Source of the DNA: Actinopolymorpha alba DSM 45243
GTDB lineage: Bacteria > Actinomycetota > Actinomycetes > Propionibacteriales > Actinopolymorphaceae
Assembly: GCF_000373925.1 (NCBI RefSeq)
Contig: NZ_KB892756.1
Coordinates: forward strand, 40,843-94,031
Length of the DNA: 53,189 nt
Reading direction: 5' to 3'
The position numbers were made by a program, and so were the translations under genes. This document shows, in pieces, positions 1-53,189 of the stretch. The notes below the pieces were generated by a model. It was not told the DNA's origin and made no database searches. It saw only the letters and a list, made by a program, of their open reading frames with translations. How positions within the stretch are numbered: the stretch's first letter is position 1; each line of letters begins with the position of its first letter.

Positions 1-309
1 CGCGGTCTTCCGGCGGAGCTGGTTCAGTCGTTGAACCAGCGCTGCACCTGGATGCTGTGCCGACGCCCAGCCATCAGCTGCGACCTCGACCACACGAAGC
101 CATACTCCGAGGGCGGTGAGACCTCCGTCGCGAACGTGGCACCACTATGCCGCCACCACCGCGTCAAAACCGAGGGCGACTGGAAAGTCGAACAAACCAG
201 CCCAGGCCACTTCACCTACACCGACCCACACAGCCGGCAGTACACGGTCACCCCACCACGCCTCACCGACCCCGTCGAACCCGCCGACCCCGACCCGCCG
301 CCCTTCTAA
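1..309 (+). CDS. HNH endonuclease domain protein, C-terminal part (5' end outside window)
   Basis: The reading frame is open from the first base and ends at TAA 307-309, so only about the last 102 residues are present. They contain an HNH nuclease signature: a Cys-rich start (CTWMLCRRP), the catalytic-type DH pair in CDLDHTKPYSEGG, an Asn (VANVAPL) and the closing CRHH. After it comes a Pro/Asp-rich tail. This arrangement is typical of the C-terminus of the DUF222/13E12-repeat HNH proteins that are abundant in actinobacteria; the DUF222 part would lie upstream, outside the window. These proteins are presumed DNA nucleases, sometimes linked to mobile elements, but most are uncharacterised. A strong hairpin follows 36 bases after the stop. 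Confidence 0.8.
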   Translation, partial: RGLPAELVQSLNQRCTWMLCRRPAISCDLDHTKPYSEGGETSVANVAPLCRHHRVKTEGDWKVEQTSPGHFTYTDPHSRQYTVTPPRLTDPVEPADPDPPPF

Positions 310-344
310 CCTGCGCGGGACGATGCGGGACAAACAAACAAACC

Positions 345-388
345 GGCAGGCTCGACAACCCCTGAAAAGAAGGGGTTTCGAGCCTGCC
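345..388. terminator. Strong hairpin terminator between convergent genes
   Basis: The arms GGCAGGCTCGA...CCCCT (from 345) and AGGGG...TCGAGCCTGCC (to 388) form a long, nearly perfect stem with a short A-rich loop (GAAAAGA). It sits between the HNH gene (plus strand) and the Kelch gene (minus strand), so it can stop transcription from both sides. Confidence 0.75.
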
Positions 389-493
389 GATATGCGCGCC
401 TCACCGGCCCGGGCTCGGCCTGCTACGCGGGCGCGCTCTGGCGGACGGGTCGGGTCTTCCGCGCAAGGACGGCGCGGTGGCGGTTGGGTCGGA

Positions 494-1642
494 TCAGGGC
501 GTTAGGACATAAGTGTCGAGGTTCCAGATCTGACCGGGGCCGACGCCGCCGGCGCATTGGAAGTCATAGCCTCCGGTGATGTACATCTTTCCGGCTATCA
601 CCGCCGCGGTGTGGCGCTTCAAACGGGCGGGCGGACCGACGGCCTGATGCTGGCGCCAGGTGTGTGTGGTCAGGTCGAACGACCAGATGTGGTCGGTAGG
701 ATTCTGCGGGTACGGTGCACCGCAGTCGGCCTCGCCACCGGGTATGTCACCTCCGTGAAGATAGAGGCGAGTACCGATCAATCCAGCGGCACCGTAGTTG
801 TGCGGTGGATCCGGGTTGCCGGCCTGGGGAGTGATCTCTGCCCACGTGTTCGTCGTGATGTCGTACTGCCAGGTGTCGTCGAGCACCGGAAAGCTGGAGC
901 CGCTCACGCCTTCACCGCCGTACAACGTCAACTTCCCCATGACAGCGTGGGTTCCGGCCATGGCGACGTGACGTGGTGACGGCGCGGACGGGTCGCCGTT
1001 CTCGATGAGCTGGGTCCAGGTGTTCTGGGGGAAGTCGTAGGCCCACAGATCATTGAGCGCCGACAGTGTCGCATCGACACCGCCGAAGATGTAGAGCTTG
1101 CCGCCCGCAGTCCAGGCCGTCGAGCCACTCCGGCCGCTTGGGCCCGGATTGACCGGGCGGATCTGTTCCCAACGCTGCCGGGTCGTGTCGAATGCCCACA
1201 GGTCATCGAACGCCTTGAAGACCGTCCCCTCGGAATTGTACTGAGAACCACCGAAAACAACGAACGATCGCTCGGATGCGGCGGCCGCCGCCCAGGCCCG
1301 CGGCTCCGGCGCGACCCGCGAGGGAACCAGGGTCCACCGCCGGGTTTCGGTGTCGAGTCGATACAGATCGTTGAGGAACGTGTTCTGGCCAGTGGCGAAC
1401 GAATCGTACACACCACCAAAGACGTAGAGGTGCTTGCCAACGCTCGCTGTCGCCGGCATCGAACGCGCAGACGGGGGTACGCCGAACGTTCGCAGCTTCT
1501 CCCAGGTGACGTTCGAGTCCTCCAATCCGGCGCCCGAGCCGCTGATCGAACCTACCTGGGCTGTCGAACCAGCCTGGGCTGTCGAACCAGCCGCAATGAG
1601 CGCCATCGCCGCAACGCAAATCAGAATCATCCGTCGTAACAC
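494..1642 (-). CDS. Secreted Kelch-repeat beta-propeller protein
   Basis: This 382-residue protein starts at GTG 1642, preceded by the ribosome site AAGGGGG. Residues 1-24 are a Sec-type signal peptide (hydrophobic LICVAAMALIAAG, then AQA). Six Kelch blades follow, each with the Gly-Gly pair: HLYVFGGVYD, SFVVFGGSQY, KLYIFGGVDA, KLTLYGGEGV, RLYLHGGDIP and KMYITGGYDF, with Trp residues at the blade ends. A propeller of this kind is an extracellular binding scaffold or, in some families, an oxidase core; no catalytic addition is visible. Just after the signal peptide an 18-bp tandem repeat (1555-1590) encodes repeated AGSTAQ. Its partner is unknown. Confidence 0.85.
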   Translation of the reverse strand: MLRRMILICVAAMALIAAGSTAQAGSTAQVGSISGSGAGLEDSNVTWEKLRTFGVPPSARSMPATASVGKHLYVFGGVYDSFATGQNTFLNDLYRLDTETRRWTLVPSRVAPEPRAWAAAAASERSFVVFGGSQYNSEGTVFKAFDDLWAFDTTRQRWEQIRPVNPGPSGRSGSTAWTAGGKLYIFGGVDATLSALNDLWAYDFPQNTWTQLIENGDPSAPSPRHVAMAGTHAVMGKLTLYGGEGVSGSSFPVLDDTWQYDITTNTWAEITPQAGNPDPPHNYGAAGLIGTRLYLHGGDIPGGEADCGAPYPQNPTDHIWSFDLTTHTWRQHQAVGPPARLKRHTAAVIAGKMYITGGYDFQCAGGVGPGQIWNLDTYVLTP

Positions 1643-1696
1643 AGAATCCCCCTTAGCTGTGATCGATTCGGGTCCTCGGGTCAGGATGGGATTCGG

Positions 1697-2215
1697 CTAG
1701 AGGTGGGGAATGACGGGGCCTTGGCCCTCGGGGCCTGTCAATCGGCCGGTCAGTCGGAGTCCGTCGCGCATGTTGAACGACATCAGGGCGAGGTTGGCAG
1801 CGCCCGCGGCCAACTCGATCGTCTGGACGGTGTAGAAGAGGGCGTCGAACTCGCCACGTGCGGCGAGCCTATCGAGATAGAGCGCGGCAGGGGTCAGGAT
1901 CAGCAGTCCGTTTCCGGCGATGAACGGCATCCGCCGTTTCTTGGACGCTATCCAACGGTGGGTCGAACTACCGGCAAGGAAGAAGCCGATGAGCCCGGTG
2001 ATCGCCAGCGCGGGGACGATAACGAGTAGTCCCCATGTGATTGCCTGTTTGACCGCGGCGAAATGGCCGGGGACAACCCCATGGAGAGCGATCCTGACGT
2101 GTAGTGCCTGTGCGAACAGTCGAGCCAGATGGTTGACCTGGTACCCAGGGATTCGGCTCGGTTCGTCACCGGACGCCGCCCCCGTTGACGGCGACCCACG
2201 AAAACCGGGTCGCCG
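1697..2215 (-). pseudogene. Small membrane protein, 5' end probably lost or disrupted
   Basis: The frame is open from after the in-frame stop at 2216-2218 down to the TAG at 1697-1699. Its translation looks like a real membrane protein: a hydrophobic segment AITWGLLVIVPALAITGLIG, a basic stretch (RWIASKKRRM), then GNGLLILTPAALYLDRLA and an alanine-rich helix (TIELAAGAANLALM). No ATG, GTG or TTG lies in frame before ATG 1930, which falls after the first membrane segment and would leave only 77 residues. Either the upstream start was lost by truncation or frameshift, or CTG is used. The protein family was not recognised. It lies upstream of the Kelch gene on the same strand, 54 bases away. Confidence 0.5.
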
Positions 2216-2255
2216 TCAACGAGGCGAGAGGATGTCGACGACGGTGCGGGTCTGC

Positions 2256-4709
2256 CTACATGGCGGCGCCCGTGCTCACGCCAGCGCCAGCGCCAGCACC
2301 GGGACCGTTCACGTAGGTCCGCAGGTGCTGCGCCGTGAGCGACTCACTGTTGGCGACGAGCTCAGCGGGCGTGCCAGTGAACACCACCCGGCCACCGTCG
2401 TGGCCGGCACCAGGACCGAGGTCGATGATCCAGTCCGCGTGCGCCATCACGGCTTGGTGATGCTCGATGACGATGACGGAGTTGCCGTCGTCGACCAGCC
2501 GGTCAAGCAGGGCAAGGAGTTGGTCGACGTCGGCCAGGTGCAGGCCCGTCGTTGGCTCATCCAGGACGTACGTAGCGGCCTTCTCCGCCATCTGGATCGC
2601 GAGCTTGAGTCGCTGTCGCTCCCCGCCGGACAGCGTCGTCAGCGGCTGCCCAAGGCTGAGGTAGCCGAGCCCGACGTCAACCAGACGGTCGAGGATCACT
2701 CGAGCCTGCCCGGCAGCGCCGGTAGCTGTCTTGCCGCGAGAAGCCGGCGTACCAGAGCCGAAACCGGACCCGAAGAAGTCGCGGGCTTCCGTCACCGACA
2801 TGGCGAGGACCTCGCTGATGTCCTTGCCGTTCAGCTTGTGTGTGAGCACCTCGGGCGTGAACCGCTTCCCCTCGCACTCCTCGCAGGTCGACGCTACCCC
2901 CGCCATCATGGCGAGGTCTGTGTAGACGAGCCCGATGCCCTTGCAGTTCGGGCAGGCGCCCTCGGAGTTCGCACTGAACAACGCGGCCTTGACGCCGTTG
3001 GCCTTGGCGAACGCGGTCCGGATCGGGTCGAGCACTCCGGTGTAGGTGGCGGGGTTGCTCCGTCGAGATCCGCGGATCGCCGACTGGTCGACGACGGCCA
3101 CATCCTTACGGTGGGAGAGCGAGCCGTGGATGAGCGAGCTCTTGCCCGACCCGGCGACACCGGTGACCACGGTAAGGACGCCGAGTGGGACGTCGACGTC
3201 GACGTTCCTGAGGTTGTGCAGGGAGGCGCCACTGATCGAGAGTTGCCCGCTGGCCTGGCGCACCTCCTCCCGCAGCCGGGCCCGGTGGTCCAGGTGCCGC
3301 CCCGTCAACGTGTCGGAGGTACGCAGGCCCGCCACGTCACCGGCGAAGCACAGCCGGCCACCCGCCGCGCCTGCCCCTGGACCAAGGTCGACCACGTGCT
3401 CGGCGATCTCGATCACCTCGGGCTTGTGTTCGACGACGAGGACGGTGTTTCCCTTGTCCCGCAGGCGAAGCAGCAGGGCGTTCATCCGCGCGATGTCGTG
3501 CGGGTGCAGCCCGACCGTGGGTTCGTCGAAGACGTACGTGACATCGGTGAGGCTGGATCCGAGGTGGCGGACCATCTTGACCCGTTGGGCCTCCCCGCCG
3601 GACAACGTGCCGGATTCGCGGTCCAGGCTGAGATAACCGAGGCCGATCTCGACCAGCGAGTCGAGCAGGTCACGAAGGTTCGCCAGCAGCGGCCCGACGG
3701 ACGGGTCGTCGATGTCGTGGATAAACTCCGCCAGCTCGTTGATCTGCATGGCGGAACACTCGGCGATGTTGCGCCCGTTGATCTTCGACGACAACGCGAC
3801 GGGGTTGAGCCGGGTGCCGTCGCAGGCCGGACAGGTGGCGAACACCACCGCGCGGTCGACGAACGCCCTGATATGGGACTGCATCGACTCGCGTTCCTTG
3901 GCGAGGAAGATCCGCCGGACCTTCACCAGCAGCCCTTCGTACGTCGTATTGATGCCGCCCGCCTTGATCTTGGTCGCCGGCTTGTTGAGGAAGTCGTCCC
4001 ACTGTTGCGCGGTGAAGTCCTTCAGCTTGGTGTCCGGGTCGTACAGTCCGGACTCCGCCATCACCCGCCAATACCACGAGTCGACCCCGAAGTTCGGCAC
4101 CGTGACGGCACCTTCGTTGAGCGAGAGTTCCCGATCGAAAAGCTGGTCGACGTCGACGGTCGAGACCCGGCCGAGTCCCTCGCACTCAGGACACATTCCG
4201 CCCGACAGGGTGACTTCTCGTGTGGTGTGCGTACCGCTGCCGCGGTCCAACTCCATCTCGCCCCGGACATTTCCGGCCGGCCTGTTGAAGGAGAACGCCG
4301 TCGCCGGACCCACCGGCGGGTCACCCAACCGGCTGAACAGAATGCGCAGCATGGTGAAGGCGTCCGTCACCGTGCCCACGGTCGAACGGGAATTGGCACC
4401 CATGCGTTCCTGGTCGACGATGATCGCCGCGCTGAGGTTGTGGAGGGCGTCGACGTCGGGACGGTTGACGTTGGGCATGAACGACTGGATGTACGCCGTG
4501 TAGGTCTCGTTGATGAGGCGCTGGGACTCGGCGGCGATCGTGCCGAAAACGAGGGAGGACTTTCCGGAACCAGAGACTCCGGTGAAGACGGTGAGGCGGC
4601 GTTTGGGAATGTCGAGGGAGATGTCGGCCAGGTTGTTCTCCCTGGCACCGCGTACCTTGATCACGTCGTGGCTGTCCGCCGGAAGTTGCTGGCCTGGACG
4701 AGAAGTCAT
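2256..4709 (-). CDS. UvrA-like ABC ATPase (drug-resistance UvrA paralogue, DrrC type)
   Basis: This 817-residue protein has two ABC ATPase modules in the UvrA layout: Walker A GVSGSGKSS (about residue 44) with signature LSGGEAQR, then Walker A GVAGSGKSS with signature LSGGERQR and DEPTTGLH. Zinc-type Cys pairs occur as CPEC, CPAC, CPNC and CEEC. It is about 130 residues shorter than housekeeping UvrA because the UvrB-binding domain is missing: the text goes straight from the STVGTVTD region to the linker. This matches the UvrA2/DrrC class, linked to resistance against DNA-intercalating antibiotics rather than general excision repair. The start at ATG 4709 has an AGGAGAGG ribosome site. A TetR gene diverges from it across 75 bases containing two palindromes, so drug-induced derepression is likely. 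Confidence 0.9.
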   Translation of the reverse strand: MTSRPGQQLPADSHDVIKVRGARENNLADISLDIPKRRLTVFTGVSGSGKSSLVFGTIAAESQRLINETYTAYIQSFMPNVNRPDVDALHNLSAAIIVDQERMGANSRSTVGTVTDAFTMLRILFSRLGDPPVGPATAFSFNRPAGNVRGEMELDRGSGTHTTREVTLSGGMCPECEGLGRVSTVDVDQLFDRELSLNEGAVTVPNFGVDSWYWRVMAESGLYDPDTKLKDFTAQQWDDFLNKPATKIKAGGINTTYEGLLVKVRRIFLAKERESMQSHIRAFVDRAVVFATCPACDGTRLNPVALSSKINGRNIAECSAMQINELAEFIHDIDDPSVGPLLANLRDLLDSLVEIGLGYLSLDRESGTLSGGEAQRVKMVRHLGSSLTDVTYVFDEPTVGLHPHDIARMNALLLRLRDKGNTVLVVEHKPEVIEIAEHVVDLGPGAGAAGGRLCFAGDVAGLRTSDTLTGRHLDHRARLREEVRQASGQLSISGASLHNLRNVDVDVPLGVLTVVTGVAGSGKSSLIHGSLSHRKDVAVVDQSAIRGSRRSNPATYTGVLDPIRTAFAKANGVKAALFSANSEGACPNCKGIGLVYTDLAMMAGVASTCEECEGKRFTPEVLTHKLNGKDISEVLAMSVTEARDFFGSGFGSGTPASRGKTATGAAGQARVILDRLVDVGLGYLSLGQPLTTLSGGERQRLKLAIQMAEKAATYVLDEPTTGLHLADVDQLLALLDRLVDDGNSVIVIEHHQAVMAHADWIIDLGPGAGHDGGRVVFTGTPAELVANSESLTAQHLRTYVNGPGAGAGAGVSTGAAM

Positions 4710-4725
4710 GTAGCCTCTCCTGATA

Positions 4726-4742
4726 CCTTTACGGCCTAAAGG
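4726..4742. promoter_or_regulatory. Candidate TetR operator 1
   Basis: The 17-base palindrome has arms CCTTTA and TAAAGG around CGGCC. It lies 17-33 bases upstream of the UvrA-like start, in the divergent region, where a TetR dimer could bind. Confidence 0.45.
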
Positions 4743-4757
4743 GATAGCCCGGCAACA

Positions 4758-4773
4758 TTACGTTAGGGCGTAA
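4758..4773. promoter_or_regulatory. Candidate TetR operator 2
   Basis: The arms TTACG (4758-4762) and CGTAA (4769-4773) flank TTAGGG. The TTACG half also occurs within TTTACGG of the first palindrome, so the two may be related sites for the same repressor. It lies just before the tetR ribosome site. Confidence 0.4.
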
Positions 4774-4784
4774 GGAGTCGCAAG

Positions 4785-5669
4785 TTGGTCATCTTTGCCG
4801 GCCAGGGTGACACCCGCCGCTCGATGGCTCTGTTGTGGCGCACGCCGAGTTCCGGGGAGCCACGGACCGGCCCGGGTCCCAAACCTGGGCTGACGGTGGA
4901 CGCGATCGTGGCGGCGGCGATCGCCGTGGCGGACGCTGACGGGATGGCGGGTCTGTCCATGCGCGCGGTGGGGGAGCGGCTCGGCCGCACTGCCATGGCG
5001 CTCTATACGTACGTTCCCAACAAGCACGAGCTCGTCGAGCTGATGTACGACCAGGCCCTGGCCGAGCTGCCCACCAGCTACCCGATGGGTGCCGGCTGGC
5101 GCGCGGCGACGCGGTCGTGGGCTGAGGATCTCTGGGCGTTCTATCTGCGGCATCCGTGGATGCTGCAGGTGTCGCGGGCCCGGCCCGTGCTGGGCCCGCA
5201 CGAGCACACCCACATCGAGACCCTGCTGCGGATCCTCGACGGGACCAGACTGGAGTCGCGGGTGCTGTGGCGGCTGGTTGGCAGCCTCGTCGGCTTCGTC
5301 CGCGGCGCCGTGCAGGTGGTCGCCTTGTCGCGCCTGGCGCCGACGATGACGGGGGTGTCGGAGGAGGACTGGTGGTACGCACGGTCCGCGCTCCTGGGTG
5401 AGGTCGCCCCCGACTTCGCCGAGCGGTTCCCGATGATCACCCGGCTGGAGAACGATCGCGCGCTCGAGTTCGACGATGAAGGCGTGCCGTATCTCGAGCA
5501 GGAGGCCAGGGAGGTGTTCGAGGCCGGCCTCGAGGTGCTGCTGGACGGCATCGAGACAACCATCGCGACGGCGAAGGCAAAGGCGAAGGGGCGGCGGAGC
5601 CGGCCGGGTGGCGCCACCACCAGACGGACCCGAGGCGCTAGCCGCGGAGGCGTAGGCCGCGCGGGGTGA
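4785..5669 (+). CDS. TetR/AcrR family repressor
   Basis: This 294-residue regulator begins at TTG 4785, chosen because AAGGAG lies seven bases upstream; ATG 4824 is the alternative. The helix-turn-helix lies around residues 38-85 (LTVDAIVAAAIAVADADG, then LSMRAVGERLGRTAMALYTY), followed by a ligand-binding domain of the TetR_C_33 type with LWAFYLRHPWML. The C-terminus is a basic Lys/Arg/Gly tail. It probably represses itself and the divergent UvrA-like gene through the palindromes between them. The ligand is unknown, perhaps the drug handled by the ATPase. Its 3' end overlaps the end of lhr by 32 bases in convergent orientation. Confidence 0.85.
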   Translation: MVIFAGQGDTRRSMALLWRTPSSGEPRTGPGPKPGLTVDAIVAAAIAVADADGMAGLSMRAVGERLGRTAMALYTYVPNKHELVELMYDQALAELPTSYPMGAGWRAATRSWAEDLWAFYLRHPWMLQVSRARPVLGPHEHTHIETLLRILDGTRLESRVLWRLVGSLVGFVRGAVQVVALSRLAPTMTGVSEEDWWYARSALLGEVAPDFAERFPMITRLENDRALEFDDEGVPYLEQEAREVFEAGLEVLLDGIETTIATAKAKAKGRRSRPGGATTRRTRGASRGGVGRAG

Positions 5670-8600
5670 CGTGGAATCCCGCGGAGGCCAGGGCTGTGGC
5701 GAGCGGGCTGGCACCCTCGGGGTGGCCGTGGGGGCGCAGGATCGCTTCACCGTCGACGCGTTCGACGCTCAGCTTGCCCAGCACGCCGTCGCGGACGGCC
5801 AGCGCCAGCGCGTCAACCGCGGGTTGCAGGTCGGTGAGGTCGTCGGACCAGGTGAGCAGGGTGCGCCCGCCGCGTTCGACGTACAGGATGAGGTGGCCGT
5901 CGACGAGGACGACGAGTGCGCCCGCCTTCCGGCCGGGCCGGTGCCCGCGTTGCTCCTCGGGCGCCTGGTCGGGGCGTGCGGGCCAGGAGAGTGCCGCGCC
6001 GTACGGATTGGCCGGGTCGGTCGCGGCGAGGACGACTGTCCTGGCTGACCTGTCGGAGGACGGCCGGCCCAGAGACTGGGACAGGTCTGGCTGGTCACCG
6101 CTCTGCTCGCCGCTGTCACCCGACTGGCCGCTCGCACGCAGCCGGTCGACCGCACCGGGCGCCCCGAACTGCGCCGCACCCAGACCCGCCACGAAGTAGC
6201 CCCGCCGGCAGCGGCCGGACTCCTCGAACGCCGACAGCACCTGGTAGACCGCGGCGAACCCGCCGGGGACGCGCTCGGCCATCACGGCACCGCGGGTGAG
6301 GACACCATGCCGGTCGAGCAGCGCCTCGGCGGCCGCGTGGGCGCGCCGGGTCGGATCAGGCTCGCGGTCCGGAAGCAGCGACCAGCGCCCGGACGCGGTC
6401 GGCGGACCGGTCCGGCTGGGCATCGCGGGTCGGCCGCGCCGTAGGGACGACCGACCACCTGCGAACCGGCTCCGTGGTGGCGCCGACCGCGACCGGTGCG
6501 CGGACGAACCGCTTCCGAGCAGCGTCCGTAAGGGGGCCAGCGTGTCCCCGGTGAGGTGACCCGCCCACACCAGGTCCCACAGCGCGGTCACCAGCGACTG
6601 GTCATCGACGGCGACCCCCTTGCTGGCCCGCCCGTCCCCCGCGGGGTCGTCGTCGGCGGGTTCCTCGGTGGGGGCGTTCGTACGGAGCGATGCCTGCACC
6701 GCATCGGACAGCGGCCGGAAGAAGAAGCCGCCACCGGAGGCGAGCACGTCCAGCACCGCCTGGTGCAGCGGCCCCGGCTCGAACTCCGGGTCCGGCTGGG
6801 GCAGCGTCAGGTCTGCGGAGTCGGCGAGGTGCAACGAGATCCAGCCGTCTGTGCCGGGAAGCGTGCCGTGCCCCGCCCAGACCACCTCGCCCGTCGCGGT
6901 CAACTCGTCGAGCATCGCGGGGGAGTAGTCGGCCACCCGGGAGGCGAGGACCAGGCGCTCGAGTGCCGACGCGGGCACGGCACAGCCGGCCAGCTGCTCG
7001 ATGACGCGCAGCACGCCGTCGGTGCCGCGCAGCCGGCCACCGACGTGCTGCCAGGCCGGGAGGAACCGCGCGAGCGCGGCCGGCTCCACCGGCTCCACCT
7101 CGCTGCGCAAGGCGGCGAGTGAACGCCGGCGGAGAGTACGCAGCACGCCGGCGTCACACCATTCGGTGCCGTACGCCTCTGGGCCGCCAACGTGGGAAGC
7201 GGTCCCGGGGCGCGGCTCGTCAGGCGACCGGAACGTGCCCTCGACGACCCGGCCCTGCCCGGCCAGCCGGCGCAAGGTCTCGTTGACAACCGCCACACCG
7301 AGGCCGAACCGTGCGGCCACCTCCCCGGCGTGGAAGGGGCCGTGGGTGCGGGCGTACCTCGCGATCAGGTCGCCGAGCGGGTCGGCCACCGGCTCGGCGA
7401 ACGCCTCGGGCAGGCCAACCGGGAGGGGTACGCCCAGCGCGTCGCGGAGCCGGCTCGCGTCCTCGACCGCCGCCCAGCGCTCGGCACCGTCTGGGTGCTC
7501 CCCCGTACCTCTGTGTCTCAGCACGCGGCGGGTGCTTTCGAGTTCGGACAGCCAGCGGCCGGCGTACGCGGGTTCGGTGCAGCGGGCGGCGACCTCCTCG
7601 GTGGACAGGGGTCCGAGCAGCCGCAGGAGATCCGCGACATCCTCCGGGCCGCGGCAGCGGCGTTCGGGAACCAGCCGCTGCAGCTCCGCCTCGGTGCGCG
7701 CCATCACCTCCGGGTCGAGCAGGTCCCGCAACTCGGTCTGGCCGAGGAGCTCGGCGAGCAGCGAACGGTCGAGCGCGAGGGCCGCCGCCTTGCGCTCGGC
7801 CAGCGGGGCGTCGCCTTCGTACATGAACGCCGCGATGTACCCGAACGTCAGCGACTTCGCGAACGGCGACGGTTCGTTCGTCTCTACCTCGACGACCCGG
7901 ATCCGGCGGGCGGCGATGTCGCGGAGGAGCTCCACCAGCCCGGGCAGGTCGTACACGTCCTGCAGGCACTCGCGAACCGCCTCGAGCACGATCGGGAATG
8001 ACGCGTACTTCGACGCCACCTCCAGCAACTGCGCGGACCGCTGCCGTTGCTGCCACAGGGGGGTACGCCGGCGCGGATCGCGGCGCGGCAGCAGCAGGGC
8101 ACGGGCGGCGCATTCGCGGAACCTCGCGGCGAACAACGCGGACCCGCCGATCTCGTCGGTGACGAGTTGCTCGATCTCGTCCGGCTCGAAGATCGCGAGG
8201 TCGGCGCCGGGCGGGGAGTCTTCGGTGTCAGGGATACGGAGGACGATCCCGTCGTCGGCGTGGACGGACTGGACGTCGACGCCGTAGCGCTCGCGCAGCC
8301 GTGCGCCGATCGCGAGGGCCCAGGGCGCGTGGACGCCGCCGCCGAACGGCGTGTGGACGCAGATCCGCCAGTCGCCCAGCTCGTCGCGGAACCTCTCGAC
8401 CAGGATCGTGCGGTCGTCGGGCACGTGCCGGGTCGCCTGTCGCTGCTCCTCGAGGTATGACACCAGGTTGTCGGCGGCCCACTCGTCAAGGCCGGCTTGA
8501 CGGACCTGGGTGCGCGCCTCGTCGGGCGTACGCCGGCCCAGCTCGCGGACATAACCCCCGATGGCGCGGCCAAGCTCCGCCGGCCGGCCAAGCGTGTCGC

Positions 8601-10584
8601 CCTTCCAGAACGGCAACCGGCCCGGCTGCCCTGGTGCGGGGGAGACCAGCACCCGGTCATGGGTGATGTCCTCGATCCGCCAGGACGACGCGCCGAGGGT
8701 GAAGACGTCACCGACCCGGGATTCGTAGACCATCTCCTCGTCGAGTTCGCCGACGCGGTGGTTGTTCTTTTCACCCACGAGGAACACGCCGAAGAGCCCG
8801 CGGTCGGGGATGGTGCCACCACTGGTCACGGCGAGCCGCTGCGCGCCAGGCCGTCCGGTCAGCGTGCCGGCCACGCGGTCCCACACCAGCCGGGGCCGCA
8901 GCTCGGCGAACTCGTCGGACGGGTAGCGCCCGGAGAGCATGTCGAGGACCGTGTCGAACGCCGACCGCGGCAGCGTCTGGAACGGCGCCGCCCGCCGGAT
9001 CAGGGTGTAGAGCTCGTCGACCTGCCAGGTGTCCATGCAGGAGGCAGAGACGATCTGCTGGGCGAGGACGTCGAGCGGGTTCGTGGGGATGCGGGTCGCC
9101 TCGATCAGACCCGAACGCATCCGCTCGGTCACCACCGCGGTGGCCACGAGATCGCCGCGGTACTTCGGGAAGATCACGCCCCGCGACACCGCACCCACCT
9201 GGTGCCCGGCCCGCCCCACCCGCTGCAGGCCGCTCGCCACCGACGGCGGCGCCTCCACCTGCACCACGAGGTCGACGGCGCCCATGTCGATGCCGAGCTC
9301 CAGGCTGCTGGTCGCCACCACGCAGGGGAGCCGGCCGGATTTCAGGTCGTCCTCGATGAGCGCCCGCTGCTCCTTGCTCACCGAACCGTGGTGGGCCCTG
9401 GCCAGGAGGCCGGGTGCGCCTTTGCTGGCTCCCGACTGCGCCATGATCTGCGCCGGTGAGCCGGCTACGGGCAGGTCGTCAGCTCCGTCAGCTCCGTCGG
9501 TGTCGCCGAGCCGCTCGGAGCTAATGGTCGCGTTCGGCTCCTCGTTCGCTTCGCGGGCGGCTCGTTCCTCGCCGACCACTCCGCTCACTCGCTCGCCGAG
9601 CCGCTCGGAGCTAATCTCGTTGAGGCGGGCCGTGAGGCGTTCGGCGAGCCGGCGGGAGTTGGCGAACACCAGCGTGGATCGCTGCTGCTCGATCAGGTCG
9701 GCGACGCGTTCCTCGACATGGGGCCAGATCGAGGAACGGCGTTCGGGACCGGCGGCCGCGCCGAACTGCTCCTCCGGGCCGAGGACCTGACCCAGGTCGC
9801 CCATGTCCTCGACGGGGACGACGACCTTGAGGTCGAACTCCTTGGCGTACGGCGGATTGACCACCGTCACGGGCGCGGACCCGCCGAGGAACCGCGCGAC
9901 CTCCTCGACCGGCCGCACGGTGGCGGAGAGTCCGATCCGCTGGATCCGGCGCGGGGCCTCGCTGGCGGTGCTGTCTCCGTCGGCGTCGGAGCCTGCCACG
10001 AGAGCGTCGAGGCGTTCGAGGGAGATCCCGAGGTGGGCGCCCCGCTTGGTGCCGGCGACCGCGTGCACCTCGTCGATGATCACCGTCTCGACACCCCGGA
10101 GGGCGTCCCTGGCCTGTGAGGTGAGTAGGAGGAACAGCGACTCCGGTGTCGTGATCAAGACGTCTGCCGGGGTGCGGGCGAATTTTCGGCGCGCGTCGGC
10201 CGGCGTGTCACCGGACCGCACCGCGACCTCGATCGCCGGCTCGGGCAGCCCCAGCCGGCGGGCGGTGTGGCGGATCCCGGTGAGCGGCGCGCGGAGGTTG
10301 CGCTCCACGTCGACCGCGAGCGCCTTGAGCGGAGAGACGTAGAGAACGCGGCACCGCCGGCTCCGGTCAGCGGGCGGTGGCGTCGAGGCGAGCTGGTCGA
10401 GTGCCCACAGGAACGCGGCGAGCGTCTTGCCCGAACCCGTCGGCGCCACCACCAGGCTGTGCTGCCCCCGGCTCACCGCGTCCCAGGCACCCACCTGTGC
10501 CGGGGTAGGCGCGGCGAACGACGACCGGAACCACTCCCGGGTCGCCGCTCCGAACCGTTGGAGGACATCAGATCCGTCAGGCAC
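5638..10584 (-). CDS. lhr: Large ATP-dependent helicase Lhr
   Basis: This is a superfamily 2 helicase of about 1648 residues. It carries Walker A APTGSGKT (about 47-54), the DEVH box IIDEVHAV, motif III GLSATVRP, and the C-terminal RecA-lobe motifs SSLELGIDMG and QRVGRAGHQVG. A long Lhr C-terminal part with winged-helix segments follows. Lhr unwinds DNA and RNA:DNA hybrids and is induced by DNA damage in mycobacteria. Start GTG 10584 (MPDGSDVLQRFG) fits the family; the frame stays open to 10737, but that extension is low-complexity. Between the two helicase lobes lies a repeat-flanked in-frame insertion (9503-9615), and a basic Ser/Arg-rich stretch occurs near 6400-6500. The 3' end overlaps tetR by 32 bases. 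Confidence 0.9.
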   Translation of the reverse strand: MPDGSDVLQRFGAATREWFRSSFAAPTPAQVGAWDAVSRGQHSLVVAPTGSGKTLAAFLWALDQLASTPPPADRSRRCRVLYVSPLKALAVDVERNLRAPLTGIRHTARRLGLPEPAIEVAVRSGDTPADARRKFARTPADVLITTPESLFLLLTSQARDALRGVETVIIDEVHAVAGTKRGAHLGISLERLDALVAGSDADGDSTASEAPRRIQRIGLSATVRPVEEVARFLGGSAPVTVVNPPYAKEFDLKVVVPVEDMGDLGQVLGPEEQFGAAAGPERRSSIWPHVEERVADLIEQQRSTLVFANSRRLAERLTARLNEISSERLGERVSGVVGEERAAREANEEPNATISSERLGDTDGADGADDLPVAGSPAQIMAQSGASKGAPGLLARAHHGSVSKEQRALIEDDLKSGRLPCVVATSSLELGIDMGAVDLVVQVEAPPSVASGLQRVGRAGHQVGAVSRGVIFPKYRGDLVATAVVTERMRSGLIEATRIPTNPLDVLAQQIVSASCMDTWQVDELYTLIRRAAPFQTLPRSAFDTVLDMLSGRYPSDEFAELRPRLVWDRVAGTLTGRPGAQRLAVTSGGTIPDRGLFGVFLVGEKNNHRVGELDEEMVYESRVGDVFTLGASSWRIEDITHDRVLVSPAPGQPGRLPFWKGDTLGRPAELGRAIGGYVRELGRRTPDEARTQVRQAGLDEWAADNLVSYLEEQRQATRHVPDDRTILVERFRDELGDWRICVHTPFGGGVHAPWALAIGARLRERYGVDVQSVHADDGIVLRIPDTEDSPPGADLAIFEPDEIEQLVTDEIGGSALFAARFRECAARALLLPRRDPRRRTPLWQQRQRSAQLLEVASKYASFPIVLEAVRECLQDVYDLPGLVELLRDIAARRIRVVEVETNEPSPFAKSLTFGYIAAFMYEGDAPLAERKAAALALDRSLLAELLGQTELRDLLDPEVMARTEAELQRLVPERRCRGPEDVADLLRLLGPLSTEEVAARCTEPAYAGRWLSELESTRRVLRHRGTGEHPDGAERWAAVEDASRLRDALGVPLPVGLPEAFAEPVADPLGDLIARYARTHGPFHAGEVAARFGLGVAVVNETLRRLAGQGRVVEGTFRSPDEPRPGTASHVGGPEAYGTEWCDAGVLRTLRRRSLAALRSEVEPVEPAALARFLPAWQHVGGRLRGTDGVLRVIEQLAGCAVPASALERLVLASRVADYSPAMLDELTATGEVVWAGHGTLPGTDGWISLHLADSADLTLPQPDPEFEPGPLHQAVLDVLASGGGFFFRPLSDAVQASLRTNAPTEEPADDDPAGDGRASKGVAVDDQSLVTALWDLVWAGHLTGDTLAPLRTLLGSGSSAHRSRSAPPRSRFAGGRSSLRRGRPAMPSRTGPPTASGRWSLLPDREPDPTRRAHAAAEALLDRHGVLTRGAVMAERVPGGFAAVYQVLSAFEESGRCRRGYFVAGLGAAQFGAPGAVDRLRASGQSGDSGEQSGDQPDLSQSLGRPSSDRSARTVVLAATDPANPYGAALSWPARPDQAPEEQRGHRPGRKAGALVVLVDGHLILYVERGGRTLLTWSDDLTDLQPAVDALALAVRDGVLGKLSVERVDGEAILRPHGHPEGASPLATALASAGFHVTPRGLRLRG
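9503..9615. repeat. 23-bp direct repeats flanking an in-frame insert inside lhr
   Basis: Identical 23-base copies (ending CCGCTCGGAGCTAAT) lie at 9503-9525 and 9593-9615, exactly 90 bases (30 codons) apart. On the coding strand both encode ISSERLG. Each copy contains the small palindrome CCGAGCGGCTCGG. The unit encodes a charged segment (VVGEERAAREANEEPN) not expected at this point of Lhr. Confidence 0.7.
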
Positions 10585-10684
10585 CCGTCCATGGTGCCTC
10601 GCCCCACCGACACTGCCCGCCAAGGGCGGGTCAATGAGGCCGTGCTCAAGATCGTCGCGCCGGCTCGAGGTTCGACGCGTTGGC

Positions 10685-10735
10685 GCCTGGTTTCTCAGCA
10701 TCCACCCAGTCAGCCCGGATGTTGAGACACCAGGC
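10685..10735. repeat. Imperfect hairpin with 19-bp arms
   Basis: GCCTGGTTTCTCAGCATCC (10685-10703) pairs with GGATGTTGAGACACCAGGC (10717-10735) at 17 of 19 positions across a 13-base loop. The right arm contains TGAGAC, a motif recurring in other palindromic regions of this window. Confidence 0.65.
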
Positions 10736-10756
10736 AAAGAAGCCTGGTCATACGAA

Positions 10757-10803
10757 GATCGGGAAGGATTTCAGTCATATAGCGACGAAAATCCTTCCCG
10801 ATC
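10757..10803. repeat. GGGAAGGAT hairpin, copy 1
   Basis: Perfect 15-bp arms GATCGGGAAGGATTT and AAATCCTTCCCGATC surround a 17-base loop. The reverse complement of 10758-10802 matches 52661-52705 at 41 of 45 positions, including the loop, so this is a dispersed element and not just a terminator. Confidence 0.8.
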
Positions 10804-10819
10804 CTGGTCCCGCGCTTTG

Positions 10820-10896
10820 GCGAAGTTGATCAAGGGTCCGCAAATCGGGCACACCCGCGGCGGGTGTCCGAATTCGGGACCGTTGATCAACTTCGC
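10820..10896. repeat. Long imperfect palindrome ending in TTGATCAACTTCGC, copy 1
   Basis: The left arm begins GCGAAGTTGATCAA and the right arm ends TTGATCAACTTCGC; inside, ACACCCGC pairs with GCGGGTGT. The whole 77 bases can fold on itself with small indels. A related element lies at 29051-29126. It lies just past the 3' end of the GH85 gene. Confidence 0.7.
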
Positions 10897-10962
10897 TCCC
10901 ACAACTCCAGCCAGTCACCCGCCGCAGGCCCCCCGACCCAACGGAACGGGTTCGCCAACCCG

Positions 10963-13227
10963 TCAGGGCCAGCGGAACGCCAGCCGCGCCGGCGGGCTCG
11001 CGGCCCCGCCAGGGGAGACGGCTACCAGCTCCAGCACCGTCTCCGTCTCGCCGGCGCGACGTTCGAGGCCGGGTACGGCATACACCTCGTCGTAGGTGCG
11101 GCCGACCCATTCGCGGGCGCCCGATCCGCCTGGCCCACCCAGCCGGAACAGGTCGTAGTACCAGACCCGGGCCGGTGCGAGTTCCCAGGCGAGGAAGGCC
11201 GTCGCGCCGCCGTCCGCCACCCGCGCGTCCTCGACCACGAACCCGCGCGGCTTCGCGGGCGGGCGGTCCGCGTCCCCGCGACGCTCCAGCCGGAACTCAC
11301 CGAGGTGGACGGTGTAGTCGTCGACGGCTGTCGGGGAGTGGAAGCCGACGTACACCGCGGCGATCGTTCGCCCGGCGTACGGCGCCAGCGACCAGACCTG
11401 CCGATTCCAACCGGCCAAGCCGGTCCGCCCCGCGTCCAGCCAGATCGGTGTGCTTGCCGGCACGTCGCCGGCGTGAAGATCGCCCGCCACCGCCCGGCCG
11501 GGCGCGTCCGTGAACACCAGCCCCACACGGAGGTGGCTCGCCGCGCCCGCCCGTCCGGTCGTGTAGGTGAGCGAGAGGTGGACGTCTGGCACGACCGGGA
11601 GCCGCGTTTTGTACAGCCGCAGCTCCACCGCGTCGTCCGCGGCGAGCGCGCCGGAGATCGCGAGCGAGGTGCCGCCGTCGTACGCGCGGGTGTAGTCGTA
11701 GTCGACGGTCAGGCGTTCGGCAGGTGCGCCGTCGGCGGACCGCAGCCACCACTGCCAGGTGGGTAGGACGTCCTGGATGCCGATGTTGAACCACGGCCGC
11801 TCGGCCACCAACCCACCGTCCACGAAGAACTTCTCGCCGGTTCCGGCGTTGAACCTCGTGACGAACGGGAACGTTCCCACCACCGACTTCTCCACGACGG
11901 TGTGGGCTACGCCGTCCCAGCGTTCGGGATTGCCCTTGTCGGTGCCGGTCGGTGGCAGTGACCGGCCGGTCTGCGCCGGGTCCTGCTTCGGGCCGGACCA
12001 CCACTGGCGTTCGAAGGCGTAGGCGGCGCGCTGGCCCTCGACCGTCGACTTGTCGCCGGGCGCGAGCCGCCACGGGAACTCCGTGCCGAGGAACGCCCAA
12101 CTCGTGCGGCCCGCTTCGCCCTCCGGGAAGATCCAGCGCGGGTCGTACGGCTGGGAGAAGTTGTTGAGCCCCGCCTCCGTACCCGCGAACACCACCTCGT
12201 ACGGATCGAGCCCCAGGGCGACCGCGTGGTCGTGTGAGCGCCGCAGCCGCTCCTGCGACCACCAGTAGTTGAGGAAGATGCTGGAGCACACCCGGGTGCC
12301 GTCAGCGTCGACGATCCACGGCGAGTTCGTGGCGTTGAACTCGTTCTGGTAGCGCACGGTGCCCGCCATGGTGAGCGAGTCGTACCACTGCACGTGGAAA
12401 CCCGGCGGCGCCGTGCGCGCGAGGTAGGAGAACAGCTCGTGCAGCAGAGCCGTCTGCTCGAGCGTGATGGCCGCTTCCTGGTTGATGAAGTAGCCGTCGA
12501 AGCCGAAGTACGCCGCCATCTCGACCAGCTTGTCGGCCACCGGAAACGACCCGTCGGGACGCTTCTCCACGAACTCCGCGAAGTTCTCCGGGCGCGGCCA
12601 GAACCAGCAGCCGAGGCTCTTGACGCCGTTGCGGTGCGCCGCGTCGGTCCAGGCGGGGTTGGGCAGGTTGATGGTGCCGAAGCGCGGATCCTCCTTGCCG
12701 TACTCGCCGTTGACCGGCAGGCCGTGCCAGGACCCGAACATGTCGACGTACTGCCAGAAGCGCAGCGCGTACGCCTGGAGGTGATAGCCGTACCGGTGGG
12801 CGAGCGCGAAGTTGCCCGGCTCCACGTAGTCGTTGGCGAGCGTCATCAGGCGCGGCCGGTCGTCGAGGCCCGGATGCGCCTGGGTCGGCGCGAACGTCGG
12901 GATGCGCCGCGCGAGCGGCACGCGGGACCGGAAGTACTTCGCGAACGGGTCGGTGTCGGGGCTCCACGCCTTGATCGCGGGTGCGTCGTAGCCGTGCAGG
13001 AACGGCAGCCCCATGGGACTCAGCTCGGCCAGGGTCCCGGTCAGGCCGGCCAACGGGCCGGCGCCTGTCACCACTGGCGGCGCCTCGGCCGATGCGCTCG
13101 GCGTACCAGCGGCCAACGCGGTAGCACCGACAGCGCCGGCACTCACGTACCGCAGGAACGCCCGCCGGTCGACACCGCCTTCCCCACGGCTCTCGGGCGG
13201 AACGTCGTCACCGGGCGTCGTCGCCAT
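10963..13227 (-). CDS. Secreted endo-beta-N-acetylglucosaminidase, family GH85
   Basis: This 754-residue protein has a twin-arginine signal: DRRAFLRYVSAG, a hydrophobic stretch, then ASA near residue 48, so it is exported folded. The GH85 catalytic barrel covers about residues 80-420. It includes the early LANDYVEPGNF region, GVKSLGCWFWPRPENF, and the catalytic pair in FDGYFINQEA, where Asn and Glu two residues apart match the family's oxazoline-stabilising Asn and acid Glu. GH85 enzymes cut the chitobiose core of N-glycans. The C-terminal 300 residues form beta-sandwich modules, probably carbohydrate binding. Start ATG 13227 has a GGAGGA ribosome site. In an actinomycete it would probably act on foreign glycoproteins. 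Confidence 0.85.
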   Translation of the reverse strand: MATTPGDDVPPESRGEGGVDRRAFLRYVSAGAVGATALAAGTPSASAEAPPVVTGAGPLAGLTGTLAELSPMGLPFLHGYDAPAIKAWSPDTDPFAKYFRSRVPLARRIPTFAPTQAHPGLDDRPRLMTLANDYVEPGNFALAHRYGYHLQAYALRFWQYVDMFGSWHGLPVNGEYGKEDPRFGTINLPNPAWTDAAHRNGVKSLGCWFWPRPENFAEFVEKRPDGSFPVADKLVEMAAYFGFDGYFINQEAAITLEQTALLHELFSYLARTAPPGFHVQWYDSLTMAGTVRYQNEFNATNSPWIVDADGTRVCSSIFLNYWWSQERLRRSHDHAVALGLDPYEVVFAGTEAGLNNFSQPYDPRWIFPEGEAGRTSWAFLGTEFPWRLAPGDKSTVEGQRAAYAFERQWWSGPKQDPAQTGRSLPPTGTDKGNPERWDGVAHTVVEKSVVGTFPFVTRFNAGTGEKFFVDGGLVAERPWFNIGIQDVLPTWQWWLRSADGAPAERLTVDYDYTRAYDGGTSLAISGALAADDAVELRLYKTRLPVVPDVHLSLTYTTGRAGAASHLRVGLVFTDAPGRAVAGDLHAGDVPASTPIWLDAGRTGLAGWNRQVWSLAPYAGRTIAAVYVGFHSPTAVDDYTVHLGEFRLERRGDADRPPAKPRGFVVEDARVADGGATAFLAWELAPARVWYYDLFRLGGPGGSGAREWVGRTYDEVYAVPGLERRAGETETVLELVAVSPGGAASPPARLAFRWP

Positions 13228-13339
13228 GCTGTCCTCCGGGTTGGTCCGTCGGTCAGCCCCTCATGATCACGGGTCTCGGCCCGGAGGGTGCCGGACCCGC
13301 TGTCTCTGACCGTTCTCGGCCAGTGCCGGAGCGTGAGCG

Positions 13340-14701
13340 CTACTTGATCATGACCTGGGACCAGCTCGATCCGCCGTCGGTGGTGCGGAACAGCTTGCCG
13401 TCGAGGTCGAGGATGTAGCCCACGTTGTCGGTGGTGAAACCAGCGAACGCCGGGTCGCCGAGCGCGGGCACCGGCGCGGACGTCGTACCCCCGCGTCCCA
13501 CGATCAGCGCCTGGCCGGGCACCGCCACGATCGCCCGGCTGGAGCTACGCGCACCCAGCTCGGAGGCGGTCGCCGAGATCGACGGTTGCCCGGCGGGTAC
13601 GTCTGACCAGGTGACGCCGGCGTCGTTGGAGACGCTGACCGTCGCGGCGGTACCTGTCGCGCAGGTGAGCCACAGCGAGGTGGCGCTCGCCGACAGGCGG
13701 CCGGGTTCGAGGTCGGGCTGGCAGGGAGTCACGCGCTGGACGAACGACGTGCCGCCGTCGGTGGACACCTGGGCGTAGGTCTGGTCCGCGCTCCGATCGG
13801 TGACGGCGACCAGCTTGTCGGCGACCGCGAGACCTTCAGGGGTGTTGAGCTTCACGCTCAGCTGCTGCCAGGCGTCCTGGTCGACGGGGGTCCACCACAA
13901 CGTCCAGGCGCTGCTGTCGCGGACGAGCGCGAACGCCGAGCCGCCCGCGGTCTCGAGCCGCTCCACCAGGCCGGGCACCTCGCGCACCCGGGCCCACGAG
14001 CCGCCGCCGTCGTGGGTTGACCACAGCGCGCCGCCGAAGGCCCAGCCGTTCTGGCTGTCCCCGGCGAACCGGATGTCGCGCACCGTGTCGGCGCTCAACT
14101 CGTTGTCGCCGCGGACGACCTTGGCCCCGAGGTCGGGGAGCGGGGCGAACGTCTTGCCGCCGTCCGTGGTGACCGCGACGGTGGCACGGTCGGTGGGCGA
14201 GTCATCCGAGGCTTCGCGTCCGCTGCCCAGAACCCAGAAGGTGCGGGCACTCGCGGCGGTCATCGACACCGGCGAGAAGTTCGCGGGCATCTGAGCCTCG
14301 TAGGAGTCCTTGGCGCTCGGTGTCGCCGGCGGTTTGGTTCTGGTCGCCTCGACCCGGGCACGTGAGGGCTCCGGCTCAGGGGTCTGCGTCCGCTTCGGGT
14401 CGCTGTCGGACACGTCGGACTTCGGTGCGGGTTCAGCCTTCTCCATCAAGGTCGCCGCGGAGCCGCTCTCAGACCGGCTGGCGACCGTCAGCGGCGTACC
14501 CAGCCCGCTGGCGACGTACCCGACACCACCGAGTCCGGCGGCCACCACCGCGGCGGCCGCGATCCCGGCGGCGGCAGCGCGCCGCCGACGCCGGCGGGCC
14601 GCGCCGGTGTGGATGCGGTCGAGGGCGTCGTCGGGGTCGACGGGCAGTCGCCACTGGTCGCTCCGCAGCCCCTCGCGGACGCGGTCCTCTAGTGGGTCCA
14701 T
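13340..14701 (-). CDS. Membrane protein with Asp-box (BNR/Ycf48-like) ectodomain, partner of the ECF sigma factor
   Basis: The 453-residue protein has a short cytoplasmic N-terminus with a basic RRRRRR run, one membrane helix (about 42-66, AAGIAAAAVVAAGLGGVGYV), a Ser/Pro/Lys-rich linker and an outer propeller. The propeller has Asp-box repeats: TDGGKTFAPL, HDGGGSWARV, TDGGTSFVQR, NDAGVTWSDV and TDGGSSWSQV. Its start overlaps the sigma gene's end by 13 bases, so the two are translationally coupled. That position and topology suggest a regulator (anti-sigma-like) that senses something outside the membrane, but no zinc-binding anti-sigma motif is visible in the first 40 residues. The role is therefore inferred from context. 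Confidence 0.75.
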   Translation of the reverse strand: MDPLEDRVREGLRSDQWRLPVDPDDALDRIHTGAARRRRRRAAAAGIAAAAVVAAGLGGVGYVASGLGTPLTVASRSESGSAATLMEKAEPAPKSDVSDSDPKRTQTPEPEPSRARVEATRTKPPATPSAKDSYEAQMPANFSPVSMTAASARTFWVLGSGREASDDSPTDRATVAVTTDGGKTFAPLPDLGAKVVRGDNELSADTVRDIRFAGDSQNGWAFGGALWSTHDGGGSWARVREVPGLVERLETAGGSAFALVRDSSAWTLWWTPVDQDAWQQLSVKLNTPEGLAVADKLVAVTDRSADQTYAQVSTDGGTSFVQRVTPCQPDLEPGRLSASATSLWLTCATGTAATVSVSNDAGVTWSDVPAGQPSISATASELGARSSSRAIVAVPGQALIVGRGGTTSAPVPALGDPAFAGFTTDNVGYILDLDGKLFRTTDGGSSWSQVMIK

Positions 14702-15393
14702 CGGGCGTCCTCCTCGTTGCCAGCGCCCTTACTGCTGATGCCCGCACCGCTATCGCTACTACCGGCGGCACCGCCGGTCGCGTCGGCGCGGGTCTTGGTG
14801 TTGTCTGTCTCGCGGCCCGGATCGGTACTGGAGTCCGGATCGGCACCGGACTCCGTGCCGGCGCCCGTGCCCGTGCCTGTGCGGGTGCCCGCGCGCGGCA
14901 GGGTGCCTGGCGGAGCCGCGTGCGGCAGGCGCGCCCGCAGCTTCGCGAGCGCTTTGAAGGTCTGGCTCTTCACGGTGCCGACCGAACAGCCGAGCATGTC
15001 AGCGACCTGGCGTTCGGACAGATCCTCGGCGAAGCGCAGCACGAGCACCGCGCGTTGCTTGCGGGGGAGCGCGGCCAGCGCCTCCTGGAGTTCCTTGTCG
15101 GGAAGCTGGTGGTCGTCGTGGCGGGCCTGGTCTGGCACCTCGTCGACGAGGTGCTCCCGGCGCCGGCGGCGCCAGATGCTGACATTGCGGTTGACCATGG
15201 TCCGCCGGACGTAGCCCTCGGGATCGTCCCGGTTGCGCACGCGGGGCCAGGCGTTCAGGGTGCGTTCGAGCGCATCCTGAACGAGGTCGGCGGCGGCCTC
15301 GTGGTTGCCGGTCAGCATGTGGGCGAACCTCAACAATTCCGGCATCCGAGCCCGAACGAACGCATCGAAGACCTCCCCGTCATCGCTCCGCAC
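14689..15393 (-). CDS. ECF RNA polymerase sigma factor (SigE family)
   Basis: The 234-residue protein has sigma region 2 at about residues 8-75 (FVRARMPELLRFAHMLTGN, DLVQDALERTLNAWPRV) and region 4 at about 105-160 (ALAALPRKQRAVLVLRF, then helix-turn-helix LSERQVADMLGCSVGTVKSQ). It belongs to the actinobacterial SigE-type ECF group. After region 4 there is an unusual tail of about 65 residues, rich in Gly, Thr, Asp and Ser with repeated TGTGTG, probably disordered. Start GTG 15393 has an AGGAG site. It overlaps the membrane protein gene downstream by 13 bases. It would direct polymerase to a stress or envelope regulon; the targets are not visible here. Confidence 0.9.
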   Translation of the reverse strand: MRSDDGEVFDAFVRARMPELLRFAHMLTGNHEAAADLVQDALERTLNAWPRVRNRDDPEGYVRRTMVNRNVSIWRRRRREHLVDEVPDQARHDDHQLPDKELQEALAALPRKQRAVLVLRFAEDLSERQVADMLGCSVGTVKSQTFKALAKLRARLPHAAPPGTLPRAGTRTGTGTGAGTESGADPDSSTDPGRETDNTKTRADATGGAAGSSDSGAGISSKGAGNEEDARWTH

Positions 15394-15627
15394 GCGGCTC
15401 CTCTCGCCTCGGGCGGTCGTGCCGAGGACGCACGACCGCTCCCCGTAGGTTGCCCGAGCCTGCCAGACGATGCCCGATAGCCGTCCGGTGCCACCGGTGT
15501 CCGGCGGGCCGAACTCTTACCTGACAGCTCGGGCTGCCGGAGGTTGGACGTCGTACTGTCGAAGATCCTCCCAGGTCCGGCGCACTTCAGATCGGCGGTG
15601 GACACCGCGCGAACGTCCGGTTACGGC

Positions 15628-15633
15628 TAAGGT
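15628..15633 (+). promoter_or_regulatory. Candidate leaderless -10 box before rmlA
   Basis: TAAGGT fits TANNNT and ends exactly eight bases before ATG 15642, as expected for leaderless transcripts. AAGGTG could instead be read as a weak ribosome site, so the call is tentative. Confidence 0.35.
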
Positions 15634-15641
15634 GTCGGACC

Positions 15642-16709
15642 ATGCGAGCACTGGTGCTCTCGGGGGGCGCTGGTACGCGCCTGCGGCCGATCACACACAC
15701 GTCGGCCAAGCAGCTCGTACCGGTAGCCAACAAACCCGTTCTGTTCTACGGCCTGGAGGCGATCGCCGCCGCCGGGATCGTCCAGGTCGGCATCGTCGTC
15801 GGTGACACGGCCAACGAGATCAAGGAAGCGGTCGGTGACGGCGCGGAGTTTGGGCTGGAGGTCACCTACATCCCGCAGGACGCCCCGCTCGGCCTGGCCC
15901 ACGCGGTGCTGATCGCCAGCGACTTCCTGGGCGACGAAGACTTCGTGATGTATCTCGGCGACAACTTCATCGTCGGTGGCATCACGCCCCTGGTCGACGA
16001 GTTCCGCGCGAGCCGGCCAGACGCGCAGATCCTCCTCACGCACGTACCCAACCCCACCGCGTTCGGGGTCGCCGAGCTCGACGCCGACGGCCGGGTGGTC
16101 GCACTGGAGGAGAAGCCCAAGCAGCCCAAGAGCGACCTCGCCCTCGTCGGTGTCTACATGTTCACGCCGGCGATCCACCAGGCGGTCCGCGAGATCGAGC
16201 CGTCGTGGCGGGGCGAGTTGGAGATCACCCACGCCATCCAGTGGCTCATCGACAACGACCGGGACGTCAGGTCGACGGTGATCTCCGGCTACTGGAAGGA
16301 CACCGGCAACGTCGACGACATGCTCGAGGTCAACCGCTCCGTGCTCGAGACCCTCGAGCCGAACATCCAGGGGTCGGTCGACGAGCGGTCCGAGATCATC
16401 GGTCGGGTCGTCGTCGAGAAGGGGGCCGAGATCGTCGGCTCGCGGATCGTGGGCCCGGTGATCGTGGGCGCCAACACCCGCGTCACCGACTCCTACGTCG
16501 GTCCGTTCACCTCGGTGCAGGAGGACTGCCGCATCGTGGACTCCGAGATCGAGTTCTCCATCGTGCTCCACCATTCGTCCATCGAGGGCGTACGCCGGAT
16601 CGAGGCGTCGCTCATCGGCCACCATGTCGAGGTCACGCCGGCGCCGCGGGTGCCCAAGGCACACCGGCTGGTCCTCGGTGATCACAGCAGGATTCAGATC
16701 AGTTCATGA
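15642..16709 (+). CDS. rmlA: Glucose-1-phosphate thymidylyltransferase, long form
   Basis: The 355-residue enzyme makes dTDP-glucose from dTTP and glucose 1-phosphate, the first step to dTDP-L-rhamnose. The nucleotidyltransferase motif LSGGAGTRLRP is at residues 6-16, the conserved Lys lies in SAKQLVPVANKP, and the metal site in VMYLGDNF. From about residue 245 a left-handed beta-helix follows (repeated hexapeptide-like IIGRVVVEKGAEIVG, IVGPVIVGANTRV), which marks the long form common in actinomycetes. It is the first gene of an rmlABD cluster; its stop overlaps ATG 16706, an alternative rmlB start. Confidence 0.93.
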   Translation: MRALVLSGGAGTRLRPITHTSAKQLVPVANKPVLFYGLEAIAAAGIVQVGIVVGDTANEIKEAVGDGAEFGLEVTYIPQDAPLGLAHAVLIASDFLGDEDFVMYLGDNFIVGGITPLVDEFRASRPDAQILLTHVPNPTAFGVAELDADGRVVALEEKPKQPKSDLALVGVYMFTPAIHQAVREIEPSWRGELEITHAIQWLIDNDRDVRSTVISGYWKDTGNVDDMLEVNRSVLETLEPNIQGSVDERSEIIGRVVVEKGAEIVGSRIVGPVIVGANTRVTDSYVGPFTSVQEDCRIVDSEIEFSIVLHHSSIEGVRRIEASLIGHHVEVTPAPRVPKAHRLVLGDHSRIQISS

Positions 16710-16735
16710 CAGAGCACTCCCAGGGGAGATCAACG

Positions 16736-17764
16736 GTGTCCTCGCCCGGCCCGGGTCCACGCGTTCTCGTCACCGGTGGGGCCGGGTTCATCGGCTCCCA
16801 CTTCGTCCGCACCGCTCTCGGCGTCGAGGCAGACTCGGGTTCGCCCGCCTACCCCGGACTCGCCGACGCCCAGATCACGGTCCTCGACAAGCTGACGTAC
16901 GCAGGTAACCCCGCCAACCTCGACCGCGTACGCCAGTGGCCCGGGTTCGCGTTCGTCCAGGGCGACATCACCGATCCGGCCCTCGTCGACCAGCTGATGG
17001 CCGAGCATGACGCCGTCATCCACTTCGCCGCGGAGTCGCATGTCGACCGGTCGATCCAAGGTGCGGCCGACTTCGTGGTGACCAACGTCGTCGGCACGCA
17101 GACGCTGCTCGACGCCGCTCTGCGGCACGGTGTCGGTCCGTTCGTCCACGTCTCCACCGACGAGGTGTACGGCTCGATCTCCGAAGGCTCCTGGCCTGAG
17201 ACCGACCCGCTGCAGCCCAACTCTCCCTACTCCGCGTCCAAGGCGTCGAGCGACCTCATCGCGCTGGCCTACCACCGCACCCACGGTCTCGACGTCCGCG
17301 TGACGCGATGCTCCAACAACTACGGGCCCCATCAGTTCCCCGAGAAGGTCATCCCGCTCTTCATCACCAACCTGCTCGACGGCAAGCAGGTGCCGTTGTA
17401 CGGCGACGGCCTCAACATCCGCGACTGGCTCCACGTCGACGACCACTGCCAGGGCATCGCGCTCGTCTTCGAGAAGGGCCGCGCCGGCGAGGTCTACAAC
17501 ATCGGGGGCGGCACCGAGATCACCAACAAGGAGCTGACCGACCGCCTCCTCAACGCGTGCGGTGCGACCTGGGACAGTGTCGAGTACGTCGAAGACCGCA
17601 AGGGACACGACCGGCGCTACTCCGTCGACTGGACGAAGATCAACAGCGAGCTGGGCTACCAGCCGCGGCACGACTTCGGGACCGGCCTCGCCGACACCGT
17701 GGCGTGGTATCGCGACAACCGCGACTGGTGGGAGCCGCTCAAGAAGAAGGCAGCCCTGTCGTGA
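16736..17764 (+). CDS. rmlB: dTDP-glucose 4,6-dehydratase
   Basis: This extended short-chain dehydrogenase of about 342 residues converts dTDP-glucose to dTDP-4-keto-6-deoxyglucose with bound NAD. The nucleotide motif GGAGFIG lies near residues 14-20. The active site has STDEVYGS and the YSASK motif; NNYGPHQFPEK is the family substrate signature. GTG 16736 is preferred because GGGGAG lies eight bases upstream. ATG 16706, overlapping the rmlA stop, is the alternative and adds ten residues. The rmlD start overlaps its stop codon (GTGA), so the three genes are coupled. Confidence 0.92.
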   Translation: MSSPGPGPRVLVTGGAGFIGSHFVRTALGVEADSGSPAYPGLADAQITVLDKLTYAGNPANLDRVRQWPGFAFVQGDITDPALVDQLMAEHDAVIHFAAESHVDRSIQGAADFVVTNVVGTQTLLDAALRHGVGPFVHVSTDEVYGSISEGSWPETDPLQPNSPYSASKASSDLIALAYHRTHGLDVRVTRCSNNYGPHQFPEKVIPLFITNLLDGKQVPLYGDGLNIRDWLHVDDHCQGIALVFEKGRAGEVYNIGGGTEITNKELTDRLLNACGATWDSVEYVEDRKGHDRRYSVDWTKINSELGYQPRHDFGTGLADTVAWYRDNRDWWEPLKKKAALS

Positions 17765-18612
17765 CCTGGCTGGTGACCGGCGCGGGCGGCATGCTCGGCC
17801 AGGACGTGCTTGCCCGGCTGGCGGCCGAGGGCGAGGACGCCATCGCGCTCCGGCACGCCGACCTCGACATCACCGACGCGGCCGCGGCCCGGGTGGTCCT
17901 CGCCGAGCACGAGCCGGCAGTGGTCGTCAACTGCGCGGCGTACACCGCCGTCGACGACGCCGAGACACACGAGGACGAGGCCTTCCGCATCAACGGCCTC
18001 GGCCCGCGTGTGCTCGCCGAGGCCTGCGCCGCCTCGGGTGCTCGGCTCCTGCACGTCTCCACCGACTACGTCTTCGCCGGCGACGGCACGACGCCGTACG
18101 CCGAAGACGCCAAGCCGGCGCCGCGTACGGCCTACGGACGGACGAAGCTCGCAGGCGAGGAGGCGGTCCTTGACACGCTTCCCGAGTCTGGCGCCGTCGT
18201 GCGCACCGCCTGGCTCTATGGCGCGCACGGGCCCAACTTCGTCCGCACGATGATGCGTCTTGAGTCCGAACGCGAGACCATCGACGTCGTGGCCGACCAG
18301 CGGGGCCAGCCGACCTGGACCGCCGACGTCGCCGAACGCCTGCTCGCCCTGGGGAGGGCTCCCGCGGCGAGCGGCGTGTTCCACGCCACCAACTCCGGCG
18401 AGGCAACCTGGCACGAGCTCGCGCAGGAGGTATTCCGGTTGTTGGGCGCGGACCCCGATCGGGTACGCCCCACGACCACCGACAAGTTTCCCCGGCCAGC
18501 ACCCCGGCCGGCGTACAGCGTCCTCGGCCACGACCGCTGGGCCGAATTCGGGATCCAACCGATCCGTGAATGGCGCCAGGCTCTCCGTGCTGCGTTCATC
18601 ACGCTGGCGTGA
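17761..18612 (+). CDS. rmlD: dTDP-4-dehydrorhamnose reductase
   Basis: This 283-residue reductase makes the last step to dTDP-L-rhamnose. It opens with the NADPH motif VTGAGGMLGQD and has VNCAAYTAVDDAE, STDYVFAGDG and the catalytic Tyr/Lys pair in YGRTKLAGE, all hallmarks of RmlD. Start GTG 17761 overlaps the rmlB stop as GTGA. Upstream in-frame sequence is the shifted frame of rmlB and is not coding. With rmlA, rmlB and the nearby rmlC it completes the dTDP-rhamnose pathway within this window. Confidence 0.92.
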   Translation: MTWLVTGAGGMLGQDVLARLAAEGEDAIALRHADLDITDAAAARVVLAEHEPAVVVNCAAYTAVDDAETHEDEAFRINGLGPRVLAEACAASGARLLHVSTDYVFAGDGTTPYAEDAKPAPRTAYGRTKLAGEEAVLDTLPESGAVVRTAWLYGAHGPNFVRTMMRLESERETIDVVADQRGQPTWTADVAERLLALGRAPAASGVFHATNSGEATWHELAQEVFRLLGADPDRVRPTTTDKFPRPAPRPAYSVLGHDRWAEFGIQPIREWRQALRAAFITLA

Positions 18613-18749
18613 GCGTACGGACGTCCCATGTGGCGGGCGACGGACGCCGCGGCACCCATTGCCGCTTCACATCGAGTTGGCTACAGTCAGCGAATTCCCG
18701 GGCCGCCCCCACCCGAACGATCGTCAGGTATGACGAGGAGTGTTCCTGA

Positions 18750-19766
18750 GTGCATCGCCACGAATTCCTTCGCAAGCTGCACGAGGTGTCCAAGCCACGC
18801 ACCTATTTCGAGGTGGGTATCAACGACGGGCGCAGCCTGACGTTGTCCCGTGTCCCGACGGTCGCCGTTGACCCGGCGTTCAAGGTCGTGAAGGAAGTTC
18901 GCTGCGACCTCCACATGATCCGGGAGACCAGCGACGACTTCTTCGCACGCGAGGAGCCGTTCGAGCATCTTCAGGGCGCCAAGGTCGACTTGGCGTTCAT
19001 CGACGGCATGCATCTGTTCGACTTCGCACTGCGCGACTTCATCAATGCCGAGCCCCACCTCGACTGGACCAGCGTCGTCGTCCTCGACGACATGATGCCC
19101 CGCAACATCCCCGAAGCCGCACGAGACCGCCACACCACGGCCTGGACTGGCGACGTCTACAAGGTGATCCCGGTCCTCCAGCGGTACCGCCCCGATCTCC
19201 GCCTCGCCGTCGTCGACACACAGCCGACCGGTGTCGTGGTGGTCCTTGGCGTCAACCCGACCAACACGGCTTTGGCGGACAAGTACGACGAAATCCTCGA
19301 GACCTACGCTGTCCCCGATCCCCAGCAGGTGCCCGACGTCCTGCTCAACCGCACGATCGCGATGCGCCCGGAAGAACTCCTCGAGGCGCCATTCTGGTCG
19401 TCGCTCGTCGCCGCGCGCGAAGACGAGAGCACTGAGTTCGGGCCGGATGAGCTTCGGGCCACCATTGACGAATCCCTCTCGCTCGGCAGTCGCACATCGC
19501 TTGCCGGGTGGCAGCCCGAGCCGCAACCCGCACCCGCCGATAATGCGGTGTCTGGTGAGGTGGCCACGCCTGAGGCGGCGCGCGCGGTCACCGCGACCGT
19601 GCCAACGCCCCAGTCTGCCGGTGGTATTTCTCAGCGGATCACCCGCGCCGCGGCCGGCAACCCTGGCCTATGGAAGCTGGGTAAAGGGGTGGTCAATCGA
19701 CTTCCATTAGGTTGGCGTCGTTCGATCCGCAAGCACGTCTATCAGGCTCGCCGCACCCACGTGTGA
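18750..19766 (+). CDS. Class I SAM methyltransferase-like protein
   Basis: The 338-residue protein starts at GTG 18750 with GAGGAG ten bases upstream. Residues 15-200 resemble the Methyltransferase_24 fold: the SAM-binding strand TYFEVGINDGRSL, the acidic end of strand 2 (VAVDPAF), VDLAFIDGMHLFDFALRDF, and VVVLDDMMPRN. From about residue 230 a Pro/Ala-rich linker leads to a basic C-terminus (RLPLGWRRSIRKHVYQ) that could lie on the membrane. Position between rml and teichoic-acid genes suggests it modifies a glycan or its carrier, but no substrate can be named. A sugar-O-methyltransferase is a reasonable guess. Confidence 0.7.
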   Translation: MHRHEFLRKLHEVSKPRTYFEVGINDGRSLTLSRVPTVAVDPAFKVVKEVRCDLHMIRETSDDFFAREEPFEHLQGAKVDLAFIDGMHLFDFALRDFINAEPHLDWTSVVVLDDMMPRNIPEAARDRHTTAWTGDVYKVIPVLQRYRPDLRLAVVDTQPTGVVVVLGVNPTNTALADKYDEILETYAVPDPQQVPDVLLNRTIAMRPEELLEAPFWSSLVAAREDESTEFGPDELRATIDESLSLGSRTSLAGWQPEPQPAPADNAVSGEVATPEAARAVTATVPTPQSAGGISQRITRAAAGNPGLWKLGKGVVNRLPLGWRRSIRKHVYQARRTHV

Positions 19767-19952
19767 GGCGCCACTGGCATGTACTACGTATCCAAGTTGA
19801 TTGCGGCATCCTGATCGTGCGGCTTGGTCGCGGTCTCTCGGCTTCTTTGCCGACAGGCTTCCGCTCAAGTTGATCATGAATGTGGCGAGTTGCCCACTAT
19901 GTGAGATCGCCCCGGAGCGGCGGCCGGCCAGCCAGCCGGCAGTAGCCGGCCG
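19767..19952. terminator. Convergent intergenic region with GC-rich hairpin
   Basis: Between the methyltransferase-like gene and rmlC lies a GGCCGGC...GCCGGCC stem around 19921-19950, a plausible terminator for both. Upstream are fragments AAGTTGATCATGA (about 19867) and TATGTGAGATCG (about 19899), which resemble motifs of the dispersed palindromes elsewhere. Confidence 0.45.
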
Positions 19953-20561
19953 TCACCCCCGGTCGGAGCTGCGCCGCAGCGTGGCGAGGTAGGCCTGGCA
20001 GTCGTCGTACGCCGGAAGCAGGCCGGTCCGCTCGGCCTCCGCCAGCGATGGCGCGGCGGCGTCCTTCTCCGACAGGATCGGCTCCAGGTCGGCCGGCCAC
20101 TCGATGCCGATCTCCGGGTCGAGCGGGTTGACCCCGTGCTCGCGGCTCGGCGCGAAGCCTTCGGAGCAGAGGTACAGCAGCGTGGCGTCATCGGTGAGGG
20201 CCATGACGGCGTGCCCGAGACCTTCGCTGATGTAGACCGCCCGGCGGGTCTCGTCGTCCAGCCTGACCGCCTCCCACTGGCCGAAGGTGGCGGAGCCGAC
20301 CCGGATGTCGACGATGACGTCGAGCATCGCGCCGCGCGTGCACGTGACGTACTTCGCCTGGCTCGGTGGCACGTCGGCGAAGTGGATGCCGCGGAGCACC
20401 CCGCACCGGGACACCGAGCAGTTTGCCTGCCGGAGCGCCAGGTCGTGTCCGGTGGCCTTCCGGAACTCCTCACCGGAGAACCACGGCGAGAACAGCCCGC
20501 GGTCGTCGGGGAAGACCGGCGGCTCGACCACCCAGGCTCCGTCGATGCTCAGTGCCTTCAC
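19953..20561 (-). CDS. rmlC: dTDP-4-dehydrorhamnose 3,5-epimerase
   Basis: The 202-residue cupin enzyme epimerises C3 and C5 of dTDP-4-keto-6-deoxyglucose. RmlC landmarks are PPVFPDDRGLFSPWF, the RQANCSVSRCGVLRGIHF stretch with the catalytic His, KYVTCTRGAMLDVIVDIR, and YISEGLGHAVMAL. Length is normal. Start GTG 20561 follows AGGAG by eight bases. It is on the opposite strand to rmlABD and directly downstream of a GT2 gene, 51 bases away, so it is likely co-transcribed with that gene. Confidence 0.92.
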   Translation of the reverse strand: MKALSIDGAWVVEPPVFPDDRGLFSPWFSGEEFRKATGHDLALRQANCSVSRCGVLRGIHFADVPPSQAKYVTCTRGAMLDVIVDIRVGSATFGQWEAVRLDDETRRAVYISEGLGHAVMALTDDATLLYLCSEGFAPSREHGVNPLDPEIGIEWPADLEPILSEKDAAAPSLAEAERTGLLPAYDDCQAYLATLRRSSDRG

Positions 20562-20612
20562 CTGTTCACTCCTCTTCGGTTCGAAGAACGGCGGCCGCGC
20601 GCGGCGACGGGC

Positions 20613-22682
20613 TTACCTGCTTGGCTTCCTGATCCGGCCGGCCACCGCTGTGCGGACCCGCCGGGCGAGCCGGCGGGTGCCACGCAGAGCCGCGGACATG
20701 TCCGCGCCGCCGAAGCCGTTGGGTTCGCGGAGTTCGTCTTGGTGCCCATCCGGCGTGCGGCCAGGACGCGAGAGTAGGTCGAGCGCCACCTGACCGGAGC
20801 CAGCGGGCGCCGTCACGGTGAGCGGGAGCTTGACGAAGCGACCGTGTCCGGTGTCGACGAGGCGGACCTCGACCGACCAACGCCCGGGGGTCAGGTGGTC
20901 GCGGTCAAGTCTTGCGGAGAGTTCCGCACCAGCGGTGCCGCCATGGACCGCCGGCGTAAGGGTGGCGTCCACCTCCACGGTGGTGCTCGACTCCTCGGCC
21001 ACGAAGCGTACGGCGGCGTCGGACCGTGCCTGGCCCACCAGCGCCTGGAGCGGAACGACGAGCGTCAGGTCCTTGCCCGACATCCGGACCTGTGCCTTCG
21101 CCGGCACCACCAGCTCATGCTCGAGCCGGGAGGTCTTCTGGCCGACGTCGACGGAGAGGTTGCCCTTGTCAGTCCAGTACGGCGTGACGACGCCGGCCGA
21201 GCCGGCGAGCACGGCCGGCACGCAGTGGTCGGCGGCGGCCGGCGAGCGCAGCGAACCCAGCCGGGTGTCCTTGGTCCAGCCACAGCTGGTGATCCTGGCG
21301 ATGACGTCCCAGATGCCGCGCGCGAGTGGGGAGCCGCCGCCTGCCGTCGCCGGGTCGAGCTTCGCTTCGGCGTGCAGGAGGAGGCGGAAGTGGTCGCCGC
21401 CCTCGGTGACCGGGCGGCGAGTGGAGGTGAAGGTCACCGGCAGGAAGTACTCCGCGGCCGTCTCGCGGGAGCGCAGGATCACGTCGACCTTGCTCTGGTT
21501 CAACCGCTCGGTGGAGTCGAGGTCCTCCTCCGGAAGGGAGGCCGAGGTCGCCTCCGGCAGCGGCGGCGCGAACAGATCCCGCCCGTCGCGGTGGACGAAC
21601 GTCAGGGGAACGCTGCCGGCGCGCAGCTCGCCGGTGAGCGCGAGCCGGAGCGAACCGCCGTGCCAGCCCAGGTCGTCGAGCCGGGCATGGTGGCGGATCG
21701 TTTCTTCCCAGGCGGCGAGGCGGGCCAGATCGTCGAGCCGGTCCGCCTGGATGAGGGCGGACACGACCCGCTGCGACGGCGGGAGGCCGGCGGCCACGCC
21801 GGGGCCGAACCGCGCACCCGAGATCTGCCGGATCTCCTCGAACAATGCCACCCGGTCAACCGACGGCACCTGGAGCAGCCGCCGCCCGCGAAGCCGCTCG
21901 ATCATCTCGACGCGGTACCACCGGCGGTAGAGCCGGTCACGCAACGAACCCGGCTCGGTGTTCTTTTCCACGATGTCGAGGGCTTCAGAGAGGTTGGCGA
22001 AGTAGCCCTTGGGTTCAAGCCGCTGGAAGCCGGCGTTGGAGTCGTCGTCGCGGCGTACGTGGTAATAGCAGACGTAGTCGCTCAGCACCGAGATCGTCTT
22101 GGCGGCGAAGAACGCCGCGGTGACGAAAACGTGGTCCTCCAGGCGCCGGCGCCCTTCGGGAAAGCGGAGCTGGTGCTCGTCGAGGAACGCCTTACGGAAC
22201 ATCTTGTGCGGCGTCAGGCTGTCGATCAGCGGGGCGTTCGCGAGCGTGGCCCGGTCATAGCTTCGGCGGAAGAGTTCGCGGGGAACGCCGCGCCCCTTGC
22301 CGGCCATCTTGCCGATGACGACATCGGCGCCGTTCTTGGTGGCGAAGGTGTACATCCGCTCGAGCGCCTCGTCGCCGATCCAGTCGTCGTTGTCGACGAA
22401 AAAGACGTATTCGCCGCGGGCGGCCTCGATGCCAACGTTGCGGGGTTTGCCCGACCAGCCGGAGTTTTCCTGGTGGATCACCCGCATGTGGGGGTGATCG
22501 GCGGCCAGCGCGTCGAGACGGGCCGGTGTCTCGTCGGTCGAACCGTCGTCAACGAAGATCGCTTCGTACTCTTCGTCGGAGAGGCTCTGCCGAAGGAGTG
22601 AGCCGATGCAGTCCTCGATATAGGGTCCCGGGTTGTAGACCGGGACGATTACGCTCACTTTGACTGTCATGCCGTTCGCCAC
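20613..22682 (-). CDS. GT2 glycosyltransferase with C-terminal beta domains (paralogue 1)
   Basis: The 689-residue protein has a GT-A catalytic domain in residues 1-270: VSVIVPVYNPG, FVDDGSTDETP, HQENSGWSGKPRNVG, the DXD-type FVDNDDW, and the acidic RLEDHVF. After a helical region come two beta-sandwich modules (about 330-680), a layout like the teichoic-acid glycosyltransferase TarS, whose C-terminal domains trimerise. It probably adds a sugar to ribitol phosphate chains. GTG 22682 has GGGGGAAGG nine bases upstream; ATG 22670 is an alternative. It is related to the proteins at 29426-31447 and 31509-33500. rmlC follows downstream. Confidence 0.82.
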   Translation of the reverse strand: MANGMTVKVSVIVPVYNPGPYIEDCIGSLLRQSLSDEEYEAIFVDDGSTDETPARLDALAADHPHMRVIHQENSGWSGKPRNVGIEAARGEYVFFVDNDDWIGDEALERMYTFATKNGADVVIGKMAGKGRGVPRELFRRSYDRATLANAPLIDSLTPHKMFRKAFLDEHQLRFPEGRRRLEDHVFVTAAFFAAKTISVLSDYVCYYHVRRDDDSNAGFQRLEPKGYFANLSEALDIVEKNTEPGSLRDRLYRRWYRVEMIERLRGRRLLQVPSVDRVALFEEIRQISGARFGPGVAAGLPPSQRVVSALIQADRLDDLARLAAWEETIRHHARLDDLGWHGGSLRLALTGELRAGSVPLTFVHRDGRDLFAPPLPEATSASLPEEDLDSTERLNQSKVDVILRSRETAAEYFLPVTFTSTRRPVTEGGDHFRLLLHAEAKLDPATAGGGSPLARGIWDVIARITSCGWTKDTRLGSLRSPAAADHCVPAVLAGSAGVVTPYWTDKGNLSVDVGQKTSRLEHELVVPAKAQVRMSGKDLTLVVPLQALVGQARSDAAVRFVAEESSTTVEVDATLTPAVHGGTAGAELSARLDRDHLTPGRWSVEVRLVDTGHGRFVKLPLTVTAPAGSGQVALDLLSRPGRTPDGHQDELREPNGFGGADMSAALRGTRRLARRVRTAVAGRIRKPSR

Positions 22683-22963
22683 GTGTGGTTGCCTTCCCCC
22701 CTTGTTGGCGTGAGCGTAGCGGACACCTTAGTGCGATATCCCAACGTCAAAGGTCGGAACGTCCCGGCGGGCGCGTCGATCGGTGATCATGCGTCGGCCG
22801 GCGCTCGGCACCAGCAGGAGCGGGGGAAACGGAAACCTCCGGAACCCGCCGAATTCCGGGCATCCAGGGCTTCGTGAACATCCGCTGAGAGCCCGGCGCA
22901 TGGCGGGCGACGGGTAGGCCAACACACGAGCCAACTACCATCCTCGGAACCAAACGAGACCAG

Positions 22964-24634
22964 ATGATGGCGGTACGCACAGTGAGACCGAGCGGACCGT
23001 CCGCTGGCACGAAGAGGGGAAGTGACGCGACCGTGCCCGACACGAGGCCCGATCCGACGCCCGAGCCGACGCCCGGTACGCCGCCGGAGCAGGGGACGGA
23101 GTTGAGCGAGCCGCGGAGGGCCGGGACACCGCTGCGCACCGTCGCTGTAGTGCTCGCCGGTGGCACCGGCGTCAGGGTGGGCCTGAGCCTTCCCAAACAG
23201 CTGCTCAAAGTCGCCGGCAAACCTCTTCTCGAGCACACTCTCGAGGTGTTCGAGGGATCGCCAGACATCGACGAGATCATCGTCTTGATGGTGCCCGGCT
23301 GGACCGGCGAGGTGGAGAAGATCGTCAAGAACGCCGGGTTCCGCAAGGTCACGCGGGTCCTGGAAGGCGGTGCCTCCCGTAATGACACCACCCGGGTGGC
23401 GCTCGACGCGGTGGGTCCGGGTGAGGCGAAGGTGCTCTTCCACGACGCCGTACGCCCGCTGCTCGACCACCGCATCATCGCCGACTGCGTGACCGCACTC
23501 GACACCTTCGCCGCGGTCGACGTGGCCATCCCGTCAGCCGACACGATCATCGTTGTCGACGACGGGATCATCACCGACATTCCCCGCCGCGACCGCCTCC
23601 GCCGTGGGCAGACGCCGCAGGCCTTCCGGCTCTCCACGATCCGCCGGGCCTACGAGTTGGCCGCCAAGGACCCGCACTTCGCGGCGACTGACGACTGCGC
23701 CGTGGTGTTGCGCTATCTTCCCGACGTCCCGATCACGGTCGTCGAGGGGTCCGAACGCAACATGAAGGTGACGTACCCCGTCGACGTGTTCCTCGCCGAC
23801 CAGCTGTTCCGGCTGGGTTCGCACACGCCGCCGGGCCCGCTGTCGACCGACGAGGCGAGCGAGCTGCTCGCCGGCAGGACGCTGGTGGTGTTCGGTGGCA
23901 GCTACGGTATCGGCGCGGAGATCGGGGACGTGGCCCGCGAGTTGGGCGCGACGGTCTTCAGCTTCAGCCGGTCCGCGACCGGCACCCACGTCGAGGACCC
24001 CGAGCATGTACGCGCGGCGTTGGAGCAGGCCTACCAGGAGTCCGGCCGGATCGACTTCGTGGCCGTGACCGCCGGCGTGCTGCACACCGCGGCTCTGGCG
24101 GACTGTCCCGACGAGCTCATCACCGAGAGCCTGCAGGTCAACCTGCTCGGGCCGGTGTACATCGCCCGCGCCGCGCACCGCTACCTCGCCGAGACCGGCG
24201 GCCACCTGCTGCTGTTCACCTCGAGCTCCTACACCCGTGGCCGGGCCGGCTACAGCCTCTACTCCTCGACGAAGGCGGCGGTCGTCAACCTCACGCAGGC
24301 GCTCGCCGATGAGTGGGCGGGCGACGGCATCCGCGTCAACTGCATCAACCCCGAGCGCACCCAGACACCGATGCGGACCCGCGCCTTCGGCGAGGAGCCG
24401 CCCGGCACGCTGCTTCCGGCCCGTGACGTCGGGCTCGCGTCGCTCGACGTCCTGCTGTCGGAGCAGACCGGTCACGTGGTCGACGTACGTCTGGCGCCGG
24501 CCGCGGGTCCGGTCACCACGCCGCCGGGCGAGCAGGACCCCGCGCAGGAGATCTCGGCGGCTCTGGACCAGGTGGAGGAAGCCGCCGCCGAAGGCGATGA
24601 GGTCGGCGTCGACGCGGACGAGTTGCGCGGGTAA
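22964..24634 (+). CDS. Fused CDP-ribitol synthase: cytidylyltransferase plus SDR reductase (Bcs1-like)
   Basis: This 556-residue protein joins two enzymes. Residues about 50-285 are an IspD/TarI-like cytidylyltransferase: VVLAGGTGVRVGLSLPKQ, FHDAVRPLLD, RRGQTPQAFR, and MKVTYPVDVFLAD. Residues about 300-520 are a short-chain dehydrogenase: VFGGSYGIGAEIG, the catalytic Ser/Tyr/Lys set in FTSSSYTRG and YSLYSSTKAA, then VNCINPERTQTPM. Haemophilus Bcs1 has the same order and makes CDP-ribitol from ribulose 5-phosphate. Firmicutes use separate TarI and TarJ, the latter from another dehydrogenase family. The N-terminal 45 residues are a Pro/Glu-rich tail; GTG 23033 is a possible later start. The gene begins a run with two polymerase-like genes. 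Confidence 0.85.
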   Translation: MMAVRTVRPSGPSAGTKRGSDATVPDTRPDPTPEPTPGTPPEQGTELSEPRRAGTPLRTVAVVLAGGTGVRVGLSLPKQLLKVAGKPLLEHTLEVFEGSPDIDEIIVLMVPGWTGEVEKIVKNAGFRKVTRVLEGGASRNDTTRVALDAVGPGEAKVLFHDAVRPLLDHRIIADCVTALDTFAAVDVAIPSADTIIVVDDGIITDIPRRDRLRRGQTPQAFRLSTIRRAYELAAKDPHFAATDDCAVVLRYLPDVPITVVEGSERNMKVTYPVDVFLADQLFRLGSHTPPGPLSTDEASELLAGRTLVVFGGSYGIGAEIGDVARELGATVFSFSRSATGTHVEDPEHVRAALEQAYQESGRIDFVAVTAGVLHTAALADCPDELITESLQVNLLGPVYIARAAHRYLAETGGHLLLFTSSSYTRGRAGYSLYSSTKAAVVNLTQALADEWAGDGIRVNCINPERTQTPMRTRAFGEEPPGTLLPARDVGLASLDVLLSEQTGHVVDVRLAPAAGPVTTPPGEQDPAQEISAALDQVEEAAAEGDEVGVDADELRG

Positions 24635-24646
24635 AGCGACCTAGGC

Positions 24647-26563
24647 GTGCGTACGATCCAGCTCACCGAACGGGTACCCGCCCCCGACCTGGGGCGGGTG
24701 CCGCTCGCACTCGCGGGGGCGCTCGGCCTCGGCTACCTCGCGCTGCTGGTGGCGGCGCTCGTGCCGTGGGCCGGGCTCTTCCTGGCGGCCGCGGTCGTGG
24801 TGACCGGCCTGGAGATCGTCGTCCCGTCGCGGGCAGCGTTCGCCGGCTGGACGTTCGGCCGAGCCGGCGCGAGTGCCTCCTGGCGCGGGCTGCTCGGGGC
24901 GGTCGCGGTCCTCATCCTGCTGGTGCGGGAGGACTCTCCGGCGGGTTGGTTCCTGGTCGCGGTGGGCGGCCTGCTCGCCACCGCGCTCCTGCGTGCCCTC
25001 GGGACCGCGCTGGGCGAGGTGGTTCGCCGGCAACGCAAGATGCCGGTCGTCACCCGAGGGCTATCGCTCGCACCCGTCCGCATCCCACCGGCGCCGCATC
25101 CGCTCCTCGGGCAACACGCGGAAGCCACGCTCGGCTGGCCCGGCGTACTCCTGTCTGGCGGGTCGGCGGTCACGGTACTTGCCGGGTCGGTCCTCCCGCT
25201 GGTCGTGGGCGCCGCGCTGGCGACCCTGGTGGTGGCGGCCGGAGCCGGTGCGCTGGCGTACTCCGCGCTCGGCATGCGCCGGGTGACCCGACCGCGGCTC
25301 CAGGCCGCCGTCAACCGCGCGCTCGAGAAGGCCGCGCCGGAGGTGGCGCTCTACTTCGGTGGCACCCCCGAGACGCTCTACCAGCTGGAGATGTGGGTCG
25401 AGACCCTCGAACGCCTCGACGTGCCGTCGCTCCTCATCCTGCGCGACCGGGAGAGCCTGCGGCAGCTGGGCCCGACCCGGCTGCCGGTCCTGTGCGTCGA
25501 GCACGGCAACGTGCTGATGGCCCAGGCGTTGCCGCACCTGCGGGTGGCGATGTACGTCTCGCACGCGGTGAGCAACCTCCACCTGCTCAGGCGGCGCGGC
25601 GTACGCCACGTCTTCATCGGGCACGGCGACAGCGACAAGGGCGTGACCACCAACCCGTTCCTCAAGGCGTACGACGAGGTGTGGGTGTCAGGGCCAGCGG
25701 CGCGGGAGCGGTTCAGGGTCGCCGCGACCGGCGTCGACGACTCCGGCGTCGTGGAGATCGGGCGTCCCCAACTCGACGTCGTGGCGGCGCTGGAGCGGCC
25801 GCAGCCCGAGTCGGAGGAGGAGTCCAAGCGGCTGACCGTTCTGTACGCCCCGACCTGGGAGGGCTACGGCGACGAGCCGCACCAGACCTCGGTCGGGCCG
25901 TGCGGGGTCACCCTCGTCCGGCAGTTGCTGGAGGAGTCCGACGTCCGCGTGCTCTACCGGCCCCACCCGCTGGCGGGCACCCGGGACCCGGCGGTGGCGC
26001 GGGCTCATCAGGAGATCCTCGAGTTGCTGGGCGTCTCGCAGGCACCCGTCCCGGTCGGGCCGCAGGAGGCCTACACCTGGGCGCGTGACGACCTCGAGGT
26101 GGCCGTCGCCCCGGTGCACACCTCGCGCGCCGAGCAGGTGGCCGCACTCGAGGTGTGGGCCGCCAAGCAGCTGACACCCGACCCCGACCGGGACGGGCAC
26201 CTGCTCGTACCCTCCCCGCAGTTCAGTCTGTACGCCTGCTTCGCCGCGGCCGACCTGCTCCTGTGCGACGTGTCGAGCGTGATCAGCGACTTCCTCGCCA
26301 GCGGGCGACCGTACGCCGTCACCAACCCGGCCAGCCTGCCGGCCACGGAGTTCGCCGTTAGGTACCCTTCGAGCCGCGGCGGCTACCTCGTCGAACCCGA
26401 CGGTCACGGACTCACGGGCCTCCTCGCCGCCGGGAGGGCAGAGGCCGACCCCGCGGAGTCCGAGCGGGTGCTCCTTCGTGAGCAGCTTCTCGGTCCCGCC
26501 GATCCGCCGGCCCTCGAACGCATGCGGAAGGCGGTGGCGCAGTCGGTGAGTTTCGTGACCTAA
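24647..26563 (+). CDS. Membrane-anchored CDP-ribitol/CDP-glycerol phosphotransferase (TagF/TarL-like) 1
   Basis: The 638-residue protein has hydrophobic N-terminal segments (about 17-60, 80-125 and 165-200), then a GT-B Glyphos_transf domain. Signature stretches are VALYFGGTPETLYQ, RHVFIGHGDSDKGV (catalytic-type His), VEIGRPQLDV, VLYAPTWEGYGD, VLYRPHPLAGTRDP and CDVSSVISDFLASGRP. This domain transfers glycerol or ribitol phosphate from a CDP carrier to build teichoic acid on the inner membrane face. The CDP-ribitol enzyme 12 bases upstream makes ribitol the likelier unit. Firmicute TagF lacks such a multi-helix N-terminus. GTG 24647 has no clear ribosome site, so translation may depend on the upstream gene. 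Confidence 0.82.
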   Translation: MRTIQLTERVPAPDLGRVPLALAGALGLGYLALLVAALVPWAGLFLAAAVVVTGLEIVVPSRAAFAGWTFGRAGASASWRGLLGAVAVLILLVREDSPAGWFLVAVGGLLATALLRALGTALGEVVRRQRKMPVVTRGLSLAPVRIPPAPHPLLGQHAEATLGWPGVLLSGGSAVTVLAGSVLPLVVGAALATLVVAAGAGALAYSALGMRRVTRPRLQAAVNRALEKAAPEVALYFGGTPETLYQLEMWVETLERLDVPSLLILRDRESLRQLGPTRLPVLCVEHGNVLMAQALPHLRVAMYVSHAVSNLHLLRRRGVRHVFIGHGDSDKGVTTNPFLKAYDEVWVSGPAARERFRVAATGVDDSGVVEIGRPQLDVVAALERPQPESEEESKRLTVLYAPTWEGYGDEPHQTSVGPCGVTLVRQLLEESDVRVLYRPHPLAGTRDPAVARAHQEILELLGVSQAPVPVGPQEAYTWARDDLEVAVAPVHTSRAEQVAALEVWAAKQLTPDPDRDGHLLVPSPQFSLYACFAAADLLLCDVSSVISDFLASGRPYAVTNPASLPATEFAVRYPSSRGGYLVEPDGHGLTGLLAAGRAEADPAESERVLLREQLLGPADPPALERMRKAVAQSVSFVT

Positions 26564-26715
26564 CGCGCCCATCGATCTCGGGCCGGCCGCAGACTTGACA
26601 CAGCCGGCGGCGTTCCGGATCCGTTCGACCGTACGTACGACATGTGTGGTTCCGGCCCCGGGCTTCGCCCGCCTGGGCCCACCCACACCTCACGACCTCT
26701 GGGAGACGTTCCATC

Positions 26716-28704
26716 TTGCTTCACCTGCTCGCCCGTCGACGGTCGCTGATCGCTGTGTTGGCGGGGCTCCTCGCGAGTTACGCCGCGCTCGTCGTGACCG
26801 CGATCCTCGCCCGCCCGCTCGCGTTCGCGGCGGCGTTGCTGGTCGCGTCAGCCATCGACATCGTGGTCGAACGCAGGTTCCGTCCGGTCGTGGCGCTGCT
26901 GCGCCGGGCGCAGTTCGGCATCTCCCACCGTGCGTTCGTGCAGGTCTTTCTGTTCCTGCTGCTGGTCGCGATCACCGACGCCAACCGCGCGATGAGCCGC
27001 TTCGAGCTGCTCCTGATCACGCTGGTCGCGCTCACTGTGCCGGTCTGCCGGATCGGGTACCTCGGCCTGCTCACCCTGGTCCGGCGGCGGATGCTGCCGC
27101 CGGTGGAGGTGCGCAACCTCGACCTGCCGGCGGAGTTCCACACTGCCCGGCTGCCGAAGGTGCTGACCGATGATCCGACGCCGCGACTCATGGCGCTGGG
27201 TCTGCTGCCGGTGCTCGCCGGTGCGCTGAGCGTGTGGTACGGCCCGTTCTGGCTGTTCGGCGTGAGCGTTGCGGCGTACACCCTGATAGTGGTCGGCGCG
27301 GGCGTGTTCCTGTTACTCCAGCTGGTGCGGTTGGGCCGGCGGCCTGACCGGCAACGCTGGCTTGACGGTGTGAGCGCCGCGTTGCGCGCACATCATCCCG
27401 AGGTCGTTCTGTACTTCAGCGGCTCGGCCAACTCCGTCTACCAGGCCGAGATGTGGCTTCGGACGCTGGAGAAGATGCCGCACACCTGCGTAGTAGTGGT
27501 CCGGGGACGGCACGCGATCCGGGGCCTCGGACGCACCGAGCTCCCGATCGTCTGCATCCCGAGTGCCGTCGACCTGATGAACTTCGCGCTGCCCGACGCG
27601 CGGATCGCGTTGTACGTCGCCAACGTCGGCAACAACATCCACCTCCTGCGCGAGCCCCGGGTCAAGCACGTCTTCATCGGGCACGGGGACAGCGACAAGG
27701 TGGCGAGCTTCAACCCGTTCAGCAAGGTCTACGACCAGATCTGGGTGGCGGGACCCGCGGGGCGCGAGCGGTACTCCCGGGCCCAGGTAGGCGTCCGCGA
27801 CGAGGACATCGTGGAGGTGGGCCGGCCGCAGCTCGACATGGTCGAACGCCGGACCGAACCACTCCCCACCCCAACGCCCCAGCGCCCCCTGAGCGTCCTC
27901 TACCTGCCCACCTGGGAGGGCTGGACCGACGACGACTTCCAGACGTCGTTGACGGTGATGGGTCCCGCGCTGGTCGACCGGCTGCTCCGGTCACCGATCC
28001 CGGTGCGGCTCATCTACAAGCCGCACCCGCTGACCGGTACCCGCGACCCACGGGCGGCCGCTGCCGACCGGGAGATCCGGCAGATGATAGCGGCGGCCCA
28101 GGAGGAACTCGAGCCGATCCACCCCGAAACGGAAGGCCAGCTCGATCGGATCGCCCGCCGGCTGGCGCGGCGCGACCTGTCTGTTGCCGAGGCCGAGCGT
28201 CTCCAGGCCGAATGGCACTCCGTCTACTGGAACGCCTACGCGGGTCGGCATGTCACCGTTCGCGGGCGGCTCCCGATGATCTTCGACTGCTACAACGTCG
28301 CCGACCTGATGATCGCGGACGTGTCGAGTGTCGTCTCCGACTTCCTCGCCAGCGGCCGCCCCTGTGTTGTCGCCAATCCGAAAGGGCTGGACGAGGGGGA
28401 GTTCCGGACGACCTTCCCGAGCACCCGGTCGGCGTACCTCCTCAACCCCGACACCGACGTCGACGTCCTGCTGGCGACGATCACCGGAGCCGACCCGCTG
28501 GCGTCCGCCCGGCTCGAGGCGCGGGCGTACCTTCTCGGGCCCGACACGCCTCCGGCGCAGGAGCGTTGGAACGCCGCGACGGACGCGCTCCTCGCGGCGG
28601 CTGACCTCGAATGGGATGGCGAGCACGGCGCGGGTCCGGCCCTGGAGATGCCGGCCGTCCTCGCCGAGGCCGTTGACGGCGGCCAGACCGGTGCTCCCGC
28701 GTAG
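26716..28704 (+). CDS. Membrane-anchored CDP-ribitol/CDP-glycerol phosphotransferase (TagF/TarL-like) 2
   Basis: Paralogue of the preceding gene, about 662 residues. N-terminal membrane helices (about 8-60 and 70-115, plus a pair near 155-195) precede the Glyphos_transf domain with VVLYFSGSANSVYQ, KHVFIGHGDSDKVA, VEVGRPQLDM, VLYLPTWEGWTDD, IYKPHPLTGTRDP and ADVSSVVSDFLASGRP. All likely active-site stretches are intact. TTG 26716 is preferred because GGGAGA precedes it; the frame extends to GTG 26644. Two such enzymes in tandem suggest a division such as primer and polymerase, as TarK/TarL or TagB/TagF do. The hairpin-rich stretch after it may end the transcript. Confidence 0.82.
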   Translation: MLHLLARRRSLIAVLAGLLASYAALVVTAILARPLAFAAALLVASAIDIVVERRFRPVVALLRRAQFGISHRAFVQVFLFLLLVAITDANRAMSRFELLLITLVALTVPVCRIGYLGLLTLVRRRMLPPVEVRNLDLPAEFHTARLPKVLTDDPTPRLMALGLLPVLAGALSVWYGPFWLFGVSVAAYTLIVVGAGVFLLLQLVRLGRRPDRQRWLDGVSAALRAHHPEVVLYFSGSANSVYQAEMWLRTLEKMPHTCVVVVRGRHAIRGLGRTELPIVCIPSAVDLMNFALPDARIALYVANVGNNIHLLREPRVKHVFIGHGDSDKVASFNPFSKVYDQIWVAGPAGRERYSRAQVGVRDEDIVEVGRPQLDMVERRTEPLPTPTPQRPLSVLYLPTWEGWTDDDFQTSLTVMGPALVDRLLRSPIPVRLIYKPHPLTGTRDPRAAAADREIRQMIAAAQEELEPIHPETEGQLDRIARRLARRDLSVAEAERLQAEWHSVYWNAYAGRHVTVRGRLPMIFDCYNVADLMIADVSSVVSDFLASGRPCVVANPKGLDEGEFRTTFPSTRSAYLLNPDTDVDVLLATITGADPLASARLEARAYLLGPDTPPAQERWNAATDALLAAADLEWDGEHGAGPALEMPAVLAEAVDGGQTGAPA

Positions 28705-28721
28705 GGCGTAATGGCCCGAGC

Positions 28722-28775
28722 GGTAGGCCCTCGTAGGGCGTGTCCGGTAGATCAGGCTTTCCCGTGGGGCCTACC
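28722..28775. terminator. Hairpin after the TagF-like gene
   Basis: GGTAGGCCC (28722-28730) and GGGCCTACC (28767-28775) are perfect 9-bp arms starting 18 bases after the stop codon. The loop is long (36 bases), so a terminator role is only plausible. Confidence 0.4.
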
Positions 28776-28776
28776 C

Positions 28777-28810
28777 CCCGTAATGACCACGTATACGTGG
28801 TCATTACGGG
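28777..28810. repeat. 34-bp perfect palindrome without loop
   Basis: CCCGTAATGACCACGTA (28777-28793) is followed directly by its exact reverse complement to 28810. A loopless perfect dyad is unusual for a terminator and could be a protein-binding site or a dispersed palindrome. Confidence 0.85.
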
Positions 28811-28867
28811 CTTCACATGGCGTGGATGCCATGCAAAGCAGGTACCAGCCCTGTGAGGTACCCGGCA

Positions 28868-28916
28868 GGGTGTACACAATGTGAGACAACCCTCTGGCTT
28901 GATCAGAGTGTGGGAC
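28868..28916. repeat. TGTGAGAC / TTGATCA module, copy 1
   Basis: The 21 bases 28868-28888 (GGGTGTACACAATGTGAG plus three) recur exactly as reverse complement at 53103-53123. Within the module TGTGAGAC (28880-28887), TTGATCA (28899-28905) and TGTGGGAC (28909-28916) follow in the same order as at 36757-36790. Confidence 0.7.
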
Positions 28917-29050
28917 GAGGCTCGAGCGGGTCCCGGCTCACACCACCGATCAGCCACCTCGCAAAGCGCGAGGCCGCGAACCTGTGACAGTTCGGGAGGG
29001 TTATTCAAAACCCTCGCCTTGGGCGACTGTTCTTCTGGATCCGGTCGAGT

Positions 29051-29126
29051 GAATTTGATCAACGGCGGCCGAACCAGACGCCCGCAGCGGCGAAACGCCC
29101 AAGCCGGCACCATTGATCAACTTCGC
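29051..29126. repeat. TTGATCA-ended palindromic element, copy 2
   Basis: TTTGATCAACGGCGGC on the left and GCCGGCACCATTGATCAA on the right pair imperfectly; the element ends CTTCGC as does the one at 10820-10896. The interiors differ, so the ends are the shared part. Confidence 0.6.
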
Positions 29127-29183
29127 GGATGCGGGGGCAACGGCGAGGAGGAGTTCTCGTCGCCAGGTGCTCAATCGAGCAAG

Positions 29184-29229
29184 GCAGTGGAGCATTTCCC
29201 CATGCGAAGTACCGACAAGGCTCCACTGC
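29184..29229. repeat. GCAGTGGAGC hairpin, copy 1
   Basis: Perfect 10-bp arms GCAGTGGAGC and GCTCCACTGC enclose 26 bases. A 46-base element of the same length begins with the same 15 bases at 36687. Confidence 0.75.
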
Positions 29230-29425
29230 TCAACGCCCGCGCCCCGCGGCGGCCGGTTGTCTCACGAACCGGATCCCTAAACGCAGTCGTTGCTAACGGA
29301 TCGATAACGGCGGCCCCACCGCGACAACCTGCCGACCCGCCGCGCACGTTTCACTGAGCAACTGGAGGGGATGCTCCTCCGCACGCGAACGACAGTATGC
29401 GTGCGCTACGTCGCGGGGGGATTTC

Positions 29426-31447
29426 ATGATCAAGGTCAGTGTCGTCGTGCCCGTTTACAACCCTGGCCATTACATCGCTCCATGCATCGAGTCGCTTCTG
29501 CGCCAGAGTCTCCCGCCCGAGGAATACGAGGTCATCTTCGTCGACGACGGGTCGACGGACGATACGCCGGAACTCCTTGACAAGCTTGCCGCCGAACACC
29601 CCCATGTCCGCGTGCATCACCAGGAGAATTCTGGCTGGCCGGGCAAGCCAAGGAATGTCGGCGTCGAGATGGCGCATGGCGAGTACGTGCAGTTCGTCGA
29701 CCAGGACGACGAACTCGGCGCCGAAGCACTGGAACGGTTGTACGCGCTCGCGTCCCGTAACGGGTCTGACGTCGTACTCGGCAAGGTGGGCGGCACGATG
29801 GCCGGGCCCAGCAATGTCTTCCGGCAGACGGTCGAGCGGTGCACGGTCGAGAATGCTGCGCTCATTGAGAGTGTGAGTCCGCACAAGATGTTCAGGCGGG
29901 CGTTCCTCCTCGACAACTCCATCAGATTCCCCGAGGGCAAGCGCCGCCTCGAAGACCAGTTGTTCATGGTGGAGGCGTATCTCAAAGCCAGGATCGTCTC
30001 CATTCTCGGCGATTATGTCTGCTATTACTGGCAGCGGCGCGACGATGGCGGCAACAACAGCGGAAGCCGCACCGCGCTGCGCAGCTATTACGACAATCTC
30101 CGCGAGGTTCTCGACGCGGTGGAGGTCGATACCCAGCCCGGTGAGCTGCGCAACAAGCTCCTGCGGAGGTTCTTCCGGGTGGAGATGATGATGCGGCTTC
30201 GGGAGCCTCGCCTCCTGCGCTATTCCGAGGGCTATCGCAACGAGGGCTACAAGGTCGTGAAGGAACTCGCGGCCGAGCGGTTCTCCTCGGGTGAGGTCGT
30301 CGCCGGACTCTCACCGATCATGCGCCTGCGGGCGACACTGCTCGAACGCGACCGGCTCGACGGTCTGATGGAGTTGGCGCGCCGGTGCGAGAACGTCCGG
30401 GGCTTCGCCACCGTGGACGACCTGCGGTGGTACGACGGCGCGCTGTGTGCAGATGTCCGCACCGGCCTGCTGCACGCCGACGGCTCCCCGGTCGTGGTCA
30501 CCGAGCGGGACGGCCGGTTCTTTCTCGACCAGACCCTGGTGGCCGGGCTTCCGACCGTGGATGGCTGGGATGTCGGCGATCCGCGCGAGCATGCCGAGGC
30601 GGAGGTCCGCGTCCACCACCGCGACAGCAACACCTGGTGGTTCGCACCGGTGACGCTCCGGCCGATCCTGGTTCCGGTGGGCGGCGGTCCGCAGCCGACG
30701 TACCACGTGGTCCTCTCCGGCACCGTGCCGCTCGACCCGCGCACCCTGGCCGGCGGTGGCGCCCTCGAGCCCGGCCGCTACGAAGCATGGATGTCGGTCC
30801 AGACTCTTGGCCTCGGTCGATCGGTGCGCCTCGCCATCGAGGGCGGCGCCCGTTGGGATGGAGCGCTCGTCCCGGCGGTCGTGGGCGATCCCGCGCGGAT
30901 CGTCGTTCCGCACCGCACGATGCCGCTCGGCCAACTGGCCCTCGAGGTCGACGAACGCCACCAGACCCTGGCCGGCGAACTCGCCACCCGCGGGATCGGC
31001 CAGCTCCAGGCGCGCGGATCGCAACTCCACCTTGCGGTTCCGATCCAGGCGGCTCCCGGGACCGCCGCCCGCGAGGTCGAGGTGGTGGTCGGCAAGTCGG
31101 GCTCGGCGCGCACGCTGCCCGCGCGGATCCAACCCGCTCAGGACGCGGTCCTGGCGTTCAACGACGTCACGACCCTGCCACCCGGACGGCACCCGCTGTC
31201 GCTGCGTACCGACACGTCCGGCCGGCAACGGGCGATCCCGATCGGGACCGCCATCGTGCGCGGCGGGCGGATCGTCGGGGTGCGCAGCATCACCTATCGC
31301 GCGATCCCGCGCCGGGTTATCGCGCGGGTCGCCACCGACCCGTGGCTGCACAAGCAGGCGTTCCGGGCGATCGCCGCGCTGCCGACGGGGCCGGCCGAAC
31401 GCGCACGCACGTTCGTACGCCGGCTCGCCCGCTGGTCGACCCGCTGA
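29426..31447 (+). CDS. GT2 glycosyltransferase with C-terminal beta domains (paralogue 2)
   Basis: The 673-residue protein is closely related to the one at 20613-22682. The GT-A domain is intact: VSVVVPVYNPGHY, FVDDGSTDDTP, HQENSGWPGKPRNVG, the DXD-type FVDQDDELG and the acidic RRLEDQLF. Residues about 320-640 form two beta modules (the second with VPHRTMPLGQLALEVDE), and the basic C-terminal end may lie on the membrane. It probably transfers a sugar to the polymer made by the upstream enzymes. ATG 29426 follows GGGGGG. The related gene at 31509 starts 61 bases after its stop, so the pair is likely one transcript derived from tandem duplication. Confidence 0.82.
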   Translation: MIKVSVVVPVYNPGHYIAPCIESLLRQSLPPEEYEVIFVDDGSTDDTPELLDKLAAEHPHVRVHHQENSGWPGKPRNVGVEMAHGEYVQFVDQDDELGAEALERLYALASRNGSDVVLGKVGGTMAGPSNVFRQTVERCTVENAALIESVSPHKMFRRAFLLDNSIRFPEGKRRLEDQLFMVEAYLKARIVSILGDYVCYYWQRRDDGGNNSGSRTALRSYYDNLREVLDAVEVDTQPGELRNKLLRRFFRVEMMMRLREPRLLRYSEGYRNEGYKVVKELAAERFSSGEVVAGLSPIMRLRATLLERDRLDGLMELARRCENVRGFATVDDLRWYDGALCADVRTGLLHADGSPVVVTERDGRFFLDQTLVAGLPTVDGWDVGDPREHAEAEVRVHHRDSNTWWFAPVTLRPILVPVGGGPQPTYHVVLSGTVPLDPRTLAGGGALEPGRYEAWMSVQTLGLGRSVRLAIEGGARWDGALVPAVVGDPARIVVPHRTMPLGQLALEVDERHQTLAGELATRGIGQLQARGSQLHLAVPIQAAPGTAAREVEVVVGKSGSARTLPARIQPAQDAVLAFNDVTTLPPGRHPLSLRTDTSGRQRAIPIGTAIVRGGRIVGVRSITYRAIPRRVIARVATDPWLHKQAFRAIAALPTGPAERARTFVRRLARWSTR

Positions 31448-31508
31448 GCTTCGCGTCGCGGCCGGTACCCTTGCGGATCGCGGTGTGGTTCACGACCAGG
31501 GGGAGTCG

Positions 31509-33500
31509 ATGAAGGTCAGCGTCGTCGTCCCGCTGGTTGGGAGCGCTGGCCGGTCAGCAGTCGAACGCCTTCAGCGGTGTGTCGAATCCCTGCTCCGCCA
31601 GAGCATGCCTCCGCAAGACTACGAGTTCCTGGTCGTCGCGCCGGCTGGCATGAATGCCCCGCCGGCCCACCTTCCCCGGTTGTCCGGGGACGGTTCCCGG
31701 GTACGCATCCACCAGGTGAGCGACGCCTCGGACGCGGGAGCGCTGCGCAATGCCGGGTTGGCGCTGGCGGGTGGCGAGTACGTGCTGTTCGTCGATCCCG
31801 GCACCGAACTCGGTCGGGAGGCGCTCGCGCGCATGCACGCGCTGGCGGTGCGGAACGGCTCCGATGTCGTGCTGGGCAAGGCGTCCGGGCCGTTGCCCGG
31901 GTACGACGGACTCTTCCGGCGTACCCTCGAGCGCTGCGACGTCGAGGACGCTCCGCTGTTCGACGCTCTGGACGCAGGCCACCTGTTCCGGCGTTCGTTC
32001 CTGATGGACGCGGAGATCCGGTTCGTCGAGGGGCATCCGCTGGCGGATCAGCTCGTCATGGCCCAGGCCTACCTCACGGCCAAGACGGTGACGGTGCTGA
32101 GCGACTACCCCTGCTACGTCCGGGCGCCCGGGGACGGCGAGCCGGCCGGCTCCGACGCGTGGGCCGAGCGGCCGCTCGCGTACGTCACCGGCCTGCGCGA
32201 CCTGCTCGACACGCTCGTCGCTGGTACCGAACCAGGTGACCTGCGCGACCGGCTGCTGGGGTGGGTCCTACGGACGGAGATCCTCGACCGGCTGAGCGAG
32301 CCGGGTTTGCTGTCGTTGCCCGAGCCGCGCCGCGAGGAGTTCTTCCACGCCGTACGCGCGCTCGCGGCCGACCACATCCCGGCCCGTCTTCATCCGGGGC
32401 TGTCCCCGACCCACAGGCTCCGGGCGGCGCTGCTCGAGCGGGGGCGGTTGGACGCGCTGGTGGAGTTCGCGCGCCGGTGTCGCGGCATCAAGTCCCAGGC
32501 CCGGCTGGCTGGCCTGCGGTGGGAGGACGGCCGGCTCTGCGCTGACGTCCGCCTGGAGATCGTGCATACCGACGGTTCCCCGGTCGTGGTGGTGGAACGC
32601 GACGGACGGTTCCATCTGGATCCGGCGCTGGTGGCAGAGCTTCCCGGCGGGCCGGTGGACGAGGGTGACGTCTGGGAGGTGGGCGACCCACTGGCTGGTA
32701 CGGCGGCCGAGGCGATGGTGCGCGACCGGGACGCGGACGTGTGGTGGCCCGTGCCGGCGCGGCTGCTGGCTTCCGTCGAGCCCGTCGATGGGACGCCGGT
32801 CGATGCGGCGCCCATCGATGCGGCGCGTGAGCGGCGTCTTCGGGTTGTGCTGGCGGGGACGCTCGCGTTCGACCCGCGCACGCTGGCCTGCGGTGCGCCG
32901 GTCGGCCGTGGCGTGTACGACGTCTCGGTGAGCATGACCGCGCTCGGCTTCACCCGCCGACCGCGCCTTGGCGGGGACCGGACGCCGACCACCCAGGCGT
33001 CACCGGCCATCGTGGGCGGTCGGGCCGTCTTCGTACAGCCGTACTGGTCGCGCCCCGGCGGCCACCTGAGCCTGGACGTCGAGGAGCGGTTCAGGACCCT
33101 CGGCCGCGAACTCGCCACCCGTGGGGTGGGATCGGCACGTGGCCGCGACGGACGGGTCCGCCTGCTACTGCCCGTGGTCGCCGGCCCGGACGCCGCGGTC
33201 AGGGATGTCGAGGTCATGCTCGGCCGTGGGCCGGCGGCATCCCGCGTGCCCGCGCGGATCGAGCCGGGCGTCGATGGAGTCCTGTTGTCGTTCGGCGATG
33301 GCATCGGGCTCCCCAACGGGCACTATCCGCTGACGCTCCACATCGATCCGTCCGACCAGCGGCCGGCGGTGCCGATCGCGACGGCGACTGTCCGGTCGGG
33401 GCGGATCGCGCGGGTTCGTGGTACGCCATACGCCCAGACGCCACGCCGCGGCATCGCGAGGCTGCGCGGCTCCTGGATGCCCCGCCAGACCCTTCAGTGA
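31509..33500 (+). CDS. Degenerate GT2-like protein (paralogue 3), donor-site motifs lost
   Basis: The 663-residue protein aligns with the preceding one along its length, including LCADVRLEIVHTDGSPVVV and the C-terminal modules. Its GT-A domain has lost key residues. The nucleotide loop VDDGSTD is replaced by VVAPAGMNA, the metal site DQDD by DPGT (FVDPGTELG), HQENSGWPGKPRN by HQVSDASDAGALRN, and the catalytic-type RLEDQLF by PLADQLV. It keeps a full open frame, a GGGGAG ribosome site before ATG 31509, and normal codon use. It is therefore not an obvious pseudogene; a structural or regulatory partner of paralogue 2 is likelier. A changed donor specificity is the alternative. Confidence 0.8.
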   Translation: MKVSVVVPLVGSAGRSAVERLQRCVESLLRQSMPPQDYEFLVVAPAGMNAPPAHLPRLSGDGSRVRIHQVSDASDAGALRNAGLALAGGEYVLFVDPGTELGREALARMHALAVRNGSDVVLGKASGPLPGYDGLFRRTLERCDVEDAPLFDALDAGHLFRRSFLMDAEIRFVEGHPLADQLVMAQAYLTAKTVTVLSDYPCYVRAPGDGEPAGSDAWAERPLAYVTGLRDLLDTLVAGTEPGDLRDRLLGWVLRTEILDRLSEPGLLSLPEPRREEFFHAVRALAADHIPARLHPGLSPTHRLRAALLERGRLDALVEFARRCRGIKSQARLAGLRWEDGRLCADVRLEIVHTDGSPVVVVERDGRFHLDPALVAELPGGPVDEGDVWEVGDPLAGTAAEAMVRDRDADVWWPVPARLLASVEPVDGTPVDAAPIDAARERRLRVVLAGTLAFDPRTLACGAPVGRGVYDVSVSMTALGFTRRPRLGGDRTPTTQASPAIVGGRAVFVQPYWSRPGGHLSLDVEERFRTLGRELATRGVGSARGRDGRVRLLLPVVAGPDAAVRDVEVMLGRGPAASRVPARIEPGVDGVLLSFGDGIGLPNGHYPLTLHIDPSDQRPAVPIATATVRSGRIARVRGTPYAQTPRRGIARLRGSWMPRQTLQ

Positions 33501-33566
33501 TCATGATCATGAGGGTTTTCGGGACGTATAGCCCTTTCTGGCTTCATGATCACGAACATGATCACC
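33497..33566. repeat. GATCATGATCATGA inverted repeat, possible terminator
   Basis: GTGATCATGATCATGA, overlapping the stop codon of the GT2-like gene, is mirrored by TTCATGATCAC and CATGATCACC at the right end. A GGG...GCCC stem lies between. The overlap with the stop codon suits a terminator; the repeated TGATCATG is unusual. Confidence 0.5.
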
Positions 33567-33748
33567 GGGTCTGGCCGGCCCACAGGGAAGCCCCGCGGGG
33601 ACTCGTACAACTACTCCGCGCCAACCCGCGTCGCGGTGTCGGACGGATCCGTCGGTGGCCCGGATTACAGTCGTACGAGACGGCCCGGCAGGGTCGGCCC
33701 AGACCCGCTGGCAGCTGTCCGGGAGCGTGATACCTCCGGGAGGTGGCG

Positions 33749-34672
33749 GTGGGAGCGCTGATCGAGGCCCGCGGCCTGACCAAGCGGTTCGACTCGTTCG
33801 TCGCGGTCGCTGGCATCGACGTCGACGTCTTCCGGGGAGAGGTCTTCGGTTTTCTCGGTCCCAACGGCGCCGGCAAGAGTTCGACGATGCGGATGATCGG
33901 CTGCGTGTCGCCCGTCTCGAGCGGCACGCTGCGCGTCCTTGGCATGGACCCAGCCGTCGACGGACCCAGGATCCGGGCCCGGCTCGGCGTCTGCCCGCAG
34001 GAGAACTGGCTCGACGAGGAGCTCACAGTCCGCGAGAACCTCCTCATCTACGGCAGGTACTTCGGGCTGCCCAGGCGTACTCTCGCCGACCGCGCGGCGG
34101 AGCTCCTCGCCTTCGTCCAGCTCACCGACAAGGCCGACGCCCAGGTGGCCGACCTCTCCGGCGGCATGAAGCGCCGCCTCACGATCGCCCGGGCGCTGGT
34201 CAACGAGCCCGAGATCATGCTGCTCGACGAGCCCACCACCGGGCTCGATCCGCAGGCCCGGCACCTGGTCTGGGACCGCCTGATCCAGCTCAGGCAGGAG
34301 GGGGTGACCCTCGTCCTCACCACCCACTACATGGACGAGGCGGAGCAGCTTTGCGACCGGCTGGTGGTCATGGACGGCGGCACCATCGTGGCCGAGGGTT
34401 CGCCGCTCGACCTGATCCGCGCCCACGCCACCCGGGAGGTGGTGGAGTTGAGGTTCGTGGCGGGCCGTCAACAGGCGCTCGCGGCCGAGGTGGCCGACCT
34501 CGCCGACCGGGTCGAGGTGCTGCCCGACCGGGTCCTTCTCTACACCCAGGACGGTGACGCGGCGGCGAACGCCGTGCATCAACGGGGTCTGTCACCACCG
34601 GGCATCCTCGTCAGGCGGAGCAGCCTCGAAGACGTCTTCCTCCGGTTGACGGGCCGCACCCTCGTCGACTGA
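33749..34672 (+). CDS. ABC exporter ATPase (NodI/DrrA type)
   Basis: An ATPase of about 307 residues with Walker A GPNGAGKSS (about residues 39-47), Q-loop VCPQENWLD, signature LSGGMKRR, Walker B IMLLDEP and the H-loop TTHYMDEAEQL. A C-terminal extension of about 80 residues ends in SSLEDVFLRLTG, as in exporters of the NodI/DrrA group. GTG 33749 is preferred because GGGAGG lies five bases upstream; GTG 33743 is in frame too. Two ABC-2 permease genes follow. NodI-type systems export lipid-linked oligosaccharides, so export of the locus product is possible, but TagH, the usual teichoic-acid ATPase, is a different subgroup. Confidence 0.88.
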   Translation: MGALIEARGLTKRFDSFVAVAGIDVDVFRGEVFGFLGPNGAGKSSTMRMIGCVSPVSSGTLRVLGMDPAVDGPRIRARLGVCPQENWLDEELTVRENLLIYGRYFGLPRRTLADRAAELLAFVQLTDKADAQVADLSGGMKRRLTIARALVNEPEIMLLDEPTTGLDPQARHLVWDRLIQLRQEGVTLVLTTHYMDEAEQLCDRLVVMDGGTIVAEGSPLDLIRAHATREVVELRFVAGRQQALAAEVADLADRVEVLPDRVLLYTQDGDAAANAVHQRGLSPPGILVRRSSLEDVFLRLTGRTLVD

Positions 34673-34693
34673 CGTGTTCTCCGGAGCGGCCGC

Positions 34694-35467
34694 ATGGACA
34701 CCGCACTCCGCGCGCTGGAGTACTGGCTCCTGTCGTACAAACGGACCTGGCGGGGCACGATCGTGTCGAGCTTCCTGGTGCCCTTCCTGTATCTGGCCGC
34801 CATGGGCTTCGGCCTGGGCAGTTTCATCAACGCCGGCGCCGGGCGGGCCGCACTCGGTGGTCAGACGTACCTGCAGTTCATCGCGCCCGGGCTCCTCGCG
34901 GCGACCGCCATGCAGACAGCGGCGTTCGAGTCCTCTTATCCGGTGATGGGGAGCTGGAAATGGATCAAGACCTATTACGCGATGCTGGCGACACCGCTTC
35001 GCGTAAGTGATGTGCTGATCGGGCATCTCCTTTTCGTCGCCTTTCGGGTGCTCATGACGTCCATGGTTTATCTCGTCGTGATCACGGTTTTTGGTGCGGT
35101 CTCATCGCCGTGGGGCGTGCTGGCGATCGTGGCCGGCCTGCTCACTGGTCTCTCGGTCGCGACGCCGACATTCGCTCTGGCCGTGCGCTCCGAACGCGAC
35201 ACGGTGTTCTCCATGTATTTCCGGTTTGCGATCCTGCCGATGTTCCTGTTTTCGGGCGCGTTCTTTCCGGTGAGTCAACTGCCCGTCGTCGTACAACCGA
35301 TCGCGTACGCCACGCCGCTGTGGCACGGCGTTCATCTGGCGCGGATGTTCACCGAGGGGACGCTGTCTCCGGGTTGGATCGCGGTGAACGTCGGCTACCT
35401 CTGCCTGTGGATCGCGGCGGGCACCTGGTGGGCGGCCCGGGCCTTTCGCCGGCGTCTGGTGACGTGA
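34694..35467 (+). CDS. ABC-2 type permease, NodJ-like (1)
   Basis: The 257-residue integral membrane protein has about six helices: SSFLVPFLYLAAMGFGLG, IAPGLLAATAMQTAAF, VLMTSMVYLVVITVFG, LLTGLSVATPTFALAV, ILPMFLFSGAFFPVSQLP and VGYLCLWIAAGTWWAAR. The FLFSGAFFP stretch followed by PLWHGVHLAR is characteristic of NodJ permeases. Its ATG lies 21 bases after the ATPase stop. It probably forms a heterodimer with the next permease. Confidence 0.85.
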   Translation: MDTALRALEYWLLSYKRTWRGTIVSSFLVPFLYLAAMGFGLGSFINAGAGRAALGGQTYLQFIAPGLLAATAMQTAAFESSYPVMGSWKWIKTYYAMLATPLRVSDVLIGHLLFVAFRVLMTSMVYLVVITVFGAVSSPWGVLAIVAGLLTGLSVATPTFALAVRSERDTVFSMYFRFAILPMFLFSGAFFPVSQLPVVVQPIAYATPLWHGVHLARMFTEGTLSPGWIAVNVGYLCLWIAAGTWWAARAFRRRLVT

Positions 35468-35576
35468 ATGCCGCCGGCGCGGCCAGGTCGACGGTCATCG
35501 TTGTCGTCCGCCGTCGTTGCCCGCCCCACCTTCCTGGACAACGCTCGCACTCTCGTTTCGACCGGAGGTCCCTTCC

Positions 35577-36377
35577 ATGGCAGCGCTTATCGCCCGGGTC
35601 GTCCCGATCCCGCCGGTGCGTGGCCGCGGCTGGCTGCTGGTCGAACGCAACCTGATGGTCTACCGGCACGACTGGCTGGTGCTCGTCTCCGGTTTCTTCG
35701 AGCCGCTCTTCTATCTGCTTTCGATCGGTGTCGGTATCGCCCCGCTCGTGGGGAACTTCCAGGTCGGCGGCCACGCCGTGAGCTATCCGGCATTCATCGC
35801 GCCCGCCATGCTCGCCGCCAGTGCGATGAACGGCGCGATCGCCGACACGACGTACAACCTGTTCTTCAAACTCAAGTACGCCAAGCTTTATGACGCGGTC
35901 CTCGCGACGCCGCTGCGGCCGGTGGATATCGCGACGGGCGAGATTTGTTGGGCTCTGATCCGGGGCGGACTCTATTCGGCGGCATTCCTGCTGACCATGC
36001 TGGCGCTGGGGCTGGTCTTTTCCTGGTGGGCGGTGTTGGCGCTGCCGGCGGCTGTGTTGGTGGGATTCGCGTTCGCCGCCGCCGGTATGGCGGGTACGAC
36101 GTTCATGCGCAGCTGGCAGGATTTCGAGTTCATCAGCCTGGCGATCCTGCCGATGTTCCTGCTCTCGGCGACCTTCTTCCCGTTGTCGACCTATCCGCCA
36201 GTCGTCCGCCTGCTGGTGGAGTTGACGCCGCTCTACCACGGTGTGGCGCTCCTACGTGCCCTCACGCTCGGTACGCCGTCGTGGCAGTTGCTGGTGAGCG
36301 TCGCTTACCTCGCCGCGATGGCGGGCGTCAGCCTCTGGGTGTCGTCCCGTCGGATCGGTCGCGTCCTGCTGAAGTGA
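35577..36377 (+). CDS. ABC-2 type permease, NodJ-like (2)
   Basis: The 266-residue permease resembles the preceding one in layout but is clearly diverged. It carries SGFFEPLFYLLSIGVGI, FIAPAMLAASAMNGAI, SAAFLLTMLALGLVFSWW, and ILPMFLLSATFFPLSTYP followed by PLYHGVALLRAL. ATG 35577 has GGAGG ten bases upstream. Two unlike permeases with one ATPase imply a heterodimeric channel. It is the last gene of the surface-polymer region; about 480 gene-free bases rich in palindromes follow. Confidence 0.85.
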   Translation: MAALIARVVPIPPVRGRGWLLVERNLMVYRHDWLVLVSGFFEPLFYLLSIGVGIAPLVGNFQVGGHAVSYPAFIAPAMLAASAMNGAIADTTYNLFFKLKYAKLYDAVLATPLRPVDIATGEICWALIRGGLYSAAFLLTMLALGLVFSWWAVLALPAAVLVGFAFAAAGMAGTTFMRSWQDFEFISLAILPMFLLSATFFPLSTYPPVVRLLVELTPLYHGVALLRALTLGTPSWQLLVSVAYLAAMAGVSLWVSSRRIGRVLLK

Positions 36378-36431
36378 CAGGTGGGGCTGGCGTACGCGAA
36401 CGTGAGACGGGGGCTGCCGTCACGCGGCAAC

Positions 36432-36474
36432 TCCCCACCTCGCGCGGCAGATTTCCCTTGCGTCGTGGGGATAT
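36432..36474. repeat. CCCCACCTC element, copy 1
   Basis: This 43-base element, from TCCCCACCTC to GTGGGGATAT, matches 53147-53189 at 36 of 43 positions in the same orientation. The outer CCCCAC/GTGGGG arms are kept. The inner GGCA-ATTT-CCTTGC core is shared but less symmetric here. Confidence 0.75.
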
Positions 36475-36542
36475 GCCCCGCGTCGTACCGGACTCCCATC
36501 GAGGCCTTATCAAAACTCGCGACACCTGGGCCTTTCCGGGAA

Positions 36543-36592
36543 GGATTGTGAAGACTTTGGGGGCCCATAACACCCCAAAGTCTTCACAATCC
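36543..36592. terminator. Perfect 20-bp-arm hairpin
   Basis: GGATTGTGAAGACTTTGGGG (36543-36562) pairs perfectly with 36573-36592 across a 10-base loop. It could act as a bidirectional terminator between the convergent ABC and thiI genes, though no T run follows. Confidence 0.6.
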
Positions 36593-36686
36593 GAGATGAT
36601 CAGCCTTCCTATTGCGGGGCTGCCACGAAGTTCACGACCGTCAAATCGCCGAGACACCCAGCCGCCGGGGGGATGCCGACGCAGAA

Positions 36687-36732
36687 GCAGTGGAGCATTT
36701 CAGGTACTCCACCCTCGGAAAAGCTCCACTGT
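36687..36732. repeat. GCAGTGGAGC hairpin, copy 2
   Basis: This has the same length (46 bases) and same first 15 bases as 29184-29229, and ends AAGCTCCACTG. The loops differ between the copies. Confidence 0.75.
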
Positions 36733-36756
36733 CTTCCACCAACCCGCGCATCACCG

Positions 36757-36790
36757 TGTGAGACCAAGCTGGTTGATCACGATGTGAGAC
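36757..36790. repeat. TGTGAGAC / TTGATCA module, copy 2
   Basis: TGTGAGAC (36757-36764), TTGATCA (36773-36779) and TGTGAGAC (36783-36790). The TTGATCA-to-second-TGTGAGAC spacing is 10 bases, exactly as in the copy at 28880-28916. Confidence 0.6.
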
Positions 36791-36857
36791 GGTCGTGACC
36801 TCACGCGAGTCTGCGATATCCGCCGGCAGCGCCCCTGTCCGCCCGCCTCCACACCGT

Positions 36858-38030
36858 TCAGGCGGCGTGGTCCTGCTCGATCGCGAACTCGTGCAGCGTC
36901 GCCGCCGCGATCAGGTCGTCCACGATGGGATCGAGGTCGAGCCGGCGCTCGATCTTCTCCAGGGCGCTCACCTCGGCCCGGGTCTCGGCGAGCGGCGAGG
37001 CGAAGAGCGTGCAGCAGTCCTCGTCGGGCAGCCGGGAGATCTCCGCCGTTCCGATGCGTTCGGCCTCCGCGACGATCTCGGTCTTGTCCCAACCGAGCAG
37101 GGGTCGCAGCAGGGGGAGTTCGGCAGCGGCCTCGACCGCGACCAGGTTGGGCAGTGTCTGGCTGGAGACCTGGCCGAGGGAGTCGCCGGTGACGATCGCC
37201 TGGGCGCCGATCTGCTGACCGAGGCGCGAGGCCACCCGCACCATGAGTCGCCGCTGGGCGAGTACCTGCAGCTTCCCGGCGCCGGCGGTGGCCAGCGAGC
37301 GTTGCGCGTTCCCGAACGACACCACCCACAACCGCGAGCCGCCGCCGCGGTAGCGGTCGAGCCTGGATGCCAGCGCGTACGCCTTGTAGATCGACTCCGG
37401 CCCGGTGAACGGCATGCCAGAAAAGTGCACGTAGTCGGTGGCGAGCCCACGGCGCATCGAGCGGTAGCCGGCGACGGGGGAGTCGAAGCCGCCCGAGAGG
37501 AGGGTCAGCGCGCGTCCGTTGACCCCTGCGGGGAGGCCGCCCTGGCCGGGCAGCTTCTCGGTGTAGAGGAGCACCTCGTGCCGATCGACCTCGATGCCGA
37601 GCTCGAAGTCGGGATTGCGGAGATCGACCTTACGGTCGAGTTCGGTACGCACCCGGTCGCCGATGCGGACGGCGATCTCCTGGGACCGGAGTTCGAAACC
37701 CTTCCACCGGCGGCGCGGACGCACGGCGAACGAGGTGTTCTCGTACGGCCGGAGCAACTCGACGGCCGCCTGCTCGATCGCGCCGATCTCGGGCTTGACC
37801 ATGACCGCCGGGTGGACGAGCGCCAGCCCGAGAACTGTCTGCGTGCGTTCGAGCAGGGCGGGCAGGGGAGCGCCCTTGACGACGAGGACGCCGTTGCGGC
37901 GGCGGATGTGGATGCCGTCGAGGTCGGCGAGAGTCCTGCCGAGGTTGCGGAGGAGGACTTCCTCGAACTTCCAGCGGTTGCGTCCTTTGAGCGCCAGCTC
38001 GCCGTACTTGAGCAGGACACACGACTGCAT
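36858..38030 (-). CDS. thiI: tRNA 4-thiouridine sulfurtransferase
   Basis: The 390-residue enzyme places sulfur on U8 of tRNA, and in some organisms supplies sulfur for thiamine. It starts SCVLLKYGELALKGRNRW, has a ferredoxin-like/THUMP region (about 50-165) and the PP-loop LLSGGFDSPVAG at residues 178-188. Further family marks are VHFSGMPFT and a C-terminal DEDCCTLF. No rhodanese domain is present, as in the short ThiI form of Gram-positives. Start ATG 38030 has GGAGGA; the frame stays open further upstream, but that part is low-complexity. It is divergent from the DUF3046 gene. Confidence 0.92.
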   Translation of the reverse strand: MQSCVLLKYGELALKGRNRWKFEEVLLRNLGRTLADLDGIHIRRRNGVLVVKGAPLPALLERTQTVLGLALVHPAVMVKPEIGAIEQAAVELLRPYENTSFAVRPRRRWKGFELRSQEIAVRIGDRVRTELDRKVDLRNPDFELGIEVDRHEVLLYTEKLPGQGGLPAGVNGRALTLLSGGFDSPVAGYRSMRRGLATDYVHFSGMPFTGPESIYKAYALASRLDRYRGGGSRLWVVSFGNAQRSLATAGAGKLQVLAQRRLMVRVASRLGQQIGAQAIVTGDSLGQVSSQTLPNLVAVEAAAELPLLRPLLGWDKTEIVAEAERIGTAEISRLPDEDCCTLFASPLAETRAEVSALEKIERRLDLDPIVDDLIAAATLHEFAIEQDHAA

Positions 38031-38261
38031 GACGTCCTCCGGGACAAGGAGCGGGAGCACTCGGAGGCAGCGCTCACCAGCTCCGGGGTGGGTGATCTGT
38101 CTATCGTCCGCCTGGCGTCTCTCGTACGCCACACCAGGGTCGACGACCGGCGTGGCGTACGCCAGAGTCGCGCGGGCCCTGTCGCGCGGTTTGCGCCGTT
38201 CCGGGTCCTGCTGGTGGTGGCTCGGGGAAGGGGCATTGCTGGCATGTCGGATACTGGGCGG

Positions 38262-38456
38262 GTGCGGTTGACGGAGTTCTGGTGGCGGATGGAGCACCAC
38301 CTCGGCGCGGCGTACGCCCGCACCTGGGCGCGGGATCAGGTTCTCGCCGAGCTCGGGGGGCGCACTGTCGTGGAGGCGCTGGACGCCGGGTGGGACGCCA
38401 AGGTGGTCTGGCGGGCGGTGTGGCGCGCGCTCGAGTTGCCCCCGTCCGAACGCTGA
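38262..38456 (+). CDS. DUF3046 small protein
   Basis: This 64-residue protein is of the actinobacterial DUF3046 family: RLTEFWWRMEHHLG, YARTWARDQVLAELGGRTV and VWRAVWRALELP. GTG 38262 gives the usual family start MRLTEFW; ATG 38244 would add six residues. The function is unknown. The family is often found just upstream of recA in actinobacteria, as here, which supports the call. Confidence 0.85.
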   Translation: MRLTEFWWRMEHHLGAAYARTWARDQVLAELGGRTVVEALDAGWDAKVVWRAVWRALELPPSER

Positions 38457-38540
38457 GCGGCTCGCCGGTCGGCGAGTCTTTGGACACGTGGGCGTTCTCG
38501 GCGGGATTTGTGGCGATCTGTTCGGGCGTGTCGGTGGCCT

Positions 38541-38556
38541 TCGAACACGTGTTCGT
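38541..38556. promoter_or_regulatory. LexA (SOS) box upstream of recA
   Basis: TCGAACACGTGTTCGT matches the actinobacterial LexA consensus TCGAAC-N4-GTTCGA at all but the last base. It lies about 200 bases before the recA start, as in other actinobacteria, and predicts DNA-damage induction of recA and probably recX. Confidence 0.8.
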
Positions 38557-38759
38557 CCTACAGTCGTAGGCTGTAAGCGAGAGGTCGCCGACGAGGTTGG
38601 CGGCTTTTCATCCACAACACATGCGACGGCCGAGACATCCACAGGTTCACCGGCCCCGATCGGCGGATGTCGGTGGTCACCTCTAACGTCGCGGGTGTGA
38701 CGACAGAGAAGACTGTGAAGAAGACCAGAGGCTCTCGACGGGCCCCAGACGTGACCGGG

Positions 38760-39809
38760 ATGGCGAGCATGGCAGCTCAGGACCGCGACAAGGCGCTCGA
38801 CACGGCGCTCGCCCAGATCGAGCGGCAGTTCGGCAAGGGCGCGGTGATGCGCCTTGGCCAGGAAGGCCGCGCTCCGGTCGAGGTGATCCCCACCGGGGCG
38901 ATCGCCCTCGACGTGGCGCTCGGCATCGGGGGTCTACCCCGCGGGCGCGTGGTGGAGATCTACGGGCCGGAGAGTTCGGGTAAGACGACGGTCGCTCTCC
39001 ACGCGGTCGCCAACGCGCAGAAGGCCGGCGGCACCGCGGGCTTCATCGACGCCGAGCACGCGCTCGACCCTGAATACGCCAAGAAGCTCGGCGTCGACAC
39101 CGACGCGCTCCTCGTGTCTCAGCCCGACAACGGCGAGCAGGCGTTGGAGATCGCCGACATGCTGATCCGCTCGGGCGCGCTCGACATCGTGGTGATCGAC
39201 TCCGTTGCGGCCCTCGTGCCGAGGGCGGAGATCGAAGGGGAGATGGGCGACAGCCATGTGGGTCTCCAGGCCCGGCTGATGAGCCAGGCGCTTCGCAAGC
39301 TCACCGGTGTGATCAGCTCTTCCAAGACCACCGCGATCTTCATCAACCAGCTCCGCGAGAAGGTCGGCGTCATGTTCGGGTCGCCTGAGACGACGACGGG
39401 TGGCAAGGCGCTGAAGTTCTACGCGTCGGTGCGGCTCGACGTCCGGCGGATCGAGACGCTCAAGGACAGCCAGGAAGCGGTCGGAAGCCGGGTCCGGGTC
39501 AAGGTCGTGAAAAACAAGATGGCGCCGCCGTTCCGTCAGGCGGAGTTCGACATCCTGTTCGGTGAAGGTGTGAGCCGTGAGGGCAGCCTCATCGACCTCG
39601 GGGTCGACAACGGCCTGGTCCGCAAGGCAGGCGCTTGGTACACCTACGAGGGCGATCAGCTCGGTCAGGGCAAGGAGAACGCCCGCAAGTTCCTCAAGGA
39701 CAACCCAGACCTTGCCGAAGAGCTGGAGAAGAAGATCAAGGAGAAGCTCGGTATCGGCCCGCAGGTCGACAACCCCGCTGACGTTCCTGCTGGCGAGGAG
39801 GACTTCTAA
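38760..39809 (+). CDS. recA: Recombinase RecA
   Basis: RecA forms ATP-dependent filaments on single-stranded DNA, drives strand exchange and triggers LexA cleavage. Seen here: the N-terminal [21 protein letters not shown], Walker [21 protein letters not shown], the L1/L2 region ([20 protein letters not shown], then [16 protein letters not shown]), [14 protein letters not shown], and a short acidic tail ending EEDF. ATG 38760 gives 349 residues, normal for RecA. GTG 38697 or the frame start at 38667 would add a basic leader. No intein is present. A LexA box lies upstream and recX downstream. Confidence 0.96.
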
Positions 39810-39845
39810 GACGGCTGCCGAGTTCGACCAGCATGAGGAGTCGAG

Positions 39846-40529
39846 GTGAGCCGTCGAGCCCAGCGCGGTCGCTGGTCGAGGCCGGACGACGAAGCCGAAG
39901 GCGCAGGGGCCGCCGAGCCCCGCGCCAGCCGGCGTACCCGTCGACAGGCCGGTGCGGGTGGTGAGCCCGAGGGGTCGGAGGCCGATCCCGAGCAACTCGC
40001 GCGCACGATCGTTCTCCGCCAGCTCACGGCCCAGCCCCGGTCGCGGGCCGAGCTGGCACAAGCGCTCCGCCGTCGAGGCGTGCCCGAGGACGTGATCGAG
40101 CGGGTCCTCGCCCGGTTCTCTGACGTGGGCCTCATTGACGATGCGGCATTCGCCCGCGCGTGGGTGGACTCTCGGCACGTCGGGCGTGGCCTGGCCCGCC
40201 GGGCACTCGCGCATGAGCTTCGCCGGCGGGGCGTCGGCGATGAGGAGGTCGGCGACGCGGTCGACCAGCTCTCACCGGAGACCGAGCTGGCCACCGCACG
40301 GTCGCTCGTCGCCCGGCGGCTTCCCTCGACGCGTGGGCTGGACGCGCGGATTCGGGTACGCCGGTTGGCGAGCATGCTGGCCCGCAAGGGCTACCCGCCG
40401 ACACTCGCGCTCCGGGTCGTACGCGAGGCGCTCGCCGACGAGGCAGGCGAACATGAGCGGGCCGCGGTGGAGGAGTTCGCCAGCGCCGTCGACGCGATGG
40501 ACGGCATGCCTGACGGCGACGTGGAGTAA
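39846..40529 (+). CDS. recX: RecA regulator RecX
   Basis: The 227-residue protein inhibits RecA filament growth. It has a charged N-terminus of about 50 residues rich in Arg, Glu and Ala, then the three-helix repeats of RecX: VLRQLTAQPRSRAELAQALRR, DDAAFARAWVDSR and RALAHELRRRGVGDEEV, and a final repeat with LASMLARKGYP. GTG 39846 follows GAGGAG. It lies 36 bases after recA and is probably co-transcribed. Confidence 0.93.
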   Translation: MSRRAQRGRWSRPDDEAEGAGAAEPRASRRTRRQAGAGGEPEGSEADPEQLARTIVLRQLTAQPRSRAELAQALRRRGVPEDVIERVLARFSDVGLIDDAAFARAWVDSRHVGRGLARRALAHELRRRGVGDEEVGDAVDQLSPETELATARSLVARRLPSTRGLDARIRVRRLASMLARKGYPPTLALRVVREALADEAGEHERAAVEEFASAVDAMDGMPDGDVE

Positions 40530-40601
40530 CAGGTTCGACGCGCCCAGCACCCCACCGGGCGGCGTTCGGCAATCCGTTCGCGTCCCTCGCGGGAGCACGG
40601 C

Positions 40602-40607
40602 TAGCGT
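40602..40607 (+). promoter_or_regulatory. Candidate leaderless -10 box before the Eis-like gene
   Basis: TAGCGT (TANNNT) ends eight bases before ATG 40616, with no ribosome site in between, consistent with a leaderless transcript. Confidence 0.4.
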
Positions 40608-40615
40608 GCGGAACT

Positions 40616-41812
40616 ATGACAATCGAGGTGAGGACCGCACGCGACGACGACCGAGAAGCGATGCACCAGCTCAGTCAGCAGGCATTCGCCGCTCGGCCCG
40701 CGCCGTATGACGATGAACTCGACCGGACCGCGGTCCCTCTGGAGCGCCGCCTGGTCGCCACCGATGGCGGGACCATTGTCGGCAAGCTCGTGATCTGGGA
40801 GTTGGGACAGTGGTTCGGAGGTCGGCGGGTCCCGATGGGCGGGATCAGCGGCGTGGCGGTTGCCCCCGCCTACCGCGGGCGGCGGGTCGCGTCATCGCTT
40901 CTCGACGACGCTCTGACCGCGATGCGGGAGCGCGGCGAAGTGCTGTCCACCCTCTATCCCATGAACCACACGCTCTACCGGCGGCATGGTTGGGAGGTCG
41001 CGGGCGCCTACCCCGAGCACGACATCGACCTGCGAGCGCTCACCGATCTTCCCAAGCCGACGCGACAGGTGACGGTTCGGGAGAGCGTCGAGGCTGACCT
41101 TCCGGCGCTGCGTGCGCTCAACGACGAGGTGTCGCGTGAGGTGCCCGGCAACGTCTCGTACGGCCCCGAGTTCGCTGCGCGTCGATTGCTGGGTCATCCA
41201 GGAGCCCAGGAAGGCTACGTCGCTGAGGTGGACGGCGTACTCACCGGCGCGCTGACGCTCGGACATGGCGACGGCCACGACGAACGCGAGCTCTACACGC
41301 TGTCCGTCCGCAATCTCTTCGCGGCCGACCTCGACTCCGAACTCGCTCTTCTCCGCGTCGTCGCCGCCCATTACCCGGTTGCTCGGACCGCCAGACTGGT
41401 GACGTCCGTGAGCAGCGCGCTTCCCCTGCTGCTCGGGGAGCGCGATCTGCGCCCGGCAGGTGCGGGATGGTGCTGGATGGCCCGCCTGGTCGACGCACCC
41501 GGCGCCATCAGGGCGCGTGGCTTCGCGCCTGAGGTCGATGTCGAGATCCACCTGGACCTCATCGACCCGACCGCACCGTGGAACGCCGGGCCGCACGTGC
41601 TGCGCGTCAAGGACGGTGAGGGCCAGCTGGAACCCGGTGGCCGCGGCGATGTCCTGATCGACATCGGGCGACTCACCTCGCTCTACACCGGGTGGGCGGA
41701 TCCGCGACGGCTGGCTCACGCTGGACTGATCGGCGGGGCGGAGGAGTCCGATCTCGCCGCGCTGGATCGGACGTTCGGTGGACGCACGCCCTGGGCGCGG
41801 GACTTCTTCTGA
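40616..41812 (+). CDS. Eis-like GNAT N-acetyltransferase
   Basis: The 398-residue protein has the Eis three-part layout: an N-terminal GNAT domain with the acetyl-CoA loop VAPAYRGRRVA (about 80-92), a second GNAT-like domain (about 150-290), and a C-terminal SCP2-like region. LYRRHGWEVAG carries the Tyr equivalent to the catalytic Tyr of mycobacterial Eis, and the chain ends in Phe (RDFF), whose carboxylate acts as base in Eis. Mycobacterial Eis acetylates aminoglycosides; the natural substrate of this homologue is unknown. It probably has a leaderless start. Confidence 0.85.
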   Translation: MTIEVRTARDDDREAMHQLSQQAFAARPAPYDDELDRTAVPLERRLVATDGGTIVGKLVIWELGQWFGGRRVPMGGISGVAVAPAYRGRRVASSLLDDALTAMRERGEVLSTLYPMNHTLYRRHGWEVAGAYPEHDIDLRALTDLPKPTRQVTVRESVEADLPALRALNDEVSREVPGNVSYGPEFAARRLLGHPGAQEGYVAEVDGVLTGALTLGHGDGHDERELYTLSVRNLFAADLDSELALLRVVAAHYPVARTARLVTSVSSALPLLLGERDLRPAGAGWCWMARLVDAPGAIRARGFAPEVDVEIHLDLIDPTAPWNAGPHVLRVKDGEGQLEPGGRGDVLIDIGRLTSLYTGWADPRRLAHAGLIGGAEESDLAALDRTFGGRTPWARDFF

Positions 41813-41891
41813 GCGGTCCGACGGCGAATGAACCCGCTCAGAAGGTCGGGGACATCCAGCGAGGCGGCCCCGACTCGGCCGCGGCTCGGCA

Positions 41892-42413
41892 ATGAACGCG
41901 GCAGGCGCTCCGCAGCTTTCCACGCCCATTGCCGGGCTCGTGGTCCGCCCGCTGGCGCGGGAGGACGCCGGGTCGTACGCCCCACTCGCGGGGCGCAATC
42001 GGGCGCATCTTGGTTGGCCCGGCGGCGCCGAGACCGAGGTGGACTATCGCCGCGCCTGGGACCATGACTTCCTCGAGCGCTCCGCCGCCGCCACCCTGCG
42101 TTACGGCATCTGGCGAGCTGACGAACTCATCGGCCGTGTCGACCTGATCCCGGTCGCTCCGCCGCACTACGGTCTCAGCTACTGGCTGGACAAAACCGCG
42201 ACCGGCCACGGTTATGCGACGGCAGCGGTGGGTGCGGTACTCGGGTTCGCCCGAGCGTCCCTCGGCGCTACTGACGTGTTCGCTGGTGTGGCGCATGGCA
42301 ACCGCAGGAGCGTTGCCGTCCTGACGCGGCTGGGATTTCAGAGCGTGCTGGATTTCGAGACGTACACGCGATTCCACCTGCCCTTGGCGGACGGCCAGCC
42401 CGACCGGCCTTGA
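41892..42413 (+). CDS. GNAT acetyltransferase, RimJ/RimL-like
   Basis: The 173-residue protein has GLVVRPLAREDAG at the start, GIWRADELIGRVDL in the middle, YGLSYWLDKTATGHGYATAAVGAVL (acetyl-CoA loop) and GNRRSVAVLTRLGFQ near the end. This is the RimJ/RimL-type layout that acetylates ribosomal-protein N-termini or small amines. ATG 41892 has no strong ribosome site. It is 79 bases after the Eis-like gene on the same strand. The substrate cannot be inferred. Confidence 0.8.
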   Translation: MNAAGAPQLSTPIAGLVVRPLAREDAGSYAPLAGRNRAHLGWPGGAETEVDYRRAWDHDFLERSAAATLRYGIWRADELIGRVDLIPVAPPHYGLSYWLDKTATGHGYATAAVGAVLGFARASLGATDVFAGVAHGNRRSVAVLTRLGFQSVLDFETYTRFHLPLADGQPDRP

Positions 42414-42739
42414 ACACTTTTCTTGACCGGCTGGTAACCGCACCTTAGCCTCCCAGACAGCAGGGGATCGCTTCCGTGTCAAGCGGATTTTCGGATGGCA
42501 TGACCCGAACCATCCACGATGCGCACAACCCCATGGACAACGAGTTTCTGAAACCCGAACGAGCAGACCGAACTCCAGCAAGACCGAGCGGAGACTAACG
42601 AGGACGAGGTATCCGCGCAGCAGGCCTGACGTCGTACGCCGGAAGGTGAAGCACGACGGCGCGGTGTGGTGTGCTCGGGTCATGAGCGATCCCTTCGGGG
42701 CCAACGCCCCACAAGGCAGTCTGGCGAAGGGAGCGCCTG
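42414..42739. other. Gene-free leader region before rny
   Basis: No gene is supported in these 326 bases. A possible -35 TTGACC lies at about 42424, without a convincing -10. Near the 3' end is the ribosome-site hairpin listed at 42690-42732. The long leader before rny suggests post-transcriptional control. Confidence 0.4.
42690..42732 (+). promoter_or_regulatory. Hairpin sequestering the rny ribosome site
   Basis: TCCCTTC (42690-42696) pairs with GAAGGGA (42726-42732), and GGGGC/GCCCC (42697-42710) forms an inner stem. The right outer arm contains the likely ribosome site (AGGGAG, six bases before ATG 42740), so folding would block translation. Confidence 0.45.
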
Positions 42740-44332
42740 ATGTGGACAGTCATCCAGGTCGTACTTCTTGTCGTCGGGCTCGGCGTATTGGGGCTGCTGA
42801 TCGCGCTGGTACGCCAGATCCGGCACACCGGTGACGGTTCTTCGCACCCGCACACGGCCGACTCGATGCTCGAGGACGCTCACCGGGAGGCGGCGGAGGT
42901 ACGCCGGCGGGCGGAGGAGTCCGCGGCCGACCTCGAGACCCGGGCGCAGGCGGCTCGAGCCGAGGCCGAGCGTGCGGCCGAAACCCAACGCACCGAAGTC
43001 CGCGCGCAACGGCTCGATCTCGAACGCCGCGAACGCCGGCTCACCGAACGCGAGTCCCGACTCGACCTCGACGCCCGCAATCTCGACAAACGTGGCCGGG
43101 ATCTCGACAAGCGGGGCCGGCACCTCAGTGAGTCCGAGGCGAAGCTCGCGGCGGAGAAGGCGAAGTTGGCCGACCTCGAAGCCGACCGCCGAGAGGTGCT
43201 CGAGCGGACCGCCCGACTCACCGCCGAGCAGGCGAAGTCGGAGCTGGTCAAGCTGGTCGAGAACGACGCCAAGCGGCAGGCCGCGATTCTGGTTCGCGAC
43301 CTCGAGCGCGAGGCACACGAGGAAGGCGAGAAGCGGGCCCGCAAAATCATCGTCGGCGCCATCCAGCGGCTCGCGACCGAGCAGACCGCCGAATCGGTGG
43401 TGTCCGTTCTGCATCTGCCCAGCGACGACATGAAGGGTCGCATCATCGGCCGCGAGGGCCGCAACATCCGTACCTTCGAGCAGGTCACCGGCGTCAACCT
43501 CATCATCGACGACACACCGGAAGCGGTCCTGCTCTCGTGCTTTGACCCCGTCCGGCGCGAGATCGCCCGGATCACGTTGGAGCAACTCGTCCTTGACGGG
43601 CGCATCCATCCGCACCGGATCGAGGAGGCGTACGAACGCAGCCGGGGTGAGGTCGCGGATCTGTGCATCCGCGCCGGTGAGGACGCACTGGTGGAGACCG
43701 GGCTGACCGACCTGCATCCGGAGTTGGTACGCCTGCTCGGCACGCTGCGTTTTCGTACCTCCTATGGCCAGAACGTCCTGAAGCATCTGGTCGAGTCGGC
43801 CCACATTGCCGCCATGCTCGCCGCGGAGATCGGCCTTGACACCACCCTCGCCAAGCGGTGCGCGTTCCTGCACGACATCGGAAAGGCGCTCACCCACCAG
43901 GCGGAGGGGAGTCATGCGCGGGTGGGTGCCGAGGTAGCGCGGAAGTACGGCGAAGCCGACGATGTCGTGCACGCGATCGAGGCGCATCACAACGAGGTCG
44001 AACCCCAGACCGTCGAGGCGGTACTCACCCAGGCCGCGGATGCGATCTCGGGCGGGCGGCCCGGCGCGCGGCGGGAGTCGCTGGAGGTCTACATCAAACG
44101 GCTCGAACGCATGGAGGAGATCGCGCGCTCCCATCCCGGGGTGGAGAAAGTCTTTGCCATGCAGGCCGGTCGTGAGGTCCGGGTCATGGTGCTGCCGGAT
44201 CTGGTTGACGACATCCAGGTGCAGGTGCTGGCGCGGGGCATCGCCAAGCAGGTGGAGGAGGAACTCACCTATCCCGGCAAGATCCGCATCACCGTCGTCC
44301 GTGAGTCCCGCGCCACCGAGACCGCGGAGTGA
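42740..44332 (+). CDS. rny: Ribonuclease Y
   Basis: The 530-residue endoribonuclease starts mRNA decay at the membrane. It has an N-terminal membrane helix (about 3-24, IQVVLLVVGLGVLGLLIAL), a long charged coiled coil (about 40-205), a KH domain (MKGRIIGREGRNIRTFEQVT) and an HD hydrolase domain with the metal motif CAFLHDIGKALTHQ (HD pair) plus AIEAHHNEVEPQT. Length matches RNase Y. The stop codon lies inside the first unit of a 24-bp tandem repeat. A hairpin covers the ribosome site. Together these suggest the gene's own expression is controlled. Confidence 0.93.
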   Translation: MWTVIQVVLLVVGLGVLGLLIALVRQIRHTGDGSSHPHTADSMLEDAHREAAEVRRRAEESAADLETRAQAARAEAERAAETQRTEVRAQRLDLERRERRLTERESRLDLDARNLDKRGRDLDKRGRHLSESEAKLAAEKAKLADLEADRREVLERTARLTAEQAKSELVKLVENDAKRQAAILVRDLEREAHEEGEKRARKIIVGAIQRLATEQTAESVVSVLHLPSDDMKGRIIGREGRNIRTFEQVTGVNLIIDDTPEAVLLSCFDPVRREIARITLEQLVLDGRIHPHRIEEAYERSRGEVADLCIRAGEDALVETGLTDLHPELVRLLGTLRFRTSYGQNVLKHLVESAHIAAMLAAEIGLDTTLAKRCAFLHDIGKALTHQAEGSHARVGAEVARKYGEADDVVHAIEAHHNEVEPQTVEAVLTQAADAISGGRPGARRESLEVYIKRLERMEEIARSHPGVEKVFAMQAGREVRVMVLPDLVDDIQVQVLARGIAKQVEEELTYPGKIRITVVRESRATETAE

Positions 44333-44460
44333 AGCGCCAGCGAGGCCGCGGAGTGAAGCGCCAGCGAGGCCGCACAGTGAAGCGCCAGCGAGGCCGCACA
44401 GTGAGGCGCCAGCGAGGCCGCACAGTGAGGCGCCAGCGAGGCCGCACAGTGAGGCGCAAC
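44324..44460. repeat. 24-bp tandem repeat over the rny stop codon
   Basis: Five units and a partial sixth of a 24-base sequence (core AGTGA(A/G)GCGCCAGCGAGGCC) begin at 44324; the rny TGA (44330-44332) lies in unit 1. Read from GTG 44329 in another frame, the units encode KRQRGRTV repeats. There are no spacers, so it is not CRISPR. Confidence 0.9.
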
Positions 44461-44464
44461 GTTT

Positions 44465-44514
44465 GGGTCGGGGGCACCCTGGTACGGCTCTATTGGACAA
44501 GGGTGCCCCGACCC
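44465..44514. terminator. Bidirectional terminator between rny and gluD
   Basis: GGGTCGGGGGCACCCT (44465-44480) pairs with AGGGTGCCCCGACCC (44500-44514) with one bulge, across 19 bases. It lies between convergent rny and gluD. Confidence 0.75.
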
Positions 44515-44538
44515 ACAACCCATGAGCCGCGCGACCTC

Positions 44539-45378
44539 TTATGCGGCGGGTGCTGCGCCGTCCTCGTCCAACCCGGCAGCCACGCCCGCCGGTGTCTTCT
44601 TGCTGCCCCGGCGTTCGAAATAGACCGCCAACCGTGACAAGGCGAAGTTGACAGTGATGTAGATGCCGGCGGCGACGAAGAAGACCGAGAAGAGATACCG
44701 GTTACCGAAGAAGTCGCGGAGGTTCTGGACCGACCGGAGTAGCTCGAGGTATCCCACGATGTACCCGAGCGAGCTGTCCTTGAGAAGGACGACAAGCTGG
44801 CTCACCAGCGACGGCATCATCCGGCGGATCGCCTGCGGGAGCAGGATCATCAGCAGCGTCTGCGTGTGGGTGAGCCCGATGGCATACGCCGCCTCGGTCT
44901 GCCCGCGTGGCAAGGACAGGATGCCGGCCCGCAGGATCTCGCCGATGATGGCGGCGTTGTAGATGGCGAGGCCGGCGACCACCGCCCAGTAGCTCTCCAG
45001 GCCGAAGACGATCAACGTGAAGAACATGAGCAGGAGGACCGGCAGGCCGCGGAAGAGTTCGATGATGAACGTCGCCGTCATGCGCAGAGCGGGCGACTCC
45101 GACATCCGCCAGACCGCGAAGAGCAGTCCGAGGATGACGGCGAACACCGCAGCGACGGCGGCCGCCTGCAGCGTCGCCAACAGGCCGTTGCCGAGGAACT
45201 GCCAGACCTGCGGATCGGCGAACACGTCCCAGCGGCGAGCCTCGAACATGCCCTGCGAGGAGAGCCGGTAAAGGATGGCGCCCACGATCACCGCGACCAG
45301 CGCACCGCCGATGATGGTGCCGATGAGGATGCGCCGGCGGGTACGCGGCCCGGGCTCGTCGTAGAGGACCGAACTCAT
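44539..45378 (-). CDS. gluD: Glutamate ABC transporter permease GluD
   Basis: The 279-residue inner-membrane permease has a first helix at about 20-42 (LIGTIIGGALVAVIVGAILY) and the HisMQ-type core with helices around 75-230. The conserved loop YNAAIIGEILRAGILSLPRGQTEAAYAIGL contacts the ATPase. It ends in a charged tail. Its start overlaps the gluC stop by four bases (ATGA), so the two are coupled. Corynebacterium gluABCD has the same gene order. Confidence 0.88.
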   Translation of the reverse strand: MSSVLYDEPGPRTRRRILIGTIIGGALVAVIVGAILYRLSSQGMFEARRWDVFADPQVWQFLGNGLLATLQAAAVAAVFAVILGLLFAVWRMSESPALRMTATFIIELFRGLPVLLLMFFTLIVFGLESYWAVVAGLAIYNAAIIGEILRAGILSLPRGQTEAAYAIGLTHTQTLLMILLPQAIRRMMPSLVSQLVVLLKDSSLGYIVGYLELLRSVQNLRDFFGNRYLFSVFFVAAGIYITVNFALSRLAVYFERRGSKKTPAGVAAGLDEDGAAPAA

Positions 45379-46022
45379 CGGGCGATCGCCACCTTCCGCT
45401 CGAGCCGGCCAGCGAGCAGGCCGGAGGGCACGGTGATGAGGAGGTAGAAGACCGCCACACCGATCAGGATCGGGGTCACCGCGGTTGCGTGGCCGTTGGT
45501 GAGCCGGCGGCCGACGTTGAACAGCTCGGCCACGAAGAAACCACCCGCGACCGAGGTGTTCTTGGTGAGCGCGATGAAGATGTTGATCAAGGGGGGTACG
45601 ACGGTGCGGACGGCCTGCGGCAGGATCACGTTGCGCAGCGACTGGTTGAACGACAGCCCGATGGACCGGGCCGCCTCGGCCTGGCCGACTCCGACGCTGT
45701 TGATGCCAGAGCGGACGGCCTCACAGACGAACGCCGCGGTGTAGATCGTCAACGCGATCACGGCTGAGGGAAAGAACGGCAGCCTGAGCCCGAGCTGTGG
45801 CGTGACGAAGACCACGAAGAAGAAGACCACCGTCAATGGCGTGTTGCGGGCGAGTTCGACGTAGACGGTGCCCAGCCCGCGCAGCGGCGGGATCGGGGAC
45901 ACCCGGCACGCGCCCAGCAGGGTGCCCAGCACCAGCGCCAGCGCTCCCGAAAACACGGCGAGCCGCAGCGTGGTCCAAAACCCTTCCAGGAACAGCGGAA
46001 GGTTCTCGACAACGACGTCCAT
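45375..46022 (-). CDS. gluC: Glutamate ABC transporter permease GluC
   Basis: The 215-residue permease has membrane helices through most of its length and the ATPase-contact loop YTAAFVCEAVRSGINSVGVGQAEAARSIGL, the HisMQ family mark. It is the partner of GluD. It begins at ATG 46022 after a GGTGATGG site, 140 bases from gluB; that gap holds a very stable nested hairpin, which probably lowers expression of the permeases relative to the binding protein. Confidence 0.88.
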   Translation of the reverse strand: MDVVVENLPLFLEGFWTTLRLAVFSGALALVLGTLLGACRVSPIPPLRGLGTVYVELARNTPLTVVFFFVVFVTPQLGLRLPFFPSAVIALTIYTAAFVCEAVRSGINSVGVGQAEAARSIGLSFNQSLRNVILPQAVRTVVPPLINIFIALTKNTSVAGGFFVAELFNVGRRLTNGHATAVTPILIGVAVFYLLITVPSGLLAGRLERKVAIAR

Positions 46023-46088
46023 CCATCACCTCAGAGTCGAAAGCGCCGGATTCGCCGGCCTCGATCTGCCGTGGCCCCGGCACGCGGA

Positions 46089-46152
46089 AGGTGGGCCACC
46101 GCGGGGAGGCCCCCACCTGAGTGGGGGCCGGAACCACCGCGGTGGCCCACCT
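46089..46152. promoter_or_regulatory. Nested intercistronic hairpin between gluB and gluC
   Basis: Outer arms 46089-46104 and 46137-46152 are a perfect 16-bp stem (AGGTGGGCCACCGCGG and its complement). Inside, GGCCCCCAC (46108-46116) and GTGGGGGCC (46121-46129) form a 9-bp stem with the tetraloop CTGA. It lies 10 bases after the gluB stop and could stabilise the gluAB message or end part of the transcripts. Confidence 0.75.
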
Positions 46153-46162
46153 CAGCGGCAGA

Positions 46163-47020
46163 TCAGTAGTTGTCGATCGCGGGCGGCGTCGGCGTGGGCA
46201 GGACCTTTCCGGCGGTCTCTTCCCATGCCTTCTTCCAAGAACCGTCGTCCTCGGATGCCTTGAGGGTGTCGTTGACGAACTTACGGAACTTGTCGTCACC
46301 CTTCTTCAGGCCGATGCCGTACGGTTCCTTGGTGAACGGCTTACCGACCAGCTTGAACTCGCCTTCGTTCTGGTCGACGAAGCCGGACAGGATGACGTTG
46401 TCCGTCGTCATCGCGTCGACCTGGCCGGAACGCAGCGGCTCCAGGCAGTTGCTGTAGGCGTCGGTCGGGACGAGCTCAGCCTTGGGGTAGTTGGTGCGGA
46501 TGTTCTCCGCCGGCGTGGAGCCTTCGACGGAGCAGACCTTCTTGCCCGCAAGGTCGTCCGGACCCTTGATGTCGGTGTTCTTGTCCAACACCATGATCGT
46601 CTGGCCGGCCTCGTAGTAGGGCCCGGCGAAGTCGATCTTCTGCTTACGCTCGTCGTTGATCGTGTAGGTGGCGATAACCAGGTCGACCTCGCCCTTCTGG
46701 ATGAAGGGCTCGCGGTTGGCCGAGACGGTTTCCTTCCACTCGATCTTGTCCTCCGGGATGCCGAGCTTGGCGGCGATGATCTTGCCGATCTCGACGTCGA
46801 AGCCTTCCGGCTTGCCGGAGGGGCCACGCAGGCCGAACAGCGGTTGGTCGAACTTGGTGCCGATCGTGATCTTGCCGGCGTCGTTCAGCTTGGCCATGGT
46901 GGTGCCGGCCGGGAACGACGCCTCGGAGTCAACCTCGGTGCCACTGCCTCCACCACAGGCGGCCAAGCCCAGCGCAAGTACCGCCGCGGCAGCGATACCT
47001 GACAGTCGCCGTACGCGCAT
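46163..47020 (-). CDS. gluB: Glutamate-binding lipoprotein GluB
   Basis: The 285-residue solute-binding protein carries a lipoprotein signal (RLSGIAAAAVLALGLAAC, lipobox LAAC, Cys about residue 21). The mature part has the family-3 binding fold: GKITIGTKFDQPLFG, KPEGFDVEIGKIIAAKLGI, ERKQKIDFAGPYYEAGQ, VDAMTTDNVILSGF and the final YGIGLKKGD. ATG 47020 with an AGAGGG site is chosen over the longer open frame to 47086, since the signal peptide starts there. It feeds glutamate or a related amino acid to GluCD. Confidence 0.92.
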   Translation of the reverse strand: MRVRRLSGIAAAAVLALGLAACGGGSGTEVDSEASFPAGTTMAKLNDAGKITIGTKFDQPLFGLRGPSGKPEGFDVEIGKIIAAKLGIPEDKIEWKETVSANREPFIQKGEVDLVIATYTINDERKQKIDFAGPYYEAGQTIMVLDKNTDIKGPDDLAGKKVCSVEGSTPAENIRTNYPKAELVPTDAYSNCLEPLRSGQVDAMTTDNVILSGFVDQNEGEFKLVGKPFTKEPYGIGLKKGDDKFRKFVNDTLKASEDDGSWKKAWEETAGKVLPTPTPPAIDNY

Positions 47021-47090
47021 TGTTGGTCGTCCCTCTCTTCTGGGGTGTGCATGTCTCCGCACGGGCGCGCGGTGACGGATTTCCACGTGC

Positions 47091-47873
47091 TCAGTGCGTC
47101 AAGATCTTTGACAGGAAGTCTTTGGCGCGGTCGGTCTGCGCATCGGTGAAGAACTTCTCTGGCGGAGCCTGCTCGATGATGCGTCCACCGTCCATGAAGA
47201 CCACGCGGTCGGCCGCACGGCGGGCGAAGCCCATCTCGTGGGTGACGACAACCATGGTCATACCGTCCTTGGCAAGGGTGCTCATGACATCGAGCACTTC
47301 GTTGATCATCTCAGGATCGAGCGCGGATGTCGGCTCGTCGAACAACATCACCTTGGGTTGCATCGCGAGAGCGCGGGCGATGGCGACGCGTTGTTGCTGC
47401 CCACCTGACAGCTGGGCGGGATACTTGCCGGCCTGGTTGGCGACGCCGACCCGCTCGAGCAGAGCCATCGCGCTGTCCTGGGCGACCTTGGCGGCCTGCT
47501 TGCGCACCTTGATCGGGCCCAGCGTGACGTTCTCGAGGACGGTCTTGTGGGCGAAGAGGTTGAACGACTGGAAGACCATGCCGACGTCCGAACGTAGCCG
47601 AGCCAGCGCCCGCCCCTCGGCGGGGAGTGCCTGGCCGTCGAGCAGGATCCGTCCGGAGTCGATGCCCTCCAGCCGGTTGATTGTCCGGCAAAGTGTCGAT
47701 TTGCCGGAGCCGGACGGCCCGAGAATGACCACGACTTCCCCGGAGGCGATGGACAGGTCGATGTCCTGGAGCACATGCAGGTCGCCGAAGTGCTTGTTGA
47801 CCCGTTCCAGGACGACCAGGGGCTGACCGGTCGCCTCCCCCGGAGAAGGTGTCTGCTCACTCGTGGCTGTCAT
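47091..47873 (-). CDS. gluA: Glutamate ABC transporter ATPase GluA
   Basis: The 260-residue ATPase has Walker [10 protein letters not shown] (about residues 53-61), Q-loop VFQSFNLF, signature LSGGQQQR, Walker [15 protein letters not shown] and H-loop [11 protein letters not shown], all typical of polar amino-acid importers. It is the first gene of gluABCD. No clear ribosome site precedes ATG 47873, but a -10-like box lies eight bases upstream, so it may be leaderless. Confidence 0.92.
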
Positions 47874-47881
47874 GACAGGGC

Positions 47882-47887
47882 AAATTA
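47882..47887 (-). promoter_or_regulatory. Candidate leaderless -10 box before gluA
   Basis: On the minus strand TAATTT (within TGTAATTT) ends eight bases before ATG 47873, matching the TANNNT-8-ATG pattern of leaderless genes. Confidence 0.4.
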
Positions 47888-47966
47888 CATTGCGGCTGTG
47901 ACATTTGCGAGTTCACCCTGATAACACTTCGAACAGACGCCCGCGGACGGTGACGACGTCGTCGCG

Positions 47967-49292
47967 TCACGACACCCGGCTCGACGGTGCGGTGAACGTG
48001 TTGCAGGTGCTGGGGCTCTCGGAGCGGAAGCCGCGCCGCGCCCAGTACCCGTGGTTCTTCCGGCTCCCGTGATCGCGGACGCCCTCGCCATACTCGTCAC
48101 CGTAATGGTCGACCAGCCACATCCACTGGCTACGGGCCTCCCCGGTGATGGGGTACGACGGCTGGTTGGCGCCCATGAAGACGCTGGCGAAGCAGGACGC
48201 CTGCAACTCCGCGCGCCGGCTGTACTCCAGCGCCTTCGACTCGCTGGCGGCGTACCGAAGGTTCCAGTACGACCCGAGGATGCCGGTGAGCTGCTGGACG
48301 TGGTGGCCGTACTCATGGGAGAACTGAAAGCTCGTGAACATCCGGGCGTAGACCTTCTGGAACCGCTCGGGGAACTTGGTGTACTGCCGTACGTCGTCCT
48401 CCCAGCGCATGTAGATCGTCTCGGTCTTGCCGCAGTAGAAGGCCCGGACGTACTGCCCACAAGGGGTCTCGACGGACCCGGAGATCATCAGCACCGTCGG
48501 CGGCCGGAACTCCCCGCCAGCCTTCCTCACCTGGCCGGGCCAGGCCCGGTCGAGGCACTCCTTGAGCCGCTGGTAGTAGATCCGGGTGCCGTTCTTGTCC
48601 GACGGCCGGGCGTTCGACTCCCGGCACGACACGGACGCCTGGGCACCGACGGAGTAGATGCGGTTCTTACCGATGACGTCGGAGTCTGAGGGACCGGCGG
48701 GGGTACGGCGAGGCGGCGTCACGGTGGTGGACGGCGTCGCGGTGGGGGAGTTCGTGGGGGCGGCGGACGACCAGGTGGGCGTCGCTGAGGGCGACGGACT
48801 CCAGGTGGGCGTGGACGCGGACCAACTCGTCGTCGGCGTGGACGTCGGGAACCCGGTCGTGGTCAGGTCGGTGTCGGGTTGGTTGAAGATCCGCACCGCG
48901 AGGGCGCTGAGGCCCACGACCACGGCCGCGCCGAGCAGGACCAGAGTCACCTTGAGGCCGGTACGGTCGGGTCGCCGTGAGGGCGGACCAGGGGGCGGCG
49001 GGCCGAATGGTCCTCCGGGTCCTGGTCCTCCGGGACCGGACCCGCCCGGCCCGACGCCCGGGGCGAAGGGCGGTCTGGTCTGGGGGCCACCCACCCGGGC
49101 CGGCGCCGGTTGGGTGCCTGGTCCACCAAACTGGGGTCCCCAGCCCCAACCGGACGGCTGCGGCGGGCGGGTCGGCGGGCCCTGCAAGGAGCCACCGCCA
49201 GCAGGTGGCCGGATTGGCGGTCGAGCGGGACGTGGATATGGTGCGCCCTGCGAAGATTGTCCGGCAGGAGAACCCCATTGATGACCAGCCAT
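47967..49292 (-). CDS. Neutral zinc metallopeptidase (YpfJ family), membrane-anchored
   Basis: The 441-residue protein has a Pro/Gly-rich cytoplasmic N-terminus (about 1-105), one membrane helix (LKVTLVLLGAAVVVGLSALAV), a Ser/Thr/Pro linker with repeated TPTWS, and an outer YpfJ-type domain. The zinc motif is in FSHEYGHHVQQ (HEXXH). AFYCGKTETIYM and, near the end, WMWLVDHYGDEYGEG are also family-like. The substrate is unknown. Its start codon (ATG 49290-49292) lies 11 bases inside the 5' end of the divergent DUF2207 gene. Confidence 0.87.
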   Translation of the reverse strand: MAGHQWGSPAGQSSQGAPYPRPARPPIRPPAGGGSLQGPPTRPPQPSGWGWGPQFGGPGTQPAPARVGGPQTRPPFAPGVGPGGSGPGGPGPGGPFGPPPPGPPSRRPDRTGLKVTLVLLGAAVVVGLSALAVRIFNQPDTDLTTTGFPTSTPTTSWSASTPTWSPSPSATPTWSSAAPTNSPTATPSTTVTPPRRTPAGPSDSDVIGKNRIYSVGAQASVSCRESNARPSDKNGTRIYYQRLKECLDRAWPGQVRKAGGEFRPPTVLMISGSVETPCGQYVRAFYCGKTETIYMRWEDDVRQYTKFPERFQKVYARMFTSFQFSHEYGHHVQQLTGILGSYWNLRYAASESKALEYSRRAELQASCFASVFMGANQPSYPITGEARSQWMWLVDHYGDEYGEGVRDHGSRKNHGYWARRGFRSESPSTCNTFTAPSSRVS

Positions 49293-51044
49293 GATGACCC
49301 TTCGACGCGTTCCGGCGTTCCAGCGACGGTCCGCGGCCGAGGGCGCTCCACGGGCGCCCGCCTTGCGGCGCTCGTCCTGATTGCCACGTTCTGTGTCGTT
49401 GGAGCGCCTACCTTAGCGAGTGCCAAGATCGCCTCGACCGCCGCGAAGCTCACGTCGTACACCAGCGACGTCCGCGTCAACCGGGACGGCACGCTGCGGG
49501 TGTCGGAGACCTGGCGTGCGGGCGGCGGGGGAGACACCGTTGACCGTCAGGTCGTGACCCGGTGGCATCTGCCGGACGACGTCGACCACGTCGTCGAGAT
49601 CAGCAACGTCAAGGCCGTGGTGGCGGGCGACCCGTCAGCCACTGGAGGCACGCCCGCCGCGGTGAGCGCCCTGGCCGACGGCGACGTCACGACGCTCTCC
49701 GTCTCCGTCCCCGCGCGCAGGACGCCGGCGACGGTGAAGGTGACGTACGACGTGCGCGGGGCGGTCGCGGCCACGTCGGTGGGCACCGAACTCCGCTGGA
49801 CGCCCCTGCACGGGCTCGACGAGCTCGCCGAGGCGAGGATCACCTTGAGCAGCCCGCAGATTGACTACATCCGCTGCACCGCCGGACCGCTCGACGGGTC
49901 GATGCCCTGCACCCTGGCGCAGATGACGGAGTCGGCGCCGATCTTCGAGCAGCGGGGGCTGTCTGACGGGGGTTCGGTGACCATCGTCGCGGGATTCCCG
50001 CCCGGCCAGGTCGCGCCGAGCACCGTCGTCGCCTACCGCAAGTCCTTCCGCCGCGCGTTCCTGACCGAACCCACGCAGCTCGGGGTGACCGCGGTGGTGC
50101 TCGCGCTGGGCGCCGCCGGCCTCTACCTCCTGCACCGGCGGCGTGGCCGGGACCCGATCGAGACCGGGCGGGTCGTTCCGGCCTCGTTCTTCCGCCGGGA
50201 GCCGGGCGGCACCACCACCTTCAGCCCGCCTCAGGACCTGCGCCCGGGTGAGGTCGGCACGCTGATCGACGAGCGGGTCGACCCGGTGGACGTGACCTCG
50301 ACGATCCTCGACCTGGCGGTCCGCGGTCACCTGCGGATCACCGAGCTTCCCAAGCCGAACGAGTTCGCCCGGTCCGACTGGACACTGACCCGCGCCGCGA
50401 CCACGCCGGATGAGCTGAAGCGGTACGAGCAGCGACTGCTCGACGGGATCTTCGTCGACGGAGCGGCGGAGGTGAAGGTCTCCGAACTCGGTGGCCGGGT
50501 ACGCACCCAGCTCGGCGCGATCCAGGACGCGTTGTACGACGAGGTGGTGGCCAACGGCTGGTTCGCCGAGCGTCCCGACCGCTCCCGCTCGACGTGGACC
50601 GCCGCCGGGATCGGCGTCCTGGTCGCCGGCGTCCTGCTCACGGTTGGTCTGGCGTTCTTCACCACGTGGGGACTCCTCGGTCTCGCGGTCACGGCGATCG
50701 GTGCCGGTCTCACCGTGCTCGGGCAACACATGCCGGCGAAGGCACCCGCGGCGGGTCGCGTGATCGGGCAGGTCGCCTCCCTGCGTGGCGAACTACTGGA
50801 ACTCGACCCGGACGAGCTGCCAGCCGTCCAGCACGTCGACCTGTGCGCGCGGGCACTGCCGTACGCGGTGGTTCTGGGTGGCTCCGAACGCTGGATCGAC
50901 GCGCTGGTCGCGACCGACGTCGACGACGAACCGGACGAGGGGTTCAGCTGGTACAGCGGTCCGGCCAACTGGCACCTGCAGCACCTGCCGGACTCGCTGA
51001 AGAACCTCACGACCAGCCTCACCGGCGCGCTGTTCGCTCGCTGA
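49281..51044 (+). CDS. DUF2207 membrane protein
   Basis: The 587-residue protein has a signal or anchor helix (about 27-48, AALVLIATFCVVGAPTLASA), an outer DUF2207 beta-rich domain (about 50-245, starting SYTSDVRVNRDGTLRVSETW), a membrane helix (about 262-282), a cytoplasmic winged-helix-like part (DVTSTILDLAVRGHLRI), a helix pair (about 440-480, GVLVAGVLLTVGLAFFTTWG), and a C-terminal segment ending in WHLQHLPDSLKNLTTS. The function of the family is unknown. ATG 49281 has AGGAG ten bases upstream; its 5' end overlaps the divergent metallopeptidase. miaB follows after 22 bases. Confidence 0.85.
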   Translation: MTSHDDPSTRSGVPATVRGRGRSTGARLAALVLIATFCVVGAPTLASAKIASTAAKLTSYTSDVRVNRDGTLRVSETWRAGGGGDTVDRQVVTRWHLPDDVDHVVEISNVKAVVAGDPSATGGTPAAVSALADGDVTTLSVSVPARRTPATVKVTYDVRGAVAATSVGTELRWTPLHGLDELAEARITLSSPQIDYIRCTAGPLDGSMPCTLAQMTESAPIFEQRGLSDGGSVTIVAGFPPGQVAPSTVVAYRKSFRRAFLTEPTQLGVTAVVLALGAAGLYLLHRRRGRDPIETGRVVPASFFRREPGGTTTFSPPQDLRPGEVGTLIDERVDPVDVTSTILDLAVRGHLRITELPKPNEFARSDWTLTRAATTPDELKRYEQRLLDGIFVDGAAEVKVSELGGRVRTQLGAIQDALYDEVVANGWFAERPDRSRSTWTAAGIGVLVAGVLLTVGLAFFTTWGLLGLAVTAIGAGLTVLGQHMPAKAPAAGRVIGQVASLRGELLELDPDELPAVQHVDLCARALPYAVVLGGSERWIDALVATDVDDEPDEGFSWYSGPANWHLQHLPDSLKNLTTSLTGALFAR

Positions 51045-51051
51045 CCTCGTC

Positions 51052-51057
51052 TAACCT
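51052..51057 (+). promoter_or_regulatory. Candidate leaderless -10 box before miaB
   Basis: TAACCT ends nine bases before ATG 51067. A promoter here would give a leaderless miaB transcript separate from the DUF2207 gene; no ribosome site is obvious. Confidence 0.35.
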
Positions 51058-51066
51058 TGGGGCGTC

Positions 51067-52632
51067 ATGTCGTACAGCCCAGCGCGCAGCTACGAGGTCC
51101 GGACCTTCGGCTGCCAGATGAACGTCCACGACTCCGAGCGGTTGTCCGGTCTGCTCGAGAACGCGGGATATGTCCGGGCCGAGCCGGGCGAGACCGCCGA
51201 CGTCGTGGTCTTCAACACCTGTGCGGTCCGGGAGAACGCCGACAACAAGCTGTACGGCAACCTCGGTCATCTCGCGCCCACCAAGGCCAAACGTCCCGGT
51301 ATGCAGATCGCTGTCGGCGGTTGCCTGGCCCAGAAGGACAAGGGCGAGATCGTGCGGCGGGCGCCGTGGGTCGACGTGGTCTTCGGCACCCACAACATCG
51401 GGTCGCTGCCGGCCCTGCTCGAGCGCTCGCGGGTGCTGGGCGAGGCCCAGGTCGAGATCAAGGACTACCTCGAAACGTTCCCGTCGACACTGCCGTCGCG
51501 GCGGGAGTCGCCGTACGCCGCATGGGTGGCGATCAGCGTCGGCTGCAACAACACCTGCACCTTCTGCATCGTCCCCGCGCTGCGGGGCAAGGAGAAGGAC
51601 CGGCGGCCGGGCGAGATCCTTGCCGAGGTGGAGGCGCTGGTCTCCGAGGGTGTCCTCGAGGTGACGCTGCTCGGCCAGAACGTCAACGCTTACGGCGTGG
51701 AGTTCGGTGACCGGTTCGCGTTCGGGAAGCTGCTGCGGGCCTGCGGCACCGTCGAGGGACTCGAGCGCGTCCGCTTCACCTCGCCCCACCCGCGCGACTT
51801 CACCGACGACGTGATCGCCGCGATGGCCGAGACGCCAAACGTCATGCACCAGCTGCACATGCCGCTGCAGTCCGGCTCCGACCGGGTGCTGAAGGCGATG
51901 CGGCGTTCCTACCGCCAGGCGCGTTACCTCGACATCGTGCGGAAGGTACGCGAGGCGATGCCGGATGCCGCGATCACGACCGACATCATCGTGGGCTTCC
52001 CGGGGGAGACCGAGGAGGACTTCGAGGAGACCCTGCACGTCGTCCGCGAGGCGAGATTCTCGGCCGCGTTCACGTTCCAGTACTCCAAGCGGCCCGGCAC
52101 GCCGGCCGCCGAGATGGACGAGCAGGTTCCCAAAGAAGTCGTGCAGGCCCGCTACGAACGCCTGGTCGCCCTGGTCGAGGAGATCGCCTGGGCTGAGAAC
52201 CGCACGCTCATCGGCCGGGAGCTTGAGGTCCTGGTCGCCGAGGGGGAGGGGCGCAAGGACGCCGCCACCGCCCGGATGAGTGGTCGCGCATCCGACAACC
52301 GGCTGGTCCACTTTAATCCCACTAGATACAGCAACCCGAGCAGATACAGCAACCCGACTAGGGATCACGGCAATCCCGGTGAGCACGGCAATCCCGGTGA
52401 GGCCGCCAATCCCGGTGAGCACGGCAAGCCGGATGCGGCTGAGCATGGGATCCGACCGGGTGATCTCGTGCGGGTCGCGGTGACGTACGCCGCACCCCAC
52501 CACCTGGTCGCCGATGGACCCGTTCTGGGCGTACGCCCGACCCGTGCTGGCGATCTCTGGGAGGCCCGTCAGGGACGCGTGGAAGAAACCTCCAAGGGTG
52601 TGCTCCTCGGCATGCCGACCGTTCGCCGCTGA
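51067..52632 (+). CDS. miaB: tRNA-i6A37 methylthiotransferase MiaB
   Basis: The 521-residue radical-SAM enzyme adds a methylthio group to i6A37 of tRNAs. The N-terminal domain has [22 protein letters not shown] and VGGCLAQK, the three Cys of the second iron-sulfur cluster. The radical-SAM motif is in [11 protein letters not shown], followed by [10 protein letters not shown] and [13 protein letters not shown]. The C-terminal TRAM domain (DNRLVHF...[17 protein letters not shown]) is split by an extra 46 residues (417-462) of repeats such as NPGEHG and RYSNPS, probably a loop on the surface. The rest is of normal length. Confidence 0.93.
52315..52452 (+). repeat. In-frame repeat insertion inside the MiaB TRAM domain
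   Basis: The inserted DNA consists of short direct repeats: AGATACAGCAACCCGA-type units (two) and AATCCCGGTGAG-type units (three, about 18 bases apart). They encode [12 protein letters not shown] and [18 protein letters not shown]. The frame is kept. Confidence 0.8.
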
Positions 52633-52660
52633 GCAGAGCTCGACGACGCGCGGAGCCATT

Positions 52661-52705
52661 ATCGGGAAGGATCTTCGTCGCTATGTGACCAAAATCCTTC
52701 CCGAT
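52661..52705. repeat. GGGAAGGAT hairpin, copy 2
   Basis: ATCGGGAAGGAT pairs with ATCCTTCCCGAT. It matches the reverse complement of 10758-10802 at 41 of 45 positions. It begins 28 bases after the miaB stop and may also terminate it. Confidence 0.8.
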
Positions 52706-52853
52706 CCTCAAATTGCCCTGGCCCCTTGGGTGAGACCGGTACGGGTTCTTGTCTGCCGAGTCGTCCGGTAAGCCATCCAAAATGTGGACGGTTCGAAGGT
52801 TCGCGCCGCAACGCCCTCGAGCCTGACCGCCATACGAGACAAGTGCTCTGGCC

Positions 52854-52921
52854 TTTAGGTCTGAGTTGTCATAGGTTTCTCGGCTAAGAGACCGAGAAAC
52901 CTATGACAACTCAGACCTAAA
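52854..52921. repeat. Perfect 30-bp inverted repeat
   Basis: 52854-52883 (TTTAGGTCTGAGTTGTCATA and ten more) and 52892-52921 are exact reverse complements with an 8-base loop CTAAGAGA. This is far longer than a normal terminator stem and is not GC-rich. Confidence 0.9.
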
Positions 52922-52950
52922 CCCTGAGATCTCAACATCCGAACGGCTGG

Positions 52951-53070
52951 GGTGTACGCCATTCGAGACGGCGCCCCGCACGTGGCGAATCACCACGCAG
53001 GCTCAATTCATCACCTGGGTTTTGAATAGGTCTCCGGGTGAGATCCCGGCCGTCTCGAATGGCGCACGCC
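52951..53070. repeat. 120-bp element with 22-bp inverted ends
   Basis: The left end (52951-52972, containing GCCATTCGAGACGGC) and right end (53049-53070, containing GCCGTCTCGAATGGC) match at 20 of 22 as reverse complements. The 76-base interior holds smaller stems (GTGG/CCAC near 52982). No coding potential was found, so it may be a small MITE-like unit or a structured RNA. Confidence 0.7.
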
Positions 53071-53102
53071 CTGTTGTATCAGATAGTGAGAAGCCAGGCT
53101 TC

Positions 53103-53123
53103 TGTCTCACATTGTGTACACCC
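53103..53123 (-). repeat. 21-bp repeat shared with 28868-28888
   Basis: This is the exact reverse complement of 28868-28888. GAAGCCAGGCTTC just before it (53091-53103) is a further small palindrome. Confidence 0.75.
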
Positions 53124-53143
53124 GTTGGCGGACCTCACGCGCC

Positions 53144-53189
53144 ATATCCCCACCTCACTAGGCAAATTTGCCTTGCCTGGTGGGGATAT
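53144..53189. repeat. CCCCACCTC element, copy 2
   Basis: ATATCCCCACC and GGTGGGGATAT are perfect outer arms, with the inner palindrome GGCAAATTTGCC. From 53147 it matches 36432-36474 at 36 of 43 positions. The window ends exactly at its right edge, so a longer element is possible. Confidence 0.75.

Follow-up and report, generated by a model that had tools for sequence, protein, structure and literature searches.

A TarS/RmlT-type protein with a gutted donor site in a teichoic-acid locus

A gene in the teichoic-acid locus of Actinopolymorpha alba DSM 45243 encodes a protein, P0001, that by its sequence is a TarS/RmlT-type wall teichoic acid (WTA) glycosyltransferase stripped of its nucleotide-sugar- and metal-binding residues. 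A branch codon model showed that P0001 was held as a folded protein under purifying selection for most of its history, and presumably it is so held today. We regard it as possible, though a little short of an even chance, that P0001 serves as a non-catalytic polymer-binding or oligomerizing partner.

The window, that is, the whole stretch of DNA analyzed (53,189 nucleotides), belongs to a draft genome of 7.98 Mb in 127 contigs with 3.69% estimated contamination, and its teichoic-acid locus spans 15.6 to 36.4 kb. The dTDP-L-rhamnose genes occupy 15642..20561 on both strands and comprise rmlA (15642-16709, +), rmlB (16706-17764, +), rmlD (within 17308-18612, +), and rmlC (19953-20561, -). A fused IspD-like cytidylyltransferase and short-chain dehydrogenase (22964..24634, +) has CDP-ribitol synthesis as its probable, inferred role and stands before two TagF-like polyol-phosphate polymerases with Glyphos_transf domains (24647..26563 and 26644..28704, both +). 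A profile search found a GT2 domain together with the TarS linker PF22181 in three window proteins, namely P0003 (20613..22682, -) and P0002 (29426..31447, +), which are intact TarS/RmlT-type glycosyltransferases, and P0001 (31509..33500, +). The P0001 gene lies 61 bp downstream of P0002 on the same strand in an operon-like position, between P0002 and the exporter genes, which encode an ABC transporter with an ATPase and two ABC-2 membrane proteins (33743..36377, +). By analogy with the Listeria rml/RmlT locus as described in the excerpted text of PMC4441387, the polymer of this locus would be a rhamnose-decorated ribitol phosphate. A scan of the region detected no promoter-like site, and seven terminator-like sites versus 3.0 expected, one of them within P0001. 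A glycosyl hydrolase family 85 protein (754 aa; 10963-13227, -) is encoded close to the locus.

The P0001 reading frame is exact, running from the ATG at 31509 to the TGA at 33500 (663 aa) with a GGGGAG stretch before it, and it is continuous without frameshift, as the original prediction had it. Its product is 47% identical to P0002 and 32% identical to P0003. Alignment with P0002 also confirmed the three motif changes described at the outset: VDDGSTD of the nucleotide-binding loop (P0002 residues 39-45) reads VAPAGMN (P0001 residues 43-49; 31635..31655, +), DQDD (92-95), the DxDD of intact relatives with TarS D91, D93, and D94, reads DPGT (96-99; 31794..31805, +), and LEDQL (175-179) reads LADQL (178-182; 32040..32054, +). 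Furthermore, the uracil-stacking tyrosine (TarS Y10) is replaced by valine, NSGWPGKPRN by DASDAGALRN, and PHKMF by AGHLF (31974..31988, +). The first aspartate of DxDD is kept, whereas the metal-ligand aspartate and the next one are lost, so that the equivalents of TarS D93, D94, and E177 are G, T, and A. The RRDD motif is altered as well; one arginine persists nearby, and the alignment is gapped there, so R206 is either gapped or lost. P0001 retains the equivalents of TarS R75, N76, and D91, and also the catalytic base aspartate as D180 (TarS D178, with which the mutated D198 of RmlT aligns). The description of a gutted donor site thus holds for the nucleotide loop, the metal aspartate, and the glutamate, but it had missed the kept base aspartate of LEDQL.

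In the excerpted text of PMC5156392, TarS D93 is a metal ligand, E177 contacts the sugar O4/O6, and D178 is the proposed base; activity is abolished by R75A, D91A, D93A, D94A, E177A, and H210A and severely cut by D178N, R206A, and S212A. Among these nine activity-critical residues, D93, D94, and E177 are lost from P0001, R206 is gapped or lost, and R75, D91, and D178 are kept; S212 and H210 are uninformative, the S212 column being S/T/G among relatives and P0002 having asparagine at H210. Because residues essential in the TarS mutants described there are lost, canonical nucleotide-sugar transfer by P0001 is very unlikely. The kept base aspartate and arginine could mean residual chemistry. The Pfam GT2 score of P0001 was 36.8 bits versus 115.5 and 115.2 for the two intact relatives, and its PF22181 TarS linker scored 101.8 bits (cut-off, 27).

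The predicted fold is full length and the basic tail is shortened

The full-length AlphaFold model of P0001 reached a pLDDT of 88.8 and a pTM of 0.88, and that of P0002 reached 91.4 and 0.88. Both models matched full-length Listeria RmlT best, followed by TarS and TarP. P0001 aligned to RmlT with a Z of 34.6 over 588 residues (rmsd 3.6; target TM, ~0.80; 19% identity), and to TarS residues 1-349 with a Z of 33.1. The RmlT match covers residues 1-627, and the modeled chain comprises a GT-A domain, a helical linker, and C-terminal beta modules; a fold common to P0001, P0002, and RmlT is no proof of function. The TarS/RmlT architecture of P0002 is retained in P0001.

The C-terminal modules are likewise present, but part of the basic C-terminal tail of P0002 is missing from P0001. 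The P0001 stop codon falls within the first bases of a palindromic repeat of ~72 bp (33498..33569, +), which occurs at ~40 places in the genome (64 matches counting inverted arms) and which resembles, in our view, elements of the REP or MITE type. Beyond the repeat, a basic stretch is encoded in another frame, and one weak match to the P0002 tail (E 0.18) lies in a frame different from that of the stretch. No clear trend emerged from the net charge of the individual domains.

Few of the aligned TarS-like proteins show such losses

A TarS-like alignment of 138 rows was assembled, and 6 fragments or cut copies were set aside, leaving 132 scored rows. None of the scored losses occurred in 128 of these (124 clusters at 99% identity). 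Two rows were gutted, P0001 and P0004, the latter from G007, a genome of a different genus in the same family; two more were partial (L049 and L138). Many of the loci had been fetched via the motif GEY..FVD, which touches the DxD site, so the sample is biased to intact proteins, and a class-wide search without this motif turned up further altered proteins. In the Streptomyces TarS-like protein at L138:7845-9710 (+), the nucleotide loop alone is changed (AGPAGK), with DHDD and ED kept, and this change may be a frameshift or start error.

Conserved sites were then defined by a conservation of 90% or more among 105 intact rows (102 at 99% identity and 87 at 90%). P0001 retained the consensus at 8/28 donor-loop sites, 33/41 other GT-A sites, 5/7 linker sites, and 6/6 C-terminal sites. 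The donor loops differed from the rest of GT-A with a Fisher p of 2e-5 for loops picked with the alignment in view, not blind, and the counts were unchanged after relatives were thinned to 90% identity. Anchoring on the eight comparable residues of the TarS paper, P0001 kept 3/8 versus 38/61 for conserved GT-A positions elsewhere (p 0.26). No significant excess loss was seen in windows extending 1 to 8 residues from these residues either (p 0.12 to 0.81). The pattern of selective loss therefore appears only when the nucleotide loop, the SGWPG loop, and PHK are counted in. Thus, selective loss at the P0001 donor site is suggestive but not proof. Since the loop choice was not blind and the TarS-anchored test was null, the argument that P0001 is maintained depends chiefly on omega. 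This null result also lowered the weight that we give to a non-catalytic partner and raised that of decay.

P0001 evolved under constraint, and decay retains weight

Nine sequences, without an outgroup, were fitted with a branch codon model in our own script, not PAML; the omega values are rough because dS on the branch is about 2.4-2.7, near saturation. Over the whole P0001 branch, omega was 0.158 (background, 0.090), and omega = 1 was rejected (LR 89.9). By part, omega was 0.126 in GT-A (background, 0.040; LR 25.3), 0.236 in the linker (0.081; LR 11.3), and 0.151 in the C-terminal modules (0.126; LR 51.1), with omega = 1 rejected in each. Purifying selection, which the original prediction had proposed to look for, is thus present on the P0001 branch, at 0.16 versus 0.09. 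Outside the donor loops, consensus retention in GT-A rose with site conservation (5/14, 14/39, 22/50, 20/34, and 33/41 over successive bins), and in the C-terminal modules it rose from 8/38 to 6/6.

These data have to be weighed against decay, that is, against a divergent TarS/RmlT-type gene (an old duplicate or a lateral arrival) that became dispensable and is drifting with no internal stop yet, a possibility that we take seriously and place well below an even chance. The GT-A and linker omega values, about three times background, are in line with decay, as are the tail loss with its stop codon inside an interspersed repeat and the lack of significant concentration of losses at the TarS-paper residues. 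The C-terminal omega near background, the rejection of omega = 1 in all parts, and the rise of consensus retention with conservation argue the other way. So does the frame, which runs unbroken through 663 codons and has ordinary GC values by codon position (0.78/0.53/0.86, like adjacent genes), but open frames are cheap in GC-rich DNA and this counts little. Slow C-terminal modules with a faster GT-A domain are expected if the scaffold and modules matter and the pocket does not, or if function was lost late; branch omega is a time average, and a long constrained history that ended in recent loss could give a similar value. Random decay, the outcome that the original prediction had set against its own reading, is therefore countered by selection over the whole branch but retains weight.

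Also for decay, and against a maintained function, P0001 turned up in a single genome. The seven other family genomes (eight searched including its own) yielded no orthologue, and to that extent the protein is not conserved as the original prediction had called it. In G003 and G006, the P0002 orthologue directly adjoins the exporter gene and P0001 is absent there. Two scans of the GTDB collection, which may lack the near kin of this genome, required near-exact short peptides. The first returned no orthologue; nor did the second among the best 80 of 467 relatives, the closest listed being 45% identical.

P0001 is not a simple tandem copy of its neighbor either, and "paralogue" proved a loose term for it: it is a 47% identical relative that fell outside the P0002 orthologue group in four protein trees. 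In one tree its neighbors were Streptomyces relatives (support 85/83). Grouping P0001 and P0002 alone was rejected in one test (p 1.9e-4) and reached only p-AU 0.0519 in another, and a union of P0001 with all P0002 orthologues was not rejected (p 0.148). Codon-level trees (six written, two identical when unrooted) allowed three placements within 1 SE, namely outside the P0002 group, beside P0002, or beside G003 plus the core group. In all codon trees dS, though near saturation, was 2.46-2.70 on the P0001 tip versus 0.77-0.81 for P0002, and with the tree position outside the P0002 group this does not favor a recent tandem duplication. P0001 is thus either an old duplicate that other genomes have lost or a relative gained by lateral transfer, rather than a fresh copy.

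Donor-site loss recurs in other actinobacteria

The gutted homologue P0004 (L050:12694-14655, -) lies in the corresponding locus of G007, beside rmlC and two TagF-like genes. It has lost the nucleotide loop, the Arg-Asn motif (by a short deletion across it), DxD, the glutamate, and the base, and it kept the consensus at 4/28 donor-loop, 27/41 other GT-A, 5/7 linker, and 6/6 C-terminal sites. In the blind site test it showed excess loss for windows of 1-5 residues (p 0.009-0.028), with no significance for windows of 0, 6, or 8. It grouped with the intact G004_X1 of Actinopolymorpha (40% identity; bootstrap 97-99), not with P0001.

The class-wide search covered 394 genomes, of which 66 had a match at 1e-25; 68 loci were fetched, and 71 distinct open frames plus four queries gave 75 rows. 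Ten proteins of one family, f20, had altered sites, L188, L225, and L236 had fewer changes, and 60 of the 75 rows had none. A follow-up on f20 covered 120 genomes, 52 of them matching at 1e-60, and the 41 frames examined for this gene represent 25 genus codes (L239-L268, L271, and L279-L288). All 41 were altered. At TarS D93 none has aspartate (glutamate in 2), and at E177 none has glutamate; aspartate is kept at D94 in 41/41 and at P0002 position 40 in 40/41, arginine at R75 in 40/41, and the base is glutamate in 39/41 and aspartate in 2/41. Pairwise omega within the clade was 0.047-0.112 (eight pairs). The altered gene had the same neighboring genes in the 8/8 loci compared, which read as a two-component pair, and its surroundings in 8 loci yielded no homologues of the polymerase, rml, or exporter genes of the window. 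The clade thus appears remodeled and tightly conserved, and its proteins would be either dead or metal-independent. A fourth TarS-like gene of the A. alba genome, on another contig (L043:3728-5281, -; 517 aa; none of the scored losses), is sister to this clade in two trees.

Tree tests rejected one ancient gutted lineage uniting P0001 with the G007 protein (p-AU 1.4e-6), P0001 with three altered f20 rows (4.5e-6), or all altered rows (6.4e-10). By these tests, which long branches limit, the donor-site change arose at least three times. The idea of a conserved non-catalytic protein gained from the recurrence of site loss in G007 and the f20 clade and lost from the lack of any P0001 orthologue.

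These cases bear on whether P0001 pairs with P0002 at all. A stand-alone polymer-binding protein, acting for instance at the polymerases or the ABC exporter, would overlap with the reading that we favor, and we consider it rather unlikely as a separate explanation. The G007 protein is the only full TarS-like match of its genome (besides two short GT2 matches) and occupies a comparable locus, so pairing of gutted with intact copies is no general rule. In 8 f20 loci the altered genes have no polymerase, rml, or exporter homologues in their vicinity, and P0001 itself is located next to the exporter genes. Nevertheless, P0001 directly follows P0002, and the C-terminal modules are common to both.

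A retooled enzyme, with a site reshaped to take a different donor or to transfer without metal by means of the kept aspartate base and arginine, is unlikely. The retained R75, N76, D91, and D178 equivalents would suit it, and in the f20 clade the several kept site residues, the change of the base to glutamate, and the tight constraint point to remodeling over ruin. P0001, however, lost the nucleotide loop, the metal aspartate, the sugar-binding glutamate, PHK, and most of RRDD together, single changes at D93, D94, or E177 being enough to abolish TarS activity (PMC5156392, in excerpt), and the G007 protein is also without the arginine, asparagine, and base. An artefact, in which assembly error, compensating frameshifts, or misalignment mimic the losses, is barely credible even for a draft assembly with some estimated contamination, because a single continuous in-frame match to P0002 spans the lost motifs (which rejects a frameshift), no significant match lies in another frame, the flanks are syntenic with relatives, and the altered motifs stand between well-aligned blocks.

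Discussion

We favor, tentatively, a folded P0001 that is maintained for a role without catalysis. In this reading the GT-A scaffold, the helical linker, and the beta modules at the C-terminus would hold a poly(ribitol phosphate)-type polymer and/or oligomerize with P0002, and P0001 may tune how P0002, the active subunit, works along the chain. This polymer-binding or oligomerizing reading is suggested because the C-terminal modules are proposed to have these functions in TarS (PMC5156392, in excerpt) and are the best preserved part of P0001 relative to background. Pairing of P0001 with P0002 is suggested by position alone, the 61-bp gap on the same strand. Polymer binding is the function most easily common to all three cases, because the G007 and f20 proteins would have to function with no intact copy next to them.

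More broadly, and with considerable doubt, we propose that TarS/RmlT-type enzymes repeatedly yield maintained relatives without the metal/donor site, at least three times in actinobacteria and with one clade over 25 genus codes. These may form an unrecognized non-catalytic or metal-independent layer, with P0001 and P0002 as a mixed assembly, that sets polymer decoration or hand-on for export. Should dead or retooled copies of the fold prove to be kept time and again, polymer decoration would include a structural or regulatory layer for which we found no assay, and it would be misleading to annotate these genes as glycosyltransferases. P0001 alone is a modest single-genome finding; the threefold recurrence with one conserved clade gives it assay value, and the f20 clade, a conserved case independent of the single window sequence, is a better assay subject than P0001. 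A search of the open-licence literature, with few other wordings tried, found no paper joining pseudoenzymes with teichoic-acid glycosyltransferases.

The closest known system is Listeria monocytogenes RmlT, the WTA L-rhamnosyltransferase (PDB 8bz4-8bz8, 9gzj, and 9gzk), whose fold resembles P0001 over its whole length and whose base aspartate occupies the same position; RmlT has a DHD metal motif, whereas P0001 is without DxD and the nucleotide loop. Rhamnose rml genes stand in the cluster both in A. alba and in the Listeria rml operon, and RmlT is needed for WTA rhamnosylation in vivo (PMC4441387, in excerpt). Staphylococcus aureus TarS trimerizes via its carbohydrate-module-like C-terminal domains, for which roles in polymer binding and processivity are proposed (PMC5156392, in excerpt). 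TarS and TarP, which are WTA beta-GlcNAc transferases, share the PF22181 TarS_linker and the GT-A fold with P0001. To our knowledge, teichoic-acid-decorating enzymes have been described as active homo-oligomers.

Plant IRX9 (GT43) and GAUT7 belong to other families and another kingdom than P0001. By the excerpted account in PMC4132061, both are inactive glycosyltransferases required in polysaccharide synthase complexes, proteins of glycosyltransferase fold with a structural role beside active members; in IRX9, GLN replaces DxD. Their partner function is backed by genetics, and that of P0001 is a prediction. Similarly, EryCII/EryCIII pairs a non-catalytic enzyme relative with an active glycosyltransferase in a complex, the EryCII partner being a P450 homologue, unlike P0001, which is a relative of the glycosyltransferases themselves (PMC3391682, in excerpt).
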